Source: Treponema sp. (GTDB taxonomy: Bacteria > Spirochaetota > Spirochaetia > Treponematales > Treponemataceae). Taken from it: a DNA stretch of 64,000 nucleotides. The stretch spans positions 1 to 64,000 of the forward strand of contig JAEEVR010000008.1 in assembly GCA_016290995.1 (NCBI GenBank). Reading direction: 5' to 3'. Position numbers and translations under genes: made by a program. Of the stretch, positions 1 to 64,000 are shown in pieces; the first letter of the stretch is position 1; the number at the start of each line of letters is the position of its first letter. The notes under the pieces are model-generated. The model worked only from the letters and a program-made list of their open reading frames with translations. It did not search any database and had not been told where the DNA came from.

Positions 1-2
1 CC

Positions 3-1961
3 AAGCGCGGCGTCGTCGCGGCCCAAGCCTCCTTTAGTTTGGAACCCCTAAAAGATTCTCTTAAGCTTTACAGCGACGACTGGGAACTAAAGCTTTCTTC
101 CGACAAAAAGACGCTTACCCTTGACAGCCCGATTTGGGTCGCGGGAATTGGAGCCCAGTCAGACACTGGAACGCCAAGCGCGGCCGGCCCGGGAACAAAG
201 TTCCATCCTTACGACTCAATCGAACACGCTTGCAGCGCTATAACCGACTCAAGCGTGGAATACACGATTTATGTTGACGGAACGCTCTCCGGAAATCAAA
301 AGATTCCCGGCGACGCAAGCGCCAAAAGCCTAACCATTTGCGGAGCGTCGCCGCTTCCAACGACAGGCGCCGACGCTGGAATTCCGAAGGACAAAATTGA
401 CGCGGGCGGAACAATGGACGGGGATTTTTTGGGCAATCAAAGCGCCTTGAAGATTGCAACGACGGTTCCTGTGACAATAAAAAATTTAATGGTTACAGGC
501 GGAAGCTCAACTGAGCAAGGCGGCGGAATAGATCTGGCTGTGGTGGAATCCGCCCTTACGCTTTCTAGCGGAGCTTATGTGACAAAAAACAAAAGCAAGC
601 GCAATGGCGGCGGCGTTTTTGCTTGCAAGAATAGCAGTTTGACTATTGAGGACGGCGCCGTTATAAAAGGGAACAAAGCCATCAATACAAGCAGTAACAC
701 AGCTTCGTGCTGTGGCGGCGGCGTTCATATGTATGAAGAATCCACTCTTACTATGACCGGCGGAACTATTTGCGAAAACAGCGCGGCAACAGGGGGCGGC
801 GGCGGCGGCGTTTATTGCGATAAAGACGTTAACTTTACAATGTCCGGCGGAAAAATATGCGCAAACAGCGCGCTTCAAGGCTCAAAAGAAGACGCCGGTA
901 GAGGCGGCGGCGTTTATTGCTATTGCTCTAATTTTACTATGACGGGCGGCGTTATAGGCGACGATTCCACAAACGCAGCCGCCACTTCCACAACAGACTG
1001 TTCAAATTACGTGGATTGCGTAATCTCAGCGGACAACCAAGCCGGCGGCGGCATATATTATAATAGCACAGACGATACAAAAGAGATGAAGCTTTTGGGC
1101 GGAACCATAGCCAGAAACTATTCCTCTAACAATGGCGGCGGCGTTTGTGTCAAAGCAGGAAAGGCCACAATAAAGAACACCATTTCCTATAACCGCGCGG
1201 CTGACAAAGGCGGCGCCTTGTACGCTTTTAGCGGATCGGTATGTTCGCTTGGCGGAGACGCTTATGTCCCTTGCGGCGACGGCTCAAACGACGTGTACTT
1301 GTCTGATAAGACTTGCAATTTAAAGCTGGCAAGCCCGCTTGCCAAGCACAAGGCCGCGGACGCTCAGCATGTCGCCTTGTCGTTGCTAACCGGCGGCTCT
1401 AATTGCTTCTCTCACGGCGACACAGTCGTCGCCACTGACCCGGAACGCGTTCTTAGCGACGCCGACTATAAATGCTTTAAGCTTGCGCCCTCGCACGAAG
1501 CCGGCGGCCTGGACTTGACCCTTTCTTTCGACAACAAAAGCATAAAGCTTGACAAGCCGATTTACGTTAAGCAGGGCGGTTCTGCAGACGCTGACGGAAC
1601 GCGAGCCAAGCCCTTTGGCAGCATAGAGGCCGCCTGCGCCGCAATGACCAATGCGACTAAAGACTACACAATCTTGGTTCTTGGAACTCTGGAAGGCGCG
1701 CAGACAATTCCGAATGATGTAACCGCAAACTCCATAACCATTATGGGCGCCAACGGCCTTTACCCAGCGGATCACGCTACAAACCCGGGGGAGCCGATTG
1801 ACGCGCTGGACGGGAAAGGTTGTCATGAGCCAGTCCTTTACACCGAGTGTTCTTGCTCTGTCATTTTAGGAAACATCAAGATAACTGGGGCAAATCATGG
1901 GGCCAATGGCGGCGCGTATCTAGAAAAAATGGCGACCTTTACATACAAGAAGGAACTTTAA
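3..1961 (+). CDS. Beta-helix surface protein, 5'-truncated by the window edge and frame-broken at its 3' end
   Basis: The reading frame is open to the left edge, so the true start lies outside the window. The product is rich in GGGV/GGGI turns followed by short strand motifs such as FTMTGG and LTMTGGTICENS, the pattern of right-handed parallel beta-helix repeats seen in polymorphic outer-membrane and adhesin-like proteins. Two copies of a module of about 110 residues (near 60-420 and 1510-1830) share a PI-V, GTRAKPFGSIEAAC-type and DYTI-V-GTL core, so the protein is built of repeated module plus helix units. The frame stops at 1961, but the matching continuation (GGDLYIQ-like helix sequence) is in another frame from about 1922. 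The likely location is the outer membrane or surface; the function is unknown. Whether this is a pseudogene, a phase-variable gene or a sequence error cannot be decided here. Confidence 0.7.
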   Translation, partial: KRGVVAAQASFSLEPLKDSLKLYSDDWELKLSSDKKTLTLDSPIWVAGIGAQSDTGTPSAAGPGTKFHPYDSIEHACSAITDSSVEYTIYVDGTLSGNQKIPGDASAKSLTICGASPLPTTGADAGIPKDKIDAGGTMDGDFLGNQSALKIATTVPVTIKNLMVTGGSSTEQGGGIDLAVVESALTLSSGAYVTKNKSKRNGGGVFACKNSSLTIEDGAVIKGNKAINTSSNTASCCGGGVHMYEESTLTMTGGTICENSAATGGGGGGVYCDKDVNFTMSGGKICANSALQGSKEDAGRGGGVYCYCSNFTMTGGVIGDDSTNAAATSTTDCSNYVDCVISADNQAGGGIYYNSTDDTKEMKLLGGTIARNYSSNNGGGVCVKAGKATIKNTISYNRAADKGGALYAFSGSVCSLGGDAYVPCGDGSNDVYLSDKTCNLKLASPLAKHKAADAQHVALSLLTGGSNCFSHGDTVVATDPERVLSDADYKCFKLAPSHEAGGLDLTLSFDNKSIKLDKPIYVKQGGSADADGTRAKPFGSIEAACAAMTNATKDYTILVLGTLEGAQTIPNDVTANSITIMGANGLYPADHATNPGEPIDALDGKGCHEPVLYTECSCSVILGNIKITGANHGANGGAYLEKMATFTYKKEL

Positions 1962-4015
1962 TTACAAGAAACACCGCTAAGCAGGGAGCCGGCGTTTTTG
2001 TAAGCTATTGCAACTTGTATATGTCCGGAGGACAGATAACAAGCAATGAATCGACTAACTCTGGTGGCACTTATAGCGGCGGAATATGCTCGATTGCCGA
2101 CACCAGCCACAACTACGGCGCATTTATCTACGGCACGGCTGTCATAGGTGGCGTCAACAAAGAGCATCCGGCTTGTCCAACATCCACAACTACTAAGGAT
2201 GATGTGCTTAATAACGGCGGAAATTGGTGCGCCAACCAGAGAGGCGGCGGTGTAGGGTGTTTTGATGCAAATCTGTATCTGGGCTATAAGTCCGCAAAAA
2301 CCGACGGAACACCAAACGAAGAGGCTCCCTGGACCGGAGGAATTTATGGAAACTATGTTGGCGGCGAGGGCGGCGGAGTTTATGTTAGAGGAAAAATGTA
2401 CATGAACTCCGGCGAAATCGCATATAATTACACCAAGAGTAACGGCGGTGGAATTGGCCTCGTAGCCTCTTCTTCTTCGCAATCTTATGGAATTATGAGC
2501 GGCGGAAAAATCCACCACAATTCCTCTGTTTGCGGAGGCGGCGTATATGTTGCCGGCTCTGTTGACGCTAAATTTGAGATGACAGGCGGAGAAATTTCAG
2601 AAAACAAGGCCACCTCAACAAGCGGCGGCGGCATTTACTGCGGCGGAACTGTCAATGTGGGAGGAACGGCAGTAATAAAAGGAAACAGCGCCAACAGATA
2701 TGGCGGCGGCGCCTTTATTGAGTACGGAAAAACATTCACATTTGAAGGCGGTACAATTGGCGGAAGCCTGGCTGCGGACGCTAACTCTGCGGAACAAGGC
2801 GGCGGAATCTATGTTTCGGGCGCTCTTTCAATGACAGACGGCGTTATAAGCGGAAACACCGTAACCGAACATGGCGGCGGACTTTATGCTACAGGAACAA
2901 CAGAGCTTTCAGGCGGAATAATCGAATCAAATTCCGCGTCGGGAATGGGCGGCGGAATCTTTATGAACAACGGAGATTTGATTCTTGGCGGCTCAATCAC
3001 TGTTCCAATTGGAAGCGACAAAAAGAATGACCTTTATCTTTCTTCAGGAAAAACGATTGAACTTTCAACGCCGCTTACTAGCAGCAATGTCGCGACAATC
3101 ACTCCTGCGGAGTATGCGGACGGAACTCCGATTCTTTCTCTTGCGGTACCGTCTTCCACAACGATTGCAGATGAGCGGGCAAAATTCAGCATAAAGCAGC
3201 AGTCAGAGCAGATTCACATATTTGACATTTCAAATGAGGGGTACCTCACGAACATAGTTTTCTCTTTCGATAATACATTCCCGAACGGAACAGTTTACGG
3301 AACTGAAATTCACGAGGATAAACCGTATGTCGTAATCAAATACAGCTATCTTAACTATGATAATCTGCAACTGGATGTCACAAATCCGTATGCCGATATT
3401 GGCTGGAATATGGAATTCAAGCTTGACGGCACGGTAACCGGCATACCTTTTGCAACAGACCTTTCAGACGGCTACCACACATTAAGCGCGACACTTACAA
3501 AGGGAATCGACAGCGTGACGGCAACAACAAGAGTTCATGCAATGATAAAGCCGGTAACGGTAACGGTGCCTAGCGTGACAAGTTTCCAGACAAGGGATCA
3601 AGGTGTCAGACTTTTCCTCTCAGTGGAAATGTACATCCAAGCAAAAAATGACGGCAACGACACTGAACGGCAGACAATTAAAGCATGGGCTGAAACCAGC
3701 GACAATAGTGGTTCTCTTTATAAAACTCTTACAACTAATTCAAATAGTAATTCTGTTAATCTTACAGCTCCAGACAGTACATTCTACTTTTATACATCTC
3801 TTGCAGACGATACCAGTGATGGTAATGTTTCGTGCGGAAAAGTAAACAAAAACTGGAGTTATACAACAAAAACTTTGGCTCAATTAAAAGCAGGTATGAA
3901 TTCCAGCTATGCCTATAGTTTTGACTCTCAAGCGGTCAACTCCAGCGGAAATCTTTGTAACGACAGCGGCAGACGGTCGCACTACTGGTTTACCGTAACA
4001 TTGAACGACGACTAA
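1922..4015 (+). pseudogene. Continuation of the beta-helix surface protein in a shifted frame
   Basis: From about 1922 the frame carries on the same GGG-rich beta-helix pattern (KNGDLYIQEG, GGGIYCGGTVNVGG and so on) that the upstream frame loses. One extra A in the A6 run at 1924-1929 would join the two parts into Glu-Lys-Asn-Gly without a break. The helix ends near 3010. After that come non-helix domains with a different feel: an Ig-like stretch (TNIVFSFDNTFPNGTVYG) and a region with STFYFY. No plausible independent start or signal peptide is present: the first ATG of this frame at 1847 reads a nonsense overlap of the upstream gene. Sequence from about 3600 is visibly more AT-rich than the GGC-rich helix part, which suggests a different origin. 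The frame ends at TAA 4013-4015. Confidence 0.6.
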
Positions 4016-4275
4016 CAATTGCACGGCTGGTATGGACTTGATGTTAACGAGGGTCCATGTACAGAACAAACATTTCATTTGACAGCAGAAAATCCTTATG
4101 CCGAATACGATGAAATAAGGTCGTTTACACATAGATATGATAATTGCGCTTCTAGTTCAAAAGATGGAAAATACGCTTTTAATTATTATTGGAACACTCC
4201 ATCTGATAAAAATTATGTTTGGCTTACAGATAAATCAAGTACTTTTTATTTTTATGCTGGTGACTGTTATAGCAG
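4016..4275 (+). pseudogene. In-frame remnant after a stop codon, related to the preceding STFYFY region
   Basis: Reading continues in the same frame beyond the TAA at 4013-4015 with about 85 residues that look like real protein (HGWYGLDVNEGP, DKNYVWLTDKSSTFYFYAG). The STFYFY motif repeats the one in the preceding fragment near 3778, so this looks like a second copy of the same domain cut off by a nonsense codon, or a remnant of a neighbouring paralogue. The stretch is AT-rich. There is no start codon with a ribosome binding site. It runs into low-complexity Arg-rich nonsense after about 4275. Confidence 0.45.
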
Positions 4276-4598
4276 CTGGTACCGGAGGAGATTACGCCGG
4301 CGTCGGCGGACTTGTGGGCAGGGCTTGCGGCACTGTCACTAACTGCACTTTCAGCGGAACAGTCGAAGGATCGAGCCAGCGAGGCGTTGGCGGAATAGTA
4401 GGATATGTTCAATATGGCTCAATCACTGGCAATACGATTGCCGCAAGCGCTACGATAAAATACACAGGAAATGACACAAGCGCCGGTATTGGTCCGATTG
4501 TTGGAAAGGGCGACGCTTCCGGCAACACGGTTGATCTCGGCGCGACTATTGATGGCGGCGACGTTCTTACGCCTAATTCGGTTGGGTATGAGCCGTAG
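4271..4598 (+). pseudogene. GLUG-repeat surface protein fragment (3' end)
   Basis: From about 4271 a frame different from the preceding remnant encodes GLUG-type repeats: GGDYAGVGGLVGRACGTV followed by GGIVGYVQYGSITGN, then about 50 more residues to a TAG at 4596-4598. GLUG motifs occur in secreted and surface proteins such as IgA-protease-like and adhesin proteins. No start or signal peptide belongs to this piece. An ATG at 4137 is in frame but reads the AT-rich upstream remnant out of frame. Base composition changes abruptly at the junction, from AT-rich to GC-rich, which suggests a recombination joint between two surface-protein genes. Confidence 0.55.
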
Positions 4599-4611
4599 CG
4601 CGCAGTAGCGC

Positions 4612-5505
4612 TTAGTTTGCGGGGGCGGGCTGGGCGACGATTTCCTTGACTTGGTCTTCTGTCATGCCCAGCGACTTTGCGATTATGTCTATTGACACGC
4701 CGTTGGCGTAAAAACTGCGCGCGTCTTCCACGGCTTTTTGCTCGCGGGCCACTTCCTCATGAACTTTGATGTCCGTGTCATAGTCATATTCGCCTACAAA
4801 CATATTTCTTACCTCCGTGGCCTTGCGTGAAAGATAGTCAACAAGGATACCTTTGGAAATCGCCTCGCTTATCGCCTTGTCGTAGCAGTCTATCAGCTCA
4901 TCGTCGGGCGGGAATGTTCCGAGTTCCAATCGGTGGCGGGCAACGATTTCCATAAACTCGCAGTATTGCCTCATTATAGCACAGTTTTTAACGACTGACA
5001 AGTTTTTGCGCCCTTCGCCGCCGATGTTTGCGAACTTAACTTTCACTTCGCAAGCCGGATCTTCTTGCGGCTCGATAAAAGCGTCCGACAGGCGCATCGT
5101 TCGCTCGTGTTCTTCTTTTTGCTTGCGGTCACCGTTGTAAAAGACGTAAAATTCCGGCGTGGGAATTTTGTACAGCGGCTCGCGATATCGAAATCTTGCG
5201 GGAACGATTCCGTAGAGCAGGTGAACGTAATACTCCAGACATCTAAGCGGCATGTTCTCGTTGGGGGTTGATTGATGCTCGATAAGGACGAAAAGACGTC
5301 CATTGACCAACACGCTGATGTCAGTGTCAAATGTCTTGTAAAGCGACTGCGGAATTCGTTTTCGTTCAAGCTTTGTGCTTTCCAATCTGAGATTTGTCCC
5401 ATGAATCGCATTGTAGAGCGACAGGAAATTTTTCTTTCCGACCTTTTCATCGTCGCAGAATAGGTCGGCGAACACGCCGGATTTGATTTCTTTATTTGCT
5501 TTCAT
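4612..5505 (-). CDS. Rpn family recombination-promoting nuclease / putative transposase
   Basis: The 297-residue product matches the Rpn/YhgA-like PD-(D/E)XK nuclease family, which is often multicopy and is annotated as putative transposase in treponemes. The core is visible: FDTDISVLVNGRLFVLIEHQ gives Asp62 and then Glu76-His-Gln78, the D...ExQ active-site pattern. A C-terminal region with DIIAKSLGMTEDQVKEIV resembles a small helix-turn-helix-like tail found in these proteins. Family members nick or cut DNA and raise RecA-independent recombination; whether this one transposes is unknown. The start is the ATG at 5505 with an AGAGGT ribosome binding site. It faces the broken surface-protein genes tail to tail, 13 nt away. 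No inverted repeats were seen around it. Confidence 0.8.
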   Translation of the reverse strand: MKANKEIKSGVFADLFCDDEKVGKKNFLSLYNAIHGTNLRLESTKLERKRIPQSLYKTFDTDISVLVNGRLFVLIEHQSTPNENMPLRCLEYYVHLLYGIVPARFRYREPLYKIPTPEFYVFYNGDRKQKEEHERTMRLSDAFIEPQEDPACEVKVKFANIGGEGRKNLSVVKNCAIMRQYCEFMEIVARHRLELGTFPPDDELIDCYDKAISEAISKGILVDYLSRKATEVRNMFVGEYDYDTDIKVHEEVAREQKAVEDARSFYANGVSIDIIAKSLGMTEDQVKEIVAQPAPAN

Positions 5506-5585
5506 AAATACCTCTACCTATAAGATATAAATAGTTGTCAAGAATTTCGTTTATTTTCCCAAAAATTCGTAAAAAAAATTCTCTC

Positions 5586-5614
5586 TTGCAAAAAAACAAG
5601 GCGTGTGCTATAAT
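5586..5614 (+). promoter_or_regulatory. Sigma-70-type promoter for the hexokinase-flagellar run
   Basis: TTGCAA at 5586-5591, a 17-nt spacer and a perfect TATAAT at 5609-5614. A TG one base upstream of the -10 makes it an extended -10 (TGCTATAAT). The predicted start is near 5621, leaving about 30 nt of leader before the hexokinase ATG at 5651. Confidence 0.75.
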
Positions 5615-5650
5615 CGATAAATAAACTAAAAATAAAATTTGGGGAATTGT

Positions 5651-6949
5651 ATGAGCCGCGAAGTTAGCGCTTTTTTGGGAAAGCATGGATTTGTTCAGAA
5701 TGTGGACGTTGACGATGTCGCCGACGCGATTTTATACGACATGGACCAGGGCCTTCACGGCAAAAAGGCCGACCAAGACATGATCCGCACTTGGACGCTT
5801 CCGCCGGAAAAAAAGCCCTGCAACAAGAGCGTGATCGTAATCGACGCGGGCGGAACAAACTTCCGTTCCTGCCTTGTCACTTTTGACGCGAATGGCGTTC
5901 CCTCCATCAGCGAAATGGAAAAGACAAAGATGCCCGGCGTTGAGCGCGAGCTTGGCAAAAAGGAATTCTTTGACCAAATAGCCCAAAACTTGGAGCACCT
6001 AAAGAACAAGGCCGACTGCATCGGCTTTTGCTTTTCTTATCCAATGGAAATAACAAGCGACGGCGACGGAATCCTGACCAGCTTTTCTAAAGAGGTCAAG
6101 GCGCCCGAAGTTGTCGGAAGCAAAATCGGCCAGTGCCTTAGCGACGCGCTTGTCTCAAAGGGCTGGAACAAGCCAAAAAGCGTGATGCTCCTTAACGACA
6201 CAGTCGCCGCCTTGCTTGCCGGAGCGGCCAATCCCGCCAGCGGCAACGTTTATTCAAGCTATGTCGGCTTTATCCTTGGAACCGGAATGAACGCCGCCTA
6301 CATTCAGCCCGCGCTTAGCGACGTAAAGGGCTTTGACAAGGCGGACGTAATCGACACAGAAGTCGGAAAGTTCTGCTCGATTCCCCGCAGCGACTTTGAC
6401 CGCGAATTTGACGCCACCAGCGCCAAGCCCGGCACCTTCTACTTGGAAAAATCTTGCTCCGGAGCCTACCTTGGACCGGTTTCTTACTACGCGCTTAAAA
6501 CAGCCGCCAAAGAGGGCTGGCTTAGCGAAAAGTTTTCCGCCGAATTTCTCAAGCTTCCTACGCTCACTTTAATAGAAATCGACGGCTTTTTGCACGCTCC
6601 CTACAAGGCGGGCAACACTGTCGGTGACCTTTTGGCAAAGTACGGCTCAAAAGACGACTATAATTTTGTCTTTGAAGTCCTTGACGCCGTCGTCAACCGT
6701 TCCGCCCGCTACGCCGCCGCGATTTTGGTGGCCAGCGTCCTTAAGACAGGGCAGGGGCACGACATGACGCGCCCGGTTTGCATCGTATGCAACGGCACCA
6801 CGTTCTACAAGACATACAGAACAAACGGCCGCATAAAGGCTTGCTTGGAAGAGTCGCTTACAAAAAAGCGCGGCCTTGCCTGGCACGCCGTTCAGGTTGA
6901 AAACGACATCACCTTGGGAGCGGCAATCGGAGGCTTGATCCGTGGCTAG
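5651..6949 (+). CDS. hxk: Hexokinase (eukaryotic-type family)
   Basis: Phosphorylates glucose or other hexoses with ATP at the entry of glycolysis; cytosolic. The 432-residue product has the actin-fold phosphate 1 motif VIVIDAGGTNFRSC (about 61-74), the sugar-binding FSYP (about 128-131), the catalytic-base motif LNDTVAALLAGA (Asp183) and the second phosphate motif GFILGTGMNAAYI (about 206-218), in the order and spacing of the hexokinase family rather than the bacterial ROK glucokinases. The ATG at 5651 is chosen over the in-frame TTG at 5639 because GGGGAA at 5641 sits at proper ribosome-binding distance. Its last 8 bases overlap flbB, so hexokinase and the flagellar genes are probably co-transcribed from the promoter at 5586-5614. 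Confidence 0.92.
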   Translation: MSREVSAFLGKHGFVQNVDVDDVADAILYDMDQGLHGKKADQDMIRTWTLPPEKKPCNKSVIVIDAGGTNFRSCLVTFDANGVPSISEMEKTKMPGVERELGKKEFFDQIAQNLEHLKNKADCIGFCFSYPMEITSDGDGILTSFSKEVKAPEVVGSKIGQCLSDALVSKGWNKPKSVMLLNDTVAALLAGAANPASGNVYSSYVGFILGTGMNAAYIQPALSDVKGFDKADVIDTEVGKFCSIPRSDFDREFDATSAKPGTFYLEKSCSGAYLGPVSYYALKTAAKEGWLSEKFSAEFLKLPTLTLIEIDGFLHAPYKAGNTVGDLLAKYGSKDDYNFVFEVLDAVVNRSARYAAAILVASVLKTGQGHDMTRPVCIVCNGTTFYKTYRTNGRIKACLEESLTKKRGLAWHAVQVENDITLGAAIGGLIRG

Positions 6950-7571
6950 AGGCAATTCGCTCGGAAAATCTATCGTTCTCTTGTTTTTAATCGTGATTTT
7001 GGTCCTTGGGGGCCTTTTGTGGTTTGATTTCCTTGGAGTCATCCGCGTAAAAAGCCTTTTTAACCCGATTTACAAGGCCTTGGGCTGGCAGCGCCAAACT
7101 TCCACAACGGCCACCTCAACCAAGCCCTTGACCGCGGACTTGGACCAAGACCGCTTGGACAAGCAGCGCGAAGCCCTGGACCTTTACCGCGAGGAATTGG
7201 AAAAGCGCGAGGCTGACACAGTCACTGTGGAAGAGTCAAACCAGCGCTTGGCCCAAGAAATTGCCGACCGCGAAAAAAACTTGGAAGAGCGAGAAAAAAC
7301 ATTTAACAATACGGTCAAAATGTTCGATGATAGAAACGTAAACATCGAGCAAATTGCCGCCAACCTAGAAGGCATGCAGCCGTTAAAGGCCGTCGATATT
7401 CTTGTAGCAATGGATGACCAGCTGGCCATCGATGTGCTAAGGAAAGTCACCGAACGAGCCCAGAATAACGGAGTTGCCTCAATGGTTCCTTACTGGTTGT
7501 CTTTGATGCCGGCCGACAGGGCCGCGACGCTTCAGCGAAAGATGACGGTAAAGCCAACTTCAATCGACTAG
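6942..7571 (+). CDS. flbB: FlbB, spirochete periplasmic flagellar collar protein
   Basis: One N-terminal membrane segment (about residues 10-30, LFLIVILVLGGLLWF) is followed by a long charged coiled coil (about 65-130, with RDKQREALDL-type heptads) and a C-terminal MotE/MgtE-N-like helical domain with LEGMQPLKAVDILVAMD. This matches spirochete FlbB, which builds the collar around the periplasmic flagellar motor. The start is a GTG at 6942 inside the end of the hexokinase gene. Next come fliK, flgD and flgE, the same order as flbB-flbC-flgD-flgE in Borrelia and other treponemes, which supports the call strongly. Length 209 residues. Confidence 0.85.
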   Translation: MARGNSLGKSIVLLFLIVILVLGGLLWFDFLGVIRVKSLFNPIYKALGWQRQTSTTATSTKPLTADLDQDRLDKQREALDLYREELEKREADTVTVEESNQRLAQEIADREKNLEEREKTFNNTVKMFDDRNVNIEQIAANLEGMQPLKAVDILVAMDDQLAIDVLRKVTERAQNNGVASMVPYWLSLMPADRAATLQRKMTVKPTSID

Positions 7572-7609
7572 CGGCGATTTTTGCCTTCGGTGTTTGCTGG
7601 AGGTAAAAA

Positions 7610-8977
7610 TTGCAAACTATTGTTTGCCAGACAGACCAAGCTTTCTCTCCTGAATTAGCTCCACAGCCTCAAAGCCTTCAAAGGACTCGCCAAGACGACG
7701 CTCCCCGCGAAAGCGACTTTCTTTCTATGTTGAACCAAAGCCTGCGCGAGCGCGAGGAAGAGCCGACGGATTCGGCGGAACCTGTTAAGGAAGCGGAACC
7801 GGCAAAAGCGGCCCAAGAAGAGCCTCAGACGGCCAAGGCCGAAGATGCCCAGAAAAGTGTTCAGGAAAGCGGCAACGAAAAAGGCCGCGATGAAAGAATC
7901 GAGAAAACGGCCAAAAAAGAGGAGCCGGCGAAAGTCGACGCTTTTATTCAGGGCGCCCTTGTCGCAAGGGAGCAAAAAAAGCCCGAGGTAAAAGCCGAAG
8001 CCAAAACCGAATCTAATTCTAAAGTCGAACAAAAGTCTGGCCAAAAAAAGATTGATCCCAAGCAGTTGGAATTCCTAAGGCAGATCTCGCAAAAGGCTTC
8101 TGAAAAAGAAAGCCAGGGTCTTGAGGATTTTGCCAAGCAAAGCCAGGAAGGCGCGAAGAACGCGGCGGAACTTTCGTTTCCGGCGGAGTCTTTGCTTGCC
8201 GGACAAAAGGTTGTCCGGGACGCGCCCGACTTTACTTACGCCCAAGAAGACGGCGCCCAATCAAAAGAGGCGGCCGGCTCTAAAGTTTCTGAGCTTAAGA
8301 AGAATTCCAAAAAGCCTGTAATACAAGTCACTGATTTAAGGACAAAGGTTGAGGCCGCCGTCCAAAAGGAAGGCGCCAAGGACATAAAGAAAAACTTTGT
8401 GACCACCGTTAAGCAAACCGAAAAGGGCGCCGTCCAGATGACGCTTGACCTTAACGCCCAGGCGCAAAAGAACATTTTGTCACTTGACAGCCAAAGCGCG
8501 GCCAGCGACGGTTCAACTTTCCAAGCGATGCTCAAGAACCAAATCACGCAGAACGCCGGCGACTTTGTAAAGGCCGCCAACATTGTTTTGCGCGACAACG
8601 ACCAGGGCCAAATCAATTTGATTTTGCATCCCGAGGAGTTGGGCAACGTAAAGATCAGCATGGAAGTTCACGGAAAGGAAATCGTGGGACACATTACGGT
8701 TTCTAGCCGCGAGGCTATGGAAGCTTTTGGACAGAGCGCCGACGCGCTTAAGAATTCTTTCTTGCAGAGCGGCTTTGAGAACGCCAAGTTTGACGTCAGC
8801 TTTGCCGGAAGCCAGATGCAGTTCGCGCAAGACAACGCTTCCGGCCAGAACGACGACGGACGCGCCCAGCAGGGAAGAAAAATTTACGGAGATTTTACGC
8901 AAGAAAGTCTAACATCGGTTTCCGAAATATCCGATAATTTCATTGACGACGATGTTTCGGTTAACATCGTTGCGTAA
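7610..8977 (+). CDS. fliK: FliK (FlbC/Tap1-type) flagellar hook-length control protein
   Basis: The first two thirds (about residues 1-270) are low-complexity, rich in Glu, Lys, Ala and Gln, as in the ruler part of hook-length proteins. The C-terminal part (about 300-420) carries the Flg_hook domain with the hallmark ILHPEELGNVKISMEVHG and the following MEAFGQSADALKNSFLQSG. The start is a TTG at 7610, supported by TGGAGGT just upstream. It is the third gene of the operon, between flbB and flgD. FliK measures hook length and switches export from hook to filament substrates. Only the C-terminal domain is strongly conserved; the variable part is expected to diverge. Confidence 0.88.
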   Translation: MQTIVCQTDQAFSPELAPQPQSLQRTRQDDAPRESDFLSMLNQSLREREEEPTDSAEPVKEAEPAKAAQEEPQTAKAEDAQKSVQESGNEKGRDERIEKTAKKEEPAKVDAFIQGALVAREQKKPEVKAEAKTESNSKVEQKSGQKKIDPKQLEFLRQISQKASEKESQGLEDFAKQSQEGAKNAAELSFPAESLLAGQKVVRDAPDFTYAQEDGAQSKEAAGSKVSELKKNSKKPVIQVTDLRTKVEAAVQKEGAKDIKKNFVTTVKQTEKGAVQMTLDLNAQAQKNILSLDSQSAASDGSTFQAMLKNQITQNAGDFVKAANIVLRDNDQGQINLILHPEELGNVKISMEVHGKEIVGHITVSSREAMEAFGQSADALKNSFLQSGFENAKFDVSFAGSQMQFAQDNASGQNDDGRAQQGRKIYGDFTQESLTSVSEISDNFIDDDVSVNIVA

Positions 8978-8995
8978 ATATAGCAGAGGTGAGCG

Positions 8996-9436
8996 ATGGA
9001 TTTTAGCGCTACATTGAGTCCTTCCGAAAAGATGCAGACAAATCTTGAGGTGGATCGATTCAACAAGACATTGACTGTGAATGGACGCAAGGCCAGTCAG
9101 GAATTGGGCAAGGATGATTTTCTTAAGCTTTTGATGGCGCAGATGACGCATCAAGATCCGACTGAACCCATGGACAACAGCCAGTTCATCGCTCAGATGG
9201 CGCAGTTCACTTCGCTTGAGCAAATGTACAACGTGGCCAACGGCTTTAACAAGATGGCGCAGATGATGCAGTCCAGCGAAGCCGCCGGAACTTTGGGAAA
9301 GGTTGTCGACCTTGACGTTGAGGGCGAGAAAGTCACCGGCGTTGTCGAAGGCTTCACTCGCGGCGAAAATCCGCAGATTCAGGTGAACGGAAATTTCTAC
9401 AATATGGATTACGTTCGCGCCGTATACAGCAATTAA
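8996..9436 (+). CDS. flgD: FlgD, flagellar hook capping/assembly protein
   Basis: A short FlgD of 146 residues with the diagnostic segment KDDFLKLLMAQMTHQDPTEP and then MDNSQFIAQMAQFTSLEQ. It sits at the tip of the growing hook and helps FlgE subunits polymerise in the periplasm. The beta-domain seen in larger FlgD proteins is reduced to a small tail (about 95-146), as is common in spirochetes. The ribosome binding site GAGGTGAGCG precedes the ATG. It is 18 nt after fliK and 24 nt before flgE, in one operon. Confidence 0.92.
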   Translation: MDFSATLSPSEKMQTNLEVDRFNKTLTVNGRKASQELGKDDFLKLLMAQMTHQDPTEPMDNSQFIAQMAQFTSLEQMYNVANGFNKMAQMMQSSEAAGTLGKVVDLDVEGEKVTGVVEGFTRGENPQIQVNGNFYNMDYVRAVYSN

Positions 9437-9460
9437 AAAGGATATAAGAGGTATAGCGAT

Positions 9461-10864
9461 ATGATGAGATCACTTTGGGCCGGCGTTTCCGGAATGCAGA
9501 ACCACCAAACAAGAATGGACGTTATCGGCAACAACATCGCCAACGTCAACACAACCGGCTTTAAGAAAGGCCGCGTTGACTTTCAGGACATGGTAAGCCA
9601 GCAGCTTTCTGGCGCGGCCGCTCCTACGACAGAAGTCGGCGGCGTTAACCCCAAGGAAGTTGGCTTGGGCGTTCAGACAGCCGCTATCCACAACATCTTC
9701 ACTCAGGGAAACTTGCAGTCAACTGGCGTCGGCACTGACGTCGCGATTCAGGGAAACGGCTTCTTTGTCCTTAAGAACGGCGAAAAGAGCTTTTATACAA
9801 GAAACGGCGCCTTTGGAATTGACAAAGACGGAACTTTGGTAAACCCGGCCAACGGCTACCGCGTTCAAGGTTGGATGGCCCGCGAGATGAACGGCGAGAT
9901 GATCGTTCAGACAGCCGCCAGCCCGACTGACTTGGTAATTCCGGTTGGATCAAAGGATCCCGCCCGCGCCACTCAGAACGTAAACTTTGCCTGCAACCTT
10001 GACAAGAACACTCCCGAGATTCCCGAAGGAGCCAACGCCGCCGAGATCGCTCGCGGAACATGGGCCACGGAATTCAAGATTTACGACAGCTTTGGAAACG
10101 AGCACAACTTGGCCGTTTCTTTCACTCGCGTAACAGGAAACCCCAACCGCTGGAGAGCCACTGTTAACGTTGACCCCGAGAACGCCGACTACACTCAGAC
10201 TCGCGTAGGACTTAACACAACCAACGGAACTACAAACGAGTTCTTTGTTGAGTTTGACAATATGGGAACTTTGCGCCGCGTCACTGACTCAGTTGACGGC
10301 GAGTCAAATCCGGAAGGCGAAATCCTTCTTCAGACAACGTTCAACGTTCCTGAGTCAAACCCTGACTACGACGAAAACGGAAACGAGATTCCGCACCGCC
10401 AGACATTCAACATCAACTTGGGAACAATCGGCAGCATGAGAAACACTGTTACTCAGAGCGCCTCAAAGTCTTCTACAAAAGCCTTTGCCCAGGACGGATA
10501 CACATTGGGTTATCTTGACAACTTTAAGATTGACTCAACTGGAATCATCACTGGCGTTTATTCAAACGGAACAAACCGCCGCATCGGGCAAATCGCCTTG
10601 GCTTCGTTCACAAACCAGGGCGGCTTGGAAAAGGCCGGCGACAACACTTACGTAGAGTCAAACAACTCTGGCCGCGCTTTGATCGGCGAGAGCGGAATTG
10701 CCGGAAAGGGAAGCCTCTTGGCCGGCGCCTTGGAAATGTCAAACGTAGACTTGACTGACCAGTTTACAGACATGATTGTAACGCAGCGCGGCTTCCAGTC
10801 AAACGCTTCTACAATCAGAACTGCCGACACGCTGCTAGAAACAGTCTTGTCGCTTAAGCGCTAA
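9461..10864 (+). CDS. flgE: FlgE, flagellar hook protein with lysinoalanine cross-link residues
   Basis: Full-length hook protein of 467 residues: N-terminal rod motif ([20 protein letters not shown], about 19-38), the central domains, and the C-terminal [20 protein letters not shown] followed by [14 protein letters not shown]. Lys165 (in [10 protein letters not shown]) and Cys178 (in [10 protein letters not shown]) fall exactly at the positions that form the self-catalysed lysinoalanine cross-link in Treponema denticola FlgE, and Asn179 follows. The cross-link stiffens the periplasmic hook and is needed for motility. Ribosome binding site AGAGG. The operon ends here at a strong terminator, whereas in other spirochetes flbD/motA/motB usually follow. 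Confidence 0.96.
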
Positions 10865-10920
10865 TACCCTTAGCAATGGCCGCCTAGGCCAATAAAATAA
10901 AAAGTTAAAAATGGAAGAGG

Positions 10921-10960
10921 CCGCCCGCAGACTCTGATGAGGATACGGGCGGTTTTTTTT
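10921..10960 (+). terminator. Rho-independent terminator of the hexokinase-flagellar operon
   Basis: Perfect 7-bp stem CCGCCCG (10921-10927) / CGGGCGG (10946-10952), an 18-nt loop and then T8 at 10953-10960. It lies 56 nt after the flgE stop. Confidence 0.9.
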
Positions 10961-10985
10961 ACGGCCGAGTCAAGGCGCGCTTCGC

Positions 10986-11014
10986 TTGAATTTACGGCTG
11001 ATTTATGCTAGTAT
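10986..11014 (+). promoter_or_regulatory. Promoter of coaD-ilvD, apparently leaderless
   Basis: TTGAAT at 10986-10991, a 17-nt spacer and TAGTAT at 11009-11014 with an extended -10 TG (TGCTAGTAT). The coaD ATG at 11021 is only 7 nt past the -10, so the predicted start of transcription is at the start codon itself. No ribosome binding site fits upstream of the ATG. Confidence 0.65.
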
Positions 11015-11020
11015 GACGGA

Positions 11021-11500
11021 ATGGTAACCGCTGTTTTTCCAGGCTCCTTTGATCCGCCGACTTACGGCCATTTGAACGTAATCGAGCGAGCGTCCGCTCT
11101 TTTTGACACGATAGACGTTTTGGTATCCGTCAATCCCGGAAAGTCGTCTCTCTTTTCCGCCGAGGAGCGAGTCTCGCTCTTAAAGGAAATGACCAAGAAT
11201 TTCAAGAATGTTCAAGTCCATTCCTGCGACACCCTTGTCGTAGAGTACGCCAAAAAGATCGGCGCCAAAGCCCTTTTGCGCGGCATAAGAAACACTCCCG
11301 ACTTTTCATACGAGTTTGACTTGGCGCTTGTAAACCGCTCGCTCAACGACGGAGTGGAGACTGTTTTTATTCCGACAGACCCCAAGTATTTTTCAGTCCG
11401 CTCAAGCGCCATCAAGGAATTGGCGGGCTTTGGCGGCGACTTGTCAAAAATGGTTCCGCCAAACGTGCGAAAAGCCTTAAAGAAAAAGTTCAATAAATAG
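11021..11500 (+). CDS. coaD: Phosphopantetheine adenylyltransferase
   Basis: Penultimate step of coenzyme A synthesis: 4'-phosphopantetheine plus ATP to dephospho-CoA; cytosolic. The 159-residue product has the family's usual length and the nucleotidyltransferase signature [17 protein letters not shown] with the TxGH histidine, the [18 protein letters not shown] segment and the C-terminal [11 protein letters not shown] adenine-loop motif. The start at 11021 gives the canonical N-terminus. It heads a two-gene run with ilvD, 10 nt apart, and lies just after a terminator, so it is the first gene of a new transcript. Confidence 0.96.
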
Positions 11501-11510
11501 GAGAATTAAT

Positions 11511-13232
11511 ATGGCAACTACAAAAACAACAAAGAAAACCGTAGGCAAGCGCAGCGACAACGCCACAAAAGGCGCCGCCCGCGCTCCCCACCGCAGCCTC
11601 TTTTACGCCATGGGCTACACCGACGAAGAGTTGGAGCGCCCGCTTGTAGGCGTATGCTGCGCCAAAAACGAAATCATTCCCGGCCACTTTGAGCTGGACA
11701 AAATCGCCGAAGCCGTAAAGGCGGGCATCCGCATGGCCGGCGGAACTCCGATTGAATTCCCCGCCATCGGCGTTTGCGACGGAATCGCGATGGGCCACGA
11801 AGGCATGAAGTACTCGCTTGTAACCCGCGAGCTTATCGCCGACAGCGTTGAGTGTGTGGCCAAGGCCCACCAGTTTGACGCGCTTGTAATGATTCCCAAC
11901 TGCGACAAAATCGTTCCCGGCATGCTTATCGCCGCCGCTCGCTTGGACCTTCCGACAGTTTTCTGTTCTGGCGGACCGATGATGCCCGGCCATCTTCCCG
12001 GCCGCGACGCGAGCAATCCGTACTCTGACAAAAACCTTTCGCTTTCCGATATGTTCGAAGCCGTCGGCGGCCTTTCTGCCGGAAAGATCAACGCGGCGCA
12101 ATTGCGCGAGCTTGAACAAGTCGCTTGCCCCGGCTGCGGCGCTTGTTCGGGCATGTTCACAGCCAACAGCATGAACTGTTTGACCGAAGTTTTGGGCTTG
12201 GGCCTTCCCGGAAACGGAACGATTCCCGCCGTGCAGGGCCGCCGCCTTGCGCTTGCCAAACACGCCGGCATGCAAGTTATGGAACTTTACAAGAAGGGAA
12301 TCACAGCCCGCAAGATGATGACAAAGGATTCATTCAGGAACGCATTGACAGCCGACATGGCGCTTGGCTGCTCGTCAAACACAATCTTGCACGTTCCGGC
12401 GATCGCCCACGAAGCCGGCGTTCCGCTTGACCTTCATATGATTAACGAAATCAGCGAGCGCACGCCCAACCTTTGCCACTTGGCTCCGGCCGGCCACACA
12501 TTTATGTGCGAGCTTGACGACGCGGGCGGCGTTCAGGCCGTTCTCGCCGAATTGGCCAAAAAGAACCTTATCAAGACCAGCCTTATCACAGCGACAGGAA
12601 AGACGATCGCGCAAAACATCAAGGGAGTGGTGAACCGCAATCCTGAAATTTTGCGCCCGATAGAAAATCCGTATTCCGACAACGGCGGAATCGCGATCTT
12701 GTTTGGAAACCTTGCCCCGCGCGGAACTGTAGTAAAGAGAAGCGCCTGCGCCAAAGAGTTGATGAAGCACACAGGCCCCGCCCGCGTCTTTAACGACGAA
12801 AGTGAGGCGATGAAGGCCGTTCAGGCCCGCAAAATCAAGCCGGGCGACGTTGTCGTAATCCGCTACGAAGGCCCCAAAGGCGGTCCCGGCATGCGCGAAA
12901 TGCTTGCCGTTACCGCCGCTCTTGCCGGCCAAGGCTTGGACAAGCAAGTCGCCCTTATCACCGACGGCCGCTTTTCGGGCGCCACAAGAGGCGCTTCGTT
13001 GGGCCACTGTTCCCCGGAGGCTGCCGAAGGCGGTCCGATCGCGCTTGTAAAGGAAGGCGACAAAATTACTTTGGACATCAACAATTACAAGATTCACCTT
13101 GAGGTTAGCGACGCCGAGCTTGAAAAGCGCCGCAAGGCATGGAAGGCTCCGGAGCCAAAAGTCAAGACCGGCTACCTTGCGCGCTACGCCAAATTAGTTT
13201 CCAGCGCGGATAAGGGAGCGATCCTAGAGTAG
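11511..13232 (+). CDS. ilvD: Dihydroxy-acid dehydratase
   Basis: Converts 2,3-dihydroxy-3-methylbutanoate or -pentanoate to the 2-keto acids of valine, leucine and isoleucine. The 573-residue product shows the iron-sulfur and active-site motifs [29 protein letters not shown] and the C-terminal [16 protein letters not shown] short Lys/Thr-rich N-terminal tail (about 1-25) precedes the conserved [12 protein letters not shown] start of the family. The ribosome binding site GGAGAATTA stands before the ATG. It is 10 nt after coaD and probably shares that promoter. Together with ilvB downstream it shows capacity for branched-chain amino acid synthesis; ilvC and ilvE are not in the window. Confidence 0.96.
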
Positions 13233-13269
13233 TAGCGGCGAGCAAAGCGGCCGTTGGGCCGCGCCGCTC
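13233..13269 (+). other. Large hairpin between ilvD and ilvB
   Basis: AGCGGCG (13234-13240) pairs with CGCCGCT (13263-13269) around an inner stem CGGCC/GGCCG with a GTTG loop and a one-sided AGCAAAG bulge. It is GC-rich and stable, but no U-run follows directly, so it is not a standard terminator. It could be a processing, Rho-related or attenuation element of the ilv genes. Confidence 0.45.
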
Positions 13270-13298
13270 TTGAATTTATTGTCCTGTTTTTGTATAAT
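13270..13298 (+). promoter_or_regulatory. Promoter of ilvB
   Basis: TTGAAT at 13270-13275, a 17-nt spacer and a perfect TATAAT at 13293-13298. A second TATAAT follows at 13301-13306. It starts right at the end of the ilvD-ilvB hairpin. The predicted leader to the ATG at 13328 is about 23 nt and contains AAGGGTG as ribosome binding site. Confidence 0.7.
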
Positions 13299-13327
13299 TT
13301 TATAATTACTAGAAAAAGGGTGTGGAA

Positions 13328-15067
13328 ATGAAAATTTCAGGTTCTCAAGTTGTAATCGAATGCCTCGTAGAGCAGGGCGTTGACACAATATTCGGATATC
13401 CAGGCGGAGCGATTCTTAACATTTATGACGAGTTGTACAAAAACTCCAAGCGCATTCGCCACATTCTTACAGCCCATGAGCAAGCCGCCGCGCACGCCGC
13501 CGACGGATACGCCCGTTCCACCGGAAAAGTGGGCGTGTGCATGGCGACAAGCGGCCCTGGCGCCACAAACCTTGTAACAGGCATCGCAACAGCCTACATG
13601 GACTCTAGCCCGATCGTCGCAATCACTTGCAACGTCGCCACAAGCCTTTTGGGAAAAGACTCCTTCCAGGAAATCGACATTTGCGGCGTTACGATGCCGA
13701 TCACAAAGCACAACTTTATGGTCAAAAAGATCGAGGACTTGGCCGACACAATCCGCGCCGCTTTCCTTATCGCAAAGAGCGGCCGCCCCGGCCCGGTGTT
13801 GATCGACATTCCTAAAGAAGTGACCGACCCCAAAAACTTGATCGACTTTAAGCCCCTTAAAAAATTGGACGACTCAAAAAAGCTTTTGGAAAAATTCGCT
13901 CCCAACCTTAAGCGCGTCTTTAACGTCGCCAAGCCTTCCGACTCTGAAATCAAGGCGGCCGCAAAGCTCATCAATTCAAGCAAGCAGCCTGTGATTTACG
14001 CCGGCGGAGGCGTCACGATCGCGGGCGCCTGCAAGGAGCTTTTTGACTTTGCCACAAAGGCCAACATTCCCGTTAGCGAAAGCCTTATGGCGCGCGCGGC
14101 CTTTCCGTCAAACAATCCGCTCTGCACATGGATGGTCGGAATGCACGGTACAAAGGCCAGCAACATGGCCGTCACCGAATGCGACCTTTTGATAACTCTT
14201 GGCGCGCGCTTTAGCGACCGCGTTCTTTCGGACGCCTCAAAGTTCGCCAAGGGAGCCAAAATCCTTCACATCGACATCGACCCGGCCGAAATCGGAAAGA
14301 ACGTTTCGACCGACTTGCACTTGGTCGGCGACCTTAAGGCTGTCCTTTCGCGCTTGATTCCGCTTGTTGAAGAAAAGCCGCGCAAGGAATGGCTCAAAAA
14401 AATCTCCGCTTGGAAAAAAGAAGTTCCTCCGACATATTTAAAGGAGCCAAAGGATTCAATCAATCCCAAATTCATTTGCGAAGAAATTCATCGCGTGGCC
14501 GGAGACTCCGCCTTTGTTACGACCGAAGTAGGCGAGCACCAAATGTGGACCGCGCAATTCTATCCCTTTGCCAAGCCCAGGACTTTCATCACTTCTGGCG
14601 GCTTGGGAACGATGGGCTTTGGCACAGGCGCCGCGATCGGAACGCAATTCGCCAACCCCAAGGCCCGCGTCGTCGCTATTGCCGGCGACGGTTCCTTCCG
14701 CATGAACTGCAACGAGCTTGCGACAATCCAGCACTATAATCTTCCGATTGTAATCGTAGTAATCAACAACGGAACCTTGGGCAACGTCCGCCTTTGGCAA
14801 AAGCTTTTTTACGGAAAGCGCTACAGCGCGACGACGCTTGACTTTGGACCGGATTGGTCAAAGCTCGCGGCGGCCTACGGCATCGACGCCTACAAGGCAA
14901 AGAACGCCAAGGAATTCGCCGACGTTTTCGCCAAAGCCTTTAAGTCAAAGAAGGCTTGCGTCATCGACGCCAAGGTTGACATAGACGAGCTTGTGCTTCC
15001 GATGGTTCCGGGCGGAAAGGCGATCTACGACCAAATAATGCAAATTAACGAAGCGGCGTTTAGATAA
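13328..15067 (+). CDS. ilvB: Acetolactate synthase, large (catalytic) subunit
   Basis: Thiamine-diphosphate enzyme joining pyruvate to pyruvate or 2-ketobutyrate, the first common step of branched-chain amino acid synthesis. The 579-residue product has the N-terminal glutamate motif TAHEQAAAHAADGYAR, the SGPGATNLVTGIATA segment, and the C-terminal ThDP/Mg motif GDGSFRMN with NNGTLGNVR. The ATG at 13328 is preferred to the GTG at 13322 because of the spacing to AAGGGTG. No small regulatory subunit (ilvN) lies nearby, so feedback control must come from elsewhere or be absent. Its stop overlaps the start of the LacI-GGDEF gene (TAATG), so the two are translationally coupled. Confidence 0.95.
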   Translation: MKISGSQVVIECLVEQGVDTIFGYPGGAILNIYDELYKNSKRIRHILTAHEQAAAHAADGYARSTGKVGVCMATSGPGATNLVTGIATAYMDSSPIVAITCNVATSLLGKDSFQEIDICGVTMPITKHNFMVKKIEDLADTIRAAFLIAKSGRPGPVLIDIPKEVTDPKNLIDFKPLKKLDDSKKLLEKFAPNLKRVFNVAKPSDSEIKAAAKLINSSKQPVIYAGGGVTIAGACKELFDFATKANIPVSESLMARAAFPSNNPLCTWMVGMHGTKASNMAVTECDLLITLGARFSDRVLSDASKFAKGAKILHIDIDPAEIGKNVSTDLHLVGDLKAVLSRLIPLVEEKPRKEWLKKISAWKKEVPPTYLKEPKDSINPKFICEEIHRVAGDSAFVTTEVGEHQMWTAQFYPFAKPRTFITSGGLGTMGFGTGAAIGTQFANPKARVVAIAGDGSFRMNCNELATIQHYNLPIVIVVINNGTLGNVRLWQKLFYGKRYSATTLDFGPDWSKLAAAYGIDAYKAKNAKEFADVFAKAFKSKKACVIDAKVDIDELVLPMVPGGKAIYDQIMQINEAAFR

Positions 15068-17028
15068 TGGCAAAAAAGCGAGTGGGAGTCTTAATCAATA
15101 CAATCTACTCTGAATACGCGGTTTCCTTTATGAAGGGAATCGAACGCTATAGCCAGGAAAACGACTGCTCGTATATTTTGTTCCCCTTGGAGCGCGGAAA
15201 AAATTCAGGCATTTACGACTACCACTGCGAAACGTTAATGTCCTTTGTCAATAAGAACAATTTGGACGGAATCATTTTTGCCACGGCGACTTTGTCCAAC
15301 AATTCCAAGACAGATTTGCCGCGCTTGGTTGAATCGATAAAAATGCTTCCGCCGATTCCAAAAGTTTCAGTCGGCTTGGAAATCGAAGGCATTCCAACGA
15401 TTAAAATCGATTCAAGAAAAGCGATGAAGGAGTTGGTCTCGCATTTGGTCGAGGTTCACGGCTGCAAAAAATTTGTGATAATGCGTTGCGATTCCGGCAA
15501 CTTTGAAAGCTTGGACCGCGAAAAATGCGCGATTGAAACTTTGAGCGGCTACGGCATCACCGTAGATCCAAAATGGATTCTTAGCGGAAACTTTTCTTTT
15601 GACCACGCCTACTCGTCAATGAACAACTTCTTGCGCGCAAACCCTGGCGTTCCTTTTGACGCCGTCATTTGTCTTAACGACTCAATGGCGATGGGCGTGA
15701 TGAATTGCTTGGAAGACAACAACATTAAAATTCCGGACCAAGTCAAAATCACAGGCTTTGACAACGTTTTTGAAACTTCAACCGGCGAGCTGAACATAAC
15801 TACAATCGACCAAAGAATAGATGACTTTGCCTATTCGGCTATGAAGACCGTATGCTCAATCATTGACGGAGAAAGAGTTCCGCCGCTGCATTTGTTTGAC
15901 GCTTCCTTGGTTGTAAGGCATTCATGCGGCTGCAGCAGCGAGCCGATTAGCGAAGAATGCGTCTACGACCTTGCCGTAAAAAGACGCTACGACATTTTCC
16001 GCTTGGGCGGAAACCAGCTTTACATGCTCCATTACTTTTTGATGGAGACGCAGACTCCCGTTCCTCTAGAAAACTTGTACAGCCGCTTGCACTACAGCCT
16101 TTGCCTCTTTGACGTTCAAGGAATGGTTTTGGTTCTTTACAACCATTCGGTTTATTTTGAAAAGGGAACGGAATTCAAGCGTCCTGACGTTGCAAGGGTC
16201 GCGATGTCTTTCTTTAACGAAAAGTCTTTTGAAAGGCCCGACATTACGATAAATCCCAACGCGAGAATTCTTCCGCCCGAAATTATGGAAAAAATGGATG
16301 GCGGCTACACTTTGTTCCCGATTTACGCGGAATGCTTCCAGTATGGATATATGTTCTTGCGCTTGGGCCGCTATGAAAGAATTTTTTATCAGACAGTAAT
16401 TGAGTTGATTTCAAAGGAAATCGTAACGTCGATTAAAATCACAGGCGAGCAGACCGAAAAGAATTCTCTTAAAAACCAAAACGTCACCCTTGAGCAGTAT
16501 TCAGAAAAGATGCACAGGCTTTCGTTCACCGACGAGATGACCGGACTTTTGAACCGCCGAGGTTTTTACGAATACGCCCGTCGTCAAATCGACGCCTCTA
16601 TAGAAGCGGGAAGAACAGGCCTTGTGATTTATTGCGACATGGACGGCCTAAAAAAGATCAACGACACTTACGGCCATGATTTTGGCGACCGCGCGATTAA
16701 ATACGAAGCGCAAATTCTTAAGAGCGTCTTTAGGTCAACAGACATCTCGGCCCGTCTTGGCGGCGATGAGTTTGCGGTCTTGGCTTGCGACATGAAGATT
16801 AAGGACTTTCCAAGAATCAAGCGCGCGATGGCCCAGGAATGCGACAAAATCAACGCGGGAAGTTTGGAGCCTTTTACGCTTTCGGTAAGCGTTGGCTGCG
16901 CTGAATTTTCCGCCACAAGAAAAGACATCGATGATTTGCTGAATAACGCCGACAGCTCTCAGTATGAAGACAAGCGGGCAAAGAAGGAAGCGGAAAAGAA
17001 AAAGAAAAAGCCTTGGTGGCAAAGGTAG
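15067..17028 (+). CDS. Diguanylate cyclase with a LacI-type periplasmic-binding-fold sensor domain
   Basis: The product has 653 residues. Residues 1 to about 290 are a LacI/ribose-binding-like sensor domain (KKRVGVLINTIYSEYAVSFM at the start; AVICLNDSMAMGVMNCLEDN and KITGFDN near 200-235) without the DNA-binding helix-turn-helix and without a signal peptide, so it is probably cytosolic. A middle domain (about 300-460) and a short coiled coil lead to a GGDEF domain (about 485-640). The active-site GGDEF begins at about 565 and the inhibitory I-site RSTD lies exactly five residues before it, so an active, feedback-inhibited cyclic-di-GMP synthase is expected. It overlaps ilvB by one base, an unusual operon partner. 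The ligand is unknown. Confidence 0.88.
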   Translation: MAKKRVGVLINTIYSEYAVSFMKGIERYSQENDCSYILFPLERGKNSGIYDYHCETLMSFVNKNNLDGIIFATATLSNNSKTDLPRLVESIKMLPPIPKVSVGLEIEGIPTIKIDSRKAMKELVSHLVEVHGCKKFVIMRCDSGNFESLDREKCAIETLSGYGITVDPKWILSGNFSFDHAYSSMNNFLRANPGVPFDAVICLNDSMAMGVMNCLEDNNIKIPDQVKITGFDNVFETSTGELNITTIDQRIDDFAYSAMKTVCSIIDGERVPPLHLFDASLVVRHSCGCSSEPISEECVYDLAVKRRYDIFRLGGNQLYMLHYFLMETQTPVPLENLYSRLHYSLCLFDVQGMVLVLYNHSVYFEKGTEFKRPDVARVAMSFFNEKSFERPDITINPNARILPPEIMEKMDGGYTLFPIYAECFQYGYMFLRLGRYERIFYQTVIELISKEIVTSIKITGEQTEKNSLKNQNVTLEQYSEKMHRLSFTDEMTGLLNRRGFYEYARRQIDASIEAGRTGLVIYCDMDGLKKINDTYGHDFGDRAIKYEAQILKSVFRSTDISARLGGDEFAVLACDMKIKDFPRIKRAMAQECDKINAGSLEPFTLSVSVGCAEFSATRKDIDDLLNNADSSQYEDKRAKKEAEKKKKKPWWQR

Positions 17029-17039
17029 GGGGAGGGGTT

Positions 17040-18584
17040 ATGAAGTTTTTGGTTCTTTTGTATTCTGACCAAAACGAATTTCAAAGTCAAAAGATTTTTC
17101 CCTCGGCGCAAGGACAATTAAAGTCGGCCTTTGACCGCTCCAAAGAATGGGCCGACGCGCTGGCTGTTGACGGCTTTCAAAAAGAAACGGTCCTTTTGGA
17201 AGGAAAAGGCTGGACAAGCGGACAGTTGCTTGAAAACATTGTTCAAGCCGCAAAAAAGGCCGCCGCGGACTTTGTCGTTTTTGCCCACAGCTCCTTTGCC
17301 TTCCTTGACTTGCCGTTGACAAAAAAGCTTATTCAAGACCATATAGACTTTAAAGCCGAATACACATTCGCCGACGGATATCCTTGCGGCTTTGCCCCAG
17401 AAATCCTTGACTCGGGCGCGGCGGCCATCATGTCCGAACTGTGCAAGGGCCCCTTGGCCGCCCAAGCGCAAAATCCGGTGACAAAAGAAAGCGTGTTTGA
17501 CATAATAAAGGGCGACGTCAATTCCTTTGAGATAGAGACAGAAATCGCAAGCGAAGACTACAGGCTTTTGCGCTTGGACTTTATGTGCGACACAAAAATA
17601 AAGGCTCTTTCCGCCCAGCGCTTGGCCCAAAAGTTGGCTGACGACGGCAAGCAAGGCTTGTTGGAGTTGGACCAAGACAAGGTTGGCGAAGAAAATGTTT
17701 TGGCCTTGTGCCAAGAGGCTGCGGCCGACCTTAAGGTCTTGAAAACGGTTCCCGCTTTTTACAACGTTCAGATAGAAGGCCGCGTTTTTGCAAAAGAGAC
17801 TTTTACTCCGTATCAAGCAAAAGAAGAACGGATGCCTTATGAAACTTTTGAGGCGCTTGTAAAAAAGATAAAGGAATTCTCGGACAAGGCTGTCGTTTCG
17901 CTTTCGCTTTTTGGCGAGGCGGCCTTGCATCCAGAATTTGACAAGTTTGTCCTTTGCCTTTTGGACGCGGGCTTGGAAGCTTTTGTTGAAATCGACGGCG
18001 GCTATTTGCCGGACTTTTTGCAAAGCCAGCAGTACTCAAGGCTAAAAAGCTCCGCGGCCCAAAAACAAGACAAGATTTATTTTGCCGTTCTTTTGGACGC
18101 CGCCACGCAAAAGACATTTGAGGCTTTTCACAAAGGCCAGCTTCAAAATGCCGCCGACGCCATAAAGGTTTTGGCCGCGGATTTTTCGCAAACCTATCCG
18201 CAATTTGTCCGCGTCCGCCAAAACGAAGAGGAGCTTGAGGCCTTTTATAGATTTTGGTCGGACAAGGCTTCTCCCTCCGCGGGAAAAATCATCGTTCAAA
18301 AATACGACCATTTTTGCGGCCGCTTGCCCGATCTAAAAACCGCGGACTTGGCTCCGTTGGTAAGAGAGCCTTGCTGGCATTTAAGGCGCGACATGGACAT
18401 TTTGCTTGACGGTTCCGTTCCCCTTTGCAGAGAGCTTTTTGACAAGGAGAGTTTGGGAAACGCGTTTGGCCAAGACTTGTCGGAGATTTGGCAAAAGAAG
18501 AATTCGATTTTGGCGGAGCACATAAATAAAGAGTATAAGGGCCCTTGCGGAAATTGCGATGAATACTACACCTTCAATTTTTAA
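17040..18584 (+). CDS. Spirochete SPASM protein with a cysteine-less radical-SAM-like region
   Basis: The product has 514 residues. The C-terminus (about 425-514) is a SPASM domain with Cys445, Cys463 and a CGNC pair (503/506), laid out as in auxiliary Fe-S domains of peptide-modifying radical SAM enzymes. Before it, a stretch with SLSLFGEAALHPEFDKFVL resembles the radical SAM barrel, but the CxxxCxxC cluster motif expected near the preceding strand (NVQIEGRVFAKETF) is absent. The N-terminal 200 residues look like a GT-A/nucleotidyltransferase fold (VVFAHSSFAFLDLPLTKKL; EIASEDYRLLRLDFM). It agrees with what I recall as the spiro-SPASM family, of unknown function. The ATG at 17040 follows TAGGGGGAGGGG. 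It is the first gene of a glycan-type cluster. Confidence 0.8.
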   Translation: MKFLVLLYSDQNEFQSQKIFPSAQGQLKSAFDRSKEWADALAVDGFQKETVLLEGKGWTSGQLLENIVQAAKKAAADFVVFAHSSFAFLDLPLTKKLIQDHIDFKAEYTFADGYPCGFAPEILDSGAAAIMSELCKGPLAAQAQNPVTKESVFDIIKGDVNSFEIETEIASEDYRLLRLDFMCDTKIKALSAQRLAQKLADDGKQGLLELDQDKVGEENVLALCQEAAADLKVLKTVPAFYNVQIEGRVFAKETFTPYQAKEERMPYETFEALVKKIKEFSDKAVVSLSLFGEAALHPEFDKFVLCLLDAGLEAFVEIDGGYLPDFLQSQQYSRLKSSAAQKQDKIYFAVLLDAATQKTFEAFHKGQLQNAADAIKVLAADFSQTYPQFVRVRQNEEELEAFYRFWSDKASPSAGKIIVQKYDHFCGRLPDLKTADLAPLVREPCWHLRRDMDILLDGSVPLCRELFDKESLGNAFGQDLSEIWQKKNSILAEHINKEYKGPCGNCDEYYTFNF

Positions 18585-19515
18585 CGAAAAGCAGCTTAAT
18601 TGTGTTATATTAGGCGGAAGGCATCCCGACCTAGAGCCGCTTTTGAAGGTTACCGCGATATTGCTTAACAGCGGAAACAGACACAAGCGCGAGCAGACAC
18701 TTCAAAGCCTTACCGCTTGCCGTTTTGAAAAAATAATCTCAATCGAAAACGATTCCAACAACTACAACCTTGAGGATTTTTCGCAAGCGTTTCCTCATGT
18801 AAAATTTATAATTCCGCTAGACCCCGCCAATGACGGCGATCTTGTAAACCTTGCGGTTTCTGAAGTCGCGTCGGAACATTTTGTAGTCTTGCGCGACACG
18901 ATGAACATTACGCCTTCAATATTGCCGGCGACGCTTTCGCAAAAGCTTTCAGACCAAAATGTTTTTTGCATAGTGCCTAGAGTTTTTTCAAGGGCGGGGC
19001 AGGCTATTCCAATTTTATTCGCTCCCAGCGCAAAAAAAGCCAAGCTAAAGATTGATTCGTCGGCAAAAGTCCTTGACGGGCTTCCGACCCTTTATCCCTT
19101 TAATTTGATTGGCTATTACGACACAAAACGCTTTAAGGCTTTGGGCGGCTATGACGGAAAAATTCAAAACCCGTATTGGCAAAACTTGGACTTGGCCTTT
19201 AGGGCTTGGCTTTGGGGGGAAAGAATCCAATTGTCCACGACTTTTACGGTGACCTTTGCCGACGAAATCGTCGCGCTCGACTCGACTCCGGATTTGTCGC
19301 AGCTAAGATTCTTCCTAAAGAACATGGCTCCTGTTTTTAAGAACGAAAGGGCTGAAATTCCTTTCGCAAAGTTTTGGGGCTACAATTTGCATTCTTCTTG
19401 CGGCTTTTTTGAGTCGCTTAGGCAGTTTAAGGCCGTCCGTGCGTGGGTGCGTGAAAACCGTTGCCGCTACAAGATGGACGCCTATAAATTGATTTCCGAA
19501 TGGGGTCGCGAATAG
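18559..19515 (+). CDS. Family 2-like glycosyltransferase
   Basis: The 318-residue product resembles a GT-A fold glycosyltransferase of the GT2 type. A beta-alpha start (about 35-75, KIISIENDSNN) is followed by an Asp-containing strand (EHFVVLRDTMNITPS) and, near 195-225, the acceptor-side signature GGYDGKIQNPYWQNLDLAFR typical of GT2 enzymes. No clean DxD is present, so the donor site may be degenerate. The ATG lies 26 nt inside the end of the SPASM gene, and the stop abuts the next ATG (TAGATG), so the cluster is tightly coupled. The sugar and acceptor are unknown. Confidence 0.65.
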   Translation: MNTTPSIFNEKQLNCVILGGRHPDLEPLLKVTAILLNSGNRHKREQTLQSLTACRFEKIISIENDSNNYNLEDFSQAFPHVKFIIPLDPANDGDLVNLAVSEVASEHFVVLRDTMNITPSILPATLSQKLSDQNVFCIVPRVFSRAGQAIPILFAPSAKKAKLKIDSSAKVLDGLPTLYPFNLIGYYDTKRFKALGGYDGKIQNPYWQNLDLAFRAWLWGERIQLSTTFTVTFADEIVALDSTPDLSQLRFFLKNMAPVFKNERAEIPFAKFWGYNLHSSCGFFESLRQFKAVRAWVRENRCRYKMDAYKLISEWGRE

Positions 19516-22035
19516 ATGGCTGGCGGAACTTTTAAGCATGTCGCGGTAATTGTTCAATGCAGGCTCTCATCCACACGGCTTCCGCAAAAGGCTCTGAAAA
19601 TTTTGGGGCAAAAAGAATGCCTTTGCTGGACCTTGGACGCAATGAAAAAAGTCAAGGCGGAGCGTTATTTTGTCGCTTGCGACTACGATTCAAAAGAAGC
19701 CTTGGAGCCGCTTGCAAAAAAATCCGGCTGGGAACTTTACGCCGGCGACCGCGACAATGTCCTTGACCGATTTTGTTCTTTGATTAAAAGCCAGTTTTCC
19801 GAATGCGACTTGATTGTCCGCGCGACAGGCGACAATCCCTTTTTGTTTTGGGAAGCGGCGCAAAAGTCAATCGAGGATTTTGAGCAAAATGAATTTGACG
19901 CCGACTACTTTACTTACTCAGGCTTGCCCCACGGAAGCGGGGTGGAGCTTTTTAAGGCCGCGTCAATTCTTAAGGCGCAAACGTTGACGGACTCTCCTTA
20001 CGACAAGGAGCACGTCGGCCCCGCGCTTTACAGGCATCCAGAAACTTTTAAATGCGTATTTAAAGAGGCGCCAAAAGAATTTTACGCGCCGGAACTGCGG
20101 ACGACGATCGACACCTTTGCCGACTACAAGCGGGCAGTCCGCCTGCAGGACTTTTTGCAAGGCCAAAAATCGGGCGCGCCTTATTGCGCAAAAGACATTT
20201 TGACCGCCCTAAAAAATCCTTCGCTCCAAAAAACTGTTTTGCTTGTTCCAAGCGTCAAGGCGGGCAGGGGAACCGGCCATTTAAGGCGCGCCCTTTCTTT
20301 GGCTAAGGAAATCGGCGCCTTTGTTTACGTTCCCCAAGACAAAAGCCTAAAGGAAGCGGACGCCCTTGTAAGCCAGGCGGTTAAAGACGGCCTAAAGGAA
20401 TGGCAAGTCGTGGACGAGCCTTTGGAAAAATTAGGCGCGGGCTGGGACTTGGTCTGCATGGACTTGTTCCGTTCCGCAAAGGAAGAAATAAAAAAATATT
20501 CCGCGCTTGGCCCCCTGTGCGCTATCGACGACGGAGCGGATTTTTGCAGAGGCTCCGACTATCTTTTGGACGTGATTCCTTCGATGCCGCGCTCTGGCAA
20601 GGCGGCCTTAAAGGCCAACCTTTTTGCTCCGGCGCTTATTGAACTGCCGAAAAATCGCCGCGCGGACTTTCCGGTAAAAATACAAAAGGCCTTGGTTTGC
20701 GTAAGCGGCGAGACTAGGGGAGCGCTTTCGTTCGCCGCCGTCCGCGCGCTTGAATTGCTTGGCGTTGACGTTTTGGAAGTCACCGCAAAAAATCCGATTG
20801 AAAATTTGCGCGAAAAGTTGGCCGGCTATGACTTGGTCGTCACTCATTACGGCTTTACCGCCTTTGAAGCGGCGGCCGCGAATTGCGCTGTTCTTTTGCT
20901 TGCCACAAGCGGCCTCCATAAAAAACTTTCAAAAAAATACGGCTTTGTTTGCGTTGGTAAAAATCAATTGGCATCCAAAAAGTTGCGGCCGCTTTTGGAA
21001 GACCCGCAAGTTTTGGACAACAAAAAGTTTAAGGCTCTTCTTGGCGCCGCGCATTTAGGTCTTGCCAAGCCTTCTGATAACGTCGCGCCTTTTGGCCTTG
21101 AAAAAGCGTCCGGCCTTTCGCCGCTCGCGTCTTTTGTCCAAGAACTTTCGCTTGCGCAAAAATTTTCTTGCCCGGTGTGCGGCCCGACGGCGCTTGGCGG
21201 CGGAAAGGTTTTGGCCAGGACCGCCGCGCATACTTTTAGGCGCTGCCCCAAATGCGGCATGACTTATCTTTCGTTTTCAAGCGACAGCCGCGTTCAGTAC
21301 GAGGCCGATTACTTTGGAAGCGAATACAAGGCCCAGTACGGAAGGACATACCTTGACGACTTTGATTCGATTAAGGCGCAAGGACTGCGCCGCGCGGGCG
21401 TAATCGCAAGGGCCGGACGTTTTAGTCTTAAAAAGCCTAAAGCCGCGCGGCTTTTGGACATCGGCTGCGCTTACGGGCCTTTTTTGGCGGCGGCAAAAGA
21501 GCTTGGCTTTGAGTCCTACGGAACCGACATATCGCAAAGCGCCTTGGATTACGTAAAGAACAAGTTGGGCTTTAGCTCCGTTCTATCTTCGTTCGCGGAC
21601 TTTGATGTCCAAAAAGTTTTTGGCTTTAAAAAGTTTGACGCAGTCACTATGTGGTATGTGATCGAGCATTGCCGCGACTTAAAAGGCCTTTTGGCCCGTG
21701 TGAACGGACTTTTGGACAAGGGCGGAATTTTTGCTTTTTCAACTCCTAGCGGCTCTGGCGTTTCCGCCCGATTCAACCGTTCCGATTTTTTTAAGAACAG
21801 TCCGCGCGACCATTACACGATTTGGGAGCCGTCCAGGGCTTCAGGCGTTCTAAGAAAGTTCGGCTTTAAGGTGGTGAAAATCGTTCCGACCGGCATCCAC
21901 CCGGAACGCGTCAAATTCTTAAAAAATATCCCGCAAAAGTCTTTTATTTTTAGGCTTCTTGCGTTATTCTGTAAGAAGTTCAGTTTGGGCGACACCTTTG
22001 AGATTTATTGCAAAAAAATTAAGGACCCGCAATGA
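19516..22035 (+). CDS. Triple fusion: SpsF-like cytidylyltransferase, PseG-like GT-B domain, zinc-ribbon methyltransferase
   Basis: Three domains in 839 residues. Residues 8-225 form an SpsF/CMP-sugar synthetase domain (IVQCRLSSTRLPQKALKIL, then RATGDNPF). Residues 238-515 form a PseG/SpsG-like GT-B domain (KAGRGTGHLRRALSLAKEI with the GHxxR histidine; VVTHYGFTAFEAAAANCAVL). Residues 550-800 form a SAM methyltransferase with a zinc ribbon (Cys552/555 and Cys577/580), the SAM motif LLDIGCAYGPFLAAA and the later YVIEHCRDLKGLLARVNGLL. SpsF and PseG homologues act in nonulosonate and other CMP-sugar pathways. The chain predicts activation, UDP-sugar handling and methylation of a surface or flagellar glycan; substrates are unknown. 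It starts immediately after the GT2-like gene and overlaps the next gene by 4 nt. Confidence 0.82.
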   Translation: MAGGTFKHVAVIVQCRLSSTRLPQKALKILGQKECLCWTLDAMKKVKAERYFVACDYDSKEALEPLAKKSGWELYAGDRDNVLDRFCSLIKSQFSECDLIVRATGDNPFLFWEAAQKSIEDFEQNEFDADYFTYSGLPHGSGVELFKAASILKAQTLTDSPYDKEHVGPALYRHPETFKCVFKEAPKEFYAPELRTTIDTFADYKRAVRLQDFLQGQKSGAPYCAKDILTALKNPSLQKTVLLVPSVKAGRGTGHLRRALSLAKEIGAFVYVPQDKSLKEADALVSQAVKDGLKEWQVVDEPLEKLGAGWDLVCMDLFRSAKEEIKKYSALGPLCAIDDGADFCRGSDYLLDVIPSMPRSGKAALKANLFAPALIELPKNRRADFPVKIQKALVCVSGETRGALSFAAVRALELLGVDVLEVTAKNPIENLREKLAGYDLVVTHYGFTAFEAAAANCAVLLLATSGLHKKLSKKYGFVCVGKNQLASKKLRPLLEDPQVLDNKKFKALLGAAHLGLAKPSDNVAPFGLEKASGLSPLASFVQELSLAQKFSCPVCGPTALGGGKVLARTAAHTFRRCPKCGMTYLSFSSDSRVQYEADYFGSEYKAQYGRTYLDDFDSIKAQGLRRAGVIARAGRFSLKKPKAARLLDIGCAYGPFLAAAKELGFESYGTDISQSALDYVKNKLGFSSVLSSFADFDVQKVFGFKKFDAVTMWYVIEHCRDLKGLLARVNGLLDKGGIFAFSTPSGSGVSARFNRSDFFKNSPRDHYTIWEPSRASGVLRKFGFKVVKIVPTGIHPERVKFLKNIPQKSFIFRLLALFCKKFSLGDTFEIYCKKIKDPQ

Positions 22036-23636
22036 AGGATTCGATTTTAATTTTAGGCGCTGGAACAATGCAGCGGCCCGCGATTTTAGCGGCAAGAAAG
22101 TTAGGCCTCGAAATATTTGTCATTGACGCAAACCCAGAAGCGCCTTGCGTTTCGGACGCCGACCACTTTGAGCAAATCGACTTAAAGAACCGCGACGAAA
22201 TCGCAAGCTACGCCCAAAGCCTTGCCGGCTGCATGAACTTAAAGGCTGTCTTTACGGCTGGAACGGATTTTAGCGCCAACGTCGCCTATGCCTCCGAAAA
22301 GTGCGGCTTTGCCGGACACAGCTACGCGGCCGCCGTAAACGCAAGCGACAAGGCCTTGATGCGCCAGTGCTTTAGAAACGCGCGCGTTTCAAGCCCGCAT
22401 TTTATTCTTATCGAAAAAAAATATCTTAAAAACACTTTGACGGCGCAAGTTGTCGCCGGCCTAAAATTTCCTTACGTCGTAAAGCCTGTTGACAATATGG
22501 GCGCCCGCGGCTGCCGCATGGTAAGAAACCAAGACGAGCTTTTTGCAGCCATTGACGACGCGCTAAAATTTTCAAGGAGCGGCAGGGCGCTTTTGGAAGA
22601 GTATTTGGAAGGCCCTGAGTTTTCGATAGACGCTTTGCTTTACGACGGGACCTTTACGGTTACCGGCTTTGCCGACAGGCACATTTACTTTGAGCCGTAC
22701 TTTGTAGAGCTGGGCCACACAATGCCCACAAACATTTCATACCAACAATACATAGAGCTTGTAAAAGCGTTCGCGCTTGGAGCCAAGTCTTTGGGCCTTT
22801 CTTGCGGAGCGGCCAAGGCCGACATCAAGTGGACAAAAAAAGGCCCTGTAATCGGCGAGATCGCCGCGCGCCTTTCCGGCGGCTACATGTCGGGCTGGAC
22901 TTTTCCGTATTCAAGCGATTTGAATCTTACCGAGCAGGCGATTGAGATTGCTTTGGGCAGAAAGCCTTGGACGCTGGAGTCCTACAGATTCCCGTTGGAG
23001 ATTGAAGGCGCGCCCTTTAAAATGTTCGCCTACAATTCTTCGCGCTCGTCGGCGGAACGCGCGTGGATTTCAATTCCCGGACGAGTAAAGGAAGTCATAG
23101 GCTTGGACGACGCGGCAAGAATTCCCGGCGCCCGCGACATTTTTCCGCGCGCGAAAGCCGGCGACAAAGTGGTCTTCCCGCGCAACAATGTTGAAAAATG
23201 CGGCAATGTTATTTCTGTCGCGACAACTAGAGAGCAAGCGGTTAAGGCCGCGGAAGAGGCGGTAAAGCGGGTTACGGTCATCCTGGAAAAAGGCAATCCC
23301 GAAACTGACGATTTCCTTAGAATGAAGCGCGCCAAAGAGGAAGGGCATTTTCCGCCCGAGGCGTTCGACCTTCCTAAAGAAGTTGAGCGCGCCTTTAACT
23401 TTGAGCTTGACTGCGAGTCCGAGCGCAAAATCGGCGAATTCGATTTGGTCTCAAACAACATTCCTTCTTCGCTCTTAAATTGCATGGAAATAAAGGATTG
23501 GAACAATCTTTCGCTTTCGGAAACAATCGAAAAATTTGACAAGATGAATTTAAATCACGGCGAGTTGAATTATAAGAAATTCTGGCTGGCCTTAATACGC
23601 GGTGGAATTCAGGGGGCTTTGTATGTTTCAAAATAG
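22032..23636 (+). CDS. ATP-grasp ligase of the glycan-type cluster
   Basis: The product has 534 residues. The N-terminal pre-ATP-grasp fold starts with ILILGAGTMQRPAILAARKL. The ATP-grasp core follows (about 105-310), with FPYVVKPVDNMGARG as ATP-binding loop, LLEEYLEGPEFSIDALL, and the metal-binding IGEIAARLSGGYMSG near 275-290. This subfamily (carbamoyl-phosphate-synthase-like, PurK/biotin-carboxylase-like) joins a carboxylate to an amine or thiol. A C-terminal extension of about 110 residues has no recognised domain. ATGA overlap with the fusion gene places it in the same operon. Its likely role is adding an amino acid or carboxylate to the cluster's product; this is inference. Confidence 0.8.
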   Translation: MKDSILILGAGTMQRPAILAARKLGLEIFVIDANPEAPCVSDADHFEQIDLKNRDEIASYAQSLAGCMNLKAVFTAGTDFSANVAYASEKCGFAGHSYAAAVNASDKALMRQCFRNARVSSPHFILIEKKYLKNTLTAQVVAGLKFPYVVKPVDNMGARGCRMVRNQDELFAAIDDALKFSRSGRALLEEYLEGPEFSIDALLYDGTFTVTGFADRHIYFEPYFVELGHTMPTNISYQQYIELVKAFALGAKSLGLSCGAAKADIKWTKKGPVIGEIAARLSGGYMSGWTFPYSSDLNLTEQAIEIALGRKPWTLESYRFPLEIEGAPFKMFAYNSSRSSAERAWISIPGRVKEVIGLDDAARIPGARDIFPRAKAGDKVVFPRNNVEKCGNVISVATTREQAVKAAEEAVKRVTVILEKGNPETDDFLRMKRAKEEGHFPPEAFDLPKEVERAFNFELDCESERKIGEFDLVSNNIPSSLLNCMEIKDWNNLSLSETIEKFDKMNLNHGELNYKKFWLALIRGGIQGALYVSK

Positions 23637-24675
23637 AATTAGGATTGCGCGTTTTGCGATTTCTTTTTTAGCCGCGCTTTTTCTTTTTTGCGCGTCCGCT
23701 CTCTCGCAAGAACTTTCCCTCTTGGAGCAAAGCTCGCAAAAGGGACAAATCCTTTATTGGGACACTTTGTCTCAAAGCGGCGTTTTGGAAAAAAACGGAA
23801 AGCAAGTTTCCTTCCGCGCCGGCTCAAGCGTGATTCTTTTGGACAACGAAAAATTCGCCTTTACCGACGCTCCGCAAATTGCCAACGGACAAATTTCCGT
23901 AAGCCAAAAGTTCATCAAGGACGCGGAGGACTGGTTTGCCCAGCAGTCAACTAGCGGCGAAAATTTTAAGGTCGGAGCGATATTGATTGATCCGGGCCAC
24001 GGCGGAAAAGATCCAGGCGCCTTGATGACTCACAAAATTAACGGCAAGAACGTAACGATAAAAGAAAAGGACGTAAACCTTACCGTGGCCAAAATGTTGG
24101 CCGCGCGCCTAAAGACCGCCTATCCGCAAAAGAAAATAATCATGACGCGCGACAAGGACGTCTTTATCAGCCTTCAGCAAAGAACCGAAGTCGCAAACTC
24201 CGTAAAGCTCAAGGACCACGAGGCAGTCCTTTACATTTCGATTCACGTAAATTCCTCGCTTGACAAAAAAGCGCGCGGCTACGAAGTTTGGTACCTTTCG
24301 CCCGGCTACAGAAGAACCGTTCTTGACCACGGAAAGACCGACGACCCAAAGCTTTTCCCAATCCTCAATTCAATGATGGAAGAGGAGTACACGACGGAAA
24401 GCATTTTGATAGCCAAGTTCATCATGGACGGCCTGGCCGCGCAAATCGGCAATTTAAGCCAGCCGCGCGGAATCAAGGCCGAGGAATGGTTTGTGGTCCG
24501 CAACTCCAACATGCCCAGCGTTTTGGTGGAGGTGGGCTTTGTTTCCAACTATGAGGAAGCCAAGCTTTTAAATGACGAAAGCTACTTGCAAAAGACGGCC
24601 TTTGGAATATATAATGGAATAACAGCCTTTGTGACGCACTTTGAGCGGTCGCGCGGCTTTACGGGAACAAGATGA
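23623..24675 (+). CDS. N-acetylmuramoyl-L-alanine amidase (Amidase_3), secreted
   Basis: Cleaves the amide between muramic acid and L-alanine of peptidoglycan in the periplasm. An N-terminal signal peptide (about 1-28, hydrophobic ISFLAALFLFCASALS) is followed by about 90 residues without a clear domain and then the Amidase_3 domain (about 120-345). The four zinc/catalytic motifs are present: DPGHGGKDPGA, the glutamate in IKEKDVNLTVA, YISIHVNSS, and VLVEVGFVSN. The ATG at 23623 follows AGGGGGC. The 5' end overlaps the ATP-grasp gene by 14 nt and the 3' end overlaps the next gene by 4 nt (ATGA). Length 350 residues. Confidence 0.93.
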   Translation: MFQNRIRIARFAISFLAALFLFCASALSQELSLLEQSSQKGQILYWDTLSQSGVLEKNGKQVSFRAGSSVILLDNEKFAFTDAPQIANGQISVSQKFIKDAEDWFAQQSTSGENFKVGAILIDPGHGGKDPGALMTHKINGKNVTIKEKDVNLTVAKMLAARLKTAYPQKKIIMTRDKDVFISLQQRTEVANSVKLKDHEAVLYISIHVNSSLDKKARGYEVWYLSPGYRRTVLDHGKTDDPKLFPILNSMMEEEYTTESILIAKFIMDGLAAQIGNLSQPRGIKAEEWFVVRNSNMPSVLVEVGFVSNYEEAKLLNDESYLQKTAFGIYNGITAFVTHFERSRGFTGTR

Positions 24676-25166
24676 AAATCGAAAAAATTAAGGTAGAAAA
24701 AATCAAGGATTTGACAAAGCGCATAAAGGGCCCTCGCGAAGCCATTTTTGTGGCGATTGCGGCCGTGTTTTTGCTTTCGCTCATAATTTATTTGGCCAAA
24801 ACGCCTATGGTTCGCTATACTTTCCGCTTTCAGTCGGTTGATTCAGGCCGCAACAACATTGAATGGCGCTTTTTGCCGGGCAGAAGGGGAGCCCAAAAGG
24901 CCGCGCTTTACGTTGACGAACTTTTGCTTGGCCCCAAAACAGAGCGCTCAAGGCCGATTTTTTCGCCTGGAACAAAGGCCGATTTTTGCTTTGAGCGGGG
25001 CAGAACCCTTTATGTCAATTTGACCCCGGAATTGCTTGAAAAAAGCGGCAATGCCAGCGAGATTATGGAAGGCATGGAAATCTTTAAAATGAACATAAAA
25101 AGGACATTTCCAAAGTACAAAGAGGTGGAAATTTATATAGACAAGAGGGGAATTTTGAAGAATTAG
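24672..25166 (+). CDS. Membrane-anchored GerMN-like protein
   Basis: The product has 164 residues. A charged N-terminal tail, one membrane segment (about 24-42, AIFVAIAAVFLLSLIIYLA), then a periplasmic domain with AALYVDELLLGP, RTLYVNLTPELL and the closing VEIYIDKRGIL, resembling the GerMN domain of GerM and LpqB proteins, often linked to cell-wall enzymes. It is translationally coupled to the amidase gene, so a shared peptidoglycan role is likely. A probable terminator follows. Confidence 0.65.
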   Translation: MKIEKIKVEKIKDLTKRIKGPREAIFVAIAAVFLLSLIIYLAKTPMVRYTFRFQSVDSGRNNIEWRFLPGRRGAQKAALYVDELLLGPKTERSRPIFSPGTKADFCFERGRTLYVNLTPELLEKSGNASEIMEGMEIFKMNIKRTFPKYKEVEIYIDKRGILKN

Positions 25167-25200
25167 GGCTAAAATCGGGCCCTAAAAAATCAAATTTTTT
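25163..25200 (+). terminator. Probable terminator of the amidase/GerMN operon
   Basis: Stem TTAGGGC (25163-25169) / GCCCTAA (25179-25185) with a 9-nt loop, followed by an A-run and a T8 run from 25195. It overlaps the stop codon of the GerMN-like gene. The T-run is a few bases away from the stem, so it is less certain than the one at 10921. Confidence 0.5.
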
Positions 25201-25212
25201 TTCATTAAAACC

Positions 25213-25241
25213 TTGACAAAAAGCGTATCTTGTTAGATAAT
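25213..25241 (+). promoter_or_regulatory. Strong sigma-70-type promoter of flaA
   Basis: Perfect TTGACA at 25213-25218, a 17-nt spacer and GATAAT at 25236-25241. The predicted start near 25248 gives a leader of about 45 nt ending in AAAGGAG before the flaA ATG. A strong housekeeping promoter agrees with an abundant sheath protein. Confidence 0.8.
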
Positions 25242-25293
25242 AATAGAAAATAGACAAGGCTACATCTATAAAATAATTAAAGGAGTTTTTCAA

Positions 25294-26379
25294 ATGAAGA
25301 GAACTTTCTGTTTGATCGCGACAGCGCTTTTGCTCGCCGGTTCGCTTGCGTTCGCCGAAGAAGCGACGCTCATCGACTTTACGCAGCTCCAGGCGGACTG
25401 CTGCAATGATGAGCAGACAGGCAACCCCACGCAGAACAAACGCACTGTAATGGACTTTTCTGTTGCCGCCGGCGCCACATTCACCGACGACCAAAAAGAG
25501 TTGATGAAGACATCGCTTGCTTTGCCTGAGTGGGAAGTTCAGTTGAACTCTTCTGCCCGCAATGTTGGAAGCTTGGCCGACTCAAGAGTTGTTGCCGCTC
25601 CTGTAAAGGACAGCGCCAATGTTCCGTTCGCCGGCAAAGAAGTTATGGGCGTTCGCGTAATTTTCCCCGATTGGGCCAACAACGCCAATGCCAAAATCGT
25701 TCCCGCTTTCGACATCCCTGCTTACGAGCCTTTGGCCGACGCTGACGACAATGGCGTTCGCCAGGAACCGACAGACGAGCAGAAAGCTTCTGGCAAGACT
25801 TTGTTTGAAGACGGATACGGCGTCGTAAAGAACGTCGGAACTCTCAAGTCTATCGCCGTTACAACAATGGGTATGAACTATCCTCACTCATTGTACGTAA
25901 TGCTCAAGGACAACGACAACATCGAGCGCCGCTACTTCATGGGCTACCTCGGATTTGACGGTTGGAAGACTTTGATCTGGAACAACCCCCAGTACATCTC
26001 AGAAATCCGCAACCGCGAAATTCGCGTATACCCGATTTATCCTCGCGGACTTCCTTTTGTTAAGTTCACAGGCTTCCAGGTATGCCGCGACAGCGCGCAC
26101 ATCGGTGGAAACTATATCGGTTACTTCAAGGACGTAAAGGTAATTTACGACAAAGCCTTGCTCACATCTGACCGCGACATCGCTGATGAAGACCTTTGGG
26201 GAATCATCACAAAGAAAGAGACGGAGCGCCAGACTGCTGAAATGCAGCGCTTTGGAAACAAGCAGGTTAACCGCTATCTCGAAAAAGCCAAGTTGGCTAC
26301 AGAGACAGAATTCTCTTCAAGCTTGAACGAGGGATCTGGATCTAACGCCCAGTCTAACCAGGGCCAGGCCGCCAACTAA
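25294..26379 (+). CDS. flaA: FlaA, flagellar filament outer layer (sheath) protein
   Basis: Exported sheath protein that coats the FlaB core of periplasmic flagella. The product has 361 residues. The signal peptide (about 1-21, LIATALLLAGSLAFA, cleavage before EEATL) is followed by the conserved FlaA body: VMGVRVIFPDWANNANAKI, YGVVKNVGTLKSIAVTTMGM, DNIERRYFMGYLGFDGWKTL, and IRVYPIYPRGLPFVKFTGF. The C-terminal 40 residues are polar and low-complexity (Ser, Gln, Asn), typical of FlaA tails. It has its own promoter and is followed directly by a terminator, so it is monocistronic. Spirochete-specific, it is one of the best markers for the source organism. Confidence 0.96.
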   Translation: MKRTFCLIATALLLAGSLAFAEEATLIDFTQLQADCCNDEQTGNPTQNKRTVMDFSVAAGATFTDDQKELMKTSLALPEWEVQLNSSARNVGSLADSRVVAAPVKDSANVPFAGKEVMGVRVIFPDWANNANAKIVPAFDIPAYEPLADADDNGVRQEPTDEQKASGKTLFEDGYGVVKNVGTLKSIAVTTMGMNYPHSLYVMLKDNDNIERRYFMGYLGFDGWKTLIWNNPQYISEIRNREIRVYPIYPRGLPFVKFTGFQVCRDSAHIGGNYIGYFKDVKVIYDKALLTSDRDIADEDLWGIITKKETERQTAEMQRFGNKQVNRYLEKAKLATETEFSSSLNEGSGSNAQSNQGQAAN

Positions 26380-26400
26380 TTTTTAAGCCTTCAGCGAAAA

Positions 26401-26430
26401 GGGCTGTCCGACTTTGGGCAGCCCTTTTTT
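26401..26430 (+). terminator. Rho-independent terminator of flaA
   Basis: GGGCTGTCC (26401-26409) pairs with GGGCAGCCC (26416-26424), with one G.T pair, around a short ACTTT-type loop; T6 follows at 26425-26430. Confidence 0.88.
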
Positions 26431-26458
26431 CTTTACAAAAAACTTTTAGGGGTGACTT

Positions 26459-27733
26459 GTGGATTCACAGATGCCAAGCAAAAGCAACATAGAAGAATTG
26501 TACAATTCCTACTATCCGATTTTTTCATGCATTCTTAACAACATTCAAAATATGCTTGCCGGCGATTTGGATTTGAATCCTAGGCCTGTTCTTAAGTCAA
26601 GAATAAAGTCATTTAAAAGTTATTACGCAAAAGTCGTAAGGCAAAGGGCGGACGCGATTTATCAAACCAATCAATTGGTTTGCCTTACGGACATGATTGG
26701 AATCCGCGTTGTCTGCGCCTTTTTGGAAGACATATCCAATGTTGTAAAGCAGATTTCGGAAAAGTATTCAGTCCGCGAAATCGAGCGAAAGGGCGAGAGC
26801 ATGAGCTTTAAGGAGTTCGGCTACGAGTCCGTTCACATTTTGATAAACATTCCGACTGAGTGCCTGGACTTAAGCGTGTTGAATCCCGGCCTTGTAAAGG
26901 ACCATCCGATTCCGCCGGAACTGTGCTGTGAAATTCAAGTGCGAACGATTTTGCAGGACGCTTGGGCCGAAGTTGAGCACGAGTTGATTTACAAAACTGA
27001 GTTCACGCCTTTTGACGCTCCGCTTAGAAGAAAGCTTGCTTGCGTCAACGCCTCTCTTTCCTTGGCCGACACAATCTTCCAGGAAATCCGCGACTACCAA
27101 AAGAATTTTCAGCGCGCGGTTGACGAGCGGCGCGAAAGCTTTTACCAAAAGGCCGACGTCATCACTGACCAAGAGAACGGTTTGCAAGCCGCCAAAGGAT
27201 CGGCTCCCGCCAAGCAAGAGGATATTGGCAGGGTAAGCCCCTATGTTCGCGGAACGATCGACGACATGATTTTGCGCGCCCTCCAAGCCCACAATAGCGG
27301 AAACTTGGATTTGGCGGTTACGATTTATTCCGACATTCTTAACTCAAAGTCCCAGCTTAATGACAACGTCCTTTCGGTAATCCACAAGCACAGGGGGATG
27401 GCGTTCTTTGCCCAGAACAAGTACAAGGACGCGCTTGAGGACTTTGAAAAAAGCGCCAATTACGGAACGGACAACTTCCGCTCGATTTACTATATGGGAA
27501 TCGTTTACGGCGTTACCGGCCAAAACGAAAAGGCGCTTGAAGCCTTTACAAAATCGTTGGAGATAAACGGTTTTCAGTCGCACGCCTATTACCGCCGCGC
27601 CTTGACTTACTTTAATTTGTCGGACTACCAAAAGTCGCTTGAGGACCTTAACGCCGCCAACCGCCTTGGCTTGGACAACGACGAATGCAAGGCCCTCCGC
27701 GCCAAGCTCAACAAAAAGTTCGACATGATGTGA
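26459..27733 (+). CDS. RelA/SpoT-type (p)ppGpp synthetase domain fused to TPR repeats
   Basis: The product has 424 residues. Residues about 40-215 form a RelA_SpoT synthetase domain: LVCLTDMIGIRVVCAF, the substrate-stacking FGYESVHILI, and CCEIQVRTILQDAWAEVEHE followed by LIYK. These catalytic positions look intact. No HD hydrolase, TGS or ACT domain is present, so it resembles a small alarmone synthetase. Residues about 275-424 are tetratricopeptide repeats (HRGMAFFAQNKYKDALEDFE; YYMGIVYGVTGQNEKALEAF; YYRRALTYFNLSDYQKSLED), likely for protein contact or self-assembly. The start is a GTG at 26459 with AGGGGTG upstream. It follows the flaA terminator; the promoter was not identified. Confidence 0.85.
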   Translation: MDSQMPSKSNIEELYNSYYPIFSCILNNIQNMLAGDLDLNPRPVLKSRIKSFKSYYAKVVRQRADAIYQTNQLVCLTDMIGIRVVCAFLEDISNVVKQISEKYSVREIERKGESMSFKEFGYESVHILINIPTECLDLSVLNPGLVKDHPIPPELCCEIQVRTILQDAWAEVEHELIYKTEFTPFDAPLRRKLACVNASLSLADTIFQEIRDYQKNFQRAVDERRESFYQKADVITDQENGLQAAKGSAPAKQEDIGRVSPYVRGTIDDMILRALQAHNSGNLDLAVTIYSDILNSKSQLNDNVLSVIHKHRGMAFFAQNKYKDALEDFEKSANYGTDNFRSIYYMGIVYGVTGQNEKALEAFTKSLEINGFQSHAYYRRALTYFNLSDYQKSLEDLNAANRLGLDNDECKALRAKLNKKFDMM

Positions 27734-27741
27734 TAAAGCGC

Positions 27742-27770
27742 TTGACACTTTTTTTCTTTTATGTTAGTAT
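27742..27770 (+). promoter_or_regulatory. Promoter of tRNA-Glu
   Basis: Perfect TTGACA at 27742-27747, a 17-nt spacer and TAGTAT at 27765-27770 with an extended -10 TG at 27762-27763. The predicted start is about 18 nt before the mature tRNA. Confidence 0.7.
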
Positions 27771-27794
27771 TTTAATGTTGACGCAAGTCAGCGT

Positions 27795-27866
27795 GTCTCC
27801 TTCGTCTAGTGGTTAGGACATCGGGTTTTCATCCCGACAACATGGGTTCAATTCCCGTAGGAGATG
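27795..27866 (+). tRNA. tRNA-Glu (anticodon TTC)
   Basis: 72-nt cloverleaf. The acceptor stem GTCTCCT (27795-27801) pairs with AGGAGAT (27859-27865), with a first G.T pair, and the discriminator base is G. Anticodon stem TCGGG/CCCGA with loop TTTTCAT gives anticodon TTC. The T-arm ATGGG-TTCAATT-CCCGT has the usual TTC. CCA is not encoded and must be added. It has its own promoter and terminator. Confidence 0.95.
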
Positions 27867-27871
27867 TGAAT

Positions 27872-27906
27872 AGCGCGCAAAGCTTTTGCTTTGGCGCTTT
27901 TTTTTT
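27872..27906 (+). terminator. Rho-independent terminator of tRNA-Glu
   Basis: Stem AGCGC..AAAGC (27872-27883) pairs with GCTTT.GCGCT (27888-27898) around a TTTT loop, with a small bulge, then a run of nine T to 27906. Confidence 0.88.
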
Positions 27907-27916
27907 GGGTGGGAAA

Positions 27917-30364
27917 ATGAAGGCGGAAGAGCGGATTTCGATGCCGGCGATCATAAAGATGCGGCGCGAGATTCAAGACGCCGGCGGAAACGAAGTTTTC
28001 TTTGTCGGACAAATCAACGAAAATTGCATTGTCACATCTATCAAGGCTTGCTCTCGCGGTGACGAGCATAGCGTCGGCGTAAATTTTTTTGAAACCCGCG
28101 AGCCTTGCGTCTTTATTCACAACCATCCCGGCGGAGACCTTACTCCAAGCAACGCCGACATGGCCGTCGCAAGCCGAGCCAACGAAAACCTCTGCGGCTT
28201 TTTTATCGTGGACAACCAAGTAAAAAACGTCTATGTGGTGATGGAACCCGTTCCGCCAAAAAAAATTGTCGCGCTGGACGAAGACCAGGCGGCTTCCTAC
28301 ATTCAAGACGGCGGCCCTTTAAGCAAGTTGTCCGAAAACTTTGAGGAGCGTCCCGTTCAAGTTGATTTGCTGCGCCACATCGCGCGCGCCTTTAACGACA
28401 ATTCAATCGCGGCCTTTGAGGCCGGAACCGGCGTCGGAAAAAGCTTCGCTTATTTGATTCCCGCGATGTTGTGGGCCAGCCAAAACAAAGAGCGCGTCGT
28501 CGTCTCAACTGGAACGATAAACCTGCAGCAGCAGCTTAGCGAAAAAGACATTCCCGCGGCAAAAAAGATTTTGGGCCTGGACCTTAAGGCCGTTCTTTTA
28601 AAGGGCCGCAACAATTACGTATGCCTTCGCCGCCTTGAGGAAATGGGAAAGGAGCGCGACCTTTTTACGACCGAGACCGAGGCTTTGGAGCAAATCGCCG
28701 AATGGGCCAAGTCCAGTCCAAGCGGAAGCAGGAGCGACTTAAACTTTAATCCAAGCGAAAACCTTTGGGGCCGCGTCTGTTCCGAGAGCGACGCATGCAT
28801 GGGCCTTCATTGTCCCTTCCGCGATAGGTGCTTTGTAATGGCCGCGCGCAGGGAAGCAAGCGACGCCCAAATTTTGGTAGTGAACCACCATCTTTTGTTC
28901 GCCGACATAGAAAGCCGAATGAACGCGGTTGGTTACGACGACGCGGCGGTTTTGCCGCCCTACAAGCGGATTGTCTTTGACGAGGCGCACGGAATCGAGT
29001 CAGCGGCCACAAGTTTTTTTAGCGAGCAAGTGACGCGCTTTAAAATCATTAAGCAGCTTAACCTTTTGTACAGGGAACGAAGGTCCAGCCTTGCGGGCTA
29101 CATTTTTACTTTGACGGCGCTTTCAAACGGGCCCGACAATACCGAAAAAATTGGCGAGGTCGTGGACAGGATTAAGGACAACATCAAAAGCCTTGAGACC
29201 GCCGCCCTTGACCTTTTGGGCAACGAGTGGACTTTGCGCCTTTACGAAAAAAACGCTTTGGCCTTTGCGCCGCTTCTTTCATTGCTTACAAGCCTGGGAG
29301 GCGAGCTTAGCCGCTTGGTCGCGCTTGTTCGCGAGGTTTGCGACAATGTCGCCGACGAGGACAAGACGGAAAACGCTTATTGGGAAACAAAGGCGATTAC
29401 AAGACGTTTGGAAGACGCCGCAAGCGTTTGCAAGGACTTTAGCTTTTGGGACGAAAAGCGCGACCAAGTTTTTTGGATGCAGCGCCAGCGCCTAAACGAG
29501 GAATTCGTAAAGGACGGACTTCCGTTCTACATAACTTTTTCAAGGACGCCCTTGGACATCGCGCCTCTTATGAACACAGGCGTTTTTGAGCCGATGGAGA
29601 GCGTTGTTTGCGCCAGCGCCACTCTAAAAATCGCCGGCTCCTTTGACTTTTGGACGCGCCGGACTGGCCTTTCTTTTGTGGAGGAGGAACGGTTGAAAAG
29701 CGCGGGCTTTGACTCTCCGTTCCCTTACGAAAAGAACGTCCTTTTTGCCTGCCCAAAAGACCTTCCGTTTCCGGACAGCATTGAGTTCCAGCAATACGTT
29801 GAGCTGGCTTTGATAAAGCTTGTAAAGGCCTCAAAGGGCAGGGCGCTGGTTTTGTTCACCTCTTACGACTCCTTAAAAAGCGCCTACAGCACATGCCAGT
29901 ACGAGCTTTCAAAGTTGGGAATCAATGTGATGAAGCAGGGCGACGACGACCGTTTTAGGCTCTTGGACAAGTTCAAGAACGACAAAACTAGCGCCCTGTT
30001 CGCGACCGACTCCTTTTGGCAGGGCATTGACGTTCCCGGAAGCTCGCTAAGCCAGGTCATTATCGTAAAACTGCCTTTTAGCGTTCCAAACGACCCGGTT
30101 TTCGCGGCCAGGGCTGAGGAAGTGGAGCGTCGGGGCGGCTCATCCTTTATGGAGCTAAGCCTTCCGGAAGCGGTAATAAAGTTTAGGCAGGGCTTTGGCC
30201 GCTTGGTCCGCCGTTCCTCCGACAAGGGAGCGGTAGTGGTTTTGGACCGAAGAATCATGGAAAAACGCTACGGACGCATCTTTTTGGACAGTCTGCCAAG
30301 AACAAAGCGGCTTTATGCCGGCCTTAACGACGTTTGCGCGGCCGTGGAAGCGGTTTTGGAATGA
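27917..30364 (+). CDS. DinG/XPD-type Fe-S helicase with an N-terminal JAMM (RadC-like) domain
   Basis: The product has 815 residues. Residues about 10-110 are a JAB/MPN-type domain with the metal motif FIHNHPGGDLTPSNAD (His68, His70, Ser78, Asp81) and an upstream glutamate (NEVFFVG), as in RadC proteins. From about 145 a superfamily 2 helicase of the DinG/XPD class follows: Walker A FEAGTGVGKSFAYLIP, four cysteines placed as for a 4Fe-4S cluster (YVC, CSESDAC, HCPF, RC), the DEAH box VFDEAHGIES, and C-terminal motifs FWQGIDVPGSSLSQVIIVKL and FRQGFGRLVRR. It probably unwinds DNA in repair. The ATG at 27917 after GGTGGGA is chosen because earlier in-frame codons lie in the tRNA. Confidence 0.87.
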   Translation: MKAEERISMPAIIKMRREIQDAGGNEVFFVGQINENCIVTSIKACSRGDEHSVGVNFFETREPCVFIHNHPGGDLTPSNADMAVASRANENLCGFFIVDNQVKNVYVVMEPVPPKKIVALDEDQAASYIQDGGPLSKLSENFEERPVQVDLLRHIARAFNDNSIAAFEAGTGVGKSFAYLIPAMLWASQNKERVVVSTGTINLQQQLSEKDIPAAKKILGLDLKAVLLKGRNNYVCLRRLEEMGKERDLFTTETEALEQIAEWAKSSPSGSRSDLNFNPSENLWGRVCSESDACMGLHCPFRDRCFVMAARREASDAQILVVNHHLLFADIESRMNAVGYDDAAVLPPYKRIVFDEAHGIESAATSFFSEQVTRFKIIKQLNLLYRERRSSLAGYIFTLTALSNGPDNTEKIGEVVDRIKDNIKSLETAALDLLGNEWTLRLYEKNALAFAPLLSLLTSLGGELSRLVALVREVCDNVADEDKTENAYWETKAITRRLEDAASVCKDFSFWDEKRDQVFWMQRQRLNEEFVKDGLPFYITFSRTPLDIAPLMNTGVFEPMESVVCASATLKIAGSFDFWTRRTGLSFVEEERLKSAGFDSPFPYEKNVLFACPKDLPFPDSIEFQQYVELALIKLVKASKGRALVLFTSYDSLKSAYSTCQYELSKLGINVMKQGDDDRFRLLDKFKNDKTSALFATDSFWQGIDVPGSSLSQVIIVKLPFSVPNDPVFAARAEEVERRGGSSFMELSLPEAVIKFRQGFGRLVRRSSDKGAVVVLDRRIMEKRYGRIFLDSLPRTKRLYAGLNDVCAAVEAVLE

Positions 30365-30372
30365 TTTTTTAG

Positions 30373-30401
30373 TAGACAATTCAAAAGAACTGTGATATAA
30401 T
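30373..30401 (+). promoter_or_regulatory. Promoter of the GHKL-like gene
   Basis: TAGACA at 30373-30378, a 17-nt spacer and a perfect TATAAT at 30396-30401 with an extended -10 TG (TGATATAAT). The leader to the ATG at 30450 is about 40 nt, longer than usual in this window, and shows no clear ribosome binding site beyond GGAGTAAT at 30434. Confidence 0.72.
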
Positions 30402-30449
30402 TAAATTTTAGTAAGGCAATGGCGCCTTTCAATGGAGTAATATAATTTA

Positions 30450-31613
30450 ATGGCATCCGGAAAAAAATTCATGCTTGATCTTCCGCTAAAAATCATTTTG
30501 ACGGAAGACGGAACTTCAAATTTTATCAGCCATAAAAAGAAGCTTCTTAGAATCAAGATGGCTGACAATGTCGAAGAGTATGGAATTTCTTTGAACAAAT
30601 TTTCACCGCAGTCAATCCAAAACATGATTTTGATCGATTACATTTCAAAGATCGAAATCTCAATGTCTGAATTTGTTTCAAAGCGCCAGGAAATTATGGA
30701 CCTGTCCAAACTGGTCGTCTACTCCGTAATGTACAAGCAGTTTGACCGCGAGATTTTCCAAGCGCTTATCGAAACTGACTGTGTCCGCAAGTACAACCGC
30801 ACCCACGCAGGAAGCCTTATCGATGAAAAGACTCAGATTTCCGACAAGCAATTGCGCGCCGAACTTTCTAACAAAAACGCCTTGATCGACCAAATCCGCA
30901 AGAACATTTTGACTCCGATTTGGAAGAACGTAATGACCAACAAGGAGTACTCGGCCGAAGAAAAGAACATCTATCTTTTGATGTCCGAAAAATTCATGAA
31001 CCGCCTAAGCCTTCTTAACTGGCACATCTTCACTTTGTTCCACAAGGACGAGGCTTTCTCCGAATTGGTAAGCCAGACTAGAATGGTTCTTTCGCGCTAT
31101 ATGGACAAGAGCCGCGTCGCCGACTACATCTCGACGATGATTATGGAATTGGCCCTTAACAGCGAAAACACAAACATCACAAAAGAAGCCCAGAATATGT
31201 ACCGCGGCCGCGACGACATCAACATGCTTATTCTTGATCCAGACGTCCGCAAAAAAATCGTTCACGAGCTTGAGGCCAAGGGCGAATTGGTATTCCTTAG
31301 CTGGAAGCTTGGCGGCGGCTCCACATCTATCGGAAAGCAAGGCCGCTTGCAAATCACTATTTACAACAAGACCGACGAGTTCCAAGAAGTTAAGGACACA
31401 ATCGACGCTGCCCAGCAGGCCAACACAAACAAGCGGTCCTTGGTTGACTTTTACCGCGAGATGCCCGAAGGCCAGGAAGGAACCGATTTGGGCATGTACT
31501 ACCTTTCGTACTTGGACGACGCGTGCAAAAAAGTTAAGGTAAAGTTTGATTCATTGGTAAACCAATTCTCGGCCAATGACTTGACCGTTATTACTTTGAC
31601 ATTCAACTTCTAG
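30450..31613 (+). CDS. Conserved treponemal protein with a possible GHKL-ATPase-like C-terminal domain
   Basis: The product has 387 residues, with no signal peptide or membrane segment, so it is probably cytosolic. I do not recognise a named family. Two segments recall histidine-kinase/anti-sigma ATPase folds: MIMELALNSENTNITKEAQ (near 232-250) resembles an N-box, and GTDLGMYYLSYLDDA near 350 with the closing LTVITLTFNF resembles a G2 box and last strand. The catalytic details are weak, so it may be a non-catalytic relative. The N-terminal half is helical with many Lys and Ile. It has its own promoter; a lipoprotein gene follows after one base. Confidence 0.5.
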   Translation: MASGKKFMLDLPLKIILTEDGTSNFISHKKKLLRIKMADNVEEYGISLNKFSPQSIQNMILIDYISKIEISMSEFVSKRQEIMDLSKLVVYSVMYKQFDREIFQALIETDCVRKYNRTHAGSLIDEKTQISDKQLRAELSNKNALIDQIRKNILTPIWKNVMTNKEYSAEEKNIYLLMSEKFMNRLSLLNWHIFTLFHKDEAFSELVSQTRMVLSRYMDKSRVADYISTMIMELALNSENTNITKEAQNMYRGRDDINMLILDPDVRKKIVHELEAKGELVFLSWKLGGGSTSIGKQGRLQITIYNKTDEFQEVKDTIDAAQQANTNKRSLVDFYREMPEGQEGTDLGMYYLSYLDDACKKVKVKFDSLVNQFSANDLTVITLTFNF

Positions 31614-31614
31614 T

Positions 31615-32322
31615 ATGAACGAACCGCCGCCTGCCGCTAATTTTAATTTTCCTCCCGCTTTTTTTCTTGCGGCGATTTTTATTTTTTCTATTTTCAGCTT
31701 TTCTTGCTCCGACGATCCTGTGGCGACGGCGGCTGTACAATCGCATTTGATTTTGGATTGGGAGGACGAGCAAAGCCTTCCTGTCGAGCGTCTTAGCGTT
31801 TTTGTGGAAGTGTCGTCAAACGTTAGAAGAATTGAATCCTTTAGCGTCAAGTCAGGCGAATACACTTGGAATGTAGACTCGCCGGTTTTGTTCCAAGCGG
31901 GCAACCGGCAGTGGGCTGGTTGGCCTCATTTGGAGCCGCCGCCTGCCGCTCCCGGAGAGAGAGCCTTGTTTCCTTTGGGCAGCTATGAAGTTGAATGCGT
32001 TGACGCGGCCGGAAAAAAAGACAAGGCTGTGTTTGCAATCATAGTAAACGCCGCCTTGCTTGAGGCGACAAGCGATAAAGTTGAAGGCTTGGTTTCCGCT
32101 CCGCAAAAAAGAGTTGCGGTATATTCTGACGGAAATGAATTGCTTTATTTTGACACTGCGAAAAATAATTGGGTTAGCGACGCGGCGATTTTTGCAAGCG
32201 TAAAGGATTCCTCGTATTATAGGAACGCAGTGTCCGCCGGAAGCGCGCTTTGCTTTATGCCAAAAATATATAAGGATAAAAAAGAAATCGAAAATGGAGA
32301 ACAGTCTGATGGACTCGAGTGA
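31615..32322 (+). CDS. Putative lipoprotein
   Basis: The product has 235 residues. A hydrophobic signal (about 14-30, FFLAAIFIFSIFSF) ends in a lipobox SFSC, so Cys31 would be lipidated. The mature part holds beta-rich sequence (SHLILDWEDEQ, YTWNVDSPVLFQAG, GSYEVECVDAAGKKD) resembling an Ig-like or fibronectin-like fold, but no family is recognised. The start lies one base after the previous stop, and its end overlaps trmB by 29 nt, so these genes are probably one transcript. Confidence 0.7.
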   Translation: MNEPPPAANFNFPPAFFLAAIFIFSIFSFSCSDDPVATAAVQSHLILDWEDEQSLPVERLSVFVEVSSNVRRIESFSVKSGEYTWNVDSPVLFQAGNRQWAGWPHLEPPPAAPGERALFPLGSYEVECVDAAGKKDKAVFAIIVNAALLEATSDKVEGLVSAPQKRVAVYSDGNELLYFDTAKNNWVSDAAIFASVKDSSYYRNAVSAGSALCFMPKIYKDKKEIENGEQSDGLE

Positions 32323-33004
32323 TCAAGGCGACAATTCGTTTTACCGCACGATCAAAACTTACGTGATGAGAGCGGGTCGAATGACAAGCGCCCAAGAAAA
32401 AGCGTATCACGATTTGTCGCACATTTATTGCGTTCCTTTTCAAGAAACGGCCATTAACTTGGTTGATGTTTTTGGAAACACAAATCCAATCATTGTTGAA
32501 ATCGGTTTTGGAATGGGAGCGGCTACGGTTCAAATGGCAAAAGAAAATCCCAACAACAATTACTTGGGGATAGAAGTGCACAAGCCGGGCGTGGGCCGCG
32601 TGTTGAGCGAAATCCGCGCCAACGATTTAAAGAACCTTTATGTTGTCGAACACGACGCGCTTGACGTCTTGGAAAAAATGATCGGCGAAAACTCTGTTGA
32701 CGGCTTTCACGTCTTTTTTCCCGATCCTTGGCCAAAGAAGAAGCACCACAAGCGCCGCCTTATGCGCCGGCCCAACACGGACTTGCTGCAAAAAAAATTG
32801 AGGGACGGCGGCTATCTTTATATGTGCACCGACTGGGAAGAATACGCGCAAGAGGCAATGGAGGAATTGAAGGCGACATCTGGCCTTAAAAACAAGTACG
32901 ACGGCTTCGCTCCACACCAAGAATGGCGGCCTGAGACAAAGTTTGAGCGAAAGGGCATTGACGCGGGACGTACTATACGCGAACTTTTCTTTGTGAAAAA
33001 TTAG
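32294..33004 (+). CDS. trmB: tRNA (guanine-46-N7)-methyltransferase
   Basis: Methylates N7 of G46 in the tRNA variable loop using SAM. The 236-residue product has the SAM motif IIVEIGFGMGAATVQMA (about 66-82), the conserved YLGIEVHKPGVGRVL, the family signature FFPDPWPKKKHHKRRL (about 140-155), and the C-terminal TKFERKG. The start could be the ATG at 32294 or the one at 32309; both lie inside the end of the lipoprotein gene. Cytosolic housekeeping enzyme. Confidence 0.94.
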   Translation: MENSLMDSSDQGDNSFYRTIKTYVMRAGRMTSAQEKAYHDLSHIYCVPFQETAINLVDVFGNTNPIIVEIGFGMGAATVQMAKENPNNNYLGIEVHKPGVGRVLSEIRANDLKNLYVVEHDALDVLEKMIGENSVDGFHVFFPDPWPKKKHHKRRLMRRPNTDLLQKKLRDGGYLYMCTDWEEYAQEAMEELKATSGLKNKYDGFAPHQEWRPETKFERKGIDAGRTIRELFFVKN

Positions 33005-33061
33005 CGGCAATATAAGCGGACGCAAGCCAAAAAGCGTTCGCTAGCCGCATAAGCGGCAACA

Positions 33062-33089
33062 TCCGCGCTCGCGACCCAACTCGCGCGGA
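33062..33089 (+). other. Hairpin in the leader of ligA
   Basis: TCCGCGC (33062-33068) pairs perfectly with GCGCGGA (33083-33089) around a 14-nt loop; no U-run follows. The 109-nt gap between trmB and ligA also contains repeated AGCGGCAA/AAGCGG words. No promoter was recognised in it. Confidence 0.35.
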
Positions 33090-33113
33090 CAGCCGTACTG
33101 ATGGAGGTTTCTT

Positions 33114-35033
33114 ATGGCCGACTTGTTTGAAAGCGCCCGCATAGACGAACTTGCCGCGCTTATAAAAAAATACCAGGACTCCTACTATAACGGCGAGGCC
33201 GAGATTGAGGACGCCGAATTTGACAAGCTTTGGGACGAGCTTAAAGCGCTTGACCCCAACCATCCAATCCTTAAAAAGGTCGGAGCCGATTCCGGAAATT
33301 TTGAAAAGGCCTCGCATGTTATGCCGATGGGAAGCCAAGAAAAGGCCGCCGACCCCGAGCAGTTTTTGGCTTGGGCGGCCAAGCATGTTTACCCCGAATA
33401 TTTGGTTGAGTACAAGTTGGACGGCGCCTCGCTTGAATTGCAGTACCAAAAGGGCCGCCTTGTACGCGCGGTGACTCGCGGCGACGGCTCGGTCGGCGAC
33501 GACATTACGGCAAACGCAAAAAAAATGAAGGGCGTTTTAAGCCTTTTGGAAAAGTCGCCTAACTTTACCGGCGGCGTTCGCGGCGAGGTCATTATGACCC
33601 ACAGCGTTCACAAAAAATATTTTTCTGATAAGGCAAACTGCCGCAACGCCGCCAACGGCTTGATGAAACGCAAGGACGGCGAAAAGTCCGAATACCTTTG
33701 CCTTATAACCTACGACGCTTTGTCAACCGATGGCCCCAATCCATTTAAAGACGAAGAAGAGAAAATCGCTTGGCTTGTAAAGAACGGCTTTGAATCCGTT
33801 CCGCTTAAAATATGCAAAAGTCCGCAAGAAGTCATCGACTACCGCGCCGCCGTAATGGAGACTCGGCCGTCGCTTGAATATGACATTGACGGCCTTGTAG
33901 TAAAGGAGCGCGAGATCAACCTTGATGACGCAAGCCGCGCGCGTCCCGACAGGCAGATTGCATTTAAGTTTTCGTTGGAAGAAGCCGTCAGCGTAGTGCG
34001 CGAGGTGGAGTGGAGCGAAAACGGCGCGACTTACACGCCCGTCGCGATTTTTGACGCAGTCCAACTTGCGGGAACGACAGTCCAGCGCGCGAGCCTTGCC
34101 AATCCCGACACGCTAAGAAAGCTTGGCGTTCAAATCGGAAGCCACGTTGTCGTCGTAAAGCGCGGCGAAATTATTCCAAAGATTGTGGGCTTGGTTCCCC
34201 ACGCGGATGACGCCAAGAATTGCAAGCCGATTGAGTTTCCCAAAAAATGCTCGGTTTGCGGAAGCGCGCTTTTGGACACGCCAAGCCGCCTTTACTGTCC
34301 CAACAAGGCTTGCCCCAAGCGCGTCTTGCACCAAATATTTAAGTGGATAGAATGTTCCGACATCCGCGACTTGGGCGACGCTCTTGTCAACGCGCTTTTT
34401 AGCGACAAAAAGCTTCGCTCGATTTCTGACATTTACTCTTTGGACGAAGCGACGCTCACTCCGTATTTTTTAAATGAGGAAAGCATTCAAAAAGAAAAGG
34501 ACTCCTTGGGCGCCAAGAATGTCGTTGCGTCGATTAAGGCGCATTCAAGCCTTAGCCTTGCGCAATTTGTGGCCGGCTTTGACATTGAAGGAATCGGCGA
34601 GCAAATGGTCGAAAAAGTCATCGAAGGCGGCTTTGACAGTTTGGAAAAGCTTTTGTCCGCCAGCGCCGAGGATTTTGAAAAGGTTTACGGCTTTGCCCAA
34701 ATCACCGCCGCCGCCTTCGCGCAAGGCCTGGCCGAAAACGCCGACGAAATGCGCTCGCTCGCAAAAAGCGGAGCGATAACGATTAAGGAAAGAAAGTCCG
34801 GCGCTTTGGCTGGAAAGTCATTTTGCTTTACCGGCGAGCTAAAGACAATGAAGCGCGCCGACGCCGAGGCTTTGGTAAAAGAGAAGGGCGGCTCGGCAAA
34901 AAGTTCGGTGACAAAAGATTTGACATATCTTGTTACAAATGATAAAAATAGCGGCTCGGGCAAAAACGCCAAAGCCGCCAAGTTTGGAATTGCGATTATA
35001 AACGAGGAAGAGTTTTTAGCCCTCGTTAAATGA
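33114..35033 (+). CDS. ligA: NAD-dependent DNA ligase
   Basis: Seals nicks with NAD in replication and repair. The 639-residue product is slightly short for the family (about 670). Adenylation domain with the nucleotidyl lysine in EYKLDGASLELQ (Lys101) and TRGDGSVGDDIT; OB-fold region; four-cysteine zinc finger CSVCGSALLD through CPNKACP; helix-hairpin-helix region (FVAGFDIEGIGEQMVEKVIE); C-terminal BRCT domain (about 565-639, GKSFCFTGELKTMKRADAEA). Ribosome binding site TGGAGGT. Its last 18 bases overlap the end of the convergent M23 peptidase gene. Confidence 0.96.
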   Translation: MADLFESARIDELAALIKKYQDSYYNGEAEIEDAEFDKLWDELKALDPNHPILKKVGADSGNFEKASHVMPMGSQEKAADPEQFLAWAAKHVYPEYLVEYKLDGASLELQYQKGRLVRAVTRGDGSVGDDITANAKKMKGVLSLLEKSPNFTGGVRGEVIMTHSVHKKYFSDKANCRNAANGLMKRKDGEKSEYLCLITYDALSTDGPNPFKDEEEKIAWLVKNGFESVPLKICKSPQEVIDYRAAVMETRPSLEYDIDGLVVKEREINLDDASRARPDRQIAFKFSLEEAVSVVREVEWSENGATYTPVAIFDAVQLAGTTVQRASLANPDTLRKLGVQIGSHVVVVKRGEIIPKIVGLVPHADDAKNCKPIEFPKKCSVCGSALLDTPSRLYCPNKACPKRVLHQIFKWIECSDIRDLGDALVNALFSDKKLRSISDIYSLDEATLTPYFLNEESIQKEKDSLGAKNVVASIKAHSSLSLAQFVAGFDIEGIGEQMVEKVIEGGFDSLEKLLSASAEDFEKVYGFAQITAAAFAQGLAENADEMRSLAKSGAITIKERKSGALAGKSFCFTGELKTMKRADAEALVKEKGGSAKSSVTKDLTYLVTNDKNSGSGKNAKAAKFGIAIINEEEFLALVK

Positions 35034-35981
35034 CCAATCGTTGTCGATAAAATAGTCCGGGTTTACGATCACAGAGTTTAGCCTTATTTCCCAATGCAAG
35101 TGGGGGCCGGTCGCAAAGCCCGTGGCTCCGCTCAATCCCAACAAGTCTCCTTGCTGAACGTTCTGGCCTTCCTTAACTTTTAGTTGGCTCATGTGATAGT
35201 ACATGCTGTAAAGGCCCGGAAGGTGTTCGATTATGATTGTCCAGCCGGTGGCGATGCGATTTTCGGCAAGCAAGACTTTTCCGTTGGCCGGAGCGACGAT
35301 TTCGGTTCCGGTGGGGATGCCAAAGTCGATTCCAGCGTGGGTTGTCGTGCTTTCTTTTCCGCTGGGATACTTGTAAATGATGCGCTCTGCAAAGGAAGTG
35401 GTGCGGCGCGTTGATTTTACCGGCAAGATAAAGCGCTTTAGGCTGTAAACGCTTTCGGCGTTGATGGAGTTTATGATGTCGTTGAGTTTTTTTGACTGAG
35501 CGACTTTTTCCGGGCTTGTGTTCTTTGAGATGCTGTTCATCGTTTGGTTGAGCGTGATGACGCCGCTTTCAAAGGTTTTTTCGCCGACAAGCAGGGGGAG
35601 TTCAAAGGATTTTTCGATGTCGTCGCCGGTTGTATAGCTTACGACGATTTTGTATTCGCCGATTTTGGCCCAGCTTGAGATTGGAAGGCCTGTCATAAAT
35701 TCATTGGAGCCTTTTTTGGGAACGTTGTAAAATTCGCTCGTTCCGACGCTTTTTTCTTCAATTTTTAGCTCGGCCTTGGCGGCTACGGAAAAGTTCTTTT
35801 TCTTTGCCTTGATGTTTTCAAAGCGCATTCTGATGAATACTGGGTCGCCAGGCATCGCGCTGTCGTTGTATTCCAGGTTAATGCTGTATTGGCTTCCGTC
35901 AAAGCGGGCGTTTTTGGCAAAGGCTGCCGCCGAAATAAGGGCCAGCGCAAGGACCGCCAGCATCTTTTTTATATTTTTCAT
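35016..35981 (-). CDS. M23 family metallopeptidase, secreted
   Basis: Peptidoglycan peptidase of the LytM/M23 type acting in the periplasm. The 321-residue product has a signal peptide (about 1-22, ending SAAAFAK) and then a beta-rich Ig-like domain (about 25-135). The M23 domain (about 200-310) has the zinc motifs HAGIDFGIPTGTEI (HxxxD) and TGPHLHWEIRLN (HxH). The start is the second of two ATG codons, at 35981, because GGAG lies six bases upstream of it; the first is at 35993. The gene converges on ligA with an 18-nt overlap. It lacks an N-terminal coiled coil, so it is not EnvC-like. Confidence 0.9.
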   Translation of the reverse strand: MKNIKKMLAVLALALISAAAFAKNARFDGSQYSINLEYNDSAMPGDPVFIRMRFENIKAKKKNFSVAAKAELKIEEKSVGTSEFYNVPKKGSNEFMTGLPISSWAKIGEYKIVVSYTTGDDIEKSFELPLLVGEKTFESGVITLNQTMNSISKNTSPEKVAQSKKLNDIINSINAESVYSLKRFILPVKSTRRTTSFAERIIYKYPSGKESTTTHAGIDFGIPTGTEIVAPANGKVLLAENRIATGWTIIIEHLPGLYSMYYHMSQLKVKEGQNVQQGDLLGLSGATGFATGPHLHWEIRLNSVIVNPDYFIDNDWSFNEG

Positions 35982-36037
35982 TTTATGCTCCATCTTTTAA
36001 TTTATCGGCATGTATAGAACAATTTTTAATTATTTGA

Positions 36038-36043
36038 TATAAT
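36038..36043 (+). promoter_or_regulatory. Extended -10 element of the ileS promoter
   Basis: Perfect TATAAT with TG one base upstream (TGATATAAT). The expected -35 position (near 36015) is poor (ATAGAA), so the extended -10 probably carries recognition. The ileS start at 36077 is 33 nt downstream. Confidence 0.55.
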
Positions 36044-36076
36044 AGTCAAGATATATTCGATTAAAGGAGCTTTGTT

Positions 36077-39000
36077 TTGTATAAGCCGGTAGATCCCAAA
36101 GCGGAATTTCCCAAGCAGGAAGAAGAAGTCTTAAAATATTGGAGCGACAACGACATTTTCAAAAAGTCGATTTCTCAAAGAGAAGGCGCCCCTGAGTTTG
36201 TTTTTTACGACGGACCGCCCTTTGCCACAGGACTCCCGCACTTTGGACACTTTATCCCTTCAACAATTAAAGACATAATTCCCCGCTACCAGACTATGCG
36301 AGGAAAGAGGGTTGACCGCCGCTTTGGCTGGGACTGCCACGGCCTTCCCGTTGAAAACTTGATTGAAAAGGAGTTGGGAATCAACTCCAAGCACGAAATC
36401 GAAGAATACGGCGTGGCCAACTTTAACGACAAGTGCCGCGCCAGCGTTCTCAAATACACAGGCGAATGGCGAAAGACCATAACCCGCATGGGCCGCTGGG
36501 TTGACTTTGACCGCGACTACAAGACGATGAACCCCGACTATATGGAGTCCATTTGGTGGGTTGCCAAATCCCTTTGGGACAAGGGCTTGATTTACGAAGG
36601 AAAGTACATTCTTCCGTATTGCCCCAGATGCTCCACGGTTCTTTCATCGCACGAATTGGCCCAGGGCTACAAGGAAGTCCAGGACCCCGCGATTACAATT
36701 CGCTTTAAGATTACCGCCGCGCCCAAGGGCATTGACGACCCCAGCATGGCCGACGGAAAGACATACTTTTTGGCATGGACGACAACGCCGTGGACCCTTC
36801 CTTCCAACGAAGGCTTGGCGATGGGCCCGGACATCGACTACGTAAAAATCTTGGACAAGGATTCGGGCGACCATTACATTTTGGCCGAAAGCCGTCTTGC
36901 CGCCTACTACAAGGACGCCGCCGAATACGAGGTTGTCTACAAGAAGAAAGGCAAGGACTTTTTGGGCGCCAAGTACGAGCCGCTCTTTCCTTACTTTGCG
37001 AATCTTGCCAAAAACCAAGACGGTTCCGACGGCGCTTTCCGCCTCTTTAACGCGGACTACGTTTCGACAGAAGACGGAACGGGAATCGTCCACTTGGCTC
37101 CTTCCTTTGGCGAAGACGACAGCCAAGTCTTCAAAAAAGAGAACGCCGGAAAAGACGACAGGGCTCAGATTCCCTTTATGGAACCGATCGACGCCGAATG
37201 TAAATTCACAAAAGAAGTTCCGGACTACCAGGGCCGCTTTGTAAAAGAAGCCGACAAGGACATCATGGACCGCCTAAAAAAAGAGGGCAAGCTGATTAAG
37301 CGCGACCAAATCAAGCACCAATACCCGCACTGCTGGCGATGCGGCTCTCCGCTTATTTACCGCGGAATCGGAAGCTGGTTCGTAAAGGTTGCCGGAAAGA
37401 ACGACCAGCTTTTAAAGGCCAACAGCCAAATTAAATGGCAGCCGGGCCACATTAAGGAAGGCCGCTTTGGCAAATGGCTTGAAGGCGCTCGCGACTGGGC
37501 CGTCAGCCGAAACCGCTATTGGGGAAACCCGATTCCGATTTGGAAGTGCCCCGACTGCGCAAAGACAGTCTGCGTCGGAAGCCGATCAGAACTTAAGGAA
37601 TTGAGCGGAACTTATCCCGACGATTTGCACAAACAGTTTGTAGACAAGATTGAAATCCCGTGTTCTTGCGGAAGCAAGATGAAGCGCATCCCGGAAGTTT
37701 TTGACTGCTGGTTTGAGTCGGGCAGCATGCCTTACGCGCAGCTTCACTATCCCTTTGAGAACAAGGAATTCTTTGAAAAGCATTTCCCTGCCGACTTTAT
37801 CAGCGAAGGCCTTGACCAAACTCGCGGCTGGTTCTACACGCTTACGGTTTTGGCCGCCGAGCTTTTTGACAAGCCCGCCTTCAAGAACTGCATCGTAAAC
37901 GGTTTGGTATTGGCCAGCGACGGCCGCAAGATGTCCAAGTCGCTCAAGAACTATACCGATCCGGTTGAAGCGATCAATATGTTCGGCGCGGACGCCTTGC
38001 GCTTGTTCCTTATGCACTCGGCGGTCGTAAAGGCCGACGACTTGCGCTATTCCGACGACGGAGTTAAGGAAGTCCTTAAGTCTATCTTGATTCCTTTGTG
38101 GAACAGCTACTCATTCTTTGTAACGTACGCCAACATCGACAAGATTCAGCCCAACGGAAAGTTGTTCGAAAATTCCATGCCGCAAAATCCGCTTGACCGT
38201 TGGATTTTGAGCGTGACCCAATCTTTGGTAAAGAACGTAAGCGCGGCGCTTGACGACTACGACCTTAGCGGAGCGATTGATCCGATTGTGGCCTTTATCG
38301 ACCAGCTCAACAACTGGTACATCCGTAGAAGCCGCCGCCGCTTTTGGAAGAGCGAAAACGATTCCGACAAGGCGGAAGCCTACGAAGCCTTGTACTTGGC
38401 GCTTAAGACATTCGCGCAAGTAAGCGCTCCCTTTGTTCCCTTTATCGCGGAACAGATTTGGCAGAACCTGAAGGTTTCGGGCGACGCCGAAAGCGTTCAC
38501 CTTAGCGATTGGCCCAAGTACAACGAGGCTTGGCATGACGAGGCGCTTGAGTTCAAGATGGCCACAGTTCAAAAGGCCGTGTCTATGGGCCACAGCTTGC
38601 GAAACCAGTTCAACATCAAAAACCGCCAGCCCTTGGCCGCCGTCGCCCTTGTCACCCGAAACGCCGAAGAAAAGAAAGTCTTGGCCGAGATGGAAGACGC
38701 GATTCGCGAAGAGCTTAACGTAAAGAAAGTTGTCTTCCACGACCGCGAAGACGAGCTTGTAGAATACAAGGCCAAGGCCAACTTTAAGGTTCTTGGAAAA
38801 GAGCTTGGCGGCTTGATGAAAGCCGCGGCCACAAAAATCGCCGCGCTTGGCCAGGAAGAAATCCAGTCTATCTTAGACGGCTCAAAGCTCGCTCTTGACG
38901 TTGAGGGAAAGAGCGTCGATTTGACCGAAGAAAAGATTATCGTGGAGCGAATCGAAAAGGAAGGCCTTAAGGTTGTCAACGACGGAACGCTTACCGTTGG

Positions 39001-39280
39001 CCTTGAGACAAACATCACCGACGAGCTTAAGAAAGAAGGCTATGTACGCGATTTGGTTCGCGGAATCCAAAATCTCCGAAAGGAAAGCGGACTTAGCGTA
39101 ACAGACCGCATAAAGCTTAAGGTCTTTGGCGACGACGAGCTTAAAGACGCGTGGACTATGTTCGCGGACTTTGTAACTGGCGAAACCTTGGCCGCAAGCG
39201 CCGAGTGGACAAATATTGACGGCGGCTCAGTCATTGAAGCCGACGATAAAAAATGGGGAGTAAAAATTGAAAAGAATTAA
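36077..39280 (+). CDS. ileS: Isoleucyl-tRNA synthetase (type 2, eukaryotic-like)
   Basis: Charges tRNA-Ile. The product has 1067 residues, longer than the usual bacterial enzyme (about 930), with the HIGH motif as GLPHFGHF near residue 54 and KMSKS in GRKMSKSLKNYTDP near 617. The CP1 editing domain (TTPWTLPSNEGLA; DGTGIVHLAPSFGEDD), anticodon-binding domain and long C-terminal extension follow the eukaryote-like type 2 IleRS, the form often associated with mupirocin resistance and common in spirochetes. The start is a TTG at 36077 with AAAGGAG upstream. The tail overlaps a lipoprotein gene by 14 nt. Confidence 0.95.
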   Translation: MYKPVDPKAEFPKQEEEVLKYWSDNDIFKKSISQREGAPEFVFYDGPPFATGLPHFGHFIPSTIKDIIPRYQTMRGKRVDRRFGWDCHGLPVENLIEKELGINSKHEIEEYGVANFNDKCRASVLKYTGEWRKTITRMGRWVDFDRDYKTMNPDYMESIWWVAKSLWDKGLIYEGKYILPYCPRCSTVLSSHELAQGYKEVQDPAITIRFKITAAPKGIDDPSMADGKTYFLAWTTTPWTLPSNEGLAMGPDIDYVKILDKDSGDHYILAESRLAAYYKDAAEYEVVYKKKGKDFLGAKYEPLFPYFANLAKNQDGSDGAFRLFNADYVSTEDGTGIVHLAPSFGEDDSQVFKKENAGKDDRAQIPFMEPIDAECKFTKEVPDYQGRFVKEADKDIMDRLKKEGKLIKRDQIKHQYPHCWRCGSPLIYRGIGSWFVKVAGKNDQLLKANSQIKWQPGHIKEGRFGKWLEGARDWAVSRNRYWGNPIPIWKCPDCAKTVCVGSRSELKELSGTYPDDLHKQFVDKIEIPCSCGSKMKRIPEVFDCWFESGSMPYAQLHYPFENKEFFEKHFPADFISEGLDQTRGWFYTLTVLAAELFDKPAFKNCIVNGLVLASDGRKMSKSLKNYTDPVEAINMFGADALRLFLMHSAVVKADDLRYSDDGVKEVLKSILIPLWNSYSFFVTYANIDKIQPNGKLFENSMPQNPLDRWILSVTQSLVKNVSAALDDYDLSGAIDPIVAFIDQLNNWYIRRSRRRFWKSENDSDKAEAYEALYLALKTFAQVSAPFVPFIAEQIWQNLKVSGDAESVHLSDWPKYNEAWHDEALEFKMATVQKAVSMGHSLRNQFNIKNRQPLAAVALVTRNAEEKKVLAEMEDAIREELNVKKVVFHDREDELVEYKAKANFKVLGKELGGLMKAAATKIAALGQEEIQSILDGSKLALDVEGKSVDLTEEKIIVERIEKEGLKVVNDGTLTVGLETNITDELKKEGYVRDLVRGIQNLRKESGLSVTDRIKLKVFGDDELKDAWTMFADFVTGETLAASAEWTNIDGGSVIEADDKKWGVKIEKN

Positions 39281-40205
39281 CAGTTTTGTTTTTGCTGCAA
39301 TCGCCGCCCTTGCGGTTTTTGCCAGCGCTTCGGCTTTTGTTTCTTGCGCGTCCGTTATGGGTTCAAAAGTAAACGTAAACGCTTTTGACACGCTTGATTC
39401 CGACTCTTTGGTTTACATGAGCATTCCTGTGGGCGTTCACAGTGAATTTACAAACAGCCTCTTAAAGAAGATGATTGGAAGCGACGTTTCGGACAAGTAC
39501 ATCAAGAACGTCACTGACAGCATCGAGCGCGTTTACATCGGCTTGGGCTCGGCCTCCAACAAAAACCGCGTTCAAATCGCTTGCGACGGAACGGTTTCAA
39601 CCGCCTCCAAGCTTGCGCTTTCTTCTACCGATTATTTTACAAAGAAAATTCAGAACGTAAACGCGGCCGGCATCTATCAGGTTTACACCGAAAAGCAGTC
39701 TGGCATCCAGATTTGCAATCCCGGAAGCAACTTGATTTTGATCGCAAGCGACATTGTTCCTCAGTTGAAAAAATATGACAGCGAAGCCAATTCTCAAATT
39801 CTTTCTGACATTTTGAGCGGAGTTTCAAACAATTCAAACGAGGCTGATTGGAAGGACAGCGAAGCCTACAAGTTTGTCGGAGACTCTAGCGTCAATACGG
39901 TTCGCCTTTACATGAACAAGCCTCTTTCGTTCATCACAAATCTTTTGGGAACAAGCCTTTCTTCTTCAATCTTCCAGTTGAACTTTATCGAAGGCGAGTT
40001 CACAAAGTTGGCTTCGGGCAAGTATTCGGTTGATTTGAACATGGAATTTTCTAAGGACAACCTTATCGCCAAGGCCGTGGCTTTCCTGAAAGTGGCTCTT
40101 TTGATGACGGACTCTAAGGTGACGATGGTTGACGACCATCACCTTTCTGTGACCGGCATTCAAGTTTCGCTTTCGCAAATGCAGAACATGCTTGGAATTC
40201 GATAA
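39267..40205 (+). CDS. Putative lipoprotein
   Basis: The product has 312 residues. A signal (about 5-26, [20 protein letters not shown]) ends at Cys27 in a lipobox-like FVSC. The mature protein contains repeated patterns of the type [13 protein letters not shown] and [16 protein letters not shown] that suggest a two-lobed beta-sheet fold, but no known family is recognised. The start is a TTG inside the end of ileS, with GGGGAG nine bases upstream, so it is translationally coupled to ileS. A UPRTase gene follows after 23 nt. Confidence 0.7.
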
Positions 40206-40228
40206 TAACAAAAAGACAGGAGACAATT

Positions 40229-41269
40229 ATGGCGGAAGACAAAATCATTCTTAAGGCCGAAGACCTTGACGGATATTTGACAGAAGGCGACCACGCGGAT
40301 CTCAAAAACTTGGCCGCTATGTACGAGGAGACGATGAAGACTTTCGTTCCCCTTGACAAGGCCAAGACGATTGAACAGTTTGACAAGATGGGCCACGTGA
40401 TGCAGGACATCCTTAAAAAGCATCCCTCAATCAAAGTTTTTTCTTTTGAGACGGAGGAGGGAAGCCACGCCGAAGCCAGCCATGTTATCTCAAAGCTGCG
40501 CAACATTAAGACTGACAATCACGAATTTGTTTACTACACACAGCGCGCCTACGAAATGCTTTTCCGCTTGGCCTATACAGGCCCTCATTCGGACAAAAAG
40601 AATTACATCGTAACTTCCACTCCTGTAACAAATCCGGTGCAGAACTACGCCGTTCACAAGATTCCGGACATTGACTCGGAGATTTCAAACTCTGTCATGT
40701 GCGTAATGTTGCGCGGCGCTCTTTTGCCCAGCATCATCATGTCAAAGGAAATCGAAGAGTATTCTTCAAATGGATACGTAACGCCCTTCGCGCTTTTTAA
40801 GATCAACCGCGACGACACAAAGCACGAAAACGACATGCAGTACATTCTTGACCTTAAAAAGTCTTTCTTTAACCTTGAGCAGCTGGACGGAAAGGATTTG
40901 ATTTTCGCCGACCCGATGAACGCCACAGGCGGCTCTCTGGTCACTGTCGTAAAGTATCTTCAGAGCCAGGGCGTAAAGCCGCGCTCAATCAAGTTCTTTA
41001 ACATCATTTCGGCGCTTAAAGGCTCGCTCCGCATTAGCCGCGCTCTTGACAATTGCGTTTGCTACACCTTGTGGATGGATCCCGCTCTTAACAAAAGCGC
41101 TTACATCATGCCGGGGTTGGGAGACGCCGGAGACCGCTTGAACGGCTGCGACAAAAAGGAAAATCCCCGCAACATCATTCGCCTTATCGCCAATTACGGA
41201 AGCACCATCAACGGTTTGTACAACTCGCAGCTTGCCGAAATTGAGTCTATGGTTTTGGACAAGAACTGA
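40229..41269 (+). CDS. upp: Uracil phosphoribosyltransferase with an N-terminal extension
   Basis: Makes UMP from uracil and PRPP (pyrimidine salvage). The 346-residue product is much longer than the usual 210. The C-terminal 220 residues match UPRTase: the PRPP loop [37 protein letters not shown], and the uracil-binding [15 protein letters not shown]. The extra N-terminal part (about 1-110) is helical and unrecognised. Ribosome binding site AGGAGAC. TGATG overlap with the next lipoprotein gene suggests co-translation. Confidence 0.83.
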
Positions 41270-41922
41270 TGCAAAGCCGCGCCGCCTTTTTAGCGAAGGT
41301 CGCTGCGATTCTTGTCGCAATGACTTTCTTTTCTTGCAAGACGACAAAGTTCATTATTCCCGGCGAAAAGAAAGTCGCGATAGACAATATTTTCATCGAG
41401 TACTACAATCTAGGCGAAGAATACTTTAAACTAAAGAATTACACAAAGGCGGCGGAATATTACATAAAAGCTTCGTCCAACAAGGACATCCACAACGCCG
41501 CTTACTTTAAGGCGGCCCGTTCCTATGCCTTGGCAAAAGAATGGTCCAAGGCTACTGGCATTTACGAAGAGATTGTAAAAAAGGACAAGGACAACTTAAG
41601 CGCAAAAGAGGCCTTGGCCTACATCTACGCTATGTCCAACGACTTTGAGCGCTCCGAGCGCCTTTACTTGGAGCTTGCAACAAGCAATCCAAATTCCGCC
41701 GAAGTTCTTGTCAATTACACGATTGTTCTTGTGACCTTGGAAAAGTACAAGGAAGCGGAGGAGCAATTAAAAATAATTAAAGAAAAGTTTCCCGACGAAG
41801 AAAAAATCAAGACGCTTGACGAAAAGATTTCTGCCGCGCTTAATCCGCCCAAAGACGAAAGCAAGGGAAACATTCCGGCCGAACTTGAGCAGCCGGAACT
41901 TGCGCCTAAAGAAAGCAAATAA
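41269..41922 (+). CDS. TPR-containing lipoprotein
   Basis: The product has 217 residues. The signal (about 8-22, LAKVAAILVAMTFFS) ends at Cys23 in FFSC. Three to four tetratricopeptide repeats follow (YNLGEEYFKLKNYTKAAEYY; YFKAARSYALAKEWSKATGI; LAYIYAMSNDFERSERLYLE; VNYTIVLVTLEKYKEAEEQL), then a Pro/Glu-rich tail. TPR lipoproteins of this size act as envelope scaffolds in spirochetes; the exact role is unknown. It overlaps the UPRTase gene by one base and ends 10 nt from the convergent minus-strand operon. Confidence 0.82.
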   Translation: MQSRAAFLAKVAAILVAMTFFSCKTTKFIIPGEKKVAIDNIFIEYYNLGEEYFKLKNYTKAAEYYIKASSNKDIHNAAYFKAARSYALAKEWSKATGIYEEIVKKDKDNLSAKEALAYIYAMSNDFERSERLYLELATSNPNSAEVLVNYTIVLVTLEKYKEAEEQLKIIKEKFPDEEKIKTLDEKISAALNPPKDESKGNIPAELEQPELAPKESK

Positions 41923-41932
41923 AATCTTTTAA

Positions 41933-43228
41933 TTAATTTTCTTGCTCTTGATCTTCGTCTTGGCCGCCGATGAATTTTCTGTATTTTTCGGGATTGACTC
42001 TAAACGCGATGATCGGACTGTTGGGGTCTTCTTCTGCGTGAATCAAGGCTTGCTCGGCTTCGTTCTTAAGCCGCTCCGCGGAAATCAATCTAAGCGAACG
42101 GCTTGAAATGCCAATCAAAGGCTTGGAATCTTGTCCGGCGGCCTTTAGCGCGCTTGCAATGTCTGAGTGCAACACTTCGGCGTTTTGCATCGCTGTGTCT
42201 ATGTCGGAATGTTGCATGATGGCCGCAAAGCCTTCTTCGCCGCATTCAAAAATAAAGTCCTTGAACTGGAAGAAGCTTTGCAGAGCTTGGCAAACATTTC
42301 CGTAATAGTCTGACTCTTTTGTCATGCCTGGAACCTTGATCAAGGCCAAGGCCAAGTCTTGTTCGCTTGACGCGGCCCTTACCAATTCCGATTCAAGGCG
42401 TGTGGCTAAGTAAGATTCCCAACCAAAGCCGCTGGCCGGAGAGAAAAGACCTTGCTCGGCAGCTGGCGCCTGAACTTGGTCTGAAGGCGCTGAGGGAGCG
42501 GCTTGGCTTTCGCTTGAGCCTTCTTGCGCTTTTTGGTCGGCGTAAGCGTTTTCCAAAGGATTGTAGTCAACCTTTTCTTCTTGTTTTGTTTCTGTGGCTG
42601 GAGCGGCGTCGTTATCCGCGGACTCTGAGGTCGAATCGTTGTCAGACTCGGGAGCGGCTTCTTCGTCAAAAAGCGATTCGCCAAATTCGTCGTCAACCTT
42701 TGTCTTTTTAAATTCAACGTCGCCGTCTTCTTGCGCTGTCTCGCCCAAGTATTGTGAAAGTAAAAGGATGCAGGCAAGCAAGGTTCCAGCCAAGATTATG
42801 ATAAAGGCGATTTTTGCCCGGTAATAAATCAGCGAAGAAGAGACCGTGTGGATGTTTGCGTCAAGGCGAATGTCCGCGCCGTCTCCGCCAACGATGCGAG
42901 TGCTAAAGGTTTTTACAAAGACCGAGGCGGCTCGCTGGCTTTCCATTGGATAAACGTAAACGTCTTTTCCGTTGATTTTAAGATTGATGGATTCATAAAT
43001 CTCTGGAGCGCCGACGGCGGAATTGAATAGATTTATAAATTCTTTGGAACCGCTTGGATAGATTTCGCTCGCTTCCGCAGTTCTGGAAGAAAGCTTTTCA
43101 AACTTGGCTCCGGCGGCTTTTAAGCCTGAATTGTAGTCAGAATAAACGCAAATTGCAAAGGCAATTGCGGTTGCGACAAAGACGCCCGCGATGGCGAACG
43201 CCGCGATAGATATTCCCCTCTTATTCAT
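41933..43228 (-). CDS. Membrane sensor protein with a degenerate GGDEF-like domain
   Basis: The product has 431 residues. Two membrane segments (about 8-28 and 137-159) flank a periplasmic domain of about 105 residues. A long acidic, low-complexity linker follows (about 165-270, many Glu, Asp, Ser, Ala). The C-terminal 150 residues have the fold pattern of GGDEF domains, including the closing ISAERLKNEAEQALIHAEED, but the signature loop reads CGEEGFAAIM (about 329-338) instead of GGDEFAVL, so it is unlikely to make cyclic-di-GMP and may instead bind nucleotide or partners. Last gene of the five-gene minus operon, with a 4-nt overlap with the gene before it. No ribosome binding site; an internal promoter sits just upstream. 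Confidence 0.75.
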   Translation of the reverse strand: MNKRGISIAAFAIAGVFVATAIAFAICVYSDYNSGLKAAGAKFEKLSSRTAEASEIYPSGSKEFINLFNSAVGAPEIYESINLKINGKDVYVYPMESQRAASVFVKTFSTRIVGGDGADIRLDANIHTVSSSLIYYRAKIAFIIILAGTLLACILLLSQYLGETAQEDGDVEFKKTKVDDEFGESLFDEEAAPESDNDSTSESADNDAAPATETKQEEKVDYNPLENAYADQKAQEGSSESQAAPSAPSDQVQAPAAEQGLFSPASGFGWESYLATRLESELVRAASSEQDLALALIKVPGMTKESDYYGNVCQALQSFFQFKDFIFECGEEGFAAIMQHSDIDTAMQNAEVLHSDIASALKAAGQDSKPLIGISSRSLRLISAERLKNEAEQALIHAEEDPNSPIIAFRVNPEKYRKFIGGQDEDQEQEN

Positions 43229-44793
43229 AATAATTTATTATACAATAGAATGTTGTTCAGCGCAAGTTTTTTTAACTCTTTTATTGAAATTTTATTTTGG
43301 CCGTTTTTGTCCATTTTTTGCCGCCAATAAGCCATTTCGGGCAAAATCAAGCTTTCTTGGGGCTCAAGACGTTCCGTCTTGTCCAAGTCGCGCGCAAGCG
43401 CGTCAAGGTCTTTTTTTAGGGAGGCAAAGTCAAGGCCGTTGGCTTCAAAGAGCGGAGCGTTTTGCGGCTTTTGCGAAAGATCGCAGACCTTCCATTCGTA
43501 GACGCTATCCTTCCATTCGTAGTCGCCCAAGAATTCTTCCATCGTCGTTTGGTAGCGGAGGAGCGTGGGGCTTTGCAAAAATCCGCGCTGGTTTTTGTTA
43601 AGTTCCGTTCGGAACATAAGCTTGGTGAATAAGCTTTCGGCGTTTTGCGGCCTGGTTTGAGCGGCCATGTATAGGTCGTCCAAGTATGTTCCTTTTGTGT
43701 AAGGCTTTCCTTTAGAGTAGCCAAAGTCGGCTCCGAAAATTTTGATTTTTGCAAACCCGCACTGGCGCGCAAAGTCTGCCGCGCAAATCGCAACCGTTCC
43801 GCCGCCTGAGCGCAATTTGACAAAGGGCCTCTTGCAATAGCGGCTTGCAAAAGAAACCAAGGGATGGCCGGAATCAAAAAAAACTATTCGCGCGTTTTTG
43901 CTTTGCGCATTTTTTGCAATCGAAGGATTCGCCGCCAAGTCCAAGACAAAAATCGTGTCCTTGCTGTTGGCGCCGTTAAAATGCTCGGCGCTTAAATATT
44001 GCGCGTCAAGCGAAACCACCGCGTCAACTTTTATGCCGCGGCGTCCAAAAGCCTTTAATGCGGTGTCCGTCGCTATTACAAAATAATTGTCTCGCGCCTC
44101 TTGAATGGCTTTTGCGCTTTGGTCAAGGCTGGGGCCTGCGGCGATGATTGCCGCGGTTTTTTGCAAGGCGTTTGGAGCGAGGCTTGCCTTGTCTTGGCCG
44201 CATTTTTGGATTTTATTCAACACGCTTAGGTTGCAAAAAATGTTTTTTGTCCACAGGCGGCCAAAGTGGGCTTGGGTGGAGTAGTCGGCTGAAATTTCTT
44301 TTAGGGCGCTTTTGATTCGCTCCAAAATCTTTTCGTAGTCGTCTTGGATTTCTTGAAGCCAAGAGCGCAAGGGCAGAATGCTTATGGCGCCGTAGTGGGC
44401 GGGAAAGTAATTTTGGAGCAGGACTTGCTCTAGGGCGTCGGAAGCGGCGGGGAGTGTAGTGTCTGACGAAAAATCCGCCGCGCAAAAAATAACGTCGCGC
44501 TTTTGGCTAAGTTCCTTTACAAGTGGGGCGTTTTCTTTTAGCCAAGCAATGTCTTGAGCGCTTTTTTCCACCGCGATTATTTTACAGTCAGGATTTCGTT
44601 TTAAAAAAGAGTCTATGTGGAAGCCGCCCGCGATTCCTAAAATCACGGCAAACGACGCGCCGCCTGTTTCTTGGCCAAAAGTTTCGGCTTCGCGCTGGGG
44701 GTCGTATTTTGAATGGGCCGCCCTGCCTGACTTGTATTCCGGCACCACAAGGCCTGTTTTTGCCGTGACGATGCTTTTGTAAAGCGCGCTCAT
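43225..44793 (-). CDS. DUF115 / motility-accessory-factor (Maf)-like protein, copy 2
   Basis: The product has 522 residues. The central domain (about 200-400) is DUF115 (Maf/6-hydroxymethylpterin-pyrophosphokinase-like): AAIIAAGPSLDQSAKAIQEA, YFVIATDTALKAFGRRGIKV and VDAVVSLDAQYLSAEHF, then FGADFGYSKGKPYTKGTYLD. In flagellated bacteria Maf proteins transfer nonulosonic acids to flagellin. The N-terminal 190 residues contain a helix-rich GIAGGFHIDSFLKRNPDCKI segment. The ATG at 44793 is chosen (GGAGG upstream, 4-nt overlap with the preceding gene); a longer open frame reaching 45006 only reads through the neighbour. Confidence 0.83.
   Translation of the reverse strand: MSALYKSIVTAKTGLVVPEYKSGRAAHSKYDPQREAETFGQETGGASFAVILGIAGGFHIDSFLKRNPDCKIIAVEKSAQDIAWLKENAPLVKELSQKRDVIFCAADFSSDTTLPAASDALEQVLLQNYFPAHYGAISILPLRSWLQEIQDDYEKILERIKSALKEISADYSTQAHFGRLWTKNIFCNLSVLNKIQKCGQDKASLAPNALQKTAAIIAAGPSLDQSAKAIQEARDNYFVIATDTALKAFGRRGIKVDAVVSLDAQYLSAEHFNGANSKDTIFVLDLAANPSIAKNAQSKNARIVFFDSGHPLVSFASRYCKRPFVKLRSGGGTVAICAADFARQCGFAKIKIFGADFGYSKGKPYTKGTYLDDLYMAAQTRPQNAESLFTKLMFRTELNKNQRGFLQSPTLLRYQTTMEEFLGDYEWKDSVYEWKVCDLSQKPQNAPLFEANGLDFASLKKDLDALARDLDKTERLEPQESLILPEMAYWRQKMDKNGQNKISIKELKKLALNNILLYNKLL
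43237..43265 (-). promoter_or_regulatory. Internal promoter before the degenerate-GGDEF gene, near-leaderless
   Basis: On the minus strand: TTGCGC (43265-43260), a 17-nt spacer and a perfect TATAAT (43242-43237). The ATG at 43228 follows 8 nt after the -10, so a transcript from here would have a leader of about 2 nt. The -35 matches only TTG. Confidence 0.45.
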
Positions 44794-46301
44794 TCTTGGC
44801 CTCCAAAAAGTTCTAAAAGCAATTTGGATTTCTTTCGCTCGATCGCGCTTTCCCTTTCTTGCCTGTCTTTGTCGTTGGCGGCCCTTTTGAGCATAATGTA
44901 ATCCGCGGGGAACATTTCTTGGCAAAAGTTTTCCGAGCCGCTCCATTCTATGAATGTGTCTTTTATAACGCGGCGCCTTTTGTCGTTCGATCCTAAAGGC
45001 TTGCAAAAATTGTTCTGTGGTTCAAAGAAAAGCGTTTTTTGCGCGCCGTGCGGCTTTGAACAATGGCCTTCAAAATCGCTTGCGCTTATGTCTTGGATTT
45101 GTCCAAGCGAGTTTGAAAAATTTTCGTCTCCCTTTATTCTGTAAACTTTTCTTCCGGCTAAGTCATAGCTTTTAAACCACGCTTCGTAAATCATTAAGCT
45201 TTCCGACGGAAGAGCCGCGGCCGCTTGGCGCGTGGCTTTTGTTCTAAGCCTGCAATCGCTTGCGTCTCTTTCTGTTTCCAAAACGTTTGGAAGCGCGTGG
45301 CTTTTGTTCTTTGACGGAGACAAGTCCAGTCCAGCAAAGAATATTTCCGAGCCGCAAAGGGCAAGGAACAATTCCAAAGCGCTTCCGCTGACTGTTCCGT
45401 TCCTGCGGGCGGGCAAGGCTTTTGCGCCAAGCGCGTCAAAAAGTTTTTGGCTTAATTGGTCGTCGTCATAGCAAAGGGGAAGAATTTCTTTTTGCGACAA
45501 AAGCGTTGACGGGCATGCGGCTTCCGGCTCCAGCGCAAGCGGAACGTTCTTAAAGTTTTTTCTTAACGGGTCCAAATGCTTTTTTGCCCACCAGCCGCCG
45601 TCCGCGCTTAAAATCAAGTCCGGCTCGATGTTGTTGTTGGCCAAAACGCTGACCGACGACGAAAGCGCGCAAACAAAAATTTTCTCTCGAACCTTTTTTA
45701 TTGACTCGAGCGCGCCTTCTAGGCTTGGGCCCGACGCGCAAACAAGAACAGGCTTTTCGATCGGCTTTATGCAAAGCGGTTTTTGAAGGCGCTTAAAAAA
45801 CAAGAGCTTGTTTTTAAGCCAGCGTTTTCCAAAGTATTCTCTTGTTCCTAAAACTGTCTTTGCTTTTTGAATGGCGCTTTTAATTTGGGCCCAAGCCGCC
45901 GTTGATTCTTCCGGCCAGGCGGCGGCCGAGGGCTTCCAGTCAAAAAAAGCGCTTTGGAACAAGCCTTCTTCGCCCATAAGGTCAAAGAGACGGTCGCAAA
46001 GGGGAGGGGCTCCTTTTTCTTTTAAGGACAGGCAAAAGTCCCATTCCTTGTCGCATTCAGAAAAGCCGGTTGTAAAACGAATCGTTCCGACTTTTGCGTT
46101 TGGAAAGCGCTTTTTTATGAAGGGCGCGCAGTAGCTTAAGGCGCCCTCTACGATGATTACGTATTTTGGAATAAAGTCAAGGCTAAGGCTTTGCGCAAAA
46201 CGCTCTCCCTCGACTTGCGGATTGTAAGAGGAATGAAGCGTAACGCCGTTTGCTTTAGCGCTTTTGCTTGCGTTTTTTGCTTGTATGAATTCAAGGGCCA
46301 A
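44790..46301 (-). CDS. DUF115 / motility-accessory-factor (Maf)-like protein, copy 1
   Basis: The product has 503 residues. DUF115 domain (about 195-340) with PVLVCASGPSLEGALESIKK, FVCALSSSVSVLANNNIEPD and LILSADGGWWAKKHLDPL, plus LCGSEIFFAGLDLSPS. It is a divergent paralogue of the next gene rather than a recent duplicate. The start is a TTG at 46301 with AGAGG at the end of the upstream gene; 2 nt separate them. DUF115 pairs are frequent near flagellar or glycan genes in treponemes and campylobacters, and a role in protein glycosylation is likely but not proven. Confidence 0.8.
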   Translation of the reverse strand: MALEFIQAKNASKSAKANGVTLHSSYNPQVEGERFAQSLSLDFIPKYVIIVEGALSYCAPFIKKRFPNAKVGTIRFTTGFSECDKEWDFCLSLKEKGAPPLCDRLFDLMGEEGLFQSAFFDWKPSAAAWPEESTAAWAQIKSAIQKAKTVLGTREYFGKRWLKNKLLFFKRLQKPLCIKPIEKPVLVCASGPSLEGALESIKKVREKIFVCALSSSVSVLANNNIEPDLILSADGGWWAKKHLDPLRKNFKNVPLALEPEAACPSTLLSQKEILPLCYDDDQLSQKLFDALGAKALPARRNGTVSGSALELFLALCGSEIFFAGLDLSPSKNKSHALPNVLETERDASDCRLRTKATRQAAAALPSESLMIYEAWFKSYDLAGRKVYRIKGDENFSNSLGQIQDISASDFEGHCSKPHGAQKTLFFEPQNNFCKPLGSNDKRRRVIKDTFIEWSGSENFCQEMFPADYIMLKRAANDKDRQERESAIERKKSKLLLELFGGQE

Positions 46302-46303
46302 AA

Positions 46304-47167
46304 TCAGCCTCTCAAAAGATAGTCGTGGATTTCTTCGTTGTCTGTGGAGTAGCCGGCTGTAAGAATGATTATTTTCTTTGCGGCTTCTGTTCCGATAAGG
46401 TTTGCGTATTCAAGAGAAAGCTGCTCTTTAAGGATTTCATCTTCGATGTCGGAATTGACAAGGGCCGCCACTTTTATCTCGTCTGGGTCGATTGAATAAA
46501 TCAAGGCCGGCGCCTGGAAAAGTTTTTTTGTTTTGTAGAACAATTCCTCAAAGATTGTGTTGACCAAAATTTTAAGGAGGGTGGTCTCGCTCACCTCAAT
46601 CTTTTCTGTAGTCTCTTCCAAAGCGCGTTTTGTTGAAATCAAGAAAAGACGGACGCTTCCTTGTTCCGAAAGCTTTTCCACCATTTCGTACTTTGGCTCC
46701 GACATAAGGCTTTGCTTGTGGCGCCTAAGGATTTCAAGCAAGTCCTGCTTAAAGCTGTCCTTGGCGTTTAAAAAGCCTGCCGGTTCAAATGAATACTGGA
46801 AAAATACAAAAAGCTCTTGTCCTTCGGTAAACTTGAAAATTCTAAAAGCCTTTACGTCTGGCTTTGCTTCCGCTCCCAAGAATTGAGTGAAGGCGGAAAA
46901 GTTTGGGCTTTCTCGGTCAAGGGTAATCCATGTGTCGGAGCGCGCGGAACCGTTCCAAAAGTCTTGAGTTGAGATTGAGCTAAAAACGCTTTGCGCGTCG
47001 ATTCCGTTGGCGCACTCAAGGAGCATAAGGCCGTTTTTTGAACGGAAAACGCCGCAGTGATCAAAGCCGTTTTGCTTTGCCCATTGTTGAAAAGTTTGAA
47101 TTGAAGCGCTTTCGGCTTTGGCCTTAAGGCCGGAATTCTTGCCGCAAGCGATGCTTAGCAATCCCAT
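46304..47167 (-). CDS. Conserved protein of unknown function in the Maf-like operon
   Basis: The product has 287 residues. No signal peptide or membrane segment, apart from a weak hydrophobic N-terminus (MGLLSIACGKNSG). The protein looks globular, alpha/beta, with FRIFKFTEGQELFVFFQYSF and a C-terminal ALIYSIDPDEIKVAALVNSD that repeats a strand-turn pattern. I do not recognise the family. It lies 2 nt after the acidic repeat protein gene and 2 nt before the first DUF115 gene, so it is part of that operon. No ribosome binding site precedes its ATG, which suggests translational coupling to the acidic gene. Confidence 0.55.
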   Translation of the reverse strand: MGLLSIACGKNSGLKAKAESASIQTFQQWAKQNGFDHCGVFRSKNGLMLLECANGIDAQSVFSSISTQDFWNGSARSDTWITLDRESPNFSAFTQFLGAEAKPDVKAFRIFKFTEGQELFVFFQYSFEPAGFLNAKDSFKQDLLEILRRHKQSLMSEPKYEMVEKLSEQGSVRLFLISTKRALEETTEKIEVSETTLLKILVNTIFEELFYKTKKLFQAPALIYSIDPDEIKVAALVNSDIEDEILKEQLSLEYANLIGTEAAKKIIILTAGYSTDNEEIHDYLLRG

Positions 47168-47169
47168 TT

Positions 47170-49749
47170 TTACGAAAGACCAAGCTCGTCAAAGAGTTTT
47201 TTGTATGTTACAAAATGCTCTGATTTTGCAAATTCCGTAATTTTGTCTTCGGGAAGATTTTCGAGCAATTGATCCATATATGAAAGCACAGAAACGATTT
47301 CTGACTTGAGGTCCTTTGTAATCACAGTCTTGTCTGACGTAGCGGCGGCGGCAGCGCTTGCTGCGGGAACTTCAACTGAAGTCTCAGCAACCGTTGTGTC
47401 TTCCGAAGCGTTGTCGTCAAAGATCGACTCGTCGATAAAGGTGTCGTCCGTTGACGGCTCCTGCTCGGGAGTGTCGCGCAAAAGGCTTTCGTCCAAAGTT
47501 TCTGGAACAGGCTCTTCGTCTTCGCTTCCGATGTCAAGGGAGAATTCCTCTTCCATCGACTTTGAAGATTCATAAGCTTCTTTTTCGGCCAAGGCAGAGT
47601 CGGTGATGTCGGACTCGGTTGCGTCCGCTTCTTCAAAGGCGGCGTTGATGTCGTCTCCGACGCCGACGGCAACGTTGTCAGAATCTTCCTGCAAGGAAAC
47701 GTTTTCCTTCATGATGTCTGAAACTGAGCTTTCGTAGGCTTCTTTTTCGGCCAAGGCAGAGTCGGTGATGTCGGACTCGGTTGCGTCCGCTTCTTCAAAG
47801 GCTGCGTTGATGTCGTCTCCGACGCCAACCGCAACGTTGTCTGAGTCTTCTTGCAAAGAAACATTTTCTTTTACGATGTCGTCAACGCTTACAACGCTGC
47901 CGTCATCCAAAGAATCTTGTCTCATGTAATTTATTTTGTCGTCGTCAAGGGAGTCGGCGATTGACACGTCTTCTTGCATGATTTCGTCAATCGCTTCTGA
48001 GTTGAGGCTTTCTTGCGGAGCCATGTCGGCCTGCATTTCGTCAGTGTTGACGACAGAATCCATCAAGTCGCTGTTTGAAGACTCAACTGTGATGTCGTCG
48101 TCGATTTTAGGAACGCTGATTTCTTCGGGCAGAACGTTTTCCTCTCCAAACTCGTCGGTCGTTCCGGCCAAGTCTTCGGGAGTGATTTCTGTCGTGTCGA
48201 TTGTCGGCTCTTCCATGTCGGAGTCAACTACGAAAGGCTCTTCGACTCCGTCGCCGCCGTCTTCCGTAGAAAATTCCGCTGTGCTCAAAATGTTTGTAAG
48301 CTCGTTGCCGCTAAGCGCGATTGTGTCGTCGCCGTCATCGTCCGCGCCAAAGAAGCCTGTATCCTCTTCTTTTGTCTCTCCGCTTTGCGCCGCGGGGATT
48401 GAATCCGTTCCGGCGGCGGGAGCGGGGCGGTCTTTTAGACCGGCAAAGTCTGTCTTGAGATTGCGGATTTCGTCCTTAAGGCTTGAAAGCTCGCCCATAA
48501 TCTGAGAGAGAATTTCCTGGCCCTTTTGGCTGATCTCGGGGCTGGCGCTGGAGGCGGCCGCTCCAGAACTTTCTGTAGCGGTAAAGTCGTCGTCGCTGTC
48601 AGCGGAGCTTTCGACGTTGCCGGAAAGAACGTCTTGGACGCTGGGCGTTTTTGAATCGTCGTCGGCGCTTACCTTCATGTCGTAGTCCACGACTTCGGCC
48701 TTTGCCGCTTGCGCGCTGTCGGGGCCGTTTGTCATTCCAATGTTTGAATCGTCGTCGTCAAAGCCAAAGTCGCTAAGGTCAACTTCCTCTGTGTCTCCGG
48801 CGGGAGCGGCGGCCGCGGCTTTCTTTACGCCGGCGTCTTCTTCAAAGTCTGAGAACATCGCTTCGTCCGCGGATGCGGCCGCGCTTGTTGCGGGAGCTTC
48901 CGCGGCAGGTTCCGGAGTGTTGTCTTCCGTCGCGATTTCAGAGGCGGTGTCGTCAAAGCTGACGTCGATGTCCAAGGATTTTTCGTCTTGAATTTCTTCG
49001 GGCTTGGCTTCCTTTTTGCTTGAGGGAGCGTCGTCCATAAAGGCGCCCAAGTCAACCTCGCCGTCGTCTCCGTCCATAAATTCGCTGAGATCTACGTCTC
49101 CGTCAGGGGTGGAGTCGGCGATGGGGGCCGCGCTTGACGAGTCGCTCATAAAGTCGTCCAAGTCAACTTCGCCGTCCGGTATGTCGTCAACGCTGGTTTC
49201 TTTTGTGATGTCCAAGTCGTCAATGTTAAAGTCGTCCAAAGCGGGTTCTTCGGAGGCTTCTTCCGTCGGGATGTCTTGGTTTTCCGTTATGTTCATAAGC
49301 TCGTCTGTGCTGAGCGTTGTGTCTTCGTTTTCGTCGGCGCCGCCTTCCATGTCGCTTGTAATGTTCATAAGCTCGTCGGGGCTAAGGGTTGTGTCTTCGT
49401 TTTCGTCGGCGCCGCCTTCCATGCTGCCCGTAATGTTGGTAAGCTCGTCCGGGCTGAGCGTTGTGTCCGCGTTGTCGTCTTCCAGTTCTGCGCTTTCGTC
49501 GGTCGTTTCGGGAATGTCTATGTCGATGTCCAAGTCTGAGATTTCTGTTTGGGCTTCTTCGTTTGTATCGTTTTTCGGCAAGTCTTCCGCGGTCATCGGG
49601 AATTCAATGTCGTTGAACATGTCGTCGTCTGACGGCAAGTCGATGTCGTCGATTGCGTTTTCAGGCATTTCGATGTCTTCTCCCTTTATGTCTTTTGGCG
49701 AGTTTTTTACCCACACACCGTATTTGTCGAGATCTTTTGAGTCGCTCAT
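47170..49749 (-). CDS. Very acidic repeat protein, first gene of the Maf-like operon
   Basis: The product has 859 residues, extremely rich in Asp, Glu, Ser and Thr, with no signal or membrane segment. Tandem units are visible: a 24-residue unit (TTLSPDELTNITGSMEGGAD) about three times near residues 80-155, short EVDLDDFM/DVDLSEFM/EVDLGAFM units near 195-235, and a 54-residue unit (with ENVSLQEDSDNVAVGVGDDI) twice near 620-730. A coiled coil (EILSQIMGELSSLKDEIRNL) lies near 415, and a folded-looking C-terminus with LKSEIVSVLSYMDQLLENLP ends the protein. Probably a disordered scaffold or regulator; function unknown. Start ATG 49749 with AGGGGAATGAG. Ser-rich reading on the other strand is only its shadow. 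Confidence 0.72.
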   Translation of the reverse strand: MSDSKDLDKYGVWVKNSPKDIKGEDIEMPENAIDDIDLPSDDDMFNDIEFPMTAEDLPKNDTNEEAQTEISDLDIDIDIPETTDESAELEDDNADTTLSPDELTNITGSMEGGADENEDTTLSPDELMNITSDMEGGADENEDTTLSTDELMNITENQDIPTEEASEEPALDDFNIDDLDITKETSVDDIPDGEVDLDDFMSDSSSAAPIADSTPDGDVDLSEFMDGDDGEVDLGAFMDDAPSSKKEAKPEEIQDEKSLDIDVSFDDTASEIATEDNTPEPAAEAPATSAAASADEAMFSDFEEDAGVKKAAAAAPAGDTEEVDLSDFGFDDDDSNIGMTNGPDSAQAAKAEVVDYDMKVSADDDSKTPSVQDVLSGNVESSADSDDDFTATESSGAAASSASPEISQKGQEILSQIMGELSSLKDEIRNLKTDFAGLKDRPAPAAGTDSIPAAQSGETKEEDTGFFGADDDGDDTIALSGNELTNILSTAEFSTEDGGDGVEEPFVVDSDMEEPTIDTTEITPEDLAGTTDEFGEENVLPEEISVPKIDDDITVESSNSDLMDSVVNTDEMQADMAPQESLNSEAIDEIMQEDVSIADSLDDDKINYMRQDSLDDGSVVSVDDIVKENVSLQEDSDNVAVGVGDDINAAFEEADATESDITDSALAEKEAYESSVSDIMKENVSLQEDSDNVAVGVGDDINAAFEEADATESDITDSALAEKEAYESSKSMEEEFSLDIGSEDEEPVPETLDESLLRDTPEQEPSTDDTFIDESIFDDNASEDTTVAETSVEVPAASAAAAATSDKTVITKDLKSEIVSVLSYMDQLLENLPEDKITEFAKSEHFVTYKKLFDELGLS
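47566..47889 (-). repeat. Tandem 162-nt coding repeat, two copies
   Basis: Two adjacent copies of a 162-nt unit (54 residues) inside the acidic protein gene, nearly identical in DNA (the segment CTTTTTCGGCCAAGGCAGAG recurs with a 162-nt offset). Differences are mostly silent, which suggests a fairly recent duplication. Confidence 0.85.
49293..49508 (-). repeat. Tandem 72-nt coding repeat, three copies
   Basis: Three copies of a 72-nt unit (24 residues, TTLSPDELTNI core) in the acidic protein gene. The first two copies differ by only a few bases; the third is more diverged. Copy number may vary by slippage or recombination without breaking the frame. Confidence 0.85.
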
Positions 49750-49915
49750 GTCTCATTCCCCTATAAAAAACTTTTCATAATATTATCGGCCGTTTTTTTG
49801 AATTTGCGCGCATTTTTCTTATATAAAAGCGCGTTTTGCCATTTTGATAATTATAGCGCATATTTCAAAAAATTCCAATAAGAAAATTATATTTTTTTCC
49901 GATAATAAATTCATA

Positions 49916-50416
49916 ATGAAAACTGGAAAATATTTGCCGGCGCTGCTTGCCGGAACCCTTGCGTACGCCCTTCTTTCGTTTTTTTGGGGGCAGAACGGCG
50001 TTTGGGCCCAAAAGCAGCTTGAGGCGCAAAAAAAAGTAATAAGCGCTAGGACGCAAGAGATTCAGAACATAAACGACGACCTTAACTTGGAAAAAACCGC
50101 CATTAGGGATGACGCCGACGTTATCGCGGCCTACGCCCGCAAGCTGGACTACGTTTTTCCCGGCGAAAAGCTTGTAAAGATAAAGGGCCTTGGAGCCGCA
50201 AAAAGCATAATGTACGACACAGGCAGCGTTCTTAAGAGCGTTCCCGTCGCTTATATTAGCGAATGGTTCTGCAAGGGGGCTGGCTTGGCCGTAGGCCTTT
50301 TGCTTGCCGCCGCCATTTTCCTCTTTGACGTTTCCTACGGCGTAAAGTCCTTTTCTAAGAAAAAGCGCTTTGAGACGATAGAGGGCATTCCCGTCTATGA
50401 CGTCGCTCAAGTCTGA
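49916..50416 (+). CDS. DivIC/FtsB-like septum protein with an extra C-terminal membrane segment
   Basis: The product has 166 residues. N-terminal membrane segment (about 8-27, LPALLAGTLAYALLSFFWGQ), then a coiled coil (about 35-75, QKQLEAQKKVISARTQEIQN) and the family-type DADVIAAYARKLDYVFPGEK. Unlike usual DivIC/FtsB proteins it has a second membrane segment (about 128-150, AGLAVGLLLAAAIFLFDVSY). The ATG at 49916 is chosen because the open frame further upstream reads only AT-rich intergenic sequence. Divergent from the acidic-protein operon; overlaps tsaC by 20 nt. Confidence 0.75.
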   Translation: MKTGKYLPALLAGTLAYALLSFFWGQNGVWAQKQLEAQKKVISARTQEIQNINDDLNLEKTAIRDDADVIAAYARKLDYVFPGEKLVKIKGLGAAKSIMYDTGSVLKSVPVAYISEWFCKGAGLAVGLLLAAAIFLFDVSYGVKSFSKKKRFETIEGIPVYDVAQV

Positions 50417-51005
50417 GGCGGAAAGCGCCCAAAAAGCCGCTAAAATCCTTTTGGATGGCAAAATAGCGGTCTTGCCGACAGACACCGTTTACGGCTTTAG
50501 CGCCCTGGCCATTTCTGGGGCGGAAGGAACGGAAGGCCCACGGAAATCCGGCCTTGACTTAAAAATCGACCAAATCAAAAAAAGCCCCGAATCAAAGCCC
50601 TTAATCGAGCTAATTTCAGATCCCTTGGACATTTACAAATACACTGACCAAGAAATTCCTTCCAAGCTTCTCCAAAAATGGCCCGGAGCCCTCACTTTGC
50701 TTGTCAAAAACAACGCTTGGTACAAGGCTTTGACCGGCCGTGACGCCACTGCCTTCCGCTGCCCTGGAGACGAATGGCTTAGGCGCGTGATAGGCCTTTG
50801 CGGCGGCCCGATTTATTCCACCAGCGTAAACTTTAGCGGAAAGCCTGTCTTGGAGGCAGAAGAGGATATTTTAAGGGACTTTGGCGGCGTCGTAGACCTT
50901 TTTGTCCGCGACGGCGACAAAAAAAACGTGCTTCCAAGCACCCTTGTCAGCCTTTTGGACGGGGAGCCCAAAGTGATCCGGCAAGGCGCCGTTAAAATCG
51001 ACTAG
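50397..51005 (+). CDS. tsaC: L-threonylcarbamoyladenylate synthase (Sua5/YrdC family)
   Basis: Makes threonylcarbamoyl-AMP from threonine, bicarbonate and ATP, for the t6A37 modification of tRNAs decoding ANN codons. The 202-residue product shows the YrdC fold motifs GKIAVLPTDTVYGFSAL (about 21-37), KWPGALTLLVK, and IYSTSVNFSGKPVL. It is the short (TsaC) form without the Sua5 C-terminal domain. The ATG lies 20 nt inside the DivIC-like gene; the 3' end overlaps the convergent GT8 gene by 4 nt. Confidence 0.9.
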   Translation: MTSLKSEAESAQKAAKILLDGKIAVLPTDTVYGFSALAISGAEGTEGPRKSGLDLKIDQIKKSPESKPLIELISDPLDIYKYTDQEIPSKLLQKWPGALTLLVKNNAWYKALTGRDATAFRCPGDEWLRRVIGLCGGPIYSTSVNFSGKPVLEAEEDILRDFGGVVDLFVRDGDKKNVLPSTLVSLLDGEPKVIRQGAVKID

Positions 51006-51841
51006 GCGTTTTCCAGCTCAAACTTCCGCTTTAAATACACGTATTCGTAAAGAACGTCGTCAAAATTCTCGTATCCAAAAATCTTGTGAACTTTAGTTAT
51101 CCGCCACTGCTTGATGTTGTCGACGTGCGGATAGGGAAGCCAAAAAAGGCGCTTTGAAAAGTGGCGGATTACCGTGTCCTTGTAGAGGAACTTTTGGTCG
51201 TTGAAGCGCTGGCTTAGGACTTTTTGCTTGGTCGTGCTAAGGATTATCGCCGACTCGTCCGCGAACAAAAGCCATTTGGTCTTTATGAGATTGCGCGATT
51301 TTTCCAAAAGGCCCGTCTTTTTGCATTCCTCAAGGTTGAACAAGATGACTCCCGCGTTGATGAACTTTCGCCTAAAGAACAAGATTATCTTTCCGTAATG
51401 GTCGCGGCAGGCGGCGTATTCATAGTTTGAAACGTCCGTGTCCCACAAGAGCCGGACGTCCCGGTTGAACATAAGGTCTATGTCAAGGTAAAGGAGCTTT
51501 TTGGGCATGTTTGGAACCAAGTCCGTCAAAAGGCGGAGGAGCGTGTAGGGCGAGCAATAGCACTGTTCGTTGGGGCAGCCGCCGAATTCCTTTTCGTAGA
51601 TTTGGGTCACGTCGATTTTTGTGACGCGGTTTTCCTTATTATATTCTTTTGCGGTCTTTTCCAAAAAGGCCGTCATCTTGTCGCTGATGCAAGTGTACTC
51701 GGGCTTTACGCGGCTTATGTCCATCGTAAAAATGTAAAAGTTAAAGGGCTCTTTTGTGTCAGTCCTTTTTAGGATTGAGAGCATGCAAGTGAGGATTCCG
51801 TCAAAAATCTTTGAGTTTCCGCAAAACAAAATGTCAATCAT
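51002..51841 (-). CDS. Family 8 glycosyltransferase
   Basis: The product has 279 residues of the GT8 type (LgtC/GspA-like). The N-terminal IDILFCGNSKIFDGILTCML is followed by the DxD metal site in LLYLDIDLMFNRDVRLLW (about 113-130) and the acceptor-side FINAGVILFNLEE (near 160). The C-terminal part has a basic HFSKRLFWLPYPHVDN segment and a positively charged tail that could contact the membrane. It overlaps the following acyltransferase gene by 8 nt, so the two probably form a small envelope-lipid or glycolipid operon. Confidence 0.88.
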   Translation of the reverse strand: MIDILFCGNSKIFDGILTCMLSILKRTDTKEPFNFYIFTMDISRVKPEYTCISDKMTAFLEKTAKEYNKENRVTKIDVTQIYEKEFGGCPNEQCYCSPYTLLRLLTDLVPNMPKKLLYLDIDLMFNRDVRLLWDTDVSNYEYAACRDHYGKIILFFRRKFINAGVILFNLEECKKTGLLEKSRNLIKTKWLLFADESAIILSTTKQKVLSQRFNDQKFLYKDTVIRHFSKRLFWLPYPHVDNIKQWRITKVHKIFGYENFDDVLYEYVYLKRKFELENA

Positions 51842-52634
51842 CGCTATTTTCCTTTTTTATGTATTGAATCAGTTCCAAGTTGCTGTTGAGGCTGCGGGCC
51901 TTCATCGCCTCGTAGACGCGGTTCCGCAAGTCCAGGCGCGCTTCCTTTGAGCCGAGGCTTTCGTCGGCGTAAAAGGGGCCGTCAAAGTAAGTGACCATTT
52001 TGGGCTTGTTGGAAAAGCGCCTTTTTTGGTAAGTGTTGGTAAAGCAGTAAACGGGCGTCTTGAATTGAATGGGGTACCTAAAGGACACGTCCAAAAAGGG
52101 GCGGATCTTTGTGTAGTAAGGCCAAATGTGCGCCTCTGGGTAAATGCAAATCGCCTGCTTTTCGGCGACGCGCCTTTTTACGATTTCCATAAAATTTTTT
52201 GTCGCGCCCAAGTTGTCGGGGAGCGGAAGCGCGCCCAATATTCTTGTCTTTAATCCAAGGCCGGGAATCGAAACGTTGTTGGCGTGGACGATTACGTAGA
52301 CGCCTTTGGGAAAAGCCACAAAGGTTGGAATCAGCGCGTCGGCGATCGGGTTTGTGTGGTTTGCGAAAAGAAAGATCGGCCCTTTGGGGCATTTTTTTAG
52401 GACGTGGCGGTTCACGATTTTGTGGCGGTATGTTAGCTTGAGCCAGAGCCAGGCTATCGGCATTGAAAATATTCTGTACCAAAAAAAGCGCTGCAAATTC
52501 CACCAAAGGCCGCTTTGTCCGTAGTCGTAGTTTTGGTCGATCGGAATGGCCTTGATTTGCATTTCAGAAAATTCGTCGTTTAGTTCGTCGGAATAATAAA
52601 TGACGCGCTTTTTTTCTTGCTTTACTTTTTTCAT
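51834..52634 (-). CDS. PlsC-like lysophospholipid acyltransferase
   Basis: The product has 266 residues. A membrane-associated segment (near 50-65, MPIAWLWLKLTYRHK) precedes the acyltransferase region. The catalytic motif reads FANHTNPIADALI, with histidine and aspartate separated by five residues (HX5D) instead of the usual HX4D, and the second motif is ICIYPEAHIWPYYTKIRPF, where EAH takes the place of EGT. It may acylate an unusual acceptor. Ribosome binding sites were not clear. It is upstream partner of the GT8 gene and divergent from the following secreted TPR-like gene. Confidence 0.7.
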   Translation of the reverse strand: MKKVKQEKKRVIYYSDELNDEFSEMQIKAIPIDQNYDYGQSGLWWNLQRFFWYRIFSMPIAWLWLKLTYRHKIVNRHVLKKCPKGPIFLFANHTNPIADALIPTFVAFPKGVYVIVHANNVSIPGLGLKTRILGALPLPDNLGATKNFMEIVKRRVAEKQAICIYPEAHIWPYYTKIRPFLDVSFRYPIQFKTPVYCFTNTYQKRRFSNKPKMVTYFDGPFYADESLGSKEARLDLRNRVYEAMKARSLNSNLELIQYIKKENSDD

Positions 52635-52681
52635 AATGGCACTCTATCATTTTTTTTCAAAAAAGTATACACTTAGGTCCT

Positions 52682-53509
52682 ATGAAAAGAAAAGCATTGT
52701 TTGGCGTTTTTTTTGCCGCCGTTTTTTTTATTTGGAATTTATGCGCAAGCGCGGAAGTGACTCCAGCCGCTCAAAAAGCGATAGACGATTTTATGAGCTT
52801 AAGAATGAAAATCGCGGGCCTTGGCTCCGACGCGGCTTTGGCGCGAGTGGCGGACTTTGAAAAAAAGTTGGCGATAGATTCCACGTTCAGCGCGCAAGAA
52901 GACAGATTGGTCTTGGTCAATTTTATCGTGATGGAAAAATACAATTTTTTGCGAAAGCAAAAAGGAACCAAGGCCCAGCTAAAAAAAATGCTTAAAGAGC
53001 TGAAGGAAAAAAACGAAGCTTGGTTCGCCGCCAACGGCGAGGACAAGGCAGGCGTTTGGCTTTTGGCCACAAGCGCCGACGTCACTTCTTGCTATATGTC
53101 CTATTCGCTTTCGGAAGTTATGAAAAGCGGAATGTCCTTGCGCGACAAGTACAAGGAGTCGGTGGAACGGGATCCAAACTTTTCTTACGGCTGGAACAAT
53201 CTGGGCCAGTGGTATTACTGGGCGCCAGGCATTAACGGCGGAAGCGACAAAAAGGCCGGCGAGGCTTTTGAGAACGCAGTAAAGGCCGCCAAGAACAAGG
53301 CCGAGAAATTTTTTGCCTGCGTCTTTTACTCGCAGTTTTTGTTTGAGGAAAAAGACTTTAAGAAATCCGCGGCCATGCTTGACGAGGCGGAGTCGCAGGA
53401 TCCCGGCAATCCTTACGTTGCCTTTATGCGAAAGATAAACAAGGACGGCGACTCCTTCTTTGACTGGAGCAAAAAGAACAACCAAATGGATAATGACAAA
53501 AAGAAATAA
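52682..53509 (+). CDS. Secreted TPR-like protein
   Basis: The product has 275 residues. Signal peptide (about 1-24, LFGVFFAAVFFIWNLCASA) and no lipobox at the cleavage site. The mature part is helical, with TPR-like helical repeats (SYGWNNLGQWYYWAPGINGG; FFACVFYSQFLFEEKDFKKS), reminiscent of TatT-type TRAP-associated lipoproteins of treponemes. The C-terminal tail is Asp/Lys-rich. No good ribosome binding site; a TATACACT element 8-16 nt before the ATG could be a -10, so a very short leader is possible. The rRNA methyltransferase gene follows after 18 nt. Confidence 0.7.
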   Translation: MKRKALFGVFFAAVFFIWNLCASAEVTPAAQKAIDDFMSLRMKIAGLGSDAALARVADFEKKLAIDSTFSAQEDRLVLVNFIVMEKYNFLRKQKGTKAQLKKMLKELKEKNEAWFAANGEDKAGVWLLATSADVTSCYMSYSLSEVMKSGMSLRDKYKESVERDPNFSYGWNNLGQWYYWAPGINGGSDKKAGEAFENAVKAAKNKAEKFFACVFYSQFLFEEKDFKKSAAMLDEAESQDPGNPYVAFMRKINKDGDSFFDWSKKNNQMDNDKKK

Positions 53510-53527
53510 AAACGATAGGGTGATGAT

Positions 53528-54844
53528 ATGAATTTTCCGCGAGTGTTTTTAAAGAAGAACGAAGAGAAAGAAATTAAGGGCGGCTTTTTGTGGGCCTTTG
53601 ACAACGAGCTTGGCCGCGTAAAATATTTTGAAGGAAACGAATGGAAGGAATGCCAGTTCGTTCCTAAGAGCGACGGCGAAAACGGCGTTCAAGACCAAAA
53701 AAGCGGCTCGTTTCCCGTCAAGGACGGAGAGCTTGTCGAGCTTTACACAAACGCCGGAGCCTTTTTGGCGAGCGGAATTTTCAACCGTTCCTCTAAAATC
53801 ACAGTGCGCCTTTTGGGAACGGAAAAGGCCGAAGAAATCGACGCGGACAAAAGCGAATACATTTACAAAAAAATCTTTGACGCGATGAACTTGCGCAAAA
53901 TGCATTTTGACGTTGGCGACTCCTTTAGGCTTGTCTTTGGCGAGGCGGACTTTTTGCCTGGCTTTATTTGCGAGCGCTACGTCGCCGAAGGAAGCAAGGT
54001 TTATTTGCTGGTCCAGTTCTTGTCGCTTTCTTGCGAAGTTTTTAGAAAAGAAATAATTAGCGCGCTTGAAAAAATCGCCGAGCCCTTCGCCATTTACGAG
54101 AGGAGCGACGCCGACGTCCGCTTAAAGGAAGGCTTGGAATTAAAGAGCGGCTGGATAAAGGCGCCTAAGGGCGGCGACGGCTCTAACAATGACGGCGCGA
54201 CAATAACGATTGTCGAAAATTCCGTCCGCATTCAAGTTGACTTGGCCAACGGACAAAAGACCGGCTACTTCCTTGACCAAAAATTCAACCGCAAGGAAAT
54301 CTGGAAGTACTGCCGCGGAAAGAACGTCTTTGACGCCTTTAGCCACACTGGAGCCTTTGGCCTCAACGCCTTTATGGCCGGAGCAAAAAGCGTTTTGTGC
54401 GCCGACATTTCGGAAGACGCCGCCGCCTTGATCAACACAAACATAAAGTTGAACGGAGCGGAGAAGGTTGTGTCCGCCGTTTGCGCCGACGTCTTTGATT
54501 TGCTCAAGCAGTACGAGTCGGAAGGAAAAAAGTTTGACGTCATCATCCTTGACCCGCCGGCCTTTACAAAGAGCGCAAAGATGATAAAAAAAGCTTACGG
54601 CGGCTACAAGGAAATCAACTTGCGCGCGATGCGGATCCTTAACAAGGGCGGCATTCTTGTAACGTGCTCTTGCTCGCACTTTTTTGACGAAACGAATTTT
54701 TATTCGATGCTTGCGGCGGCGGCAAGCGACAGCCACAGGCGCGTCCAGATTTTGTCAAAAGGCGGAGCGGCTCCAGACCATCCGGTCTTGCTGGGCTATC
54801 CGAAAAGCGAATACCTTAAGCGCGCGATCTGCAAGGTTCAATGA
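53528..54844 (+). CDS. rlmI: 23S rRNA (cytosine-C5) methyltransferase, RlmI type
   Basis: The product has 438 residues. N-terminal PUA domain (about 1-110, with FLKKNEEKEIKGGFLWAFDN), then the EEHUD-like middle region and a class I SAM methyltransferase domain: GYFLDQKFNR, NVFDAFSHTGAFGLNAFMAG, IILDPPAFTKSAKMIKKAYG, VTCSCSHFF. This is the RlmI/YccW arrangement, which methylates C1962 of 23S rRNA in E. coli; the exact site here is inferred. The ATG follows GGTGATGAT. The stop overlaps the miaA start (ATGATG). Confidence 0.88.
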   Translation: MNFPRVFLKKNEEKEIKGGFLWAFDNELGRVKYFEGNEWKECQFVPKSDGENGVQDQKSGSFPVKDGELVELYTNAGAFLASGIFNRSSKITVRLLGTEKAEEIDADKSEYIYKKIFDAMNLRKMHFDVGDSFRLVFGEADFLPGFICERYVAEGSKVYLLVQFLSLSCEVFRKEIISALEKIAEPFAIYERSDADVRLKEGLELKSGWIKAPKGGDGSNNDGATITIVENSVRIQVDLANGQKTGYFLDQKFNRKEIWKYCRGKNVFDAFSHTGAFGLNAFMAGAKSVLCADISEDAAALINTNIKLNGAEKVVSAVCADVFDLLKQYESEGKKFDVIILDPPAFTKSAKMIKKAYGGYKEINLRAMRILNKGGILVTCSCSHFFDETNFYSMLAAAASDSHRRVQILSKGGAAPDHPVLLGYPKSEYLKRAICKVQ

Positions 54845-55812
54845 TGCAAGCGCAAAACTGTAATTGCGTCGTCCTTCTTGGGCCCACCGCCGTCGGAAAG
54901 ACCGCGATCGGAGTCCGCTTGGCTCGCGCGCTCGGAACGGAAATAATTTCCGCGGACAGCCGGCAAGTCTACAAGGGCTTGGACATCGGCAGCGGAAAGG
55001 ATTTGGCCGACTACGTTCTTGACGGCGTGCAAGTTCCATACCATTTGATTGACGTGGCCGACTTAAGCCAGGAGTACTCGGTTTTTTTGTACCAAAAAGA
55101 TTTTTACGAATGCTTTTCGCAGATGCAAGCGCGCGGCCTCGTTCCCGTCGTTGTCGGCGGAAGCGGAATGTACGTTGACGCCGTGGTCCGCGGCTACGAC
55201 TTGGTTCCCGTTCCGGAGGACAAAAAATTGCGCGCCCAACTTGCGGACAAATCGCTTGAAGAGCTTGGAAAAATGCTCCTTGCCTTAAAGGGCGGCTCGC
55301 TTCACGTTCCCCGAGATTTGTTGGAGCGCGACCGCGTCGTCAAGGCGATTGAGATTGAGACCTTTATCCAAAGCCCCGAATGCGAGGCCTTTAAAAAATC
55401 CTTGCCTCCGCGGCCTGACATCCGCCCGATAATTTTGGGAACGACCTTGCCTCGCGAAAAGCTTAGGGCCAACATAGCGCGCCGCCTTGACGAGCGCCTT
55501 GACGAAGGAATGGTTGAAGAAGTCAAAGGCTTGCATGAAGCAGGCGCCTCTTGGGAGCGCTTGGAAAAGCTTGGCCTTGAGTACCGCTTTGTCTCAGAAT
55601 TCTTGCAGGGAAAATTTTCAAGCCAAAAAGAGATGCGCGACTTGTTATGCACCGCCATTTGCCAGTTTGCAAAGAGGCAAGAGACTTGGTTTAGGGGAAT
55701 GGAAAAAAAAGGCGTTGTGATTAATTGGCTTCCGCTAGAGGGAAGCGTTGAAGAAAAAGTTAAGGCCGCGATGGAGATTGTCGCGGCCTGTGGGCTTGAA
55801 GTTAAGCGCTGA
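54841..55812 (+). CDS. miaA: tRNA dimethylallyltransferase
   Basis: Adds the isopentenyl group from DMAPP to A37 of tRNAs reading UNN codons. The 323-residue product shows the P-loop LLGPTAVGKTAIGVRL, SADSRQVYKGLDIGSGK, VPYHLIDVADLSQEYSV, and GGSGMYVDAVVRGYDL. The first ATG (54841) overlaps the rlmI stop; 54844 is the alternative. The 3' end overlaps a small convergent gene by 11 nt. Confidence 0.95.
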   Translation: MMQAQNCNCVVLLGPTAVGKTAIGVRLARALGTEIISADSRQVYKGLDIGSGKDLADYVLDGVQVPYHLIDVADLSQEYSVFLYQKDFYECFSQMQARGLVPVVVGGSGMYVDAVVRGYDLVPVPEDKKLRAQLADKSLEELGKMLLALKGGSLHVPRDLLERDRVVKAIEIETFIQSPECEAFKKSLPPRPDIRPIILGTTLPREKLRANIARRLDERLDEGMVEEVKGLHEAGASWERLEKLGLEYRFVSEFLQGKFSSQKEMRDLLCTAICQFAKRQETWFRGMEKKGVVINWLPLEGSVEEKVKAAMEIVAACGLEVKR

Positions 55813-56017
55813 TCGCTTCTACAGCGTGGTCTATCTTTGTAAGGTAGCCGGTTCTTACGCAGCTTTCAAAGAGCGACTTTGAGATGTAGTCGGTCTTTAC
55901 TTCGTTGTATCCGTCTTGATCGCGCACGATGCGAACGACGTAGCCGTCTTCAACCTCGCGAACTATTGTCATGTAGTCGTTTGCGTTTCCAATGCTTTTC
56001 AATGTATAGGTTCCCAT
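55802..56017 (-). CDS. Small conserved protein of unknown function
   Basis: The product has 71 residues, with no signal peptide or membrane segment. The sequence is mixed beta/alpha (YTLKSIGNANDYMTIVREVE; DGYVVRIVRDQDGYNEVKTD; LFESCVRTGYLTKIDHAVEA). The strong ribosome binding site AGGAGGAAATT before the ATG and clean codon use support a real gene. No family recognised. It is convergent with miaA (11-nt overlap). Confidence 0.7.
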   Translation of the reverse strand: MGTYTLKSIGNANDYMTIVREVEDGYVVRIVRDQDGYNEVKTDYISKSLFESCVRTGYLTKIDHAVEAISA

Positions 56018-56057
56018 AATTTCCTCCTATCAATTTTAAATAAAAGCAAAATTTTTC

Positions 56058-56086
56058 TTGCCAAGCGCAAGTTCTAATACTATAAT
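56058..56086 (+). promoter_or_regulatory. Promoter of the TatD-family gene
   Basis: TTGCCA at 56058-56063, a 17-nt spacer and a perfect TATAAT at 56081-56086. The inverted repeat CTTGC/GCAAG (56057-56071) overlaps the -35 and could be an operator or chance. Confidence 0.65.
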
Positions 56087-56112
56087 TGTCGGAAAGGGGA
56101 GGAAATAGTTTA

Positions 56113-56907
56113 GTGAATTTTTGCGACGCCCACTTTCATTTGATTCCGTCGGAAGCGGCTTTGGGAACGCATTCTCTGCCAAGAGGCCGAGGCGTGACCG
56201 CCGCGCATTTTAAGGACGAGTTTTTGGCGCAAGAAGCGCGCGTCAAAGAGTTGAACGCTTTGTTTCAAAAGCAAAAAGGCGCGGCCTCCGAATTAATCCA
56301 GTCCTTTGGCTTGCACCCGCAAGAGCCGCTTTTGGAAAACCTTGATTTTTTGGAAGGCCTATTGCAAGAAAAACGAATCGCGGCGATAGGCGAGTGCGGC
56401 TTTGATTTTTTCACTCCTGAATTTGCCGCCAACCGCGAAAAGCAAGAAAAGGCCTTTGCCGCCCAGCTTGACTTGGCCGCGCGTTATCAAGTCCCCGCGC
56501 TTGTCCACGCGCGCAAAGCGATGCAAGAAATTTTCGCCGCGGCTGGAGCGCTAAAAAAAGCGCCGGCGGTTGTATTCCATTCCTTTGCCGGAAGCCCGGC
56601 CGACGCCAGTTCCCTTCTTGCAAAAGGAATCAACGCCTACTTTTCTTTTGGAAAGCCTTTGATGAACGGAGCAAAAAAAGCGATTCTATGCGTCCGCTCT
56701 TTGCCGCAAGACCGTCTGCTTTTGGAGACCGACGCTCCCTACCAAACCTTAAAGGGCGAGCTTGCCACAAGCCCGCAAGAGATCGCCGACGTTTACCAGG
56801 CCGCCTTTGAAATTCGCGCGGCCGGCAGCCCCTTTGAGGCGCGGCCTTCGTTTTTTGACTTTACCGCAGCGATTGAAAAAAACTTTGACAAGGCTTTTGG
56901 CCTTTAA
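56113..56907 (+). CDS. TatD family metal-dependent hydrolase
   Basis: The product has 264 residues, TIM-barrel nuclease of the TatD/YcfH family. Metal and active-site motifs: NFCDAHFHLIPSE at the N-terminus, SFGLHPQEPLLE, IGECGFDFFTPE, VPALVHARKAMQE, VVFHSFAGSP, and LLLETDAPYQ. The start is a GTG at 56113, chosen because GGGGAGG lies 10 nt upstream. Probably a 3'-5' exonuclease or D-aminoacyl-tRNA-deacylase-like hydrolase; the exact substrate of the family is not settled. Its end overlaps the convergent Hpt gene by 4 nt. Confidence 0.88.
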   Translation: MNFCDAHFHLIPSEAALGTHSLPRGRGVTAAHFKDEFLAQEARVKELNALFQKQKGAASELIQSFGLHPQEPLLENLDFLEGLLQEKRIAAIGECGFDFFTPEFAANREKQEKAFAAQLDLAARYQVPALVHARKAMQEIFAAAGALKKAPAVVFHSFAGSPADASSLLAKGINAYFSFGKPLMNGAKKAILCVRSLPQDRLLLETDAPYQTLKGELATSPQEIADVYQAAFEIRAAGSPFEARPSFFDFTAAIEKNFDKAFGL

Positions 56908-57254
56908 AGATTCGCCGTTGCGGCCGCGACTTCCTCAAGGCATTTTTGGTAGGAGTCGCAAAAGTCTTGGACAAGATTTTCGTCGGGCGTAGCCTTTGAG
57001 CGCAAGAGGTCTTCCAATTTTTGGGCCGCGTCTCCGATTGTTTTTGCGCCGATTTGATAGGACGCGCCTTTTGTTTTGTGGACAGCCTTTGCGGCCGCCT
57101 CAAAATCTTTCTTTTGAATCAAGGCCTTAAAAGTGTCCGGATCAAATTTATTTTCTTCGACATACGTGTCAAGCAAAATTTTGTACAAGTCCTTGTCGCC
57201 GTCTACAAAGGAAAGGCCTTCTTGAACGTTAAAAATTGTTTCCATAAATGACAT
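56904..57254 (-). CDS. Stand-alone histidine phosphotransfer (Hpt) protein
   Basis: The product has up to 116 residues; four-helix Hpt domain with the phospho-accepting histidine in AAKAVHKTKGASYQIGA (His59, or His56 if the second ATG at 57245 is used) and the supporting KLEDLLRSKATPDENL helix. It would shuttle phosphate between a hybrid kinase and a response regulator; no partner kinase is in the window. The second ATG (MET) is the more likely start, since a perfect TATAAT overlaps the first one and leaves about 1 nt of leader. Confidence 0.82.
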   Translation of the reverse strand: MSFMETIFNVQEGLSFVDGDKDLYKILLDTYVEENKFDPDTFKALIQKKDFEAAAKAVHKTKGASYQIGAKTIGDAAQKLEDLLRSKATPDENLVQDFCDSYQKCLEEVAAATANL

Positions 57255-57258
57255 TATA
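57253..57258 (-). promoter_or_regulatory. -10 element of the hpt promoter
   Basis: Perfect TATAAT on the minus strand (57258-57253). The -35 position (57281-57276) reads TAGCGC, a poor match. The ATG at 57245 is 7 nt further, so the transcript would be essentially leaderless. The element overlaps the putative -35 of lepB on the other strand. Confidence 0.45.
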
Positions 57259-57285
57259 GACTGAATGCCGTTTTTGCGCTAGAAT
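57257..57285 (+). promoter_or_regulatory. Promoter of lepB, near-leaderless
   Basis: TAGACT at 57257-57262, a 17-nt spacer and TAGAAT at 57280-57285. The lepB ATG at 57294 is 8 nt past the -10, and no ribosome binding site is present, so a leader of about 2 nt is predicted. Confidence 0.5.
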
Positions 57286-57293
57286 GCCGCTGT

Positions 57294-59036
57294 ATGAAAA
57301 ACTTAAAAACAGTATTTTTGCTTGACGCGATTTTTGCGGCCCTTTTTTCAATCGCTAACGTTTATTTTGGCCTTGACATCGCGATTTTTGCCTTTCCGCT
57401 TGCAGCCGTGTTCAACGCCTTTCTTTTGCATCAAATTTATTTTGGACTTTTGAGAAATCCATCGCGCGTAAATTTCAATGTCGTGAAAAAACTTTTGCAG
57501 TACCAGCCCTTCGCGCATTTGGTCGCGTTTATAATCCGCCGCTCCGGAGAGAAGGGAACGTCCTTTGCCTTTGACGCCTTTACGGTTTGCCTTTGGCTTT
57601 TGGCCTTTGTTTTTTCTTTGGTCGCGCTAAGAATGATTTCCGACAAAAAGATTAAGAGCGTCAATCCTGAGTGGATGGAATTTTCAAGGCCAAAAAAGCG
57701 CAAGGGCGGCGCGTGGTTTGCCTTTGAAATTTTGGATTGGGCCGACGCTTTGGTGCAAGCGGTCTTTATGGTTTTGCTTTTTCAGATTTTCTTCTTTCAG
57801 TTTTACAAGATTCCGTCAGAGTCGATGGTGTCCGAACTTTTGATCCGCGACCGCTTGATGGTTTCAAAAATCACAAGCGGACCAAAGTTCCCCCTTACAA
57901 AAGTGGGGCTCCCTGCGTTCAAAAAGTATAAGAGGGGCGACATCGTAGTGTTCCGCAATCCCCATTACTCAAGCGGAAGAAAGGACGAAGTAAAGTCCGT
58001 CGTTTCGGAATTGGTTTACATGCTCACTTTTACCACGGTCAACTTGAACGTGGACTCAAACGGACAGGTAAAGGCCGATCCCCTTGTAAAGCGCCTTGTC
58101 GGCCTTCCCGGCGAACAGCTTATGATGGTCAACGGAGTTCTATATTCCAGGACAAAAGACTCGCCGCGCTTTGCTCCCGTTCAGGAAGACGCAAAGTGGG
58201 CCAACTACAACCTCAACGAAAAAGCGCCTGAGATAAAGCGCTTGATACAAGAGTTCCCCATTAACCAAGAAGGCTACGAAGAGATGCTGGCCTTTGAAAA
58301 AGAGCGCGACACGATGGACATTGAGGCGGCCAAAAAAGAGTGTTATGACATCGCTTGGAATTTTTGGAAAACCGTTCGAGCCGATAAAATGAACGCGCCC
58401 AAAAAAGACTTTTTTACGCCCGACGAACTTTTTGAGTACAACCTCTTGCGCGAAAACTACACGCTTACGACAAAGCTTATGGCCGCCGGAACGGACGGGG
58501 CCTCTTGGTTCCACGCCTTTATGACCGATTGGTTTGAGCGCGGCGACAAGGCTTTAAAGGACGGCCTTTACGGCGGAGACTTGTATTCGGACTCCAACTT
58601 TAGGCTCAACCTTATGCTTAAGCTTTGCGTCGGAAAATTTGTCTTGAGGAACGCGCAATTGATTTCCAGCGGTTTGCCTTATTCAAACTTGGTTGACGAC
58701 CAAGAAATCAGGGGCCTTTGGGACCGCGCCCAGCTTTTGCAAAGCTACATAAATTATTTGGACAGAAGAAACATGCCGGTTTTTCCGGCCAACGCCTCCG
58801 ACGGTTCTGCCAACTACATTCCCAAGGGCTGCTACTTTATGATGGGCGACAACCGCTTTAACTCCCTGGACATGAGGCACAGCTACGACGAGCGCTTGGA
58901 GGCCCTTACGCCTTATGACGATTATTCCGTTTATTATTACACCAATATGGAGCCCCAATACGTAAGCCAAGACAAAATCTTGGGCACCACCGAATTCCGC
59001 TTTTGGCCCAAAGGCAGAATAGGGTTCTTGAAATAA
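57294..59036 (+). CDS. lepB: Signal peptidase I, large treponemal form
   Basis: Removes signal peptides of exported proteins at the outer face of the inner membrane. The product has 580 residues, about twice the usual length. Four hydrophobic segments (about 5-25, 28-50, 94-112, 152-171) precede the catalytic part. Catalytic serine in [13 protein letters not shown] (Ser177) and lysine in [13 protein letters not shown] (Lys266), then a C-terminal box [15 protein letters not shown]. Between the lysine region and the last box lies an insertion of about 220 residues, mostly charged and helical, of unknown role. It is followed by secA, whose promoter begins just inside the 3' end. Confidence 0.92.
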
Positions 59037-59056
59037 ATGTCGCTATTCAGTATAAT
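59028..59056 (+). promoter_or_regulatory. Promoter of secA, near-leaderless
   Basis: TTGAAA at 59028-59033, a 17-nt spacer and a perfect TATAAT at 59051-59056. The SecA start ATG at 59066 is 9 nt past the -10, giving a leader of about 3 nt; no ribosome binding site is possible. Confidence 0.65.
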
Positions 59057-59065
59057 AGTAATATT

Positions 59066-61847
<2,782 letters not shown>

Positions 61848-61864
<17 letters not shown>

Positions 61865-63074
61865 ACTTTTCGCCGCTTCGCTTTTGGCCATTTTTTCCGT
61901 CTGTTTCTTTTCTTGCAAAAAGACCGGGAGCGTTGCTAGCGTAAAAAGACAGGAATTGTTTTCGCTTAAGTACGGTTCATTTGAGGAACAGTTGAACCTG
62001 GCCGGCGGCCTAAACGCGACCGGCGCGGTCAACACCGCCATCGCCATGCGCGACGGTTTCTTTTACGTTTCAAACGGCGAGTCGCAAAAAATCTTGGAGC
62101 TAAACTCTTACGGCGACTTGCTTACCCTTTACCACAATCCAGAGACAAATCCGACGCCTCTTTTTGACAGTTCTGATTCAAGGCAGGCGTTTTCCTCAAA
62201 AAACGTCAGCACAAGAAAGACTGTTGACTATCCCTTTAATTCTCCGTCGCTTTTGGCTTTGGACTCAAGCAAGTACATTTACGTCGCGGAAACGCTTCCA
62301 AAAGAAAGGCAGGAAACAGGCGACAATAAAATTTTGATGCAAGTCGTTTTGCGCTTTAACTCCAATTCTTTTGTCGATTACATCGGCCAACAGGGAGTGG
62401 GAGGAACGCCTTTCCCCTTTATCAGAAACATTTACGTGACCCAAGACGATTGCTTGGTCGTCGTTTGCGTTGTAAACGAAGGCTTCCAAATTTTTAGATA
62501 CAATCCGCAAGGCTTTCCCTTGTCCGAAACTTTGATAAAGTATTCCGACGCTCCAGAATACGGCGAGGCCAAAATGGGCGTCACAAAATACGCTGAAATT
62601 GAAAACGTAATTCCTGACCCCGCGTCCGACCGCTTGTTTGTAAAGGCGGACTACTACGAAACTTCGATTGACGTTTCAAGCAAAGTGCAGAACGGAATCT
62701 CGGATCCGGTGAGCGTCGTTTTCCCTTATGACATAAAGAAAGGAACTTTTGGAGACGGCCTTGAAATTCCGCCTTACGAAGAGACGATTTCTGACGGCTT
62801 TTCAAAGCAAGTCTACAAGCTTCCGTACGATATGGTCGGCGCGACAAAAAACGGCTGGCTGTTCTTTTCGATTGCTCTTGAATCCGGCTGCATGGTTCAA
62901 ATGATAAACTTGGAGTCGGAAAAAGTGATCAGAAGGCAATTGAATTTTGACGCTGTTAACGTTGTCTACAGTTCTTATTCTTTGAGCGAAACGGGAATTG
63001 TCAGCGCCCTTTTGGCGGAACGCGACAAGGCAAAAGTCGTTTGGTGGCGAACCGATACTTTGGTGGATCAATAA
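61848..63074 (+). CDS. Putative lipoprotein, beta-propeller-like
   Basis: The product has 408 residues. The signal ends in a lipobox FFSC near residue 22 (or 19 from the second ATG at 61857). The mature part has repeating strands with aromatic turns ([51 protein letters not shown]) like NHL/WD-type propeller blades. No catalytic residues are recognised. The gene lies next to secA and a membrane-protein gene; the role is unknown, but an export- or envelope-related one is plausible. Confidence 0.72.
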
Positions 63075-63091
63075 GCCTAGGGGGAGGGGAA

Positions 63092-63694
63092 ATGGCTTTT
63101 TACGACAACATTCCGGAAAGCAAAAGCCCTGATCAGGACGCGGACGAAAATCTTGTTTTTCGCTACAACCGCGAAGAGCGGATAAAAAACGCTCCAAAAA
63201 TCGTTCAAGATTATTACGCCGGCAAAATGAATCCCACAAAGGGATTGTTTAAGGTTTTGGTCGCGACAAAGTTCAACCGTTTTATGCTTTTTACAGTGGG
63301 CTTGTGCTTTGCCGTAGTCCTCTTTGTAAACACATTCGGCAACAGGCCCAATATAGCGACCGCCGCCGGCTTTGAATTTGAAATGTCTTCGTTTTGCTAT
63401 GACGAAAACATTTATTCCCAGATAAAAGTCCATCCGTTAAAGAAAAGCCTGGCCGACAAGAACTTTGCGATTGACCAATACATAAAGGACCAAGAGAAAG
63501 TTTTTGCGTCCTTTAGTTTTATTGACGTGGACGGCCAAACTTTGGATAAAATTCAAAAATCGGCGGAAATTGAAAAAAACGCGTTTTTTATAAGGACAAA
63601 CAGTCCAGATTATGATATAATAAAAGTAGAGGCTGTCGTAGAGCTTTTAGGGCAAAAAGTTGATTTGACTTCAAAAGTTACGCGGCGCGAATAA
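63092..63694 (+). CDS. Single-pass membrane protein of unknown function
   Basis: The product has 200 residues. A charged cytoplasmic N-terminus (about 1-63) is followed by one membrane segment (about 65-84, FMLFTVGLCFAVVLFVNTFG) and a periplasmic domain of about 110 residues with FEFEMSSFCYDENIYSQIKV and FIRTNSPDYDIIKVEAVVEL. The ATG at 63092 follows TAGGGGGAGGGG, the same unusual element as at 17026. The family was not recognised; position after secA and a lipoprotein gene suggests a membrane or export-linked role. Confidence 0.68.
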   Translation: MAFYDNIPESKSPDQDADENLVFRYNREERIKNAPKIVQDYYAGKMNPTKGLFKVLVATKFNRFMLFTVGLCFAVVLFVNTFGNRPNIATAAGFEFEMSSFCYDENIYSQIKVHPLKKSLADKNFAIDQYIKDQEKVFASFSFIDVDGQTLDKIQKSAEIEKNAFFIRTNSPDYDIIKVEAVVELLGQKVDLTSKVTRRE

Positions 63695-63713
63695 TAAAAA
63701 GGCAGGTTGGATT

Positions 63714-64000
63714 ATGGCGCAGTTTTATTGTTTGTCAGTAATGTTGAGCATCTTGTGCGGCTTGATTTTGATTTACAATCAAAATGAAAATTTAGAAGAC
63801 GATTCCTTTGGCGAGGGAGCGGAAAAGAAAACGCTTCCAGGCCTTGAAAAAATCCAAGAAGGCTTGGCTGGCGAGTCGCTTTTTTCAAACGAGCTTTTTA
63901 AGCTGGTGTGCGGCGCGCTTTGTTTTGTGACAGGCTTTGTGATTTTCTTTGTTCCTTATCATGGAATCTCGGTAATCGGCGATTTGCTTCCTGCCCTTGT
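63714..64000 (+). CDS. Membrane protein, 3'-truncated by the window edge
   Basis: ATG at 63714 with AGGCAGGTT upstream, 19 nt after the preceding stop; the frame is open to the end of the window. Two hydrophobic segments are seen: about 3-21 (QFYCLSVMLSILCGLILIY) and about 65-80 (VCGALCFVTGFVIFFV), joined by an acidic linker. The product is not identifiable from this part. It probably belongs to the same transcript as the preceding gene. Confidence 0.6.
   Translation, partial: MAQFYCLSVMLSILCGLILIYNQNENLEDDSFGEGAEKKTLPGLEKIQEGLAGESLFSNELFKLVCGALCFVTGFVIFFVPYHGISVIGDLLPAL

Follow-up and report, generated by a model that had tools for sequence, protein, structure and literature searches.

Introduction

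Maf proteins attach nonulosonic acids to flagellin (PMC11339370), and SpsF and SpsG act in the Bacillus route to CMP-legionaminate (PMC7439481). In Treponema denticola, the glycan on the flagellin FlaB is essential for filament assembly (PMC9481697), and the acceptor-serine motifs of FlaB are its reported glycosylation sites (PMC7431986). A literature search found no published link between this glycan and the genes described here, no reported biosynthesis genes for the glycan, no biochemistry or mutant for any gene of the cluster, and no paper naming spiro-SPASM. The T. denticola FlaB glycan reportedly has a mass of 450.2 Da (Kurniyati, 2017) and is said to contain a methoxy-acyl amide; a structure of this kind needs an amide and an O-methyl group.

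Within the window (the whole 64,000-nucleotide stretch of Treponema sp. DNA analyzed), a gene cluster was found that very probably completes and tailors a CMP-nonulosonate, an acidic nine-carbon sugar, for periplasmic flagellin. T. denticola needs the spirochete flagellin glycan for filaments and swimming, and the cluster represents a short, conserved list of candidate genes that T. pallidum- and T. denticola-like genomes also carry and the Borreliaceae lack.

Organization of the Cluster

The preliminary description reported four coupled genes with overlaps of 26, 0 and 4 nt, and the ORF coordinates (Table 1) confirm both the genes and the overlaps. The count of four was too low, because the Amidase_3 gene, which overlaps the ATP-grasp gene, shows conserved synteny with the cluster in most of the class, making the array one of five genes. 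The region directly upstream of the spiroSPASM ATG at 17040 contains GGAGGGG. Apart from some genomes with an unlinked ATP-grasp gene, the order is kept in all 61 Treponema loci long enough to show it and in the flagellated Spirochaetia genomes examined, and this synteny across Treponema and the class rules out a chance neighborhood. The ATP-grasp gene is unlinked from the cluster in T. denticola- and T. pallidum-like genomes, where its presence elsewhere rules out loss. Neither the amidase nor the GT2-like protein fits readily into a glycan made of a single sugar.

Table 1. Positions of cluster genes, fusion domains and related genes within the window.
Feature	Positions	Strand	Evidence
spiroSPASM protein, 514 aa	17040..18584	+	TIGR04321 454 bits, AlphaFold, profile matches
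GT-A glycosyltransferase-like (GT2-like) protein, 318 aa	18559..19515	+	AlphaFold, Foldseek, VIA-align
Fusion protein gene, SpsF + PseG-like + methyltransferase	19516..22035	+	ORF, Pfam matches
Fusion, putative SpsF-type CMP-sugar cytidylyltransferase domain	19516..20229	+	CTP_transf_3 5.7e-25
Fusion, PseG/SpsG-like domain with GxGH motif	20230..21135	+	TIGR03590, invariant residues
Fusion, Zn-ribbon-like CxxC pair and class I SAM methyltransferase domain	21136..22035	+	Methyltransf_23 6.3e-20
ATP-grasp carboxylate-amine ligase-like protein, LAL_C2 domain, 534 aa	22032..23636	+	Pfam, solved relatives, co-occurrence
N-acetylmuramoyl-L-alanine amidase	ORF 23602..24675, likely start ATG 23623	+	Amidase_3 9e-49, synteny
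Maf-type (PF01973/DUF115) putative flagellin glycosyltransferase	43225..45006	-	PF01973 6e-31, co-occurrence
Second Maf-type (PF01973/DUF115) putative flagellin glycosyltransferase	44790..46301	-	PF01973 4.8e-20

Distribution Across the Spirochaetia

The cluster was found in nearly all flagellated spirochetes checked except the Borrelia family, and is gone where flagella have been lost. Amongst 246 genomes of the class Spirochaetia, spiroSPASM scored over the TIGR04321 cut-off in 146, all of which (146/146) contain flagellin, a correspondence to be read with the relatedness of the species in mind since the genomes are not independent points. None of the 66 flagellin-less genomes, and none of the 33 flagellated Borreliaceae-like ones, has a spiroSPASM match above that cut-off, and paired losses of cluster and flagellin were observed within two families (f49 and f8). 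The ATP-grasp gene accompanies spiroSPASM in 145 of the 146 genomes (in the exception, spiroSPASM lies ~2 kb from a contig end), and Maf/PF01973 genes are present in all 146. About four Maf-type (PF01973) flagellin glycosyltransferases and the ATP-grasp gene follow the distribution of spiroSPASM, including in genomes where the ATP-grasp gene lies elsewhere; the genome under study encodes four Maf genes, two of them in the window. Outside this pattern, four flagellin-less genomes of another family (f53) each contain one weak Maf-like match, and one of them (G315) a weak ATP-grasp match. The acceptor serines are kept in the FlaB of this genome and in most sampled FlaBs of cluster-bearing genomes, and are replaced by Glu/Asp at both positions in 7/7 Borreliaceae FlaBs.

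The suggestion in the preliminary description that these genes build a flagellin glycan is strongly supported by this co-occurrence with flagellin and Maf/DUF115 genes, the check that it had proposed, and the survey did not find the genes dispersed or missing in glycosylated relatives. A role in building or modifying a surface or cell-wall glycan, with the amidase acting on peptidoglycan and the correlation with flagella reflecting wall remodeling for periplasmic flagella, would fit the overlap and synteny of the Amidase_3 gene and the frequent use of NeuB routes for surface glycans. This alternative is unlikely, however, given the exact tracking of Maf genes and the loss together with flagellin, the Borreliaceae (which have periplasmic flagella but lack both the cluster and the FlaB acceptor serines), and the retention of the gene set in a reduced T. 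pallidum-like genome, T. pallidum being a species without LPS.

Probable Pathway Genes Outside the Cluster

PseB-like, PseC-like, NeuB and Maf proteins are encoded outside the cluster, elsewhere in the genome or window. On another contig (C28), a PseB-like gene (Polysacc_synt_2 6e-112) adjoins a PseC-like gene (DegT 5.5e-98), and the same contig encodes a NeuB protein (5e-58) that does not reach the equivalog cut-offs of NnaB and PseI. The PseB-like matches are also below the PseB equivalog cut-off, and the PseB, PseI and PseH equivalog models do not fix pseudaminic versus legionaminic stereochemistry. Strong NeuB and PseB-like matches were found in 21/21 cluster-bearing genomes and 0/5 Borreliaceae. 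No PseH (TIGR03585) over the cut-off was found among 40 genomes, the T. pallidum-like one having no match of any kind; a divergent acetyltransferase is possible. The conserved PseB-PseC operon also holds a degenerate xanthine-dehydrogenase-like trio, and probably belongs to the same pathway. A T. denticola-like genome contains the cluster together with genes for ATP-grasp, NeuB, PseB and Maf proteins, but differs from the genome under study in that its ATP-grasp gene is unlinked and its PseC is not beside PseB.

The SpiroSPASM Protein

The earlier identification of a SPASM protein is upheld by TIGR04321 (454 bits; curated cut-off 250) and by a match to PF13186. The protein contains a degenerate SpsF-like cytidylyltransferase domain (residues ~1-235; hhalign against SpsF, prob 98.1, E 7e-14), a radical-SAM-like barrel (~236-430) and then the SPASM domain, with profile matches to 6oew and BtrN (BtrN 1.5e-16). 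Its AlphaFold model (pLDDT 93.2) folds like SuiB, BtrN and 6oew, and the barrel, which in this model has the radical-SAM fold, aligns with radical-SAM structures at Z 19-21 in VIA-align. The radical-SAM CX3CX2C motif is absent from the window protein; amongst 200 orthologs, it is intact in 73 and missing in 127. The SPASM cysteines (Cys445/463/503/506) are present in the window protein, and all four are retained in 196/200 orthologs. Loss of the radical-SAM cysteines is recurrent on the ortholog tree (21-29 changes, 7-14 of them on strongly supported branches). An assembly error was rejected as the cause of the missing cysteines in the window protein, because most near relatives also lack them (73 of 80 Treponema loci). 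Recurrent loss of catalytic cysteines from an otherwise retained radical-SAM protein offers a natural experiment on pseudo-enzymes of this class.

The preliminary description associated SPASM domains with peptide modification, a reading that is not favored here. A RiPP-like system, in which a radical-SAM/SPASM enzyme and an ATP-grasp ligase act on a ribosomal peptide, is suggested by SuiB being the best VIA-align match (Z 21) and by the fact that some ATP-grasp enzymes modify peptides. Such a system is highly improbable, since the radical-SAM cysteines are missing here and in most orthologs, the SpsF-like N-terminus is fused to the barrel, the cluster neighbors are nucleotide-sugar-type domains, and BtrN and BlsE, whose substrates are an aminocyclitol and a nucleoside sugar acid, respectively, score nearly as high as SuiB. 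Moreover, no peptide substrate is known, and an unsystematic look noticed no conserved small ORF.

The GT2-Like, Fusion and ATP-Grasp Proteins

The GT2-like protein has no Pfam match. Its AlphaFold model (pLDDT 88.4) is a GT-A fold whose closest structural match is polypeptide GalNAc-transferase (GT27; Foldseek E 1e-12, VIA-align Z 20), with which it shares a W-Q-x-x-D-x-x-x-R motif, whereas the motif alignments contain no conserved metal-binding DxH/DxD.

The description of the next gene as an SpsF/PseG-like/methyltransferase fusion holds for its two ends, which Pfam matches, and less clearly for its middle. The SpsF domain (which also matches 6oew, E 3.6e-19) carries an intact QxRxxSxRLPxK signature with invariant residues, and the RxxSxRLPxK portion marks it as a putative CMP-nonulosonate cytidylyltransferase. 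The PseG-like domain matches TIGR03590 weakly in the window protein (E 0.045) and clearly in an ortholog (L050; 3.7e-13), missing the equivalog cut-off; its profile had no match in the PDB, and it contains an invariant G-x-G-H (His255 of the fusion) and D/H/E residues. The fourth gene is of ATP-grasp ligase type, as first proposed (ATP-grasp_4 2e-15, LAL_C2 4e-18), and its nearest solved relatives include the L-amino acid ligase 3vot (3e-33) and BacD.

Proposed Pathway

We infer from these data that the cluster encodes the second half of a nonulosonate pathway (pseudaminic- or legionaminic-type) dedicated to periplasmic flagellins. The PseB-like dehydratase and PseC-like aminotransferase would produce a UDP-4-amino-sugar, and the ATP-grasp ligase may then couple a carboxylic acid to the free amine, taking the place of acetylation by PseH. 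UDP would next be removed by the PseG-like domain, NeuB/SpsE would condense the resulting sugar and PEP, and the SpsF domain would form the CMP-nonulosonate. The SAM methyltransferase may O-methylate the acyl group, and the Maf proteins would move the sugar onto Ser/Thr of FlaB. The chances that the ligase and methyltransferase build the acyl group are about even. A variant compatible with the core of the proposal, in which these two enzymes act elsewhere in the pathway (e.g., N5 modification or flagellin methylation), is a possibility of lesser weight; the ligase has no characterized close relative here, but its obligate co-conservation with the pathway, the PseH result and the methoxy-acyl amide reported for T. 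denticola argue for acyl group assembly.

Within the proposed nonulosonate pathway, spiroSPASM may dock via its SpsF-like domain. Many relatives of the protein are probably radical-SAM enzymes that install one more modification, while the window protein, with the catalytic motif gone, probably serves as a structural or Fe-S partner. More tentatively, and as a single proposal that we regard as doubtful, spiroSPASM could be a new kind of radical-SAM protein acting on CMP-/UDP-nonulosonates through a dead cytidylyltransferase domain, whose radical activity has been repeatedly discarded while the protein and SPASM cluster stayed obligatory, and which would form with the xanthine-dehydrogenase-like trio an unrecognized Fe-S dependent tailoring complex for the flagellin sugar.

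Comparison with Known Systems

The barrel and auxiliary Fe-S domain fold of spiroSPASM is common to BtrN, DesII, BlsE and the SPASM maturases (SuiB, AnSME). Unlike these proteins, spiroSPASM has an N-terminal pseudo-cytidylyltransferase domain and has lost CX3CX2C in most sampled members, including the window protein. The Bacillus subtilis sps genes (SpsC-D-E-F-G-M, legionaminic; PMC7439481) share the pairing of an SpsF cytidylyltransferase with an SpsG/PseG-type hydrolase, here a putative one, and a UDP-sugar route, whereas in the window's family the SpsF, PseG-like and methyltransferase domains form one polypeptide, no counterpart of the SpsD acetyltransferase was identified in the set, and the likely target is flagellin rather than the spore crust. 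The Pse/Leg and Maf flagellin glycosylation systems of Campylobacter, Aeromonas and Clostridium share NeuB- and CMP-transferase-type enzymes and PF01973 transferases with the Treponema set, which also has candidate PseB-, PseC- and PseG-type enzymes, and both track flagella. In contrast to those systems, the Treponema proteins fall below the PseB, PseI and PseG equivalog cut-offs, and the set is without a PseH over the cut-off and adds an ATP-grasp ligase, a methyltransferase fusion, a GalNAc-T-like protein and spiroSPASM.

Gene content and order of the cluster

The genes described here very probably serve to glycosylate flagellin with a nonulosonate-type sugar and include enzymes unusual for such a cluster, a finding that is both real and biologically coherent; new here are the genetic assignment and the repeated loss of a radical-SAM motif. 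ORF calls place the four genes of the preliminary description where it had put them and bear out their overlaps of 26, 0, and 4 nt. Domain searches identify TIGR04321 in the spiroSPASM protein (454 bits), SpsF-type CTP_transf_3 and Methyltransf_23 domains in the fusion protein, and ATP-grasp and LAL_C2 domains in the ligase, while the GT2-like protein has no match in a Pfam domain search. An Amidase_3 gene that overlaps the ligase gene is also part of the array. At this locus, which lies in a 2.6 Mb genome, Treponema sp. UBA4377 is the closest relative with a name (SPASM protein 87% identical). The upstream neighbour of the cluster encodes a GGDEF domain fused to a LacI-type periplasmic-binding-like sensor (653 aa), and a TP0453-like outer-membrane-associated lipoprotein gene also lies in the window.

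Across 39 spiroSPASM gene neighbourhoods surveyed phylum-wide, the class Spirochaetia keeps the order SPASM, GT2, SpsF, PseG-MT, ATP-grasp, amidase; SpsF and PseG-MT are fused only in the window's family and are two genes elsewhere, and outside the class mostly just SPASM and SpsF remain linked, with PseG in several. The cluster locus of T. denticola- and T. pallidum-like genomes lacks the ATP-grasp gene. The complete five-gene order occurs in 61 of 80 named Treponema loci; another 18 share the order and end earlier (many at contig ends), and in one the fusion is split.

Coordinates of features in the window, elsewhere in its genome, and in a compared genome
Feature	Sequence	Coordinates
GGDEF/LacI-type sensor gene	window	15067-17028
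TP0453-like lipoprotein gene	window	39267-40205
Genes for 287- and 859-aa proteins	window	46304-49749
Weak NeuB match	own genome, locus L006	3098-5095
PseB-PseC-XdhMo-XdhFe-XdhFAD	own genome, contig C28 (locus L169)	843-6940
Weak ATP-grasp match	genome G315, C1	1810592-1811794

Co-occurrence with flagellin and Maf

The co-occurrence check proposed in the preliminary description was run on 246 class genomes (the window's own, 89% complete, and others of no less than 95% completeness), and the cluster does track flagellin and PF01973 (Maf_flag10). Flagellin is present in 180 of these genomes and spiroSPASM exceeds the cut-off in 146, all 146 of which have flagellin; 66 have neither (Fisher p 7e-35, uncorrected for kinship). 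Of the 34 with flagellin and no over-cut-off spiroSPASM, 33 belong to family f5 (0.9-1.9 Mb, Borrelia-type FlaB), and the other is the draft genome G383, whose spiroSPASM match is weak. Weak sub-cut-off SPASM matches occur in a few flagellin-less genomes. Families f49 and f8 include some genera with both flagellin and spiroSPASM and others with neither, so their losses were coupled more than once.

An ATP-grasp ortholog was found in G383 and in 145 of the 146 spiroSPASM-bearing genomes; in the exception, G261, the contig stops ~2 kb from the spiroSPASM gene on the ligase side. The flagellin-less genome G315 (family f53) has a weak ATP-grasp match (285 bits), possibly a paralog. PF01973 occurs in G383 and in all 146 genomes, usually in four copies; it is absent from all Borreliaceae among the 246, and four f53 genomes have one weak copy each. 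Two Maf genes lie within the window. Upstream of them, on the same strand, are genes for two proteins of 287 and 859 aa with no Pfam match at E 0.001.

On the acceptor side, Leptospira FlaB1-3 are reported to carry the T. denticola glycosylation motifs VEVSQL and DRIAS almost without variation, and B. burgdorferi FlaB to have other residues in place of both motif serines (PMC7431986). Among the FlaBs sampled, that of the window's own genome reads QVEVSALVSEVDRIASS, and nine others from cluster-bearing genomes keep both serines; in G009 the second serine alone remains, G138 has several FlaBs of which one lacks both, and no motif was found at locus L277. In the Borreliaceae, each of the seven FlaBs sampled carries QIEIEQLTDEINRIADQ or a sequence close to it, Glu and Asp taking the places of the two serines (L259-L265 versus L266-L278). 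That acidic residues would thereby replace the attachment site of a putatively acidic sugar is suggestive.

Predicted protein structures and loss of the radical-SAM motif

The phylum profile of the spiroSPASM protein matches the Leptospira cytidylyltransferase 6oew at the N-terminus, BtrN in the barrel, and AnSME in the SPASM domain. An AlphaFold model (pLDDT 93.2) fits this three-part layout, with SuiB, BtrN, BlsE, and 6oew as nearest folds. The N-terminal domain resembles SpsF in profile comparison (probability 98.1, E 7e-14) and lacks the CTP-binding signature that is invariant in SpsF. The catalytic CX3CX2C is intact in 73 of 200 orthologs and lost in 127; 196 retain the four SPASM cysteines, and at several barrel positions conservation is about the same in motif-intact and motif-lost proteins. 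On a FastTree phylogeny built with the motif columns left out, the motif requires 21 state changes, or 29 losses with regain barred, falling to 12-14 changes when only branches with support of at least 95 are trusted and to 7 at 99 or more. The window protein, family f18, and the genomes resembling T. pallidum and T. denticola have lost it; family f14 still carries it intact.

The model of the GT2-like protein (pLDDT 88.4) is nearest to polypeptide GalNAc-transferases (Foldseek 1e-12, Z 20). Its family has a nearly invariant WQxxDxxxR motif; activity is uncertain because the metal-binding DxH is not conserved. The solved structures closest to the ATP-grasp protein are 4dim and, next, an L-amino acid ligase and the alanine-anticapsin ligase.

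Other genes of the probable nonulosonate pathway

Among 40 selected genomes, all 21 that bear the cluster have strong matches to NeuB and to PseB-like proteins; strong NeuB is found in 4 of 14 flagellin-less genomes and in none of 5 Borreliaceae. For PseH, nothing exceeds the cut-off in these 40 genomes, and the T. pallidum-like genome has no match. The window's own genome carries NeuB on contig C28, with PseB-like and PseC-like genes ~10 kb away, followed by a three-gene xanthine-dehydrogenase-like (Xdh-like) set. A weak NeuB match in this genome was rejected, being a DAHP synthase fused to prephenate dehydratase.

The PseB-PseC-Xdh-like operon (L172, L176, L279-L288, L294, L297, besides L169) is conserved in the class, and its five-gene order recurs in 13 further class genomes from families f1, f2, f3, f4, f7, f8, f10, and f49, the T. 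pallidum-like genome among them. G138 has PseB and the Xdh-like set without PseC, neither PseC nor the set adjoins PseB in the T. denticola-like genome, and outside the class Spirochaetia PseB was not observed next to such a trio. In the large subunit, which is degenerate, the conserved cofactor-binding glycine motifs are missing; the small subunit retains the first Fe-S cysteine set. TPASS_0285 has been listed as a SPASM protein, and TPASS_0079 and TPASS_0081 as xanthine dehydrogenase-like (PMC4403809).

Comparison with known flagellin glycosylation

Maf proteins move nonulosonic acids onto flagellin (PMC11339370), CMP-legionaminate synthesis involves SpsF/SpsG (PMC7439481), and T. denticola FlaBs bear a 450.2-Da glycan that is essential for filament assembly and motility (PMC9481697). 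In the proposed spirochete pathway, the ATP-grasp amide ligase would stand in for PseH by attaching an acyl group, the O-methyltransferase would supply the methoxy of that group, and the Xdh-like oxidoreductase trio might provide an acid, a scheme whose chances we judge to be evenly balanced. The T. denticola FlaB glycan is reportedly a nonulosonate with an N7 2-methoxy-4,5,6-trihydroxyhexanoyl group, and an amide ligase replacing PseH together with an O-methyltransferase is what such a methoxy-acyl group would need.
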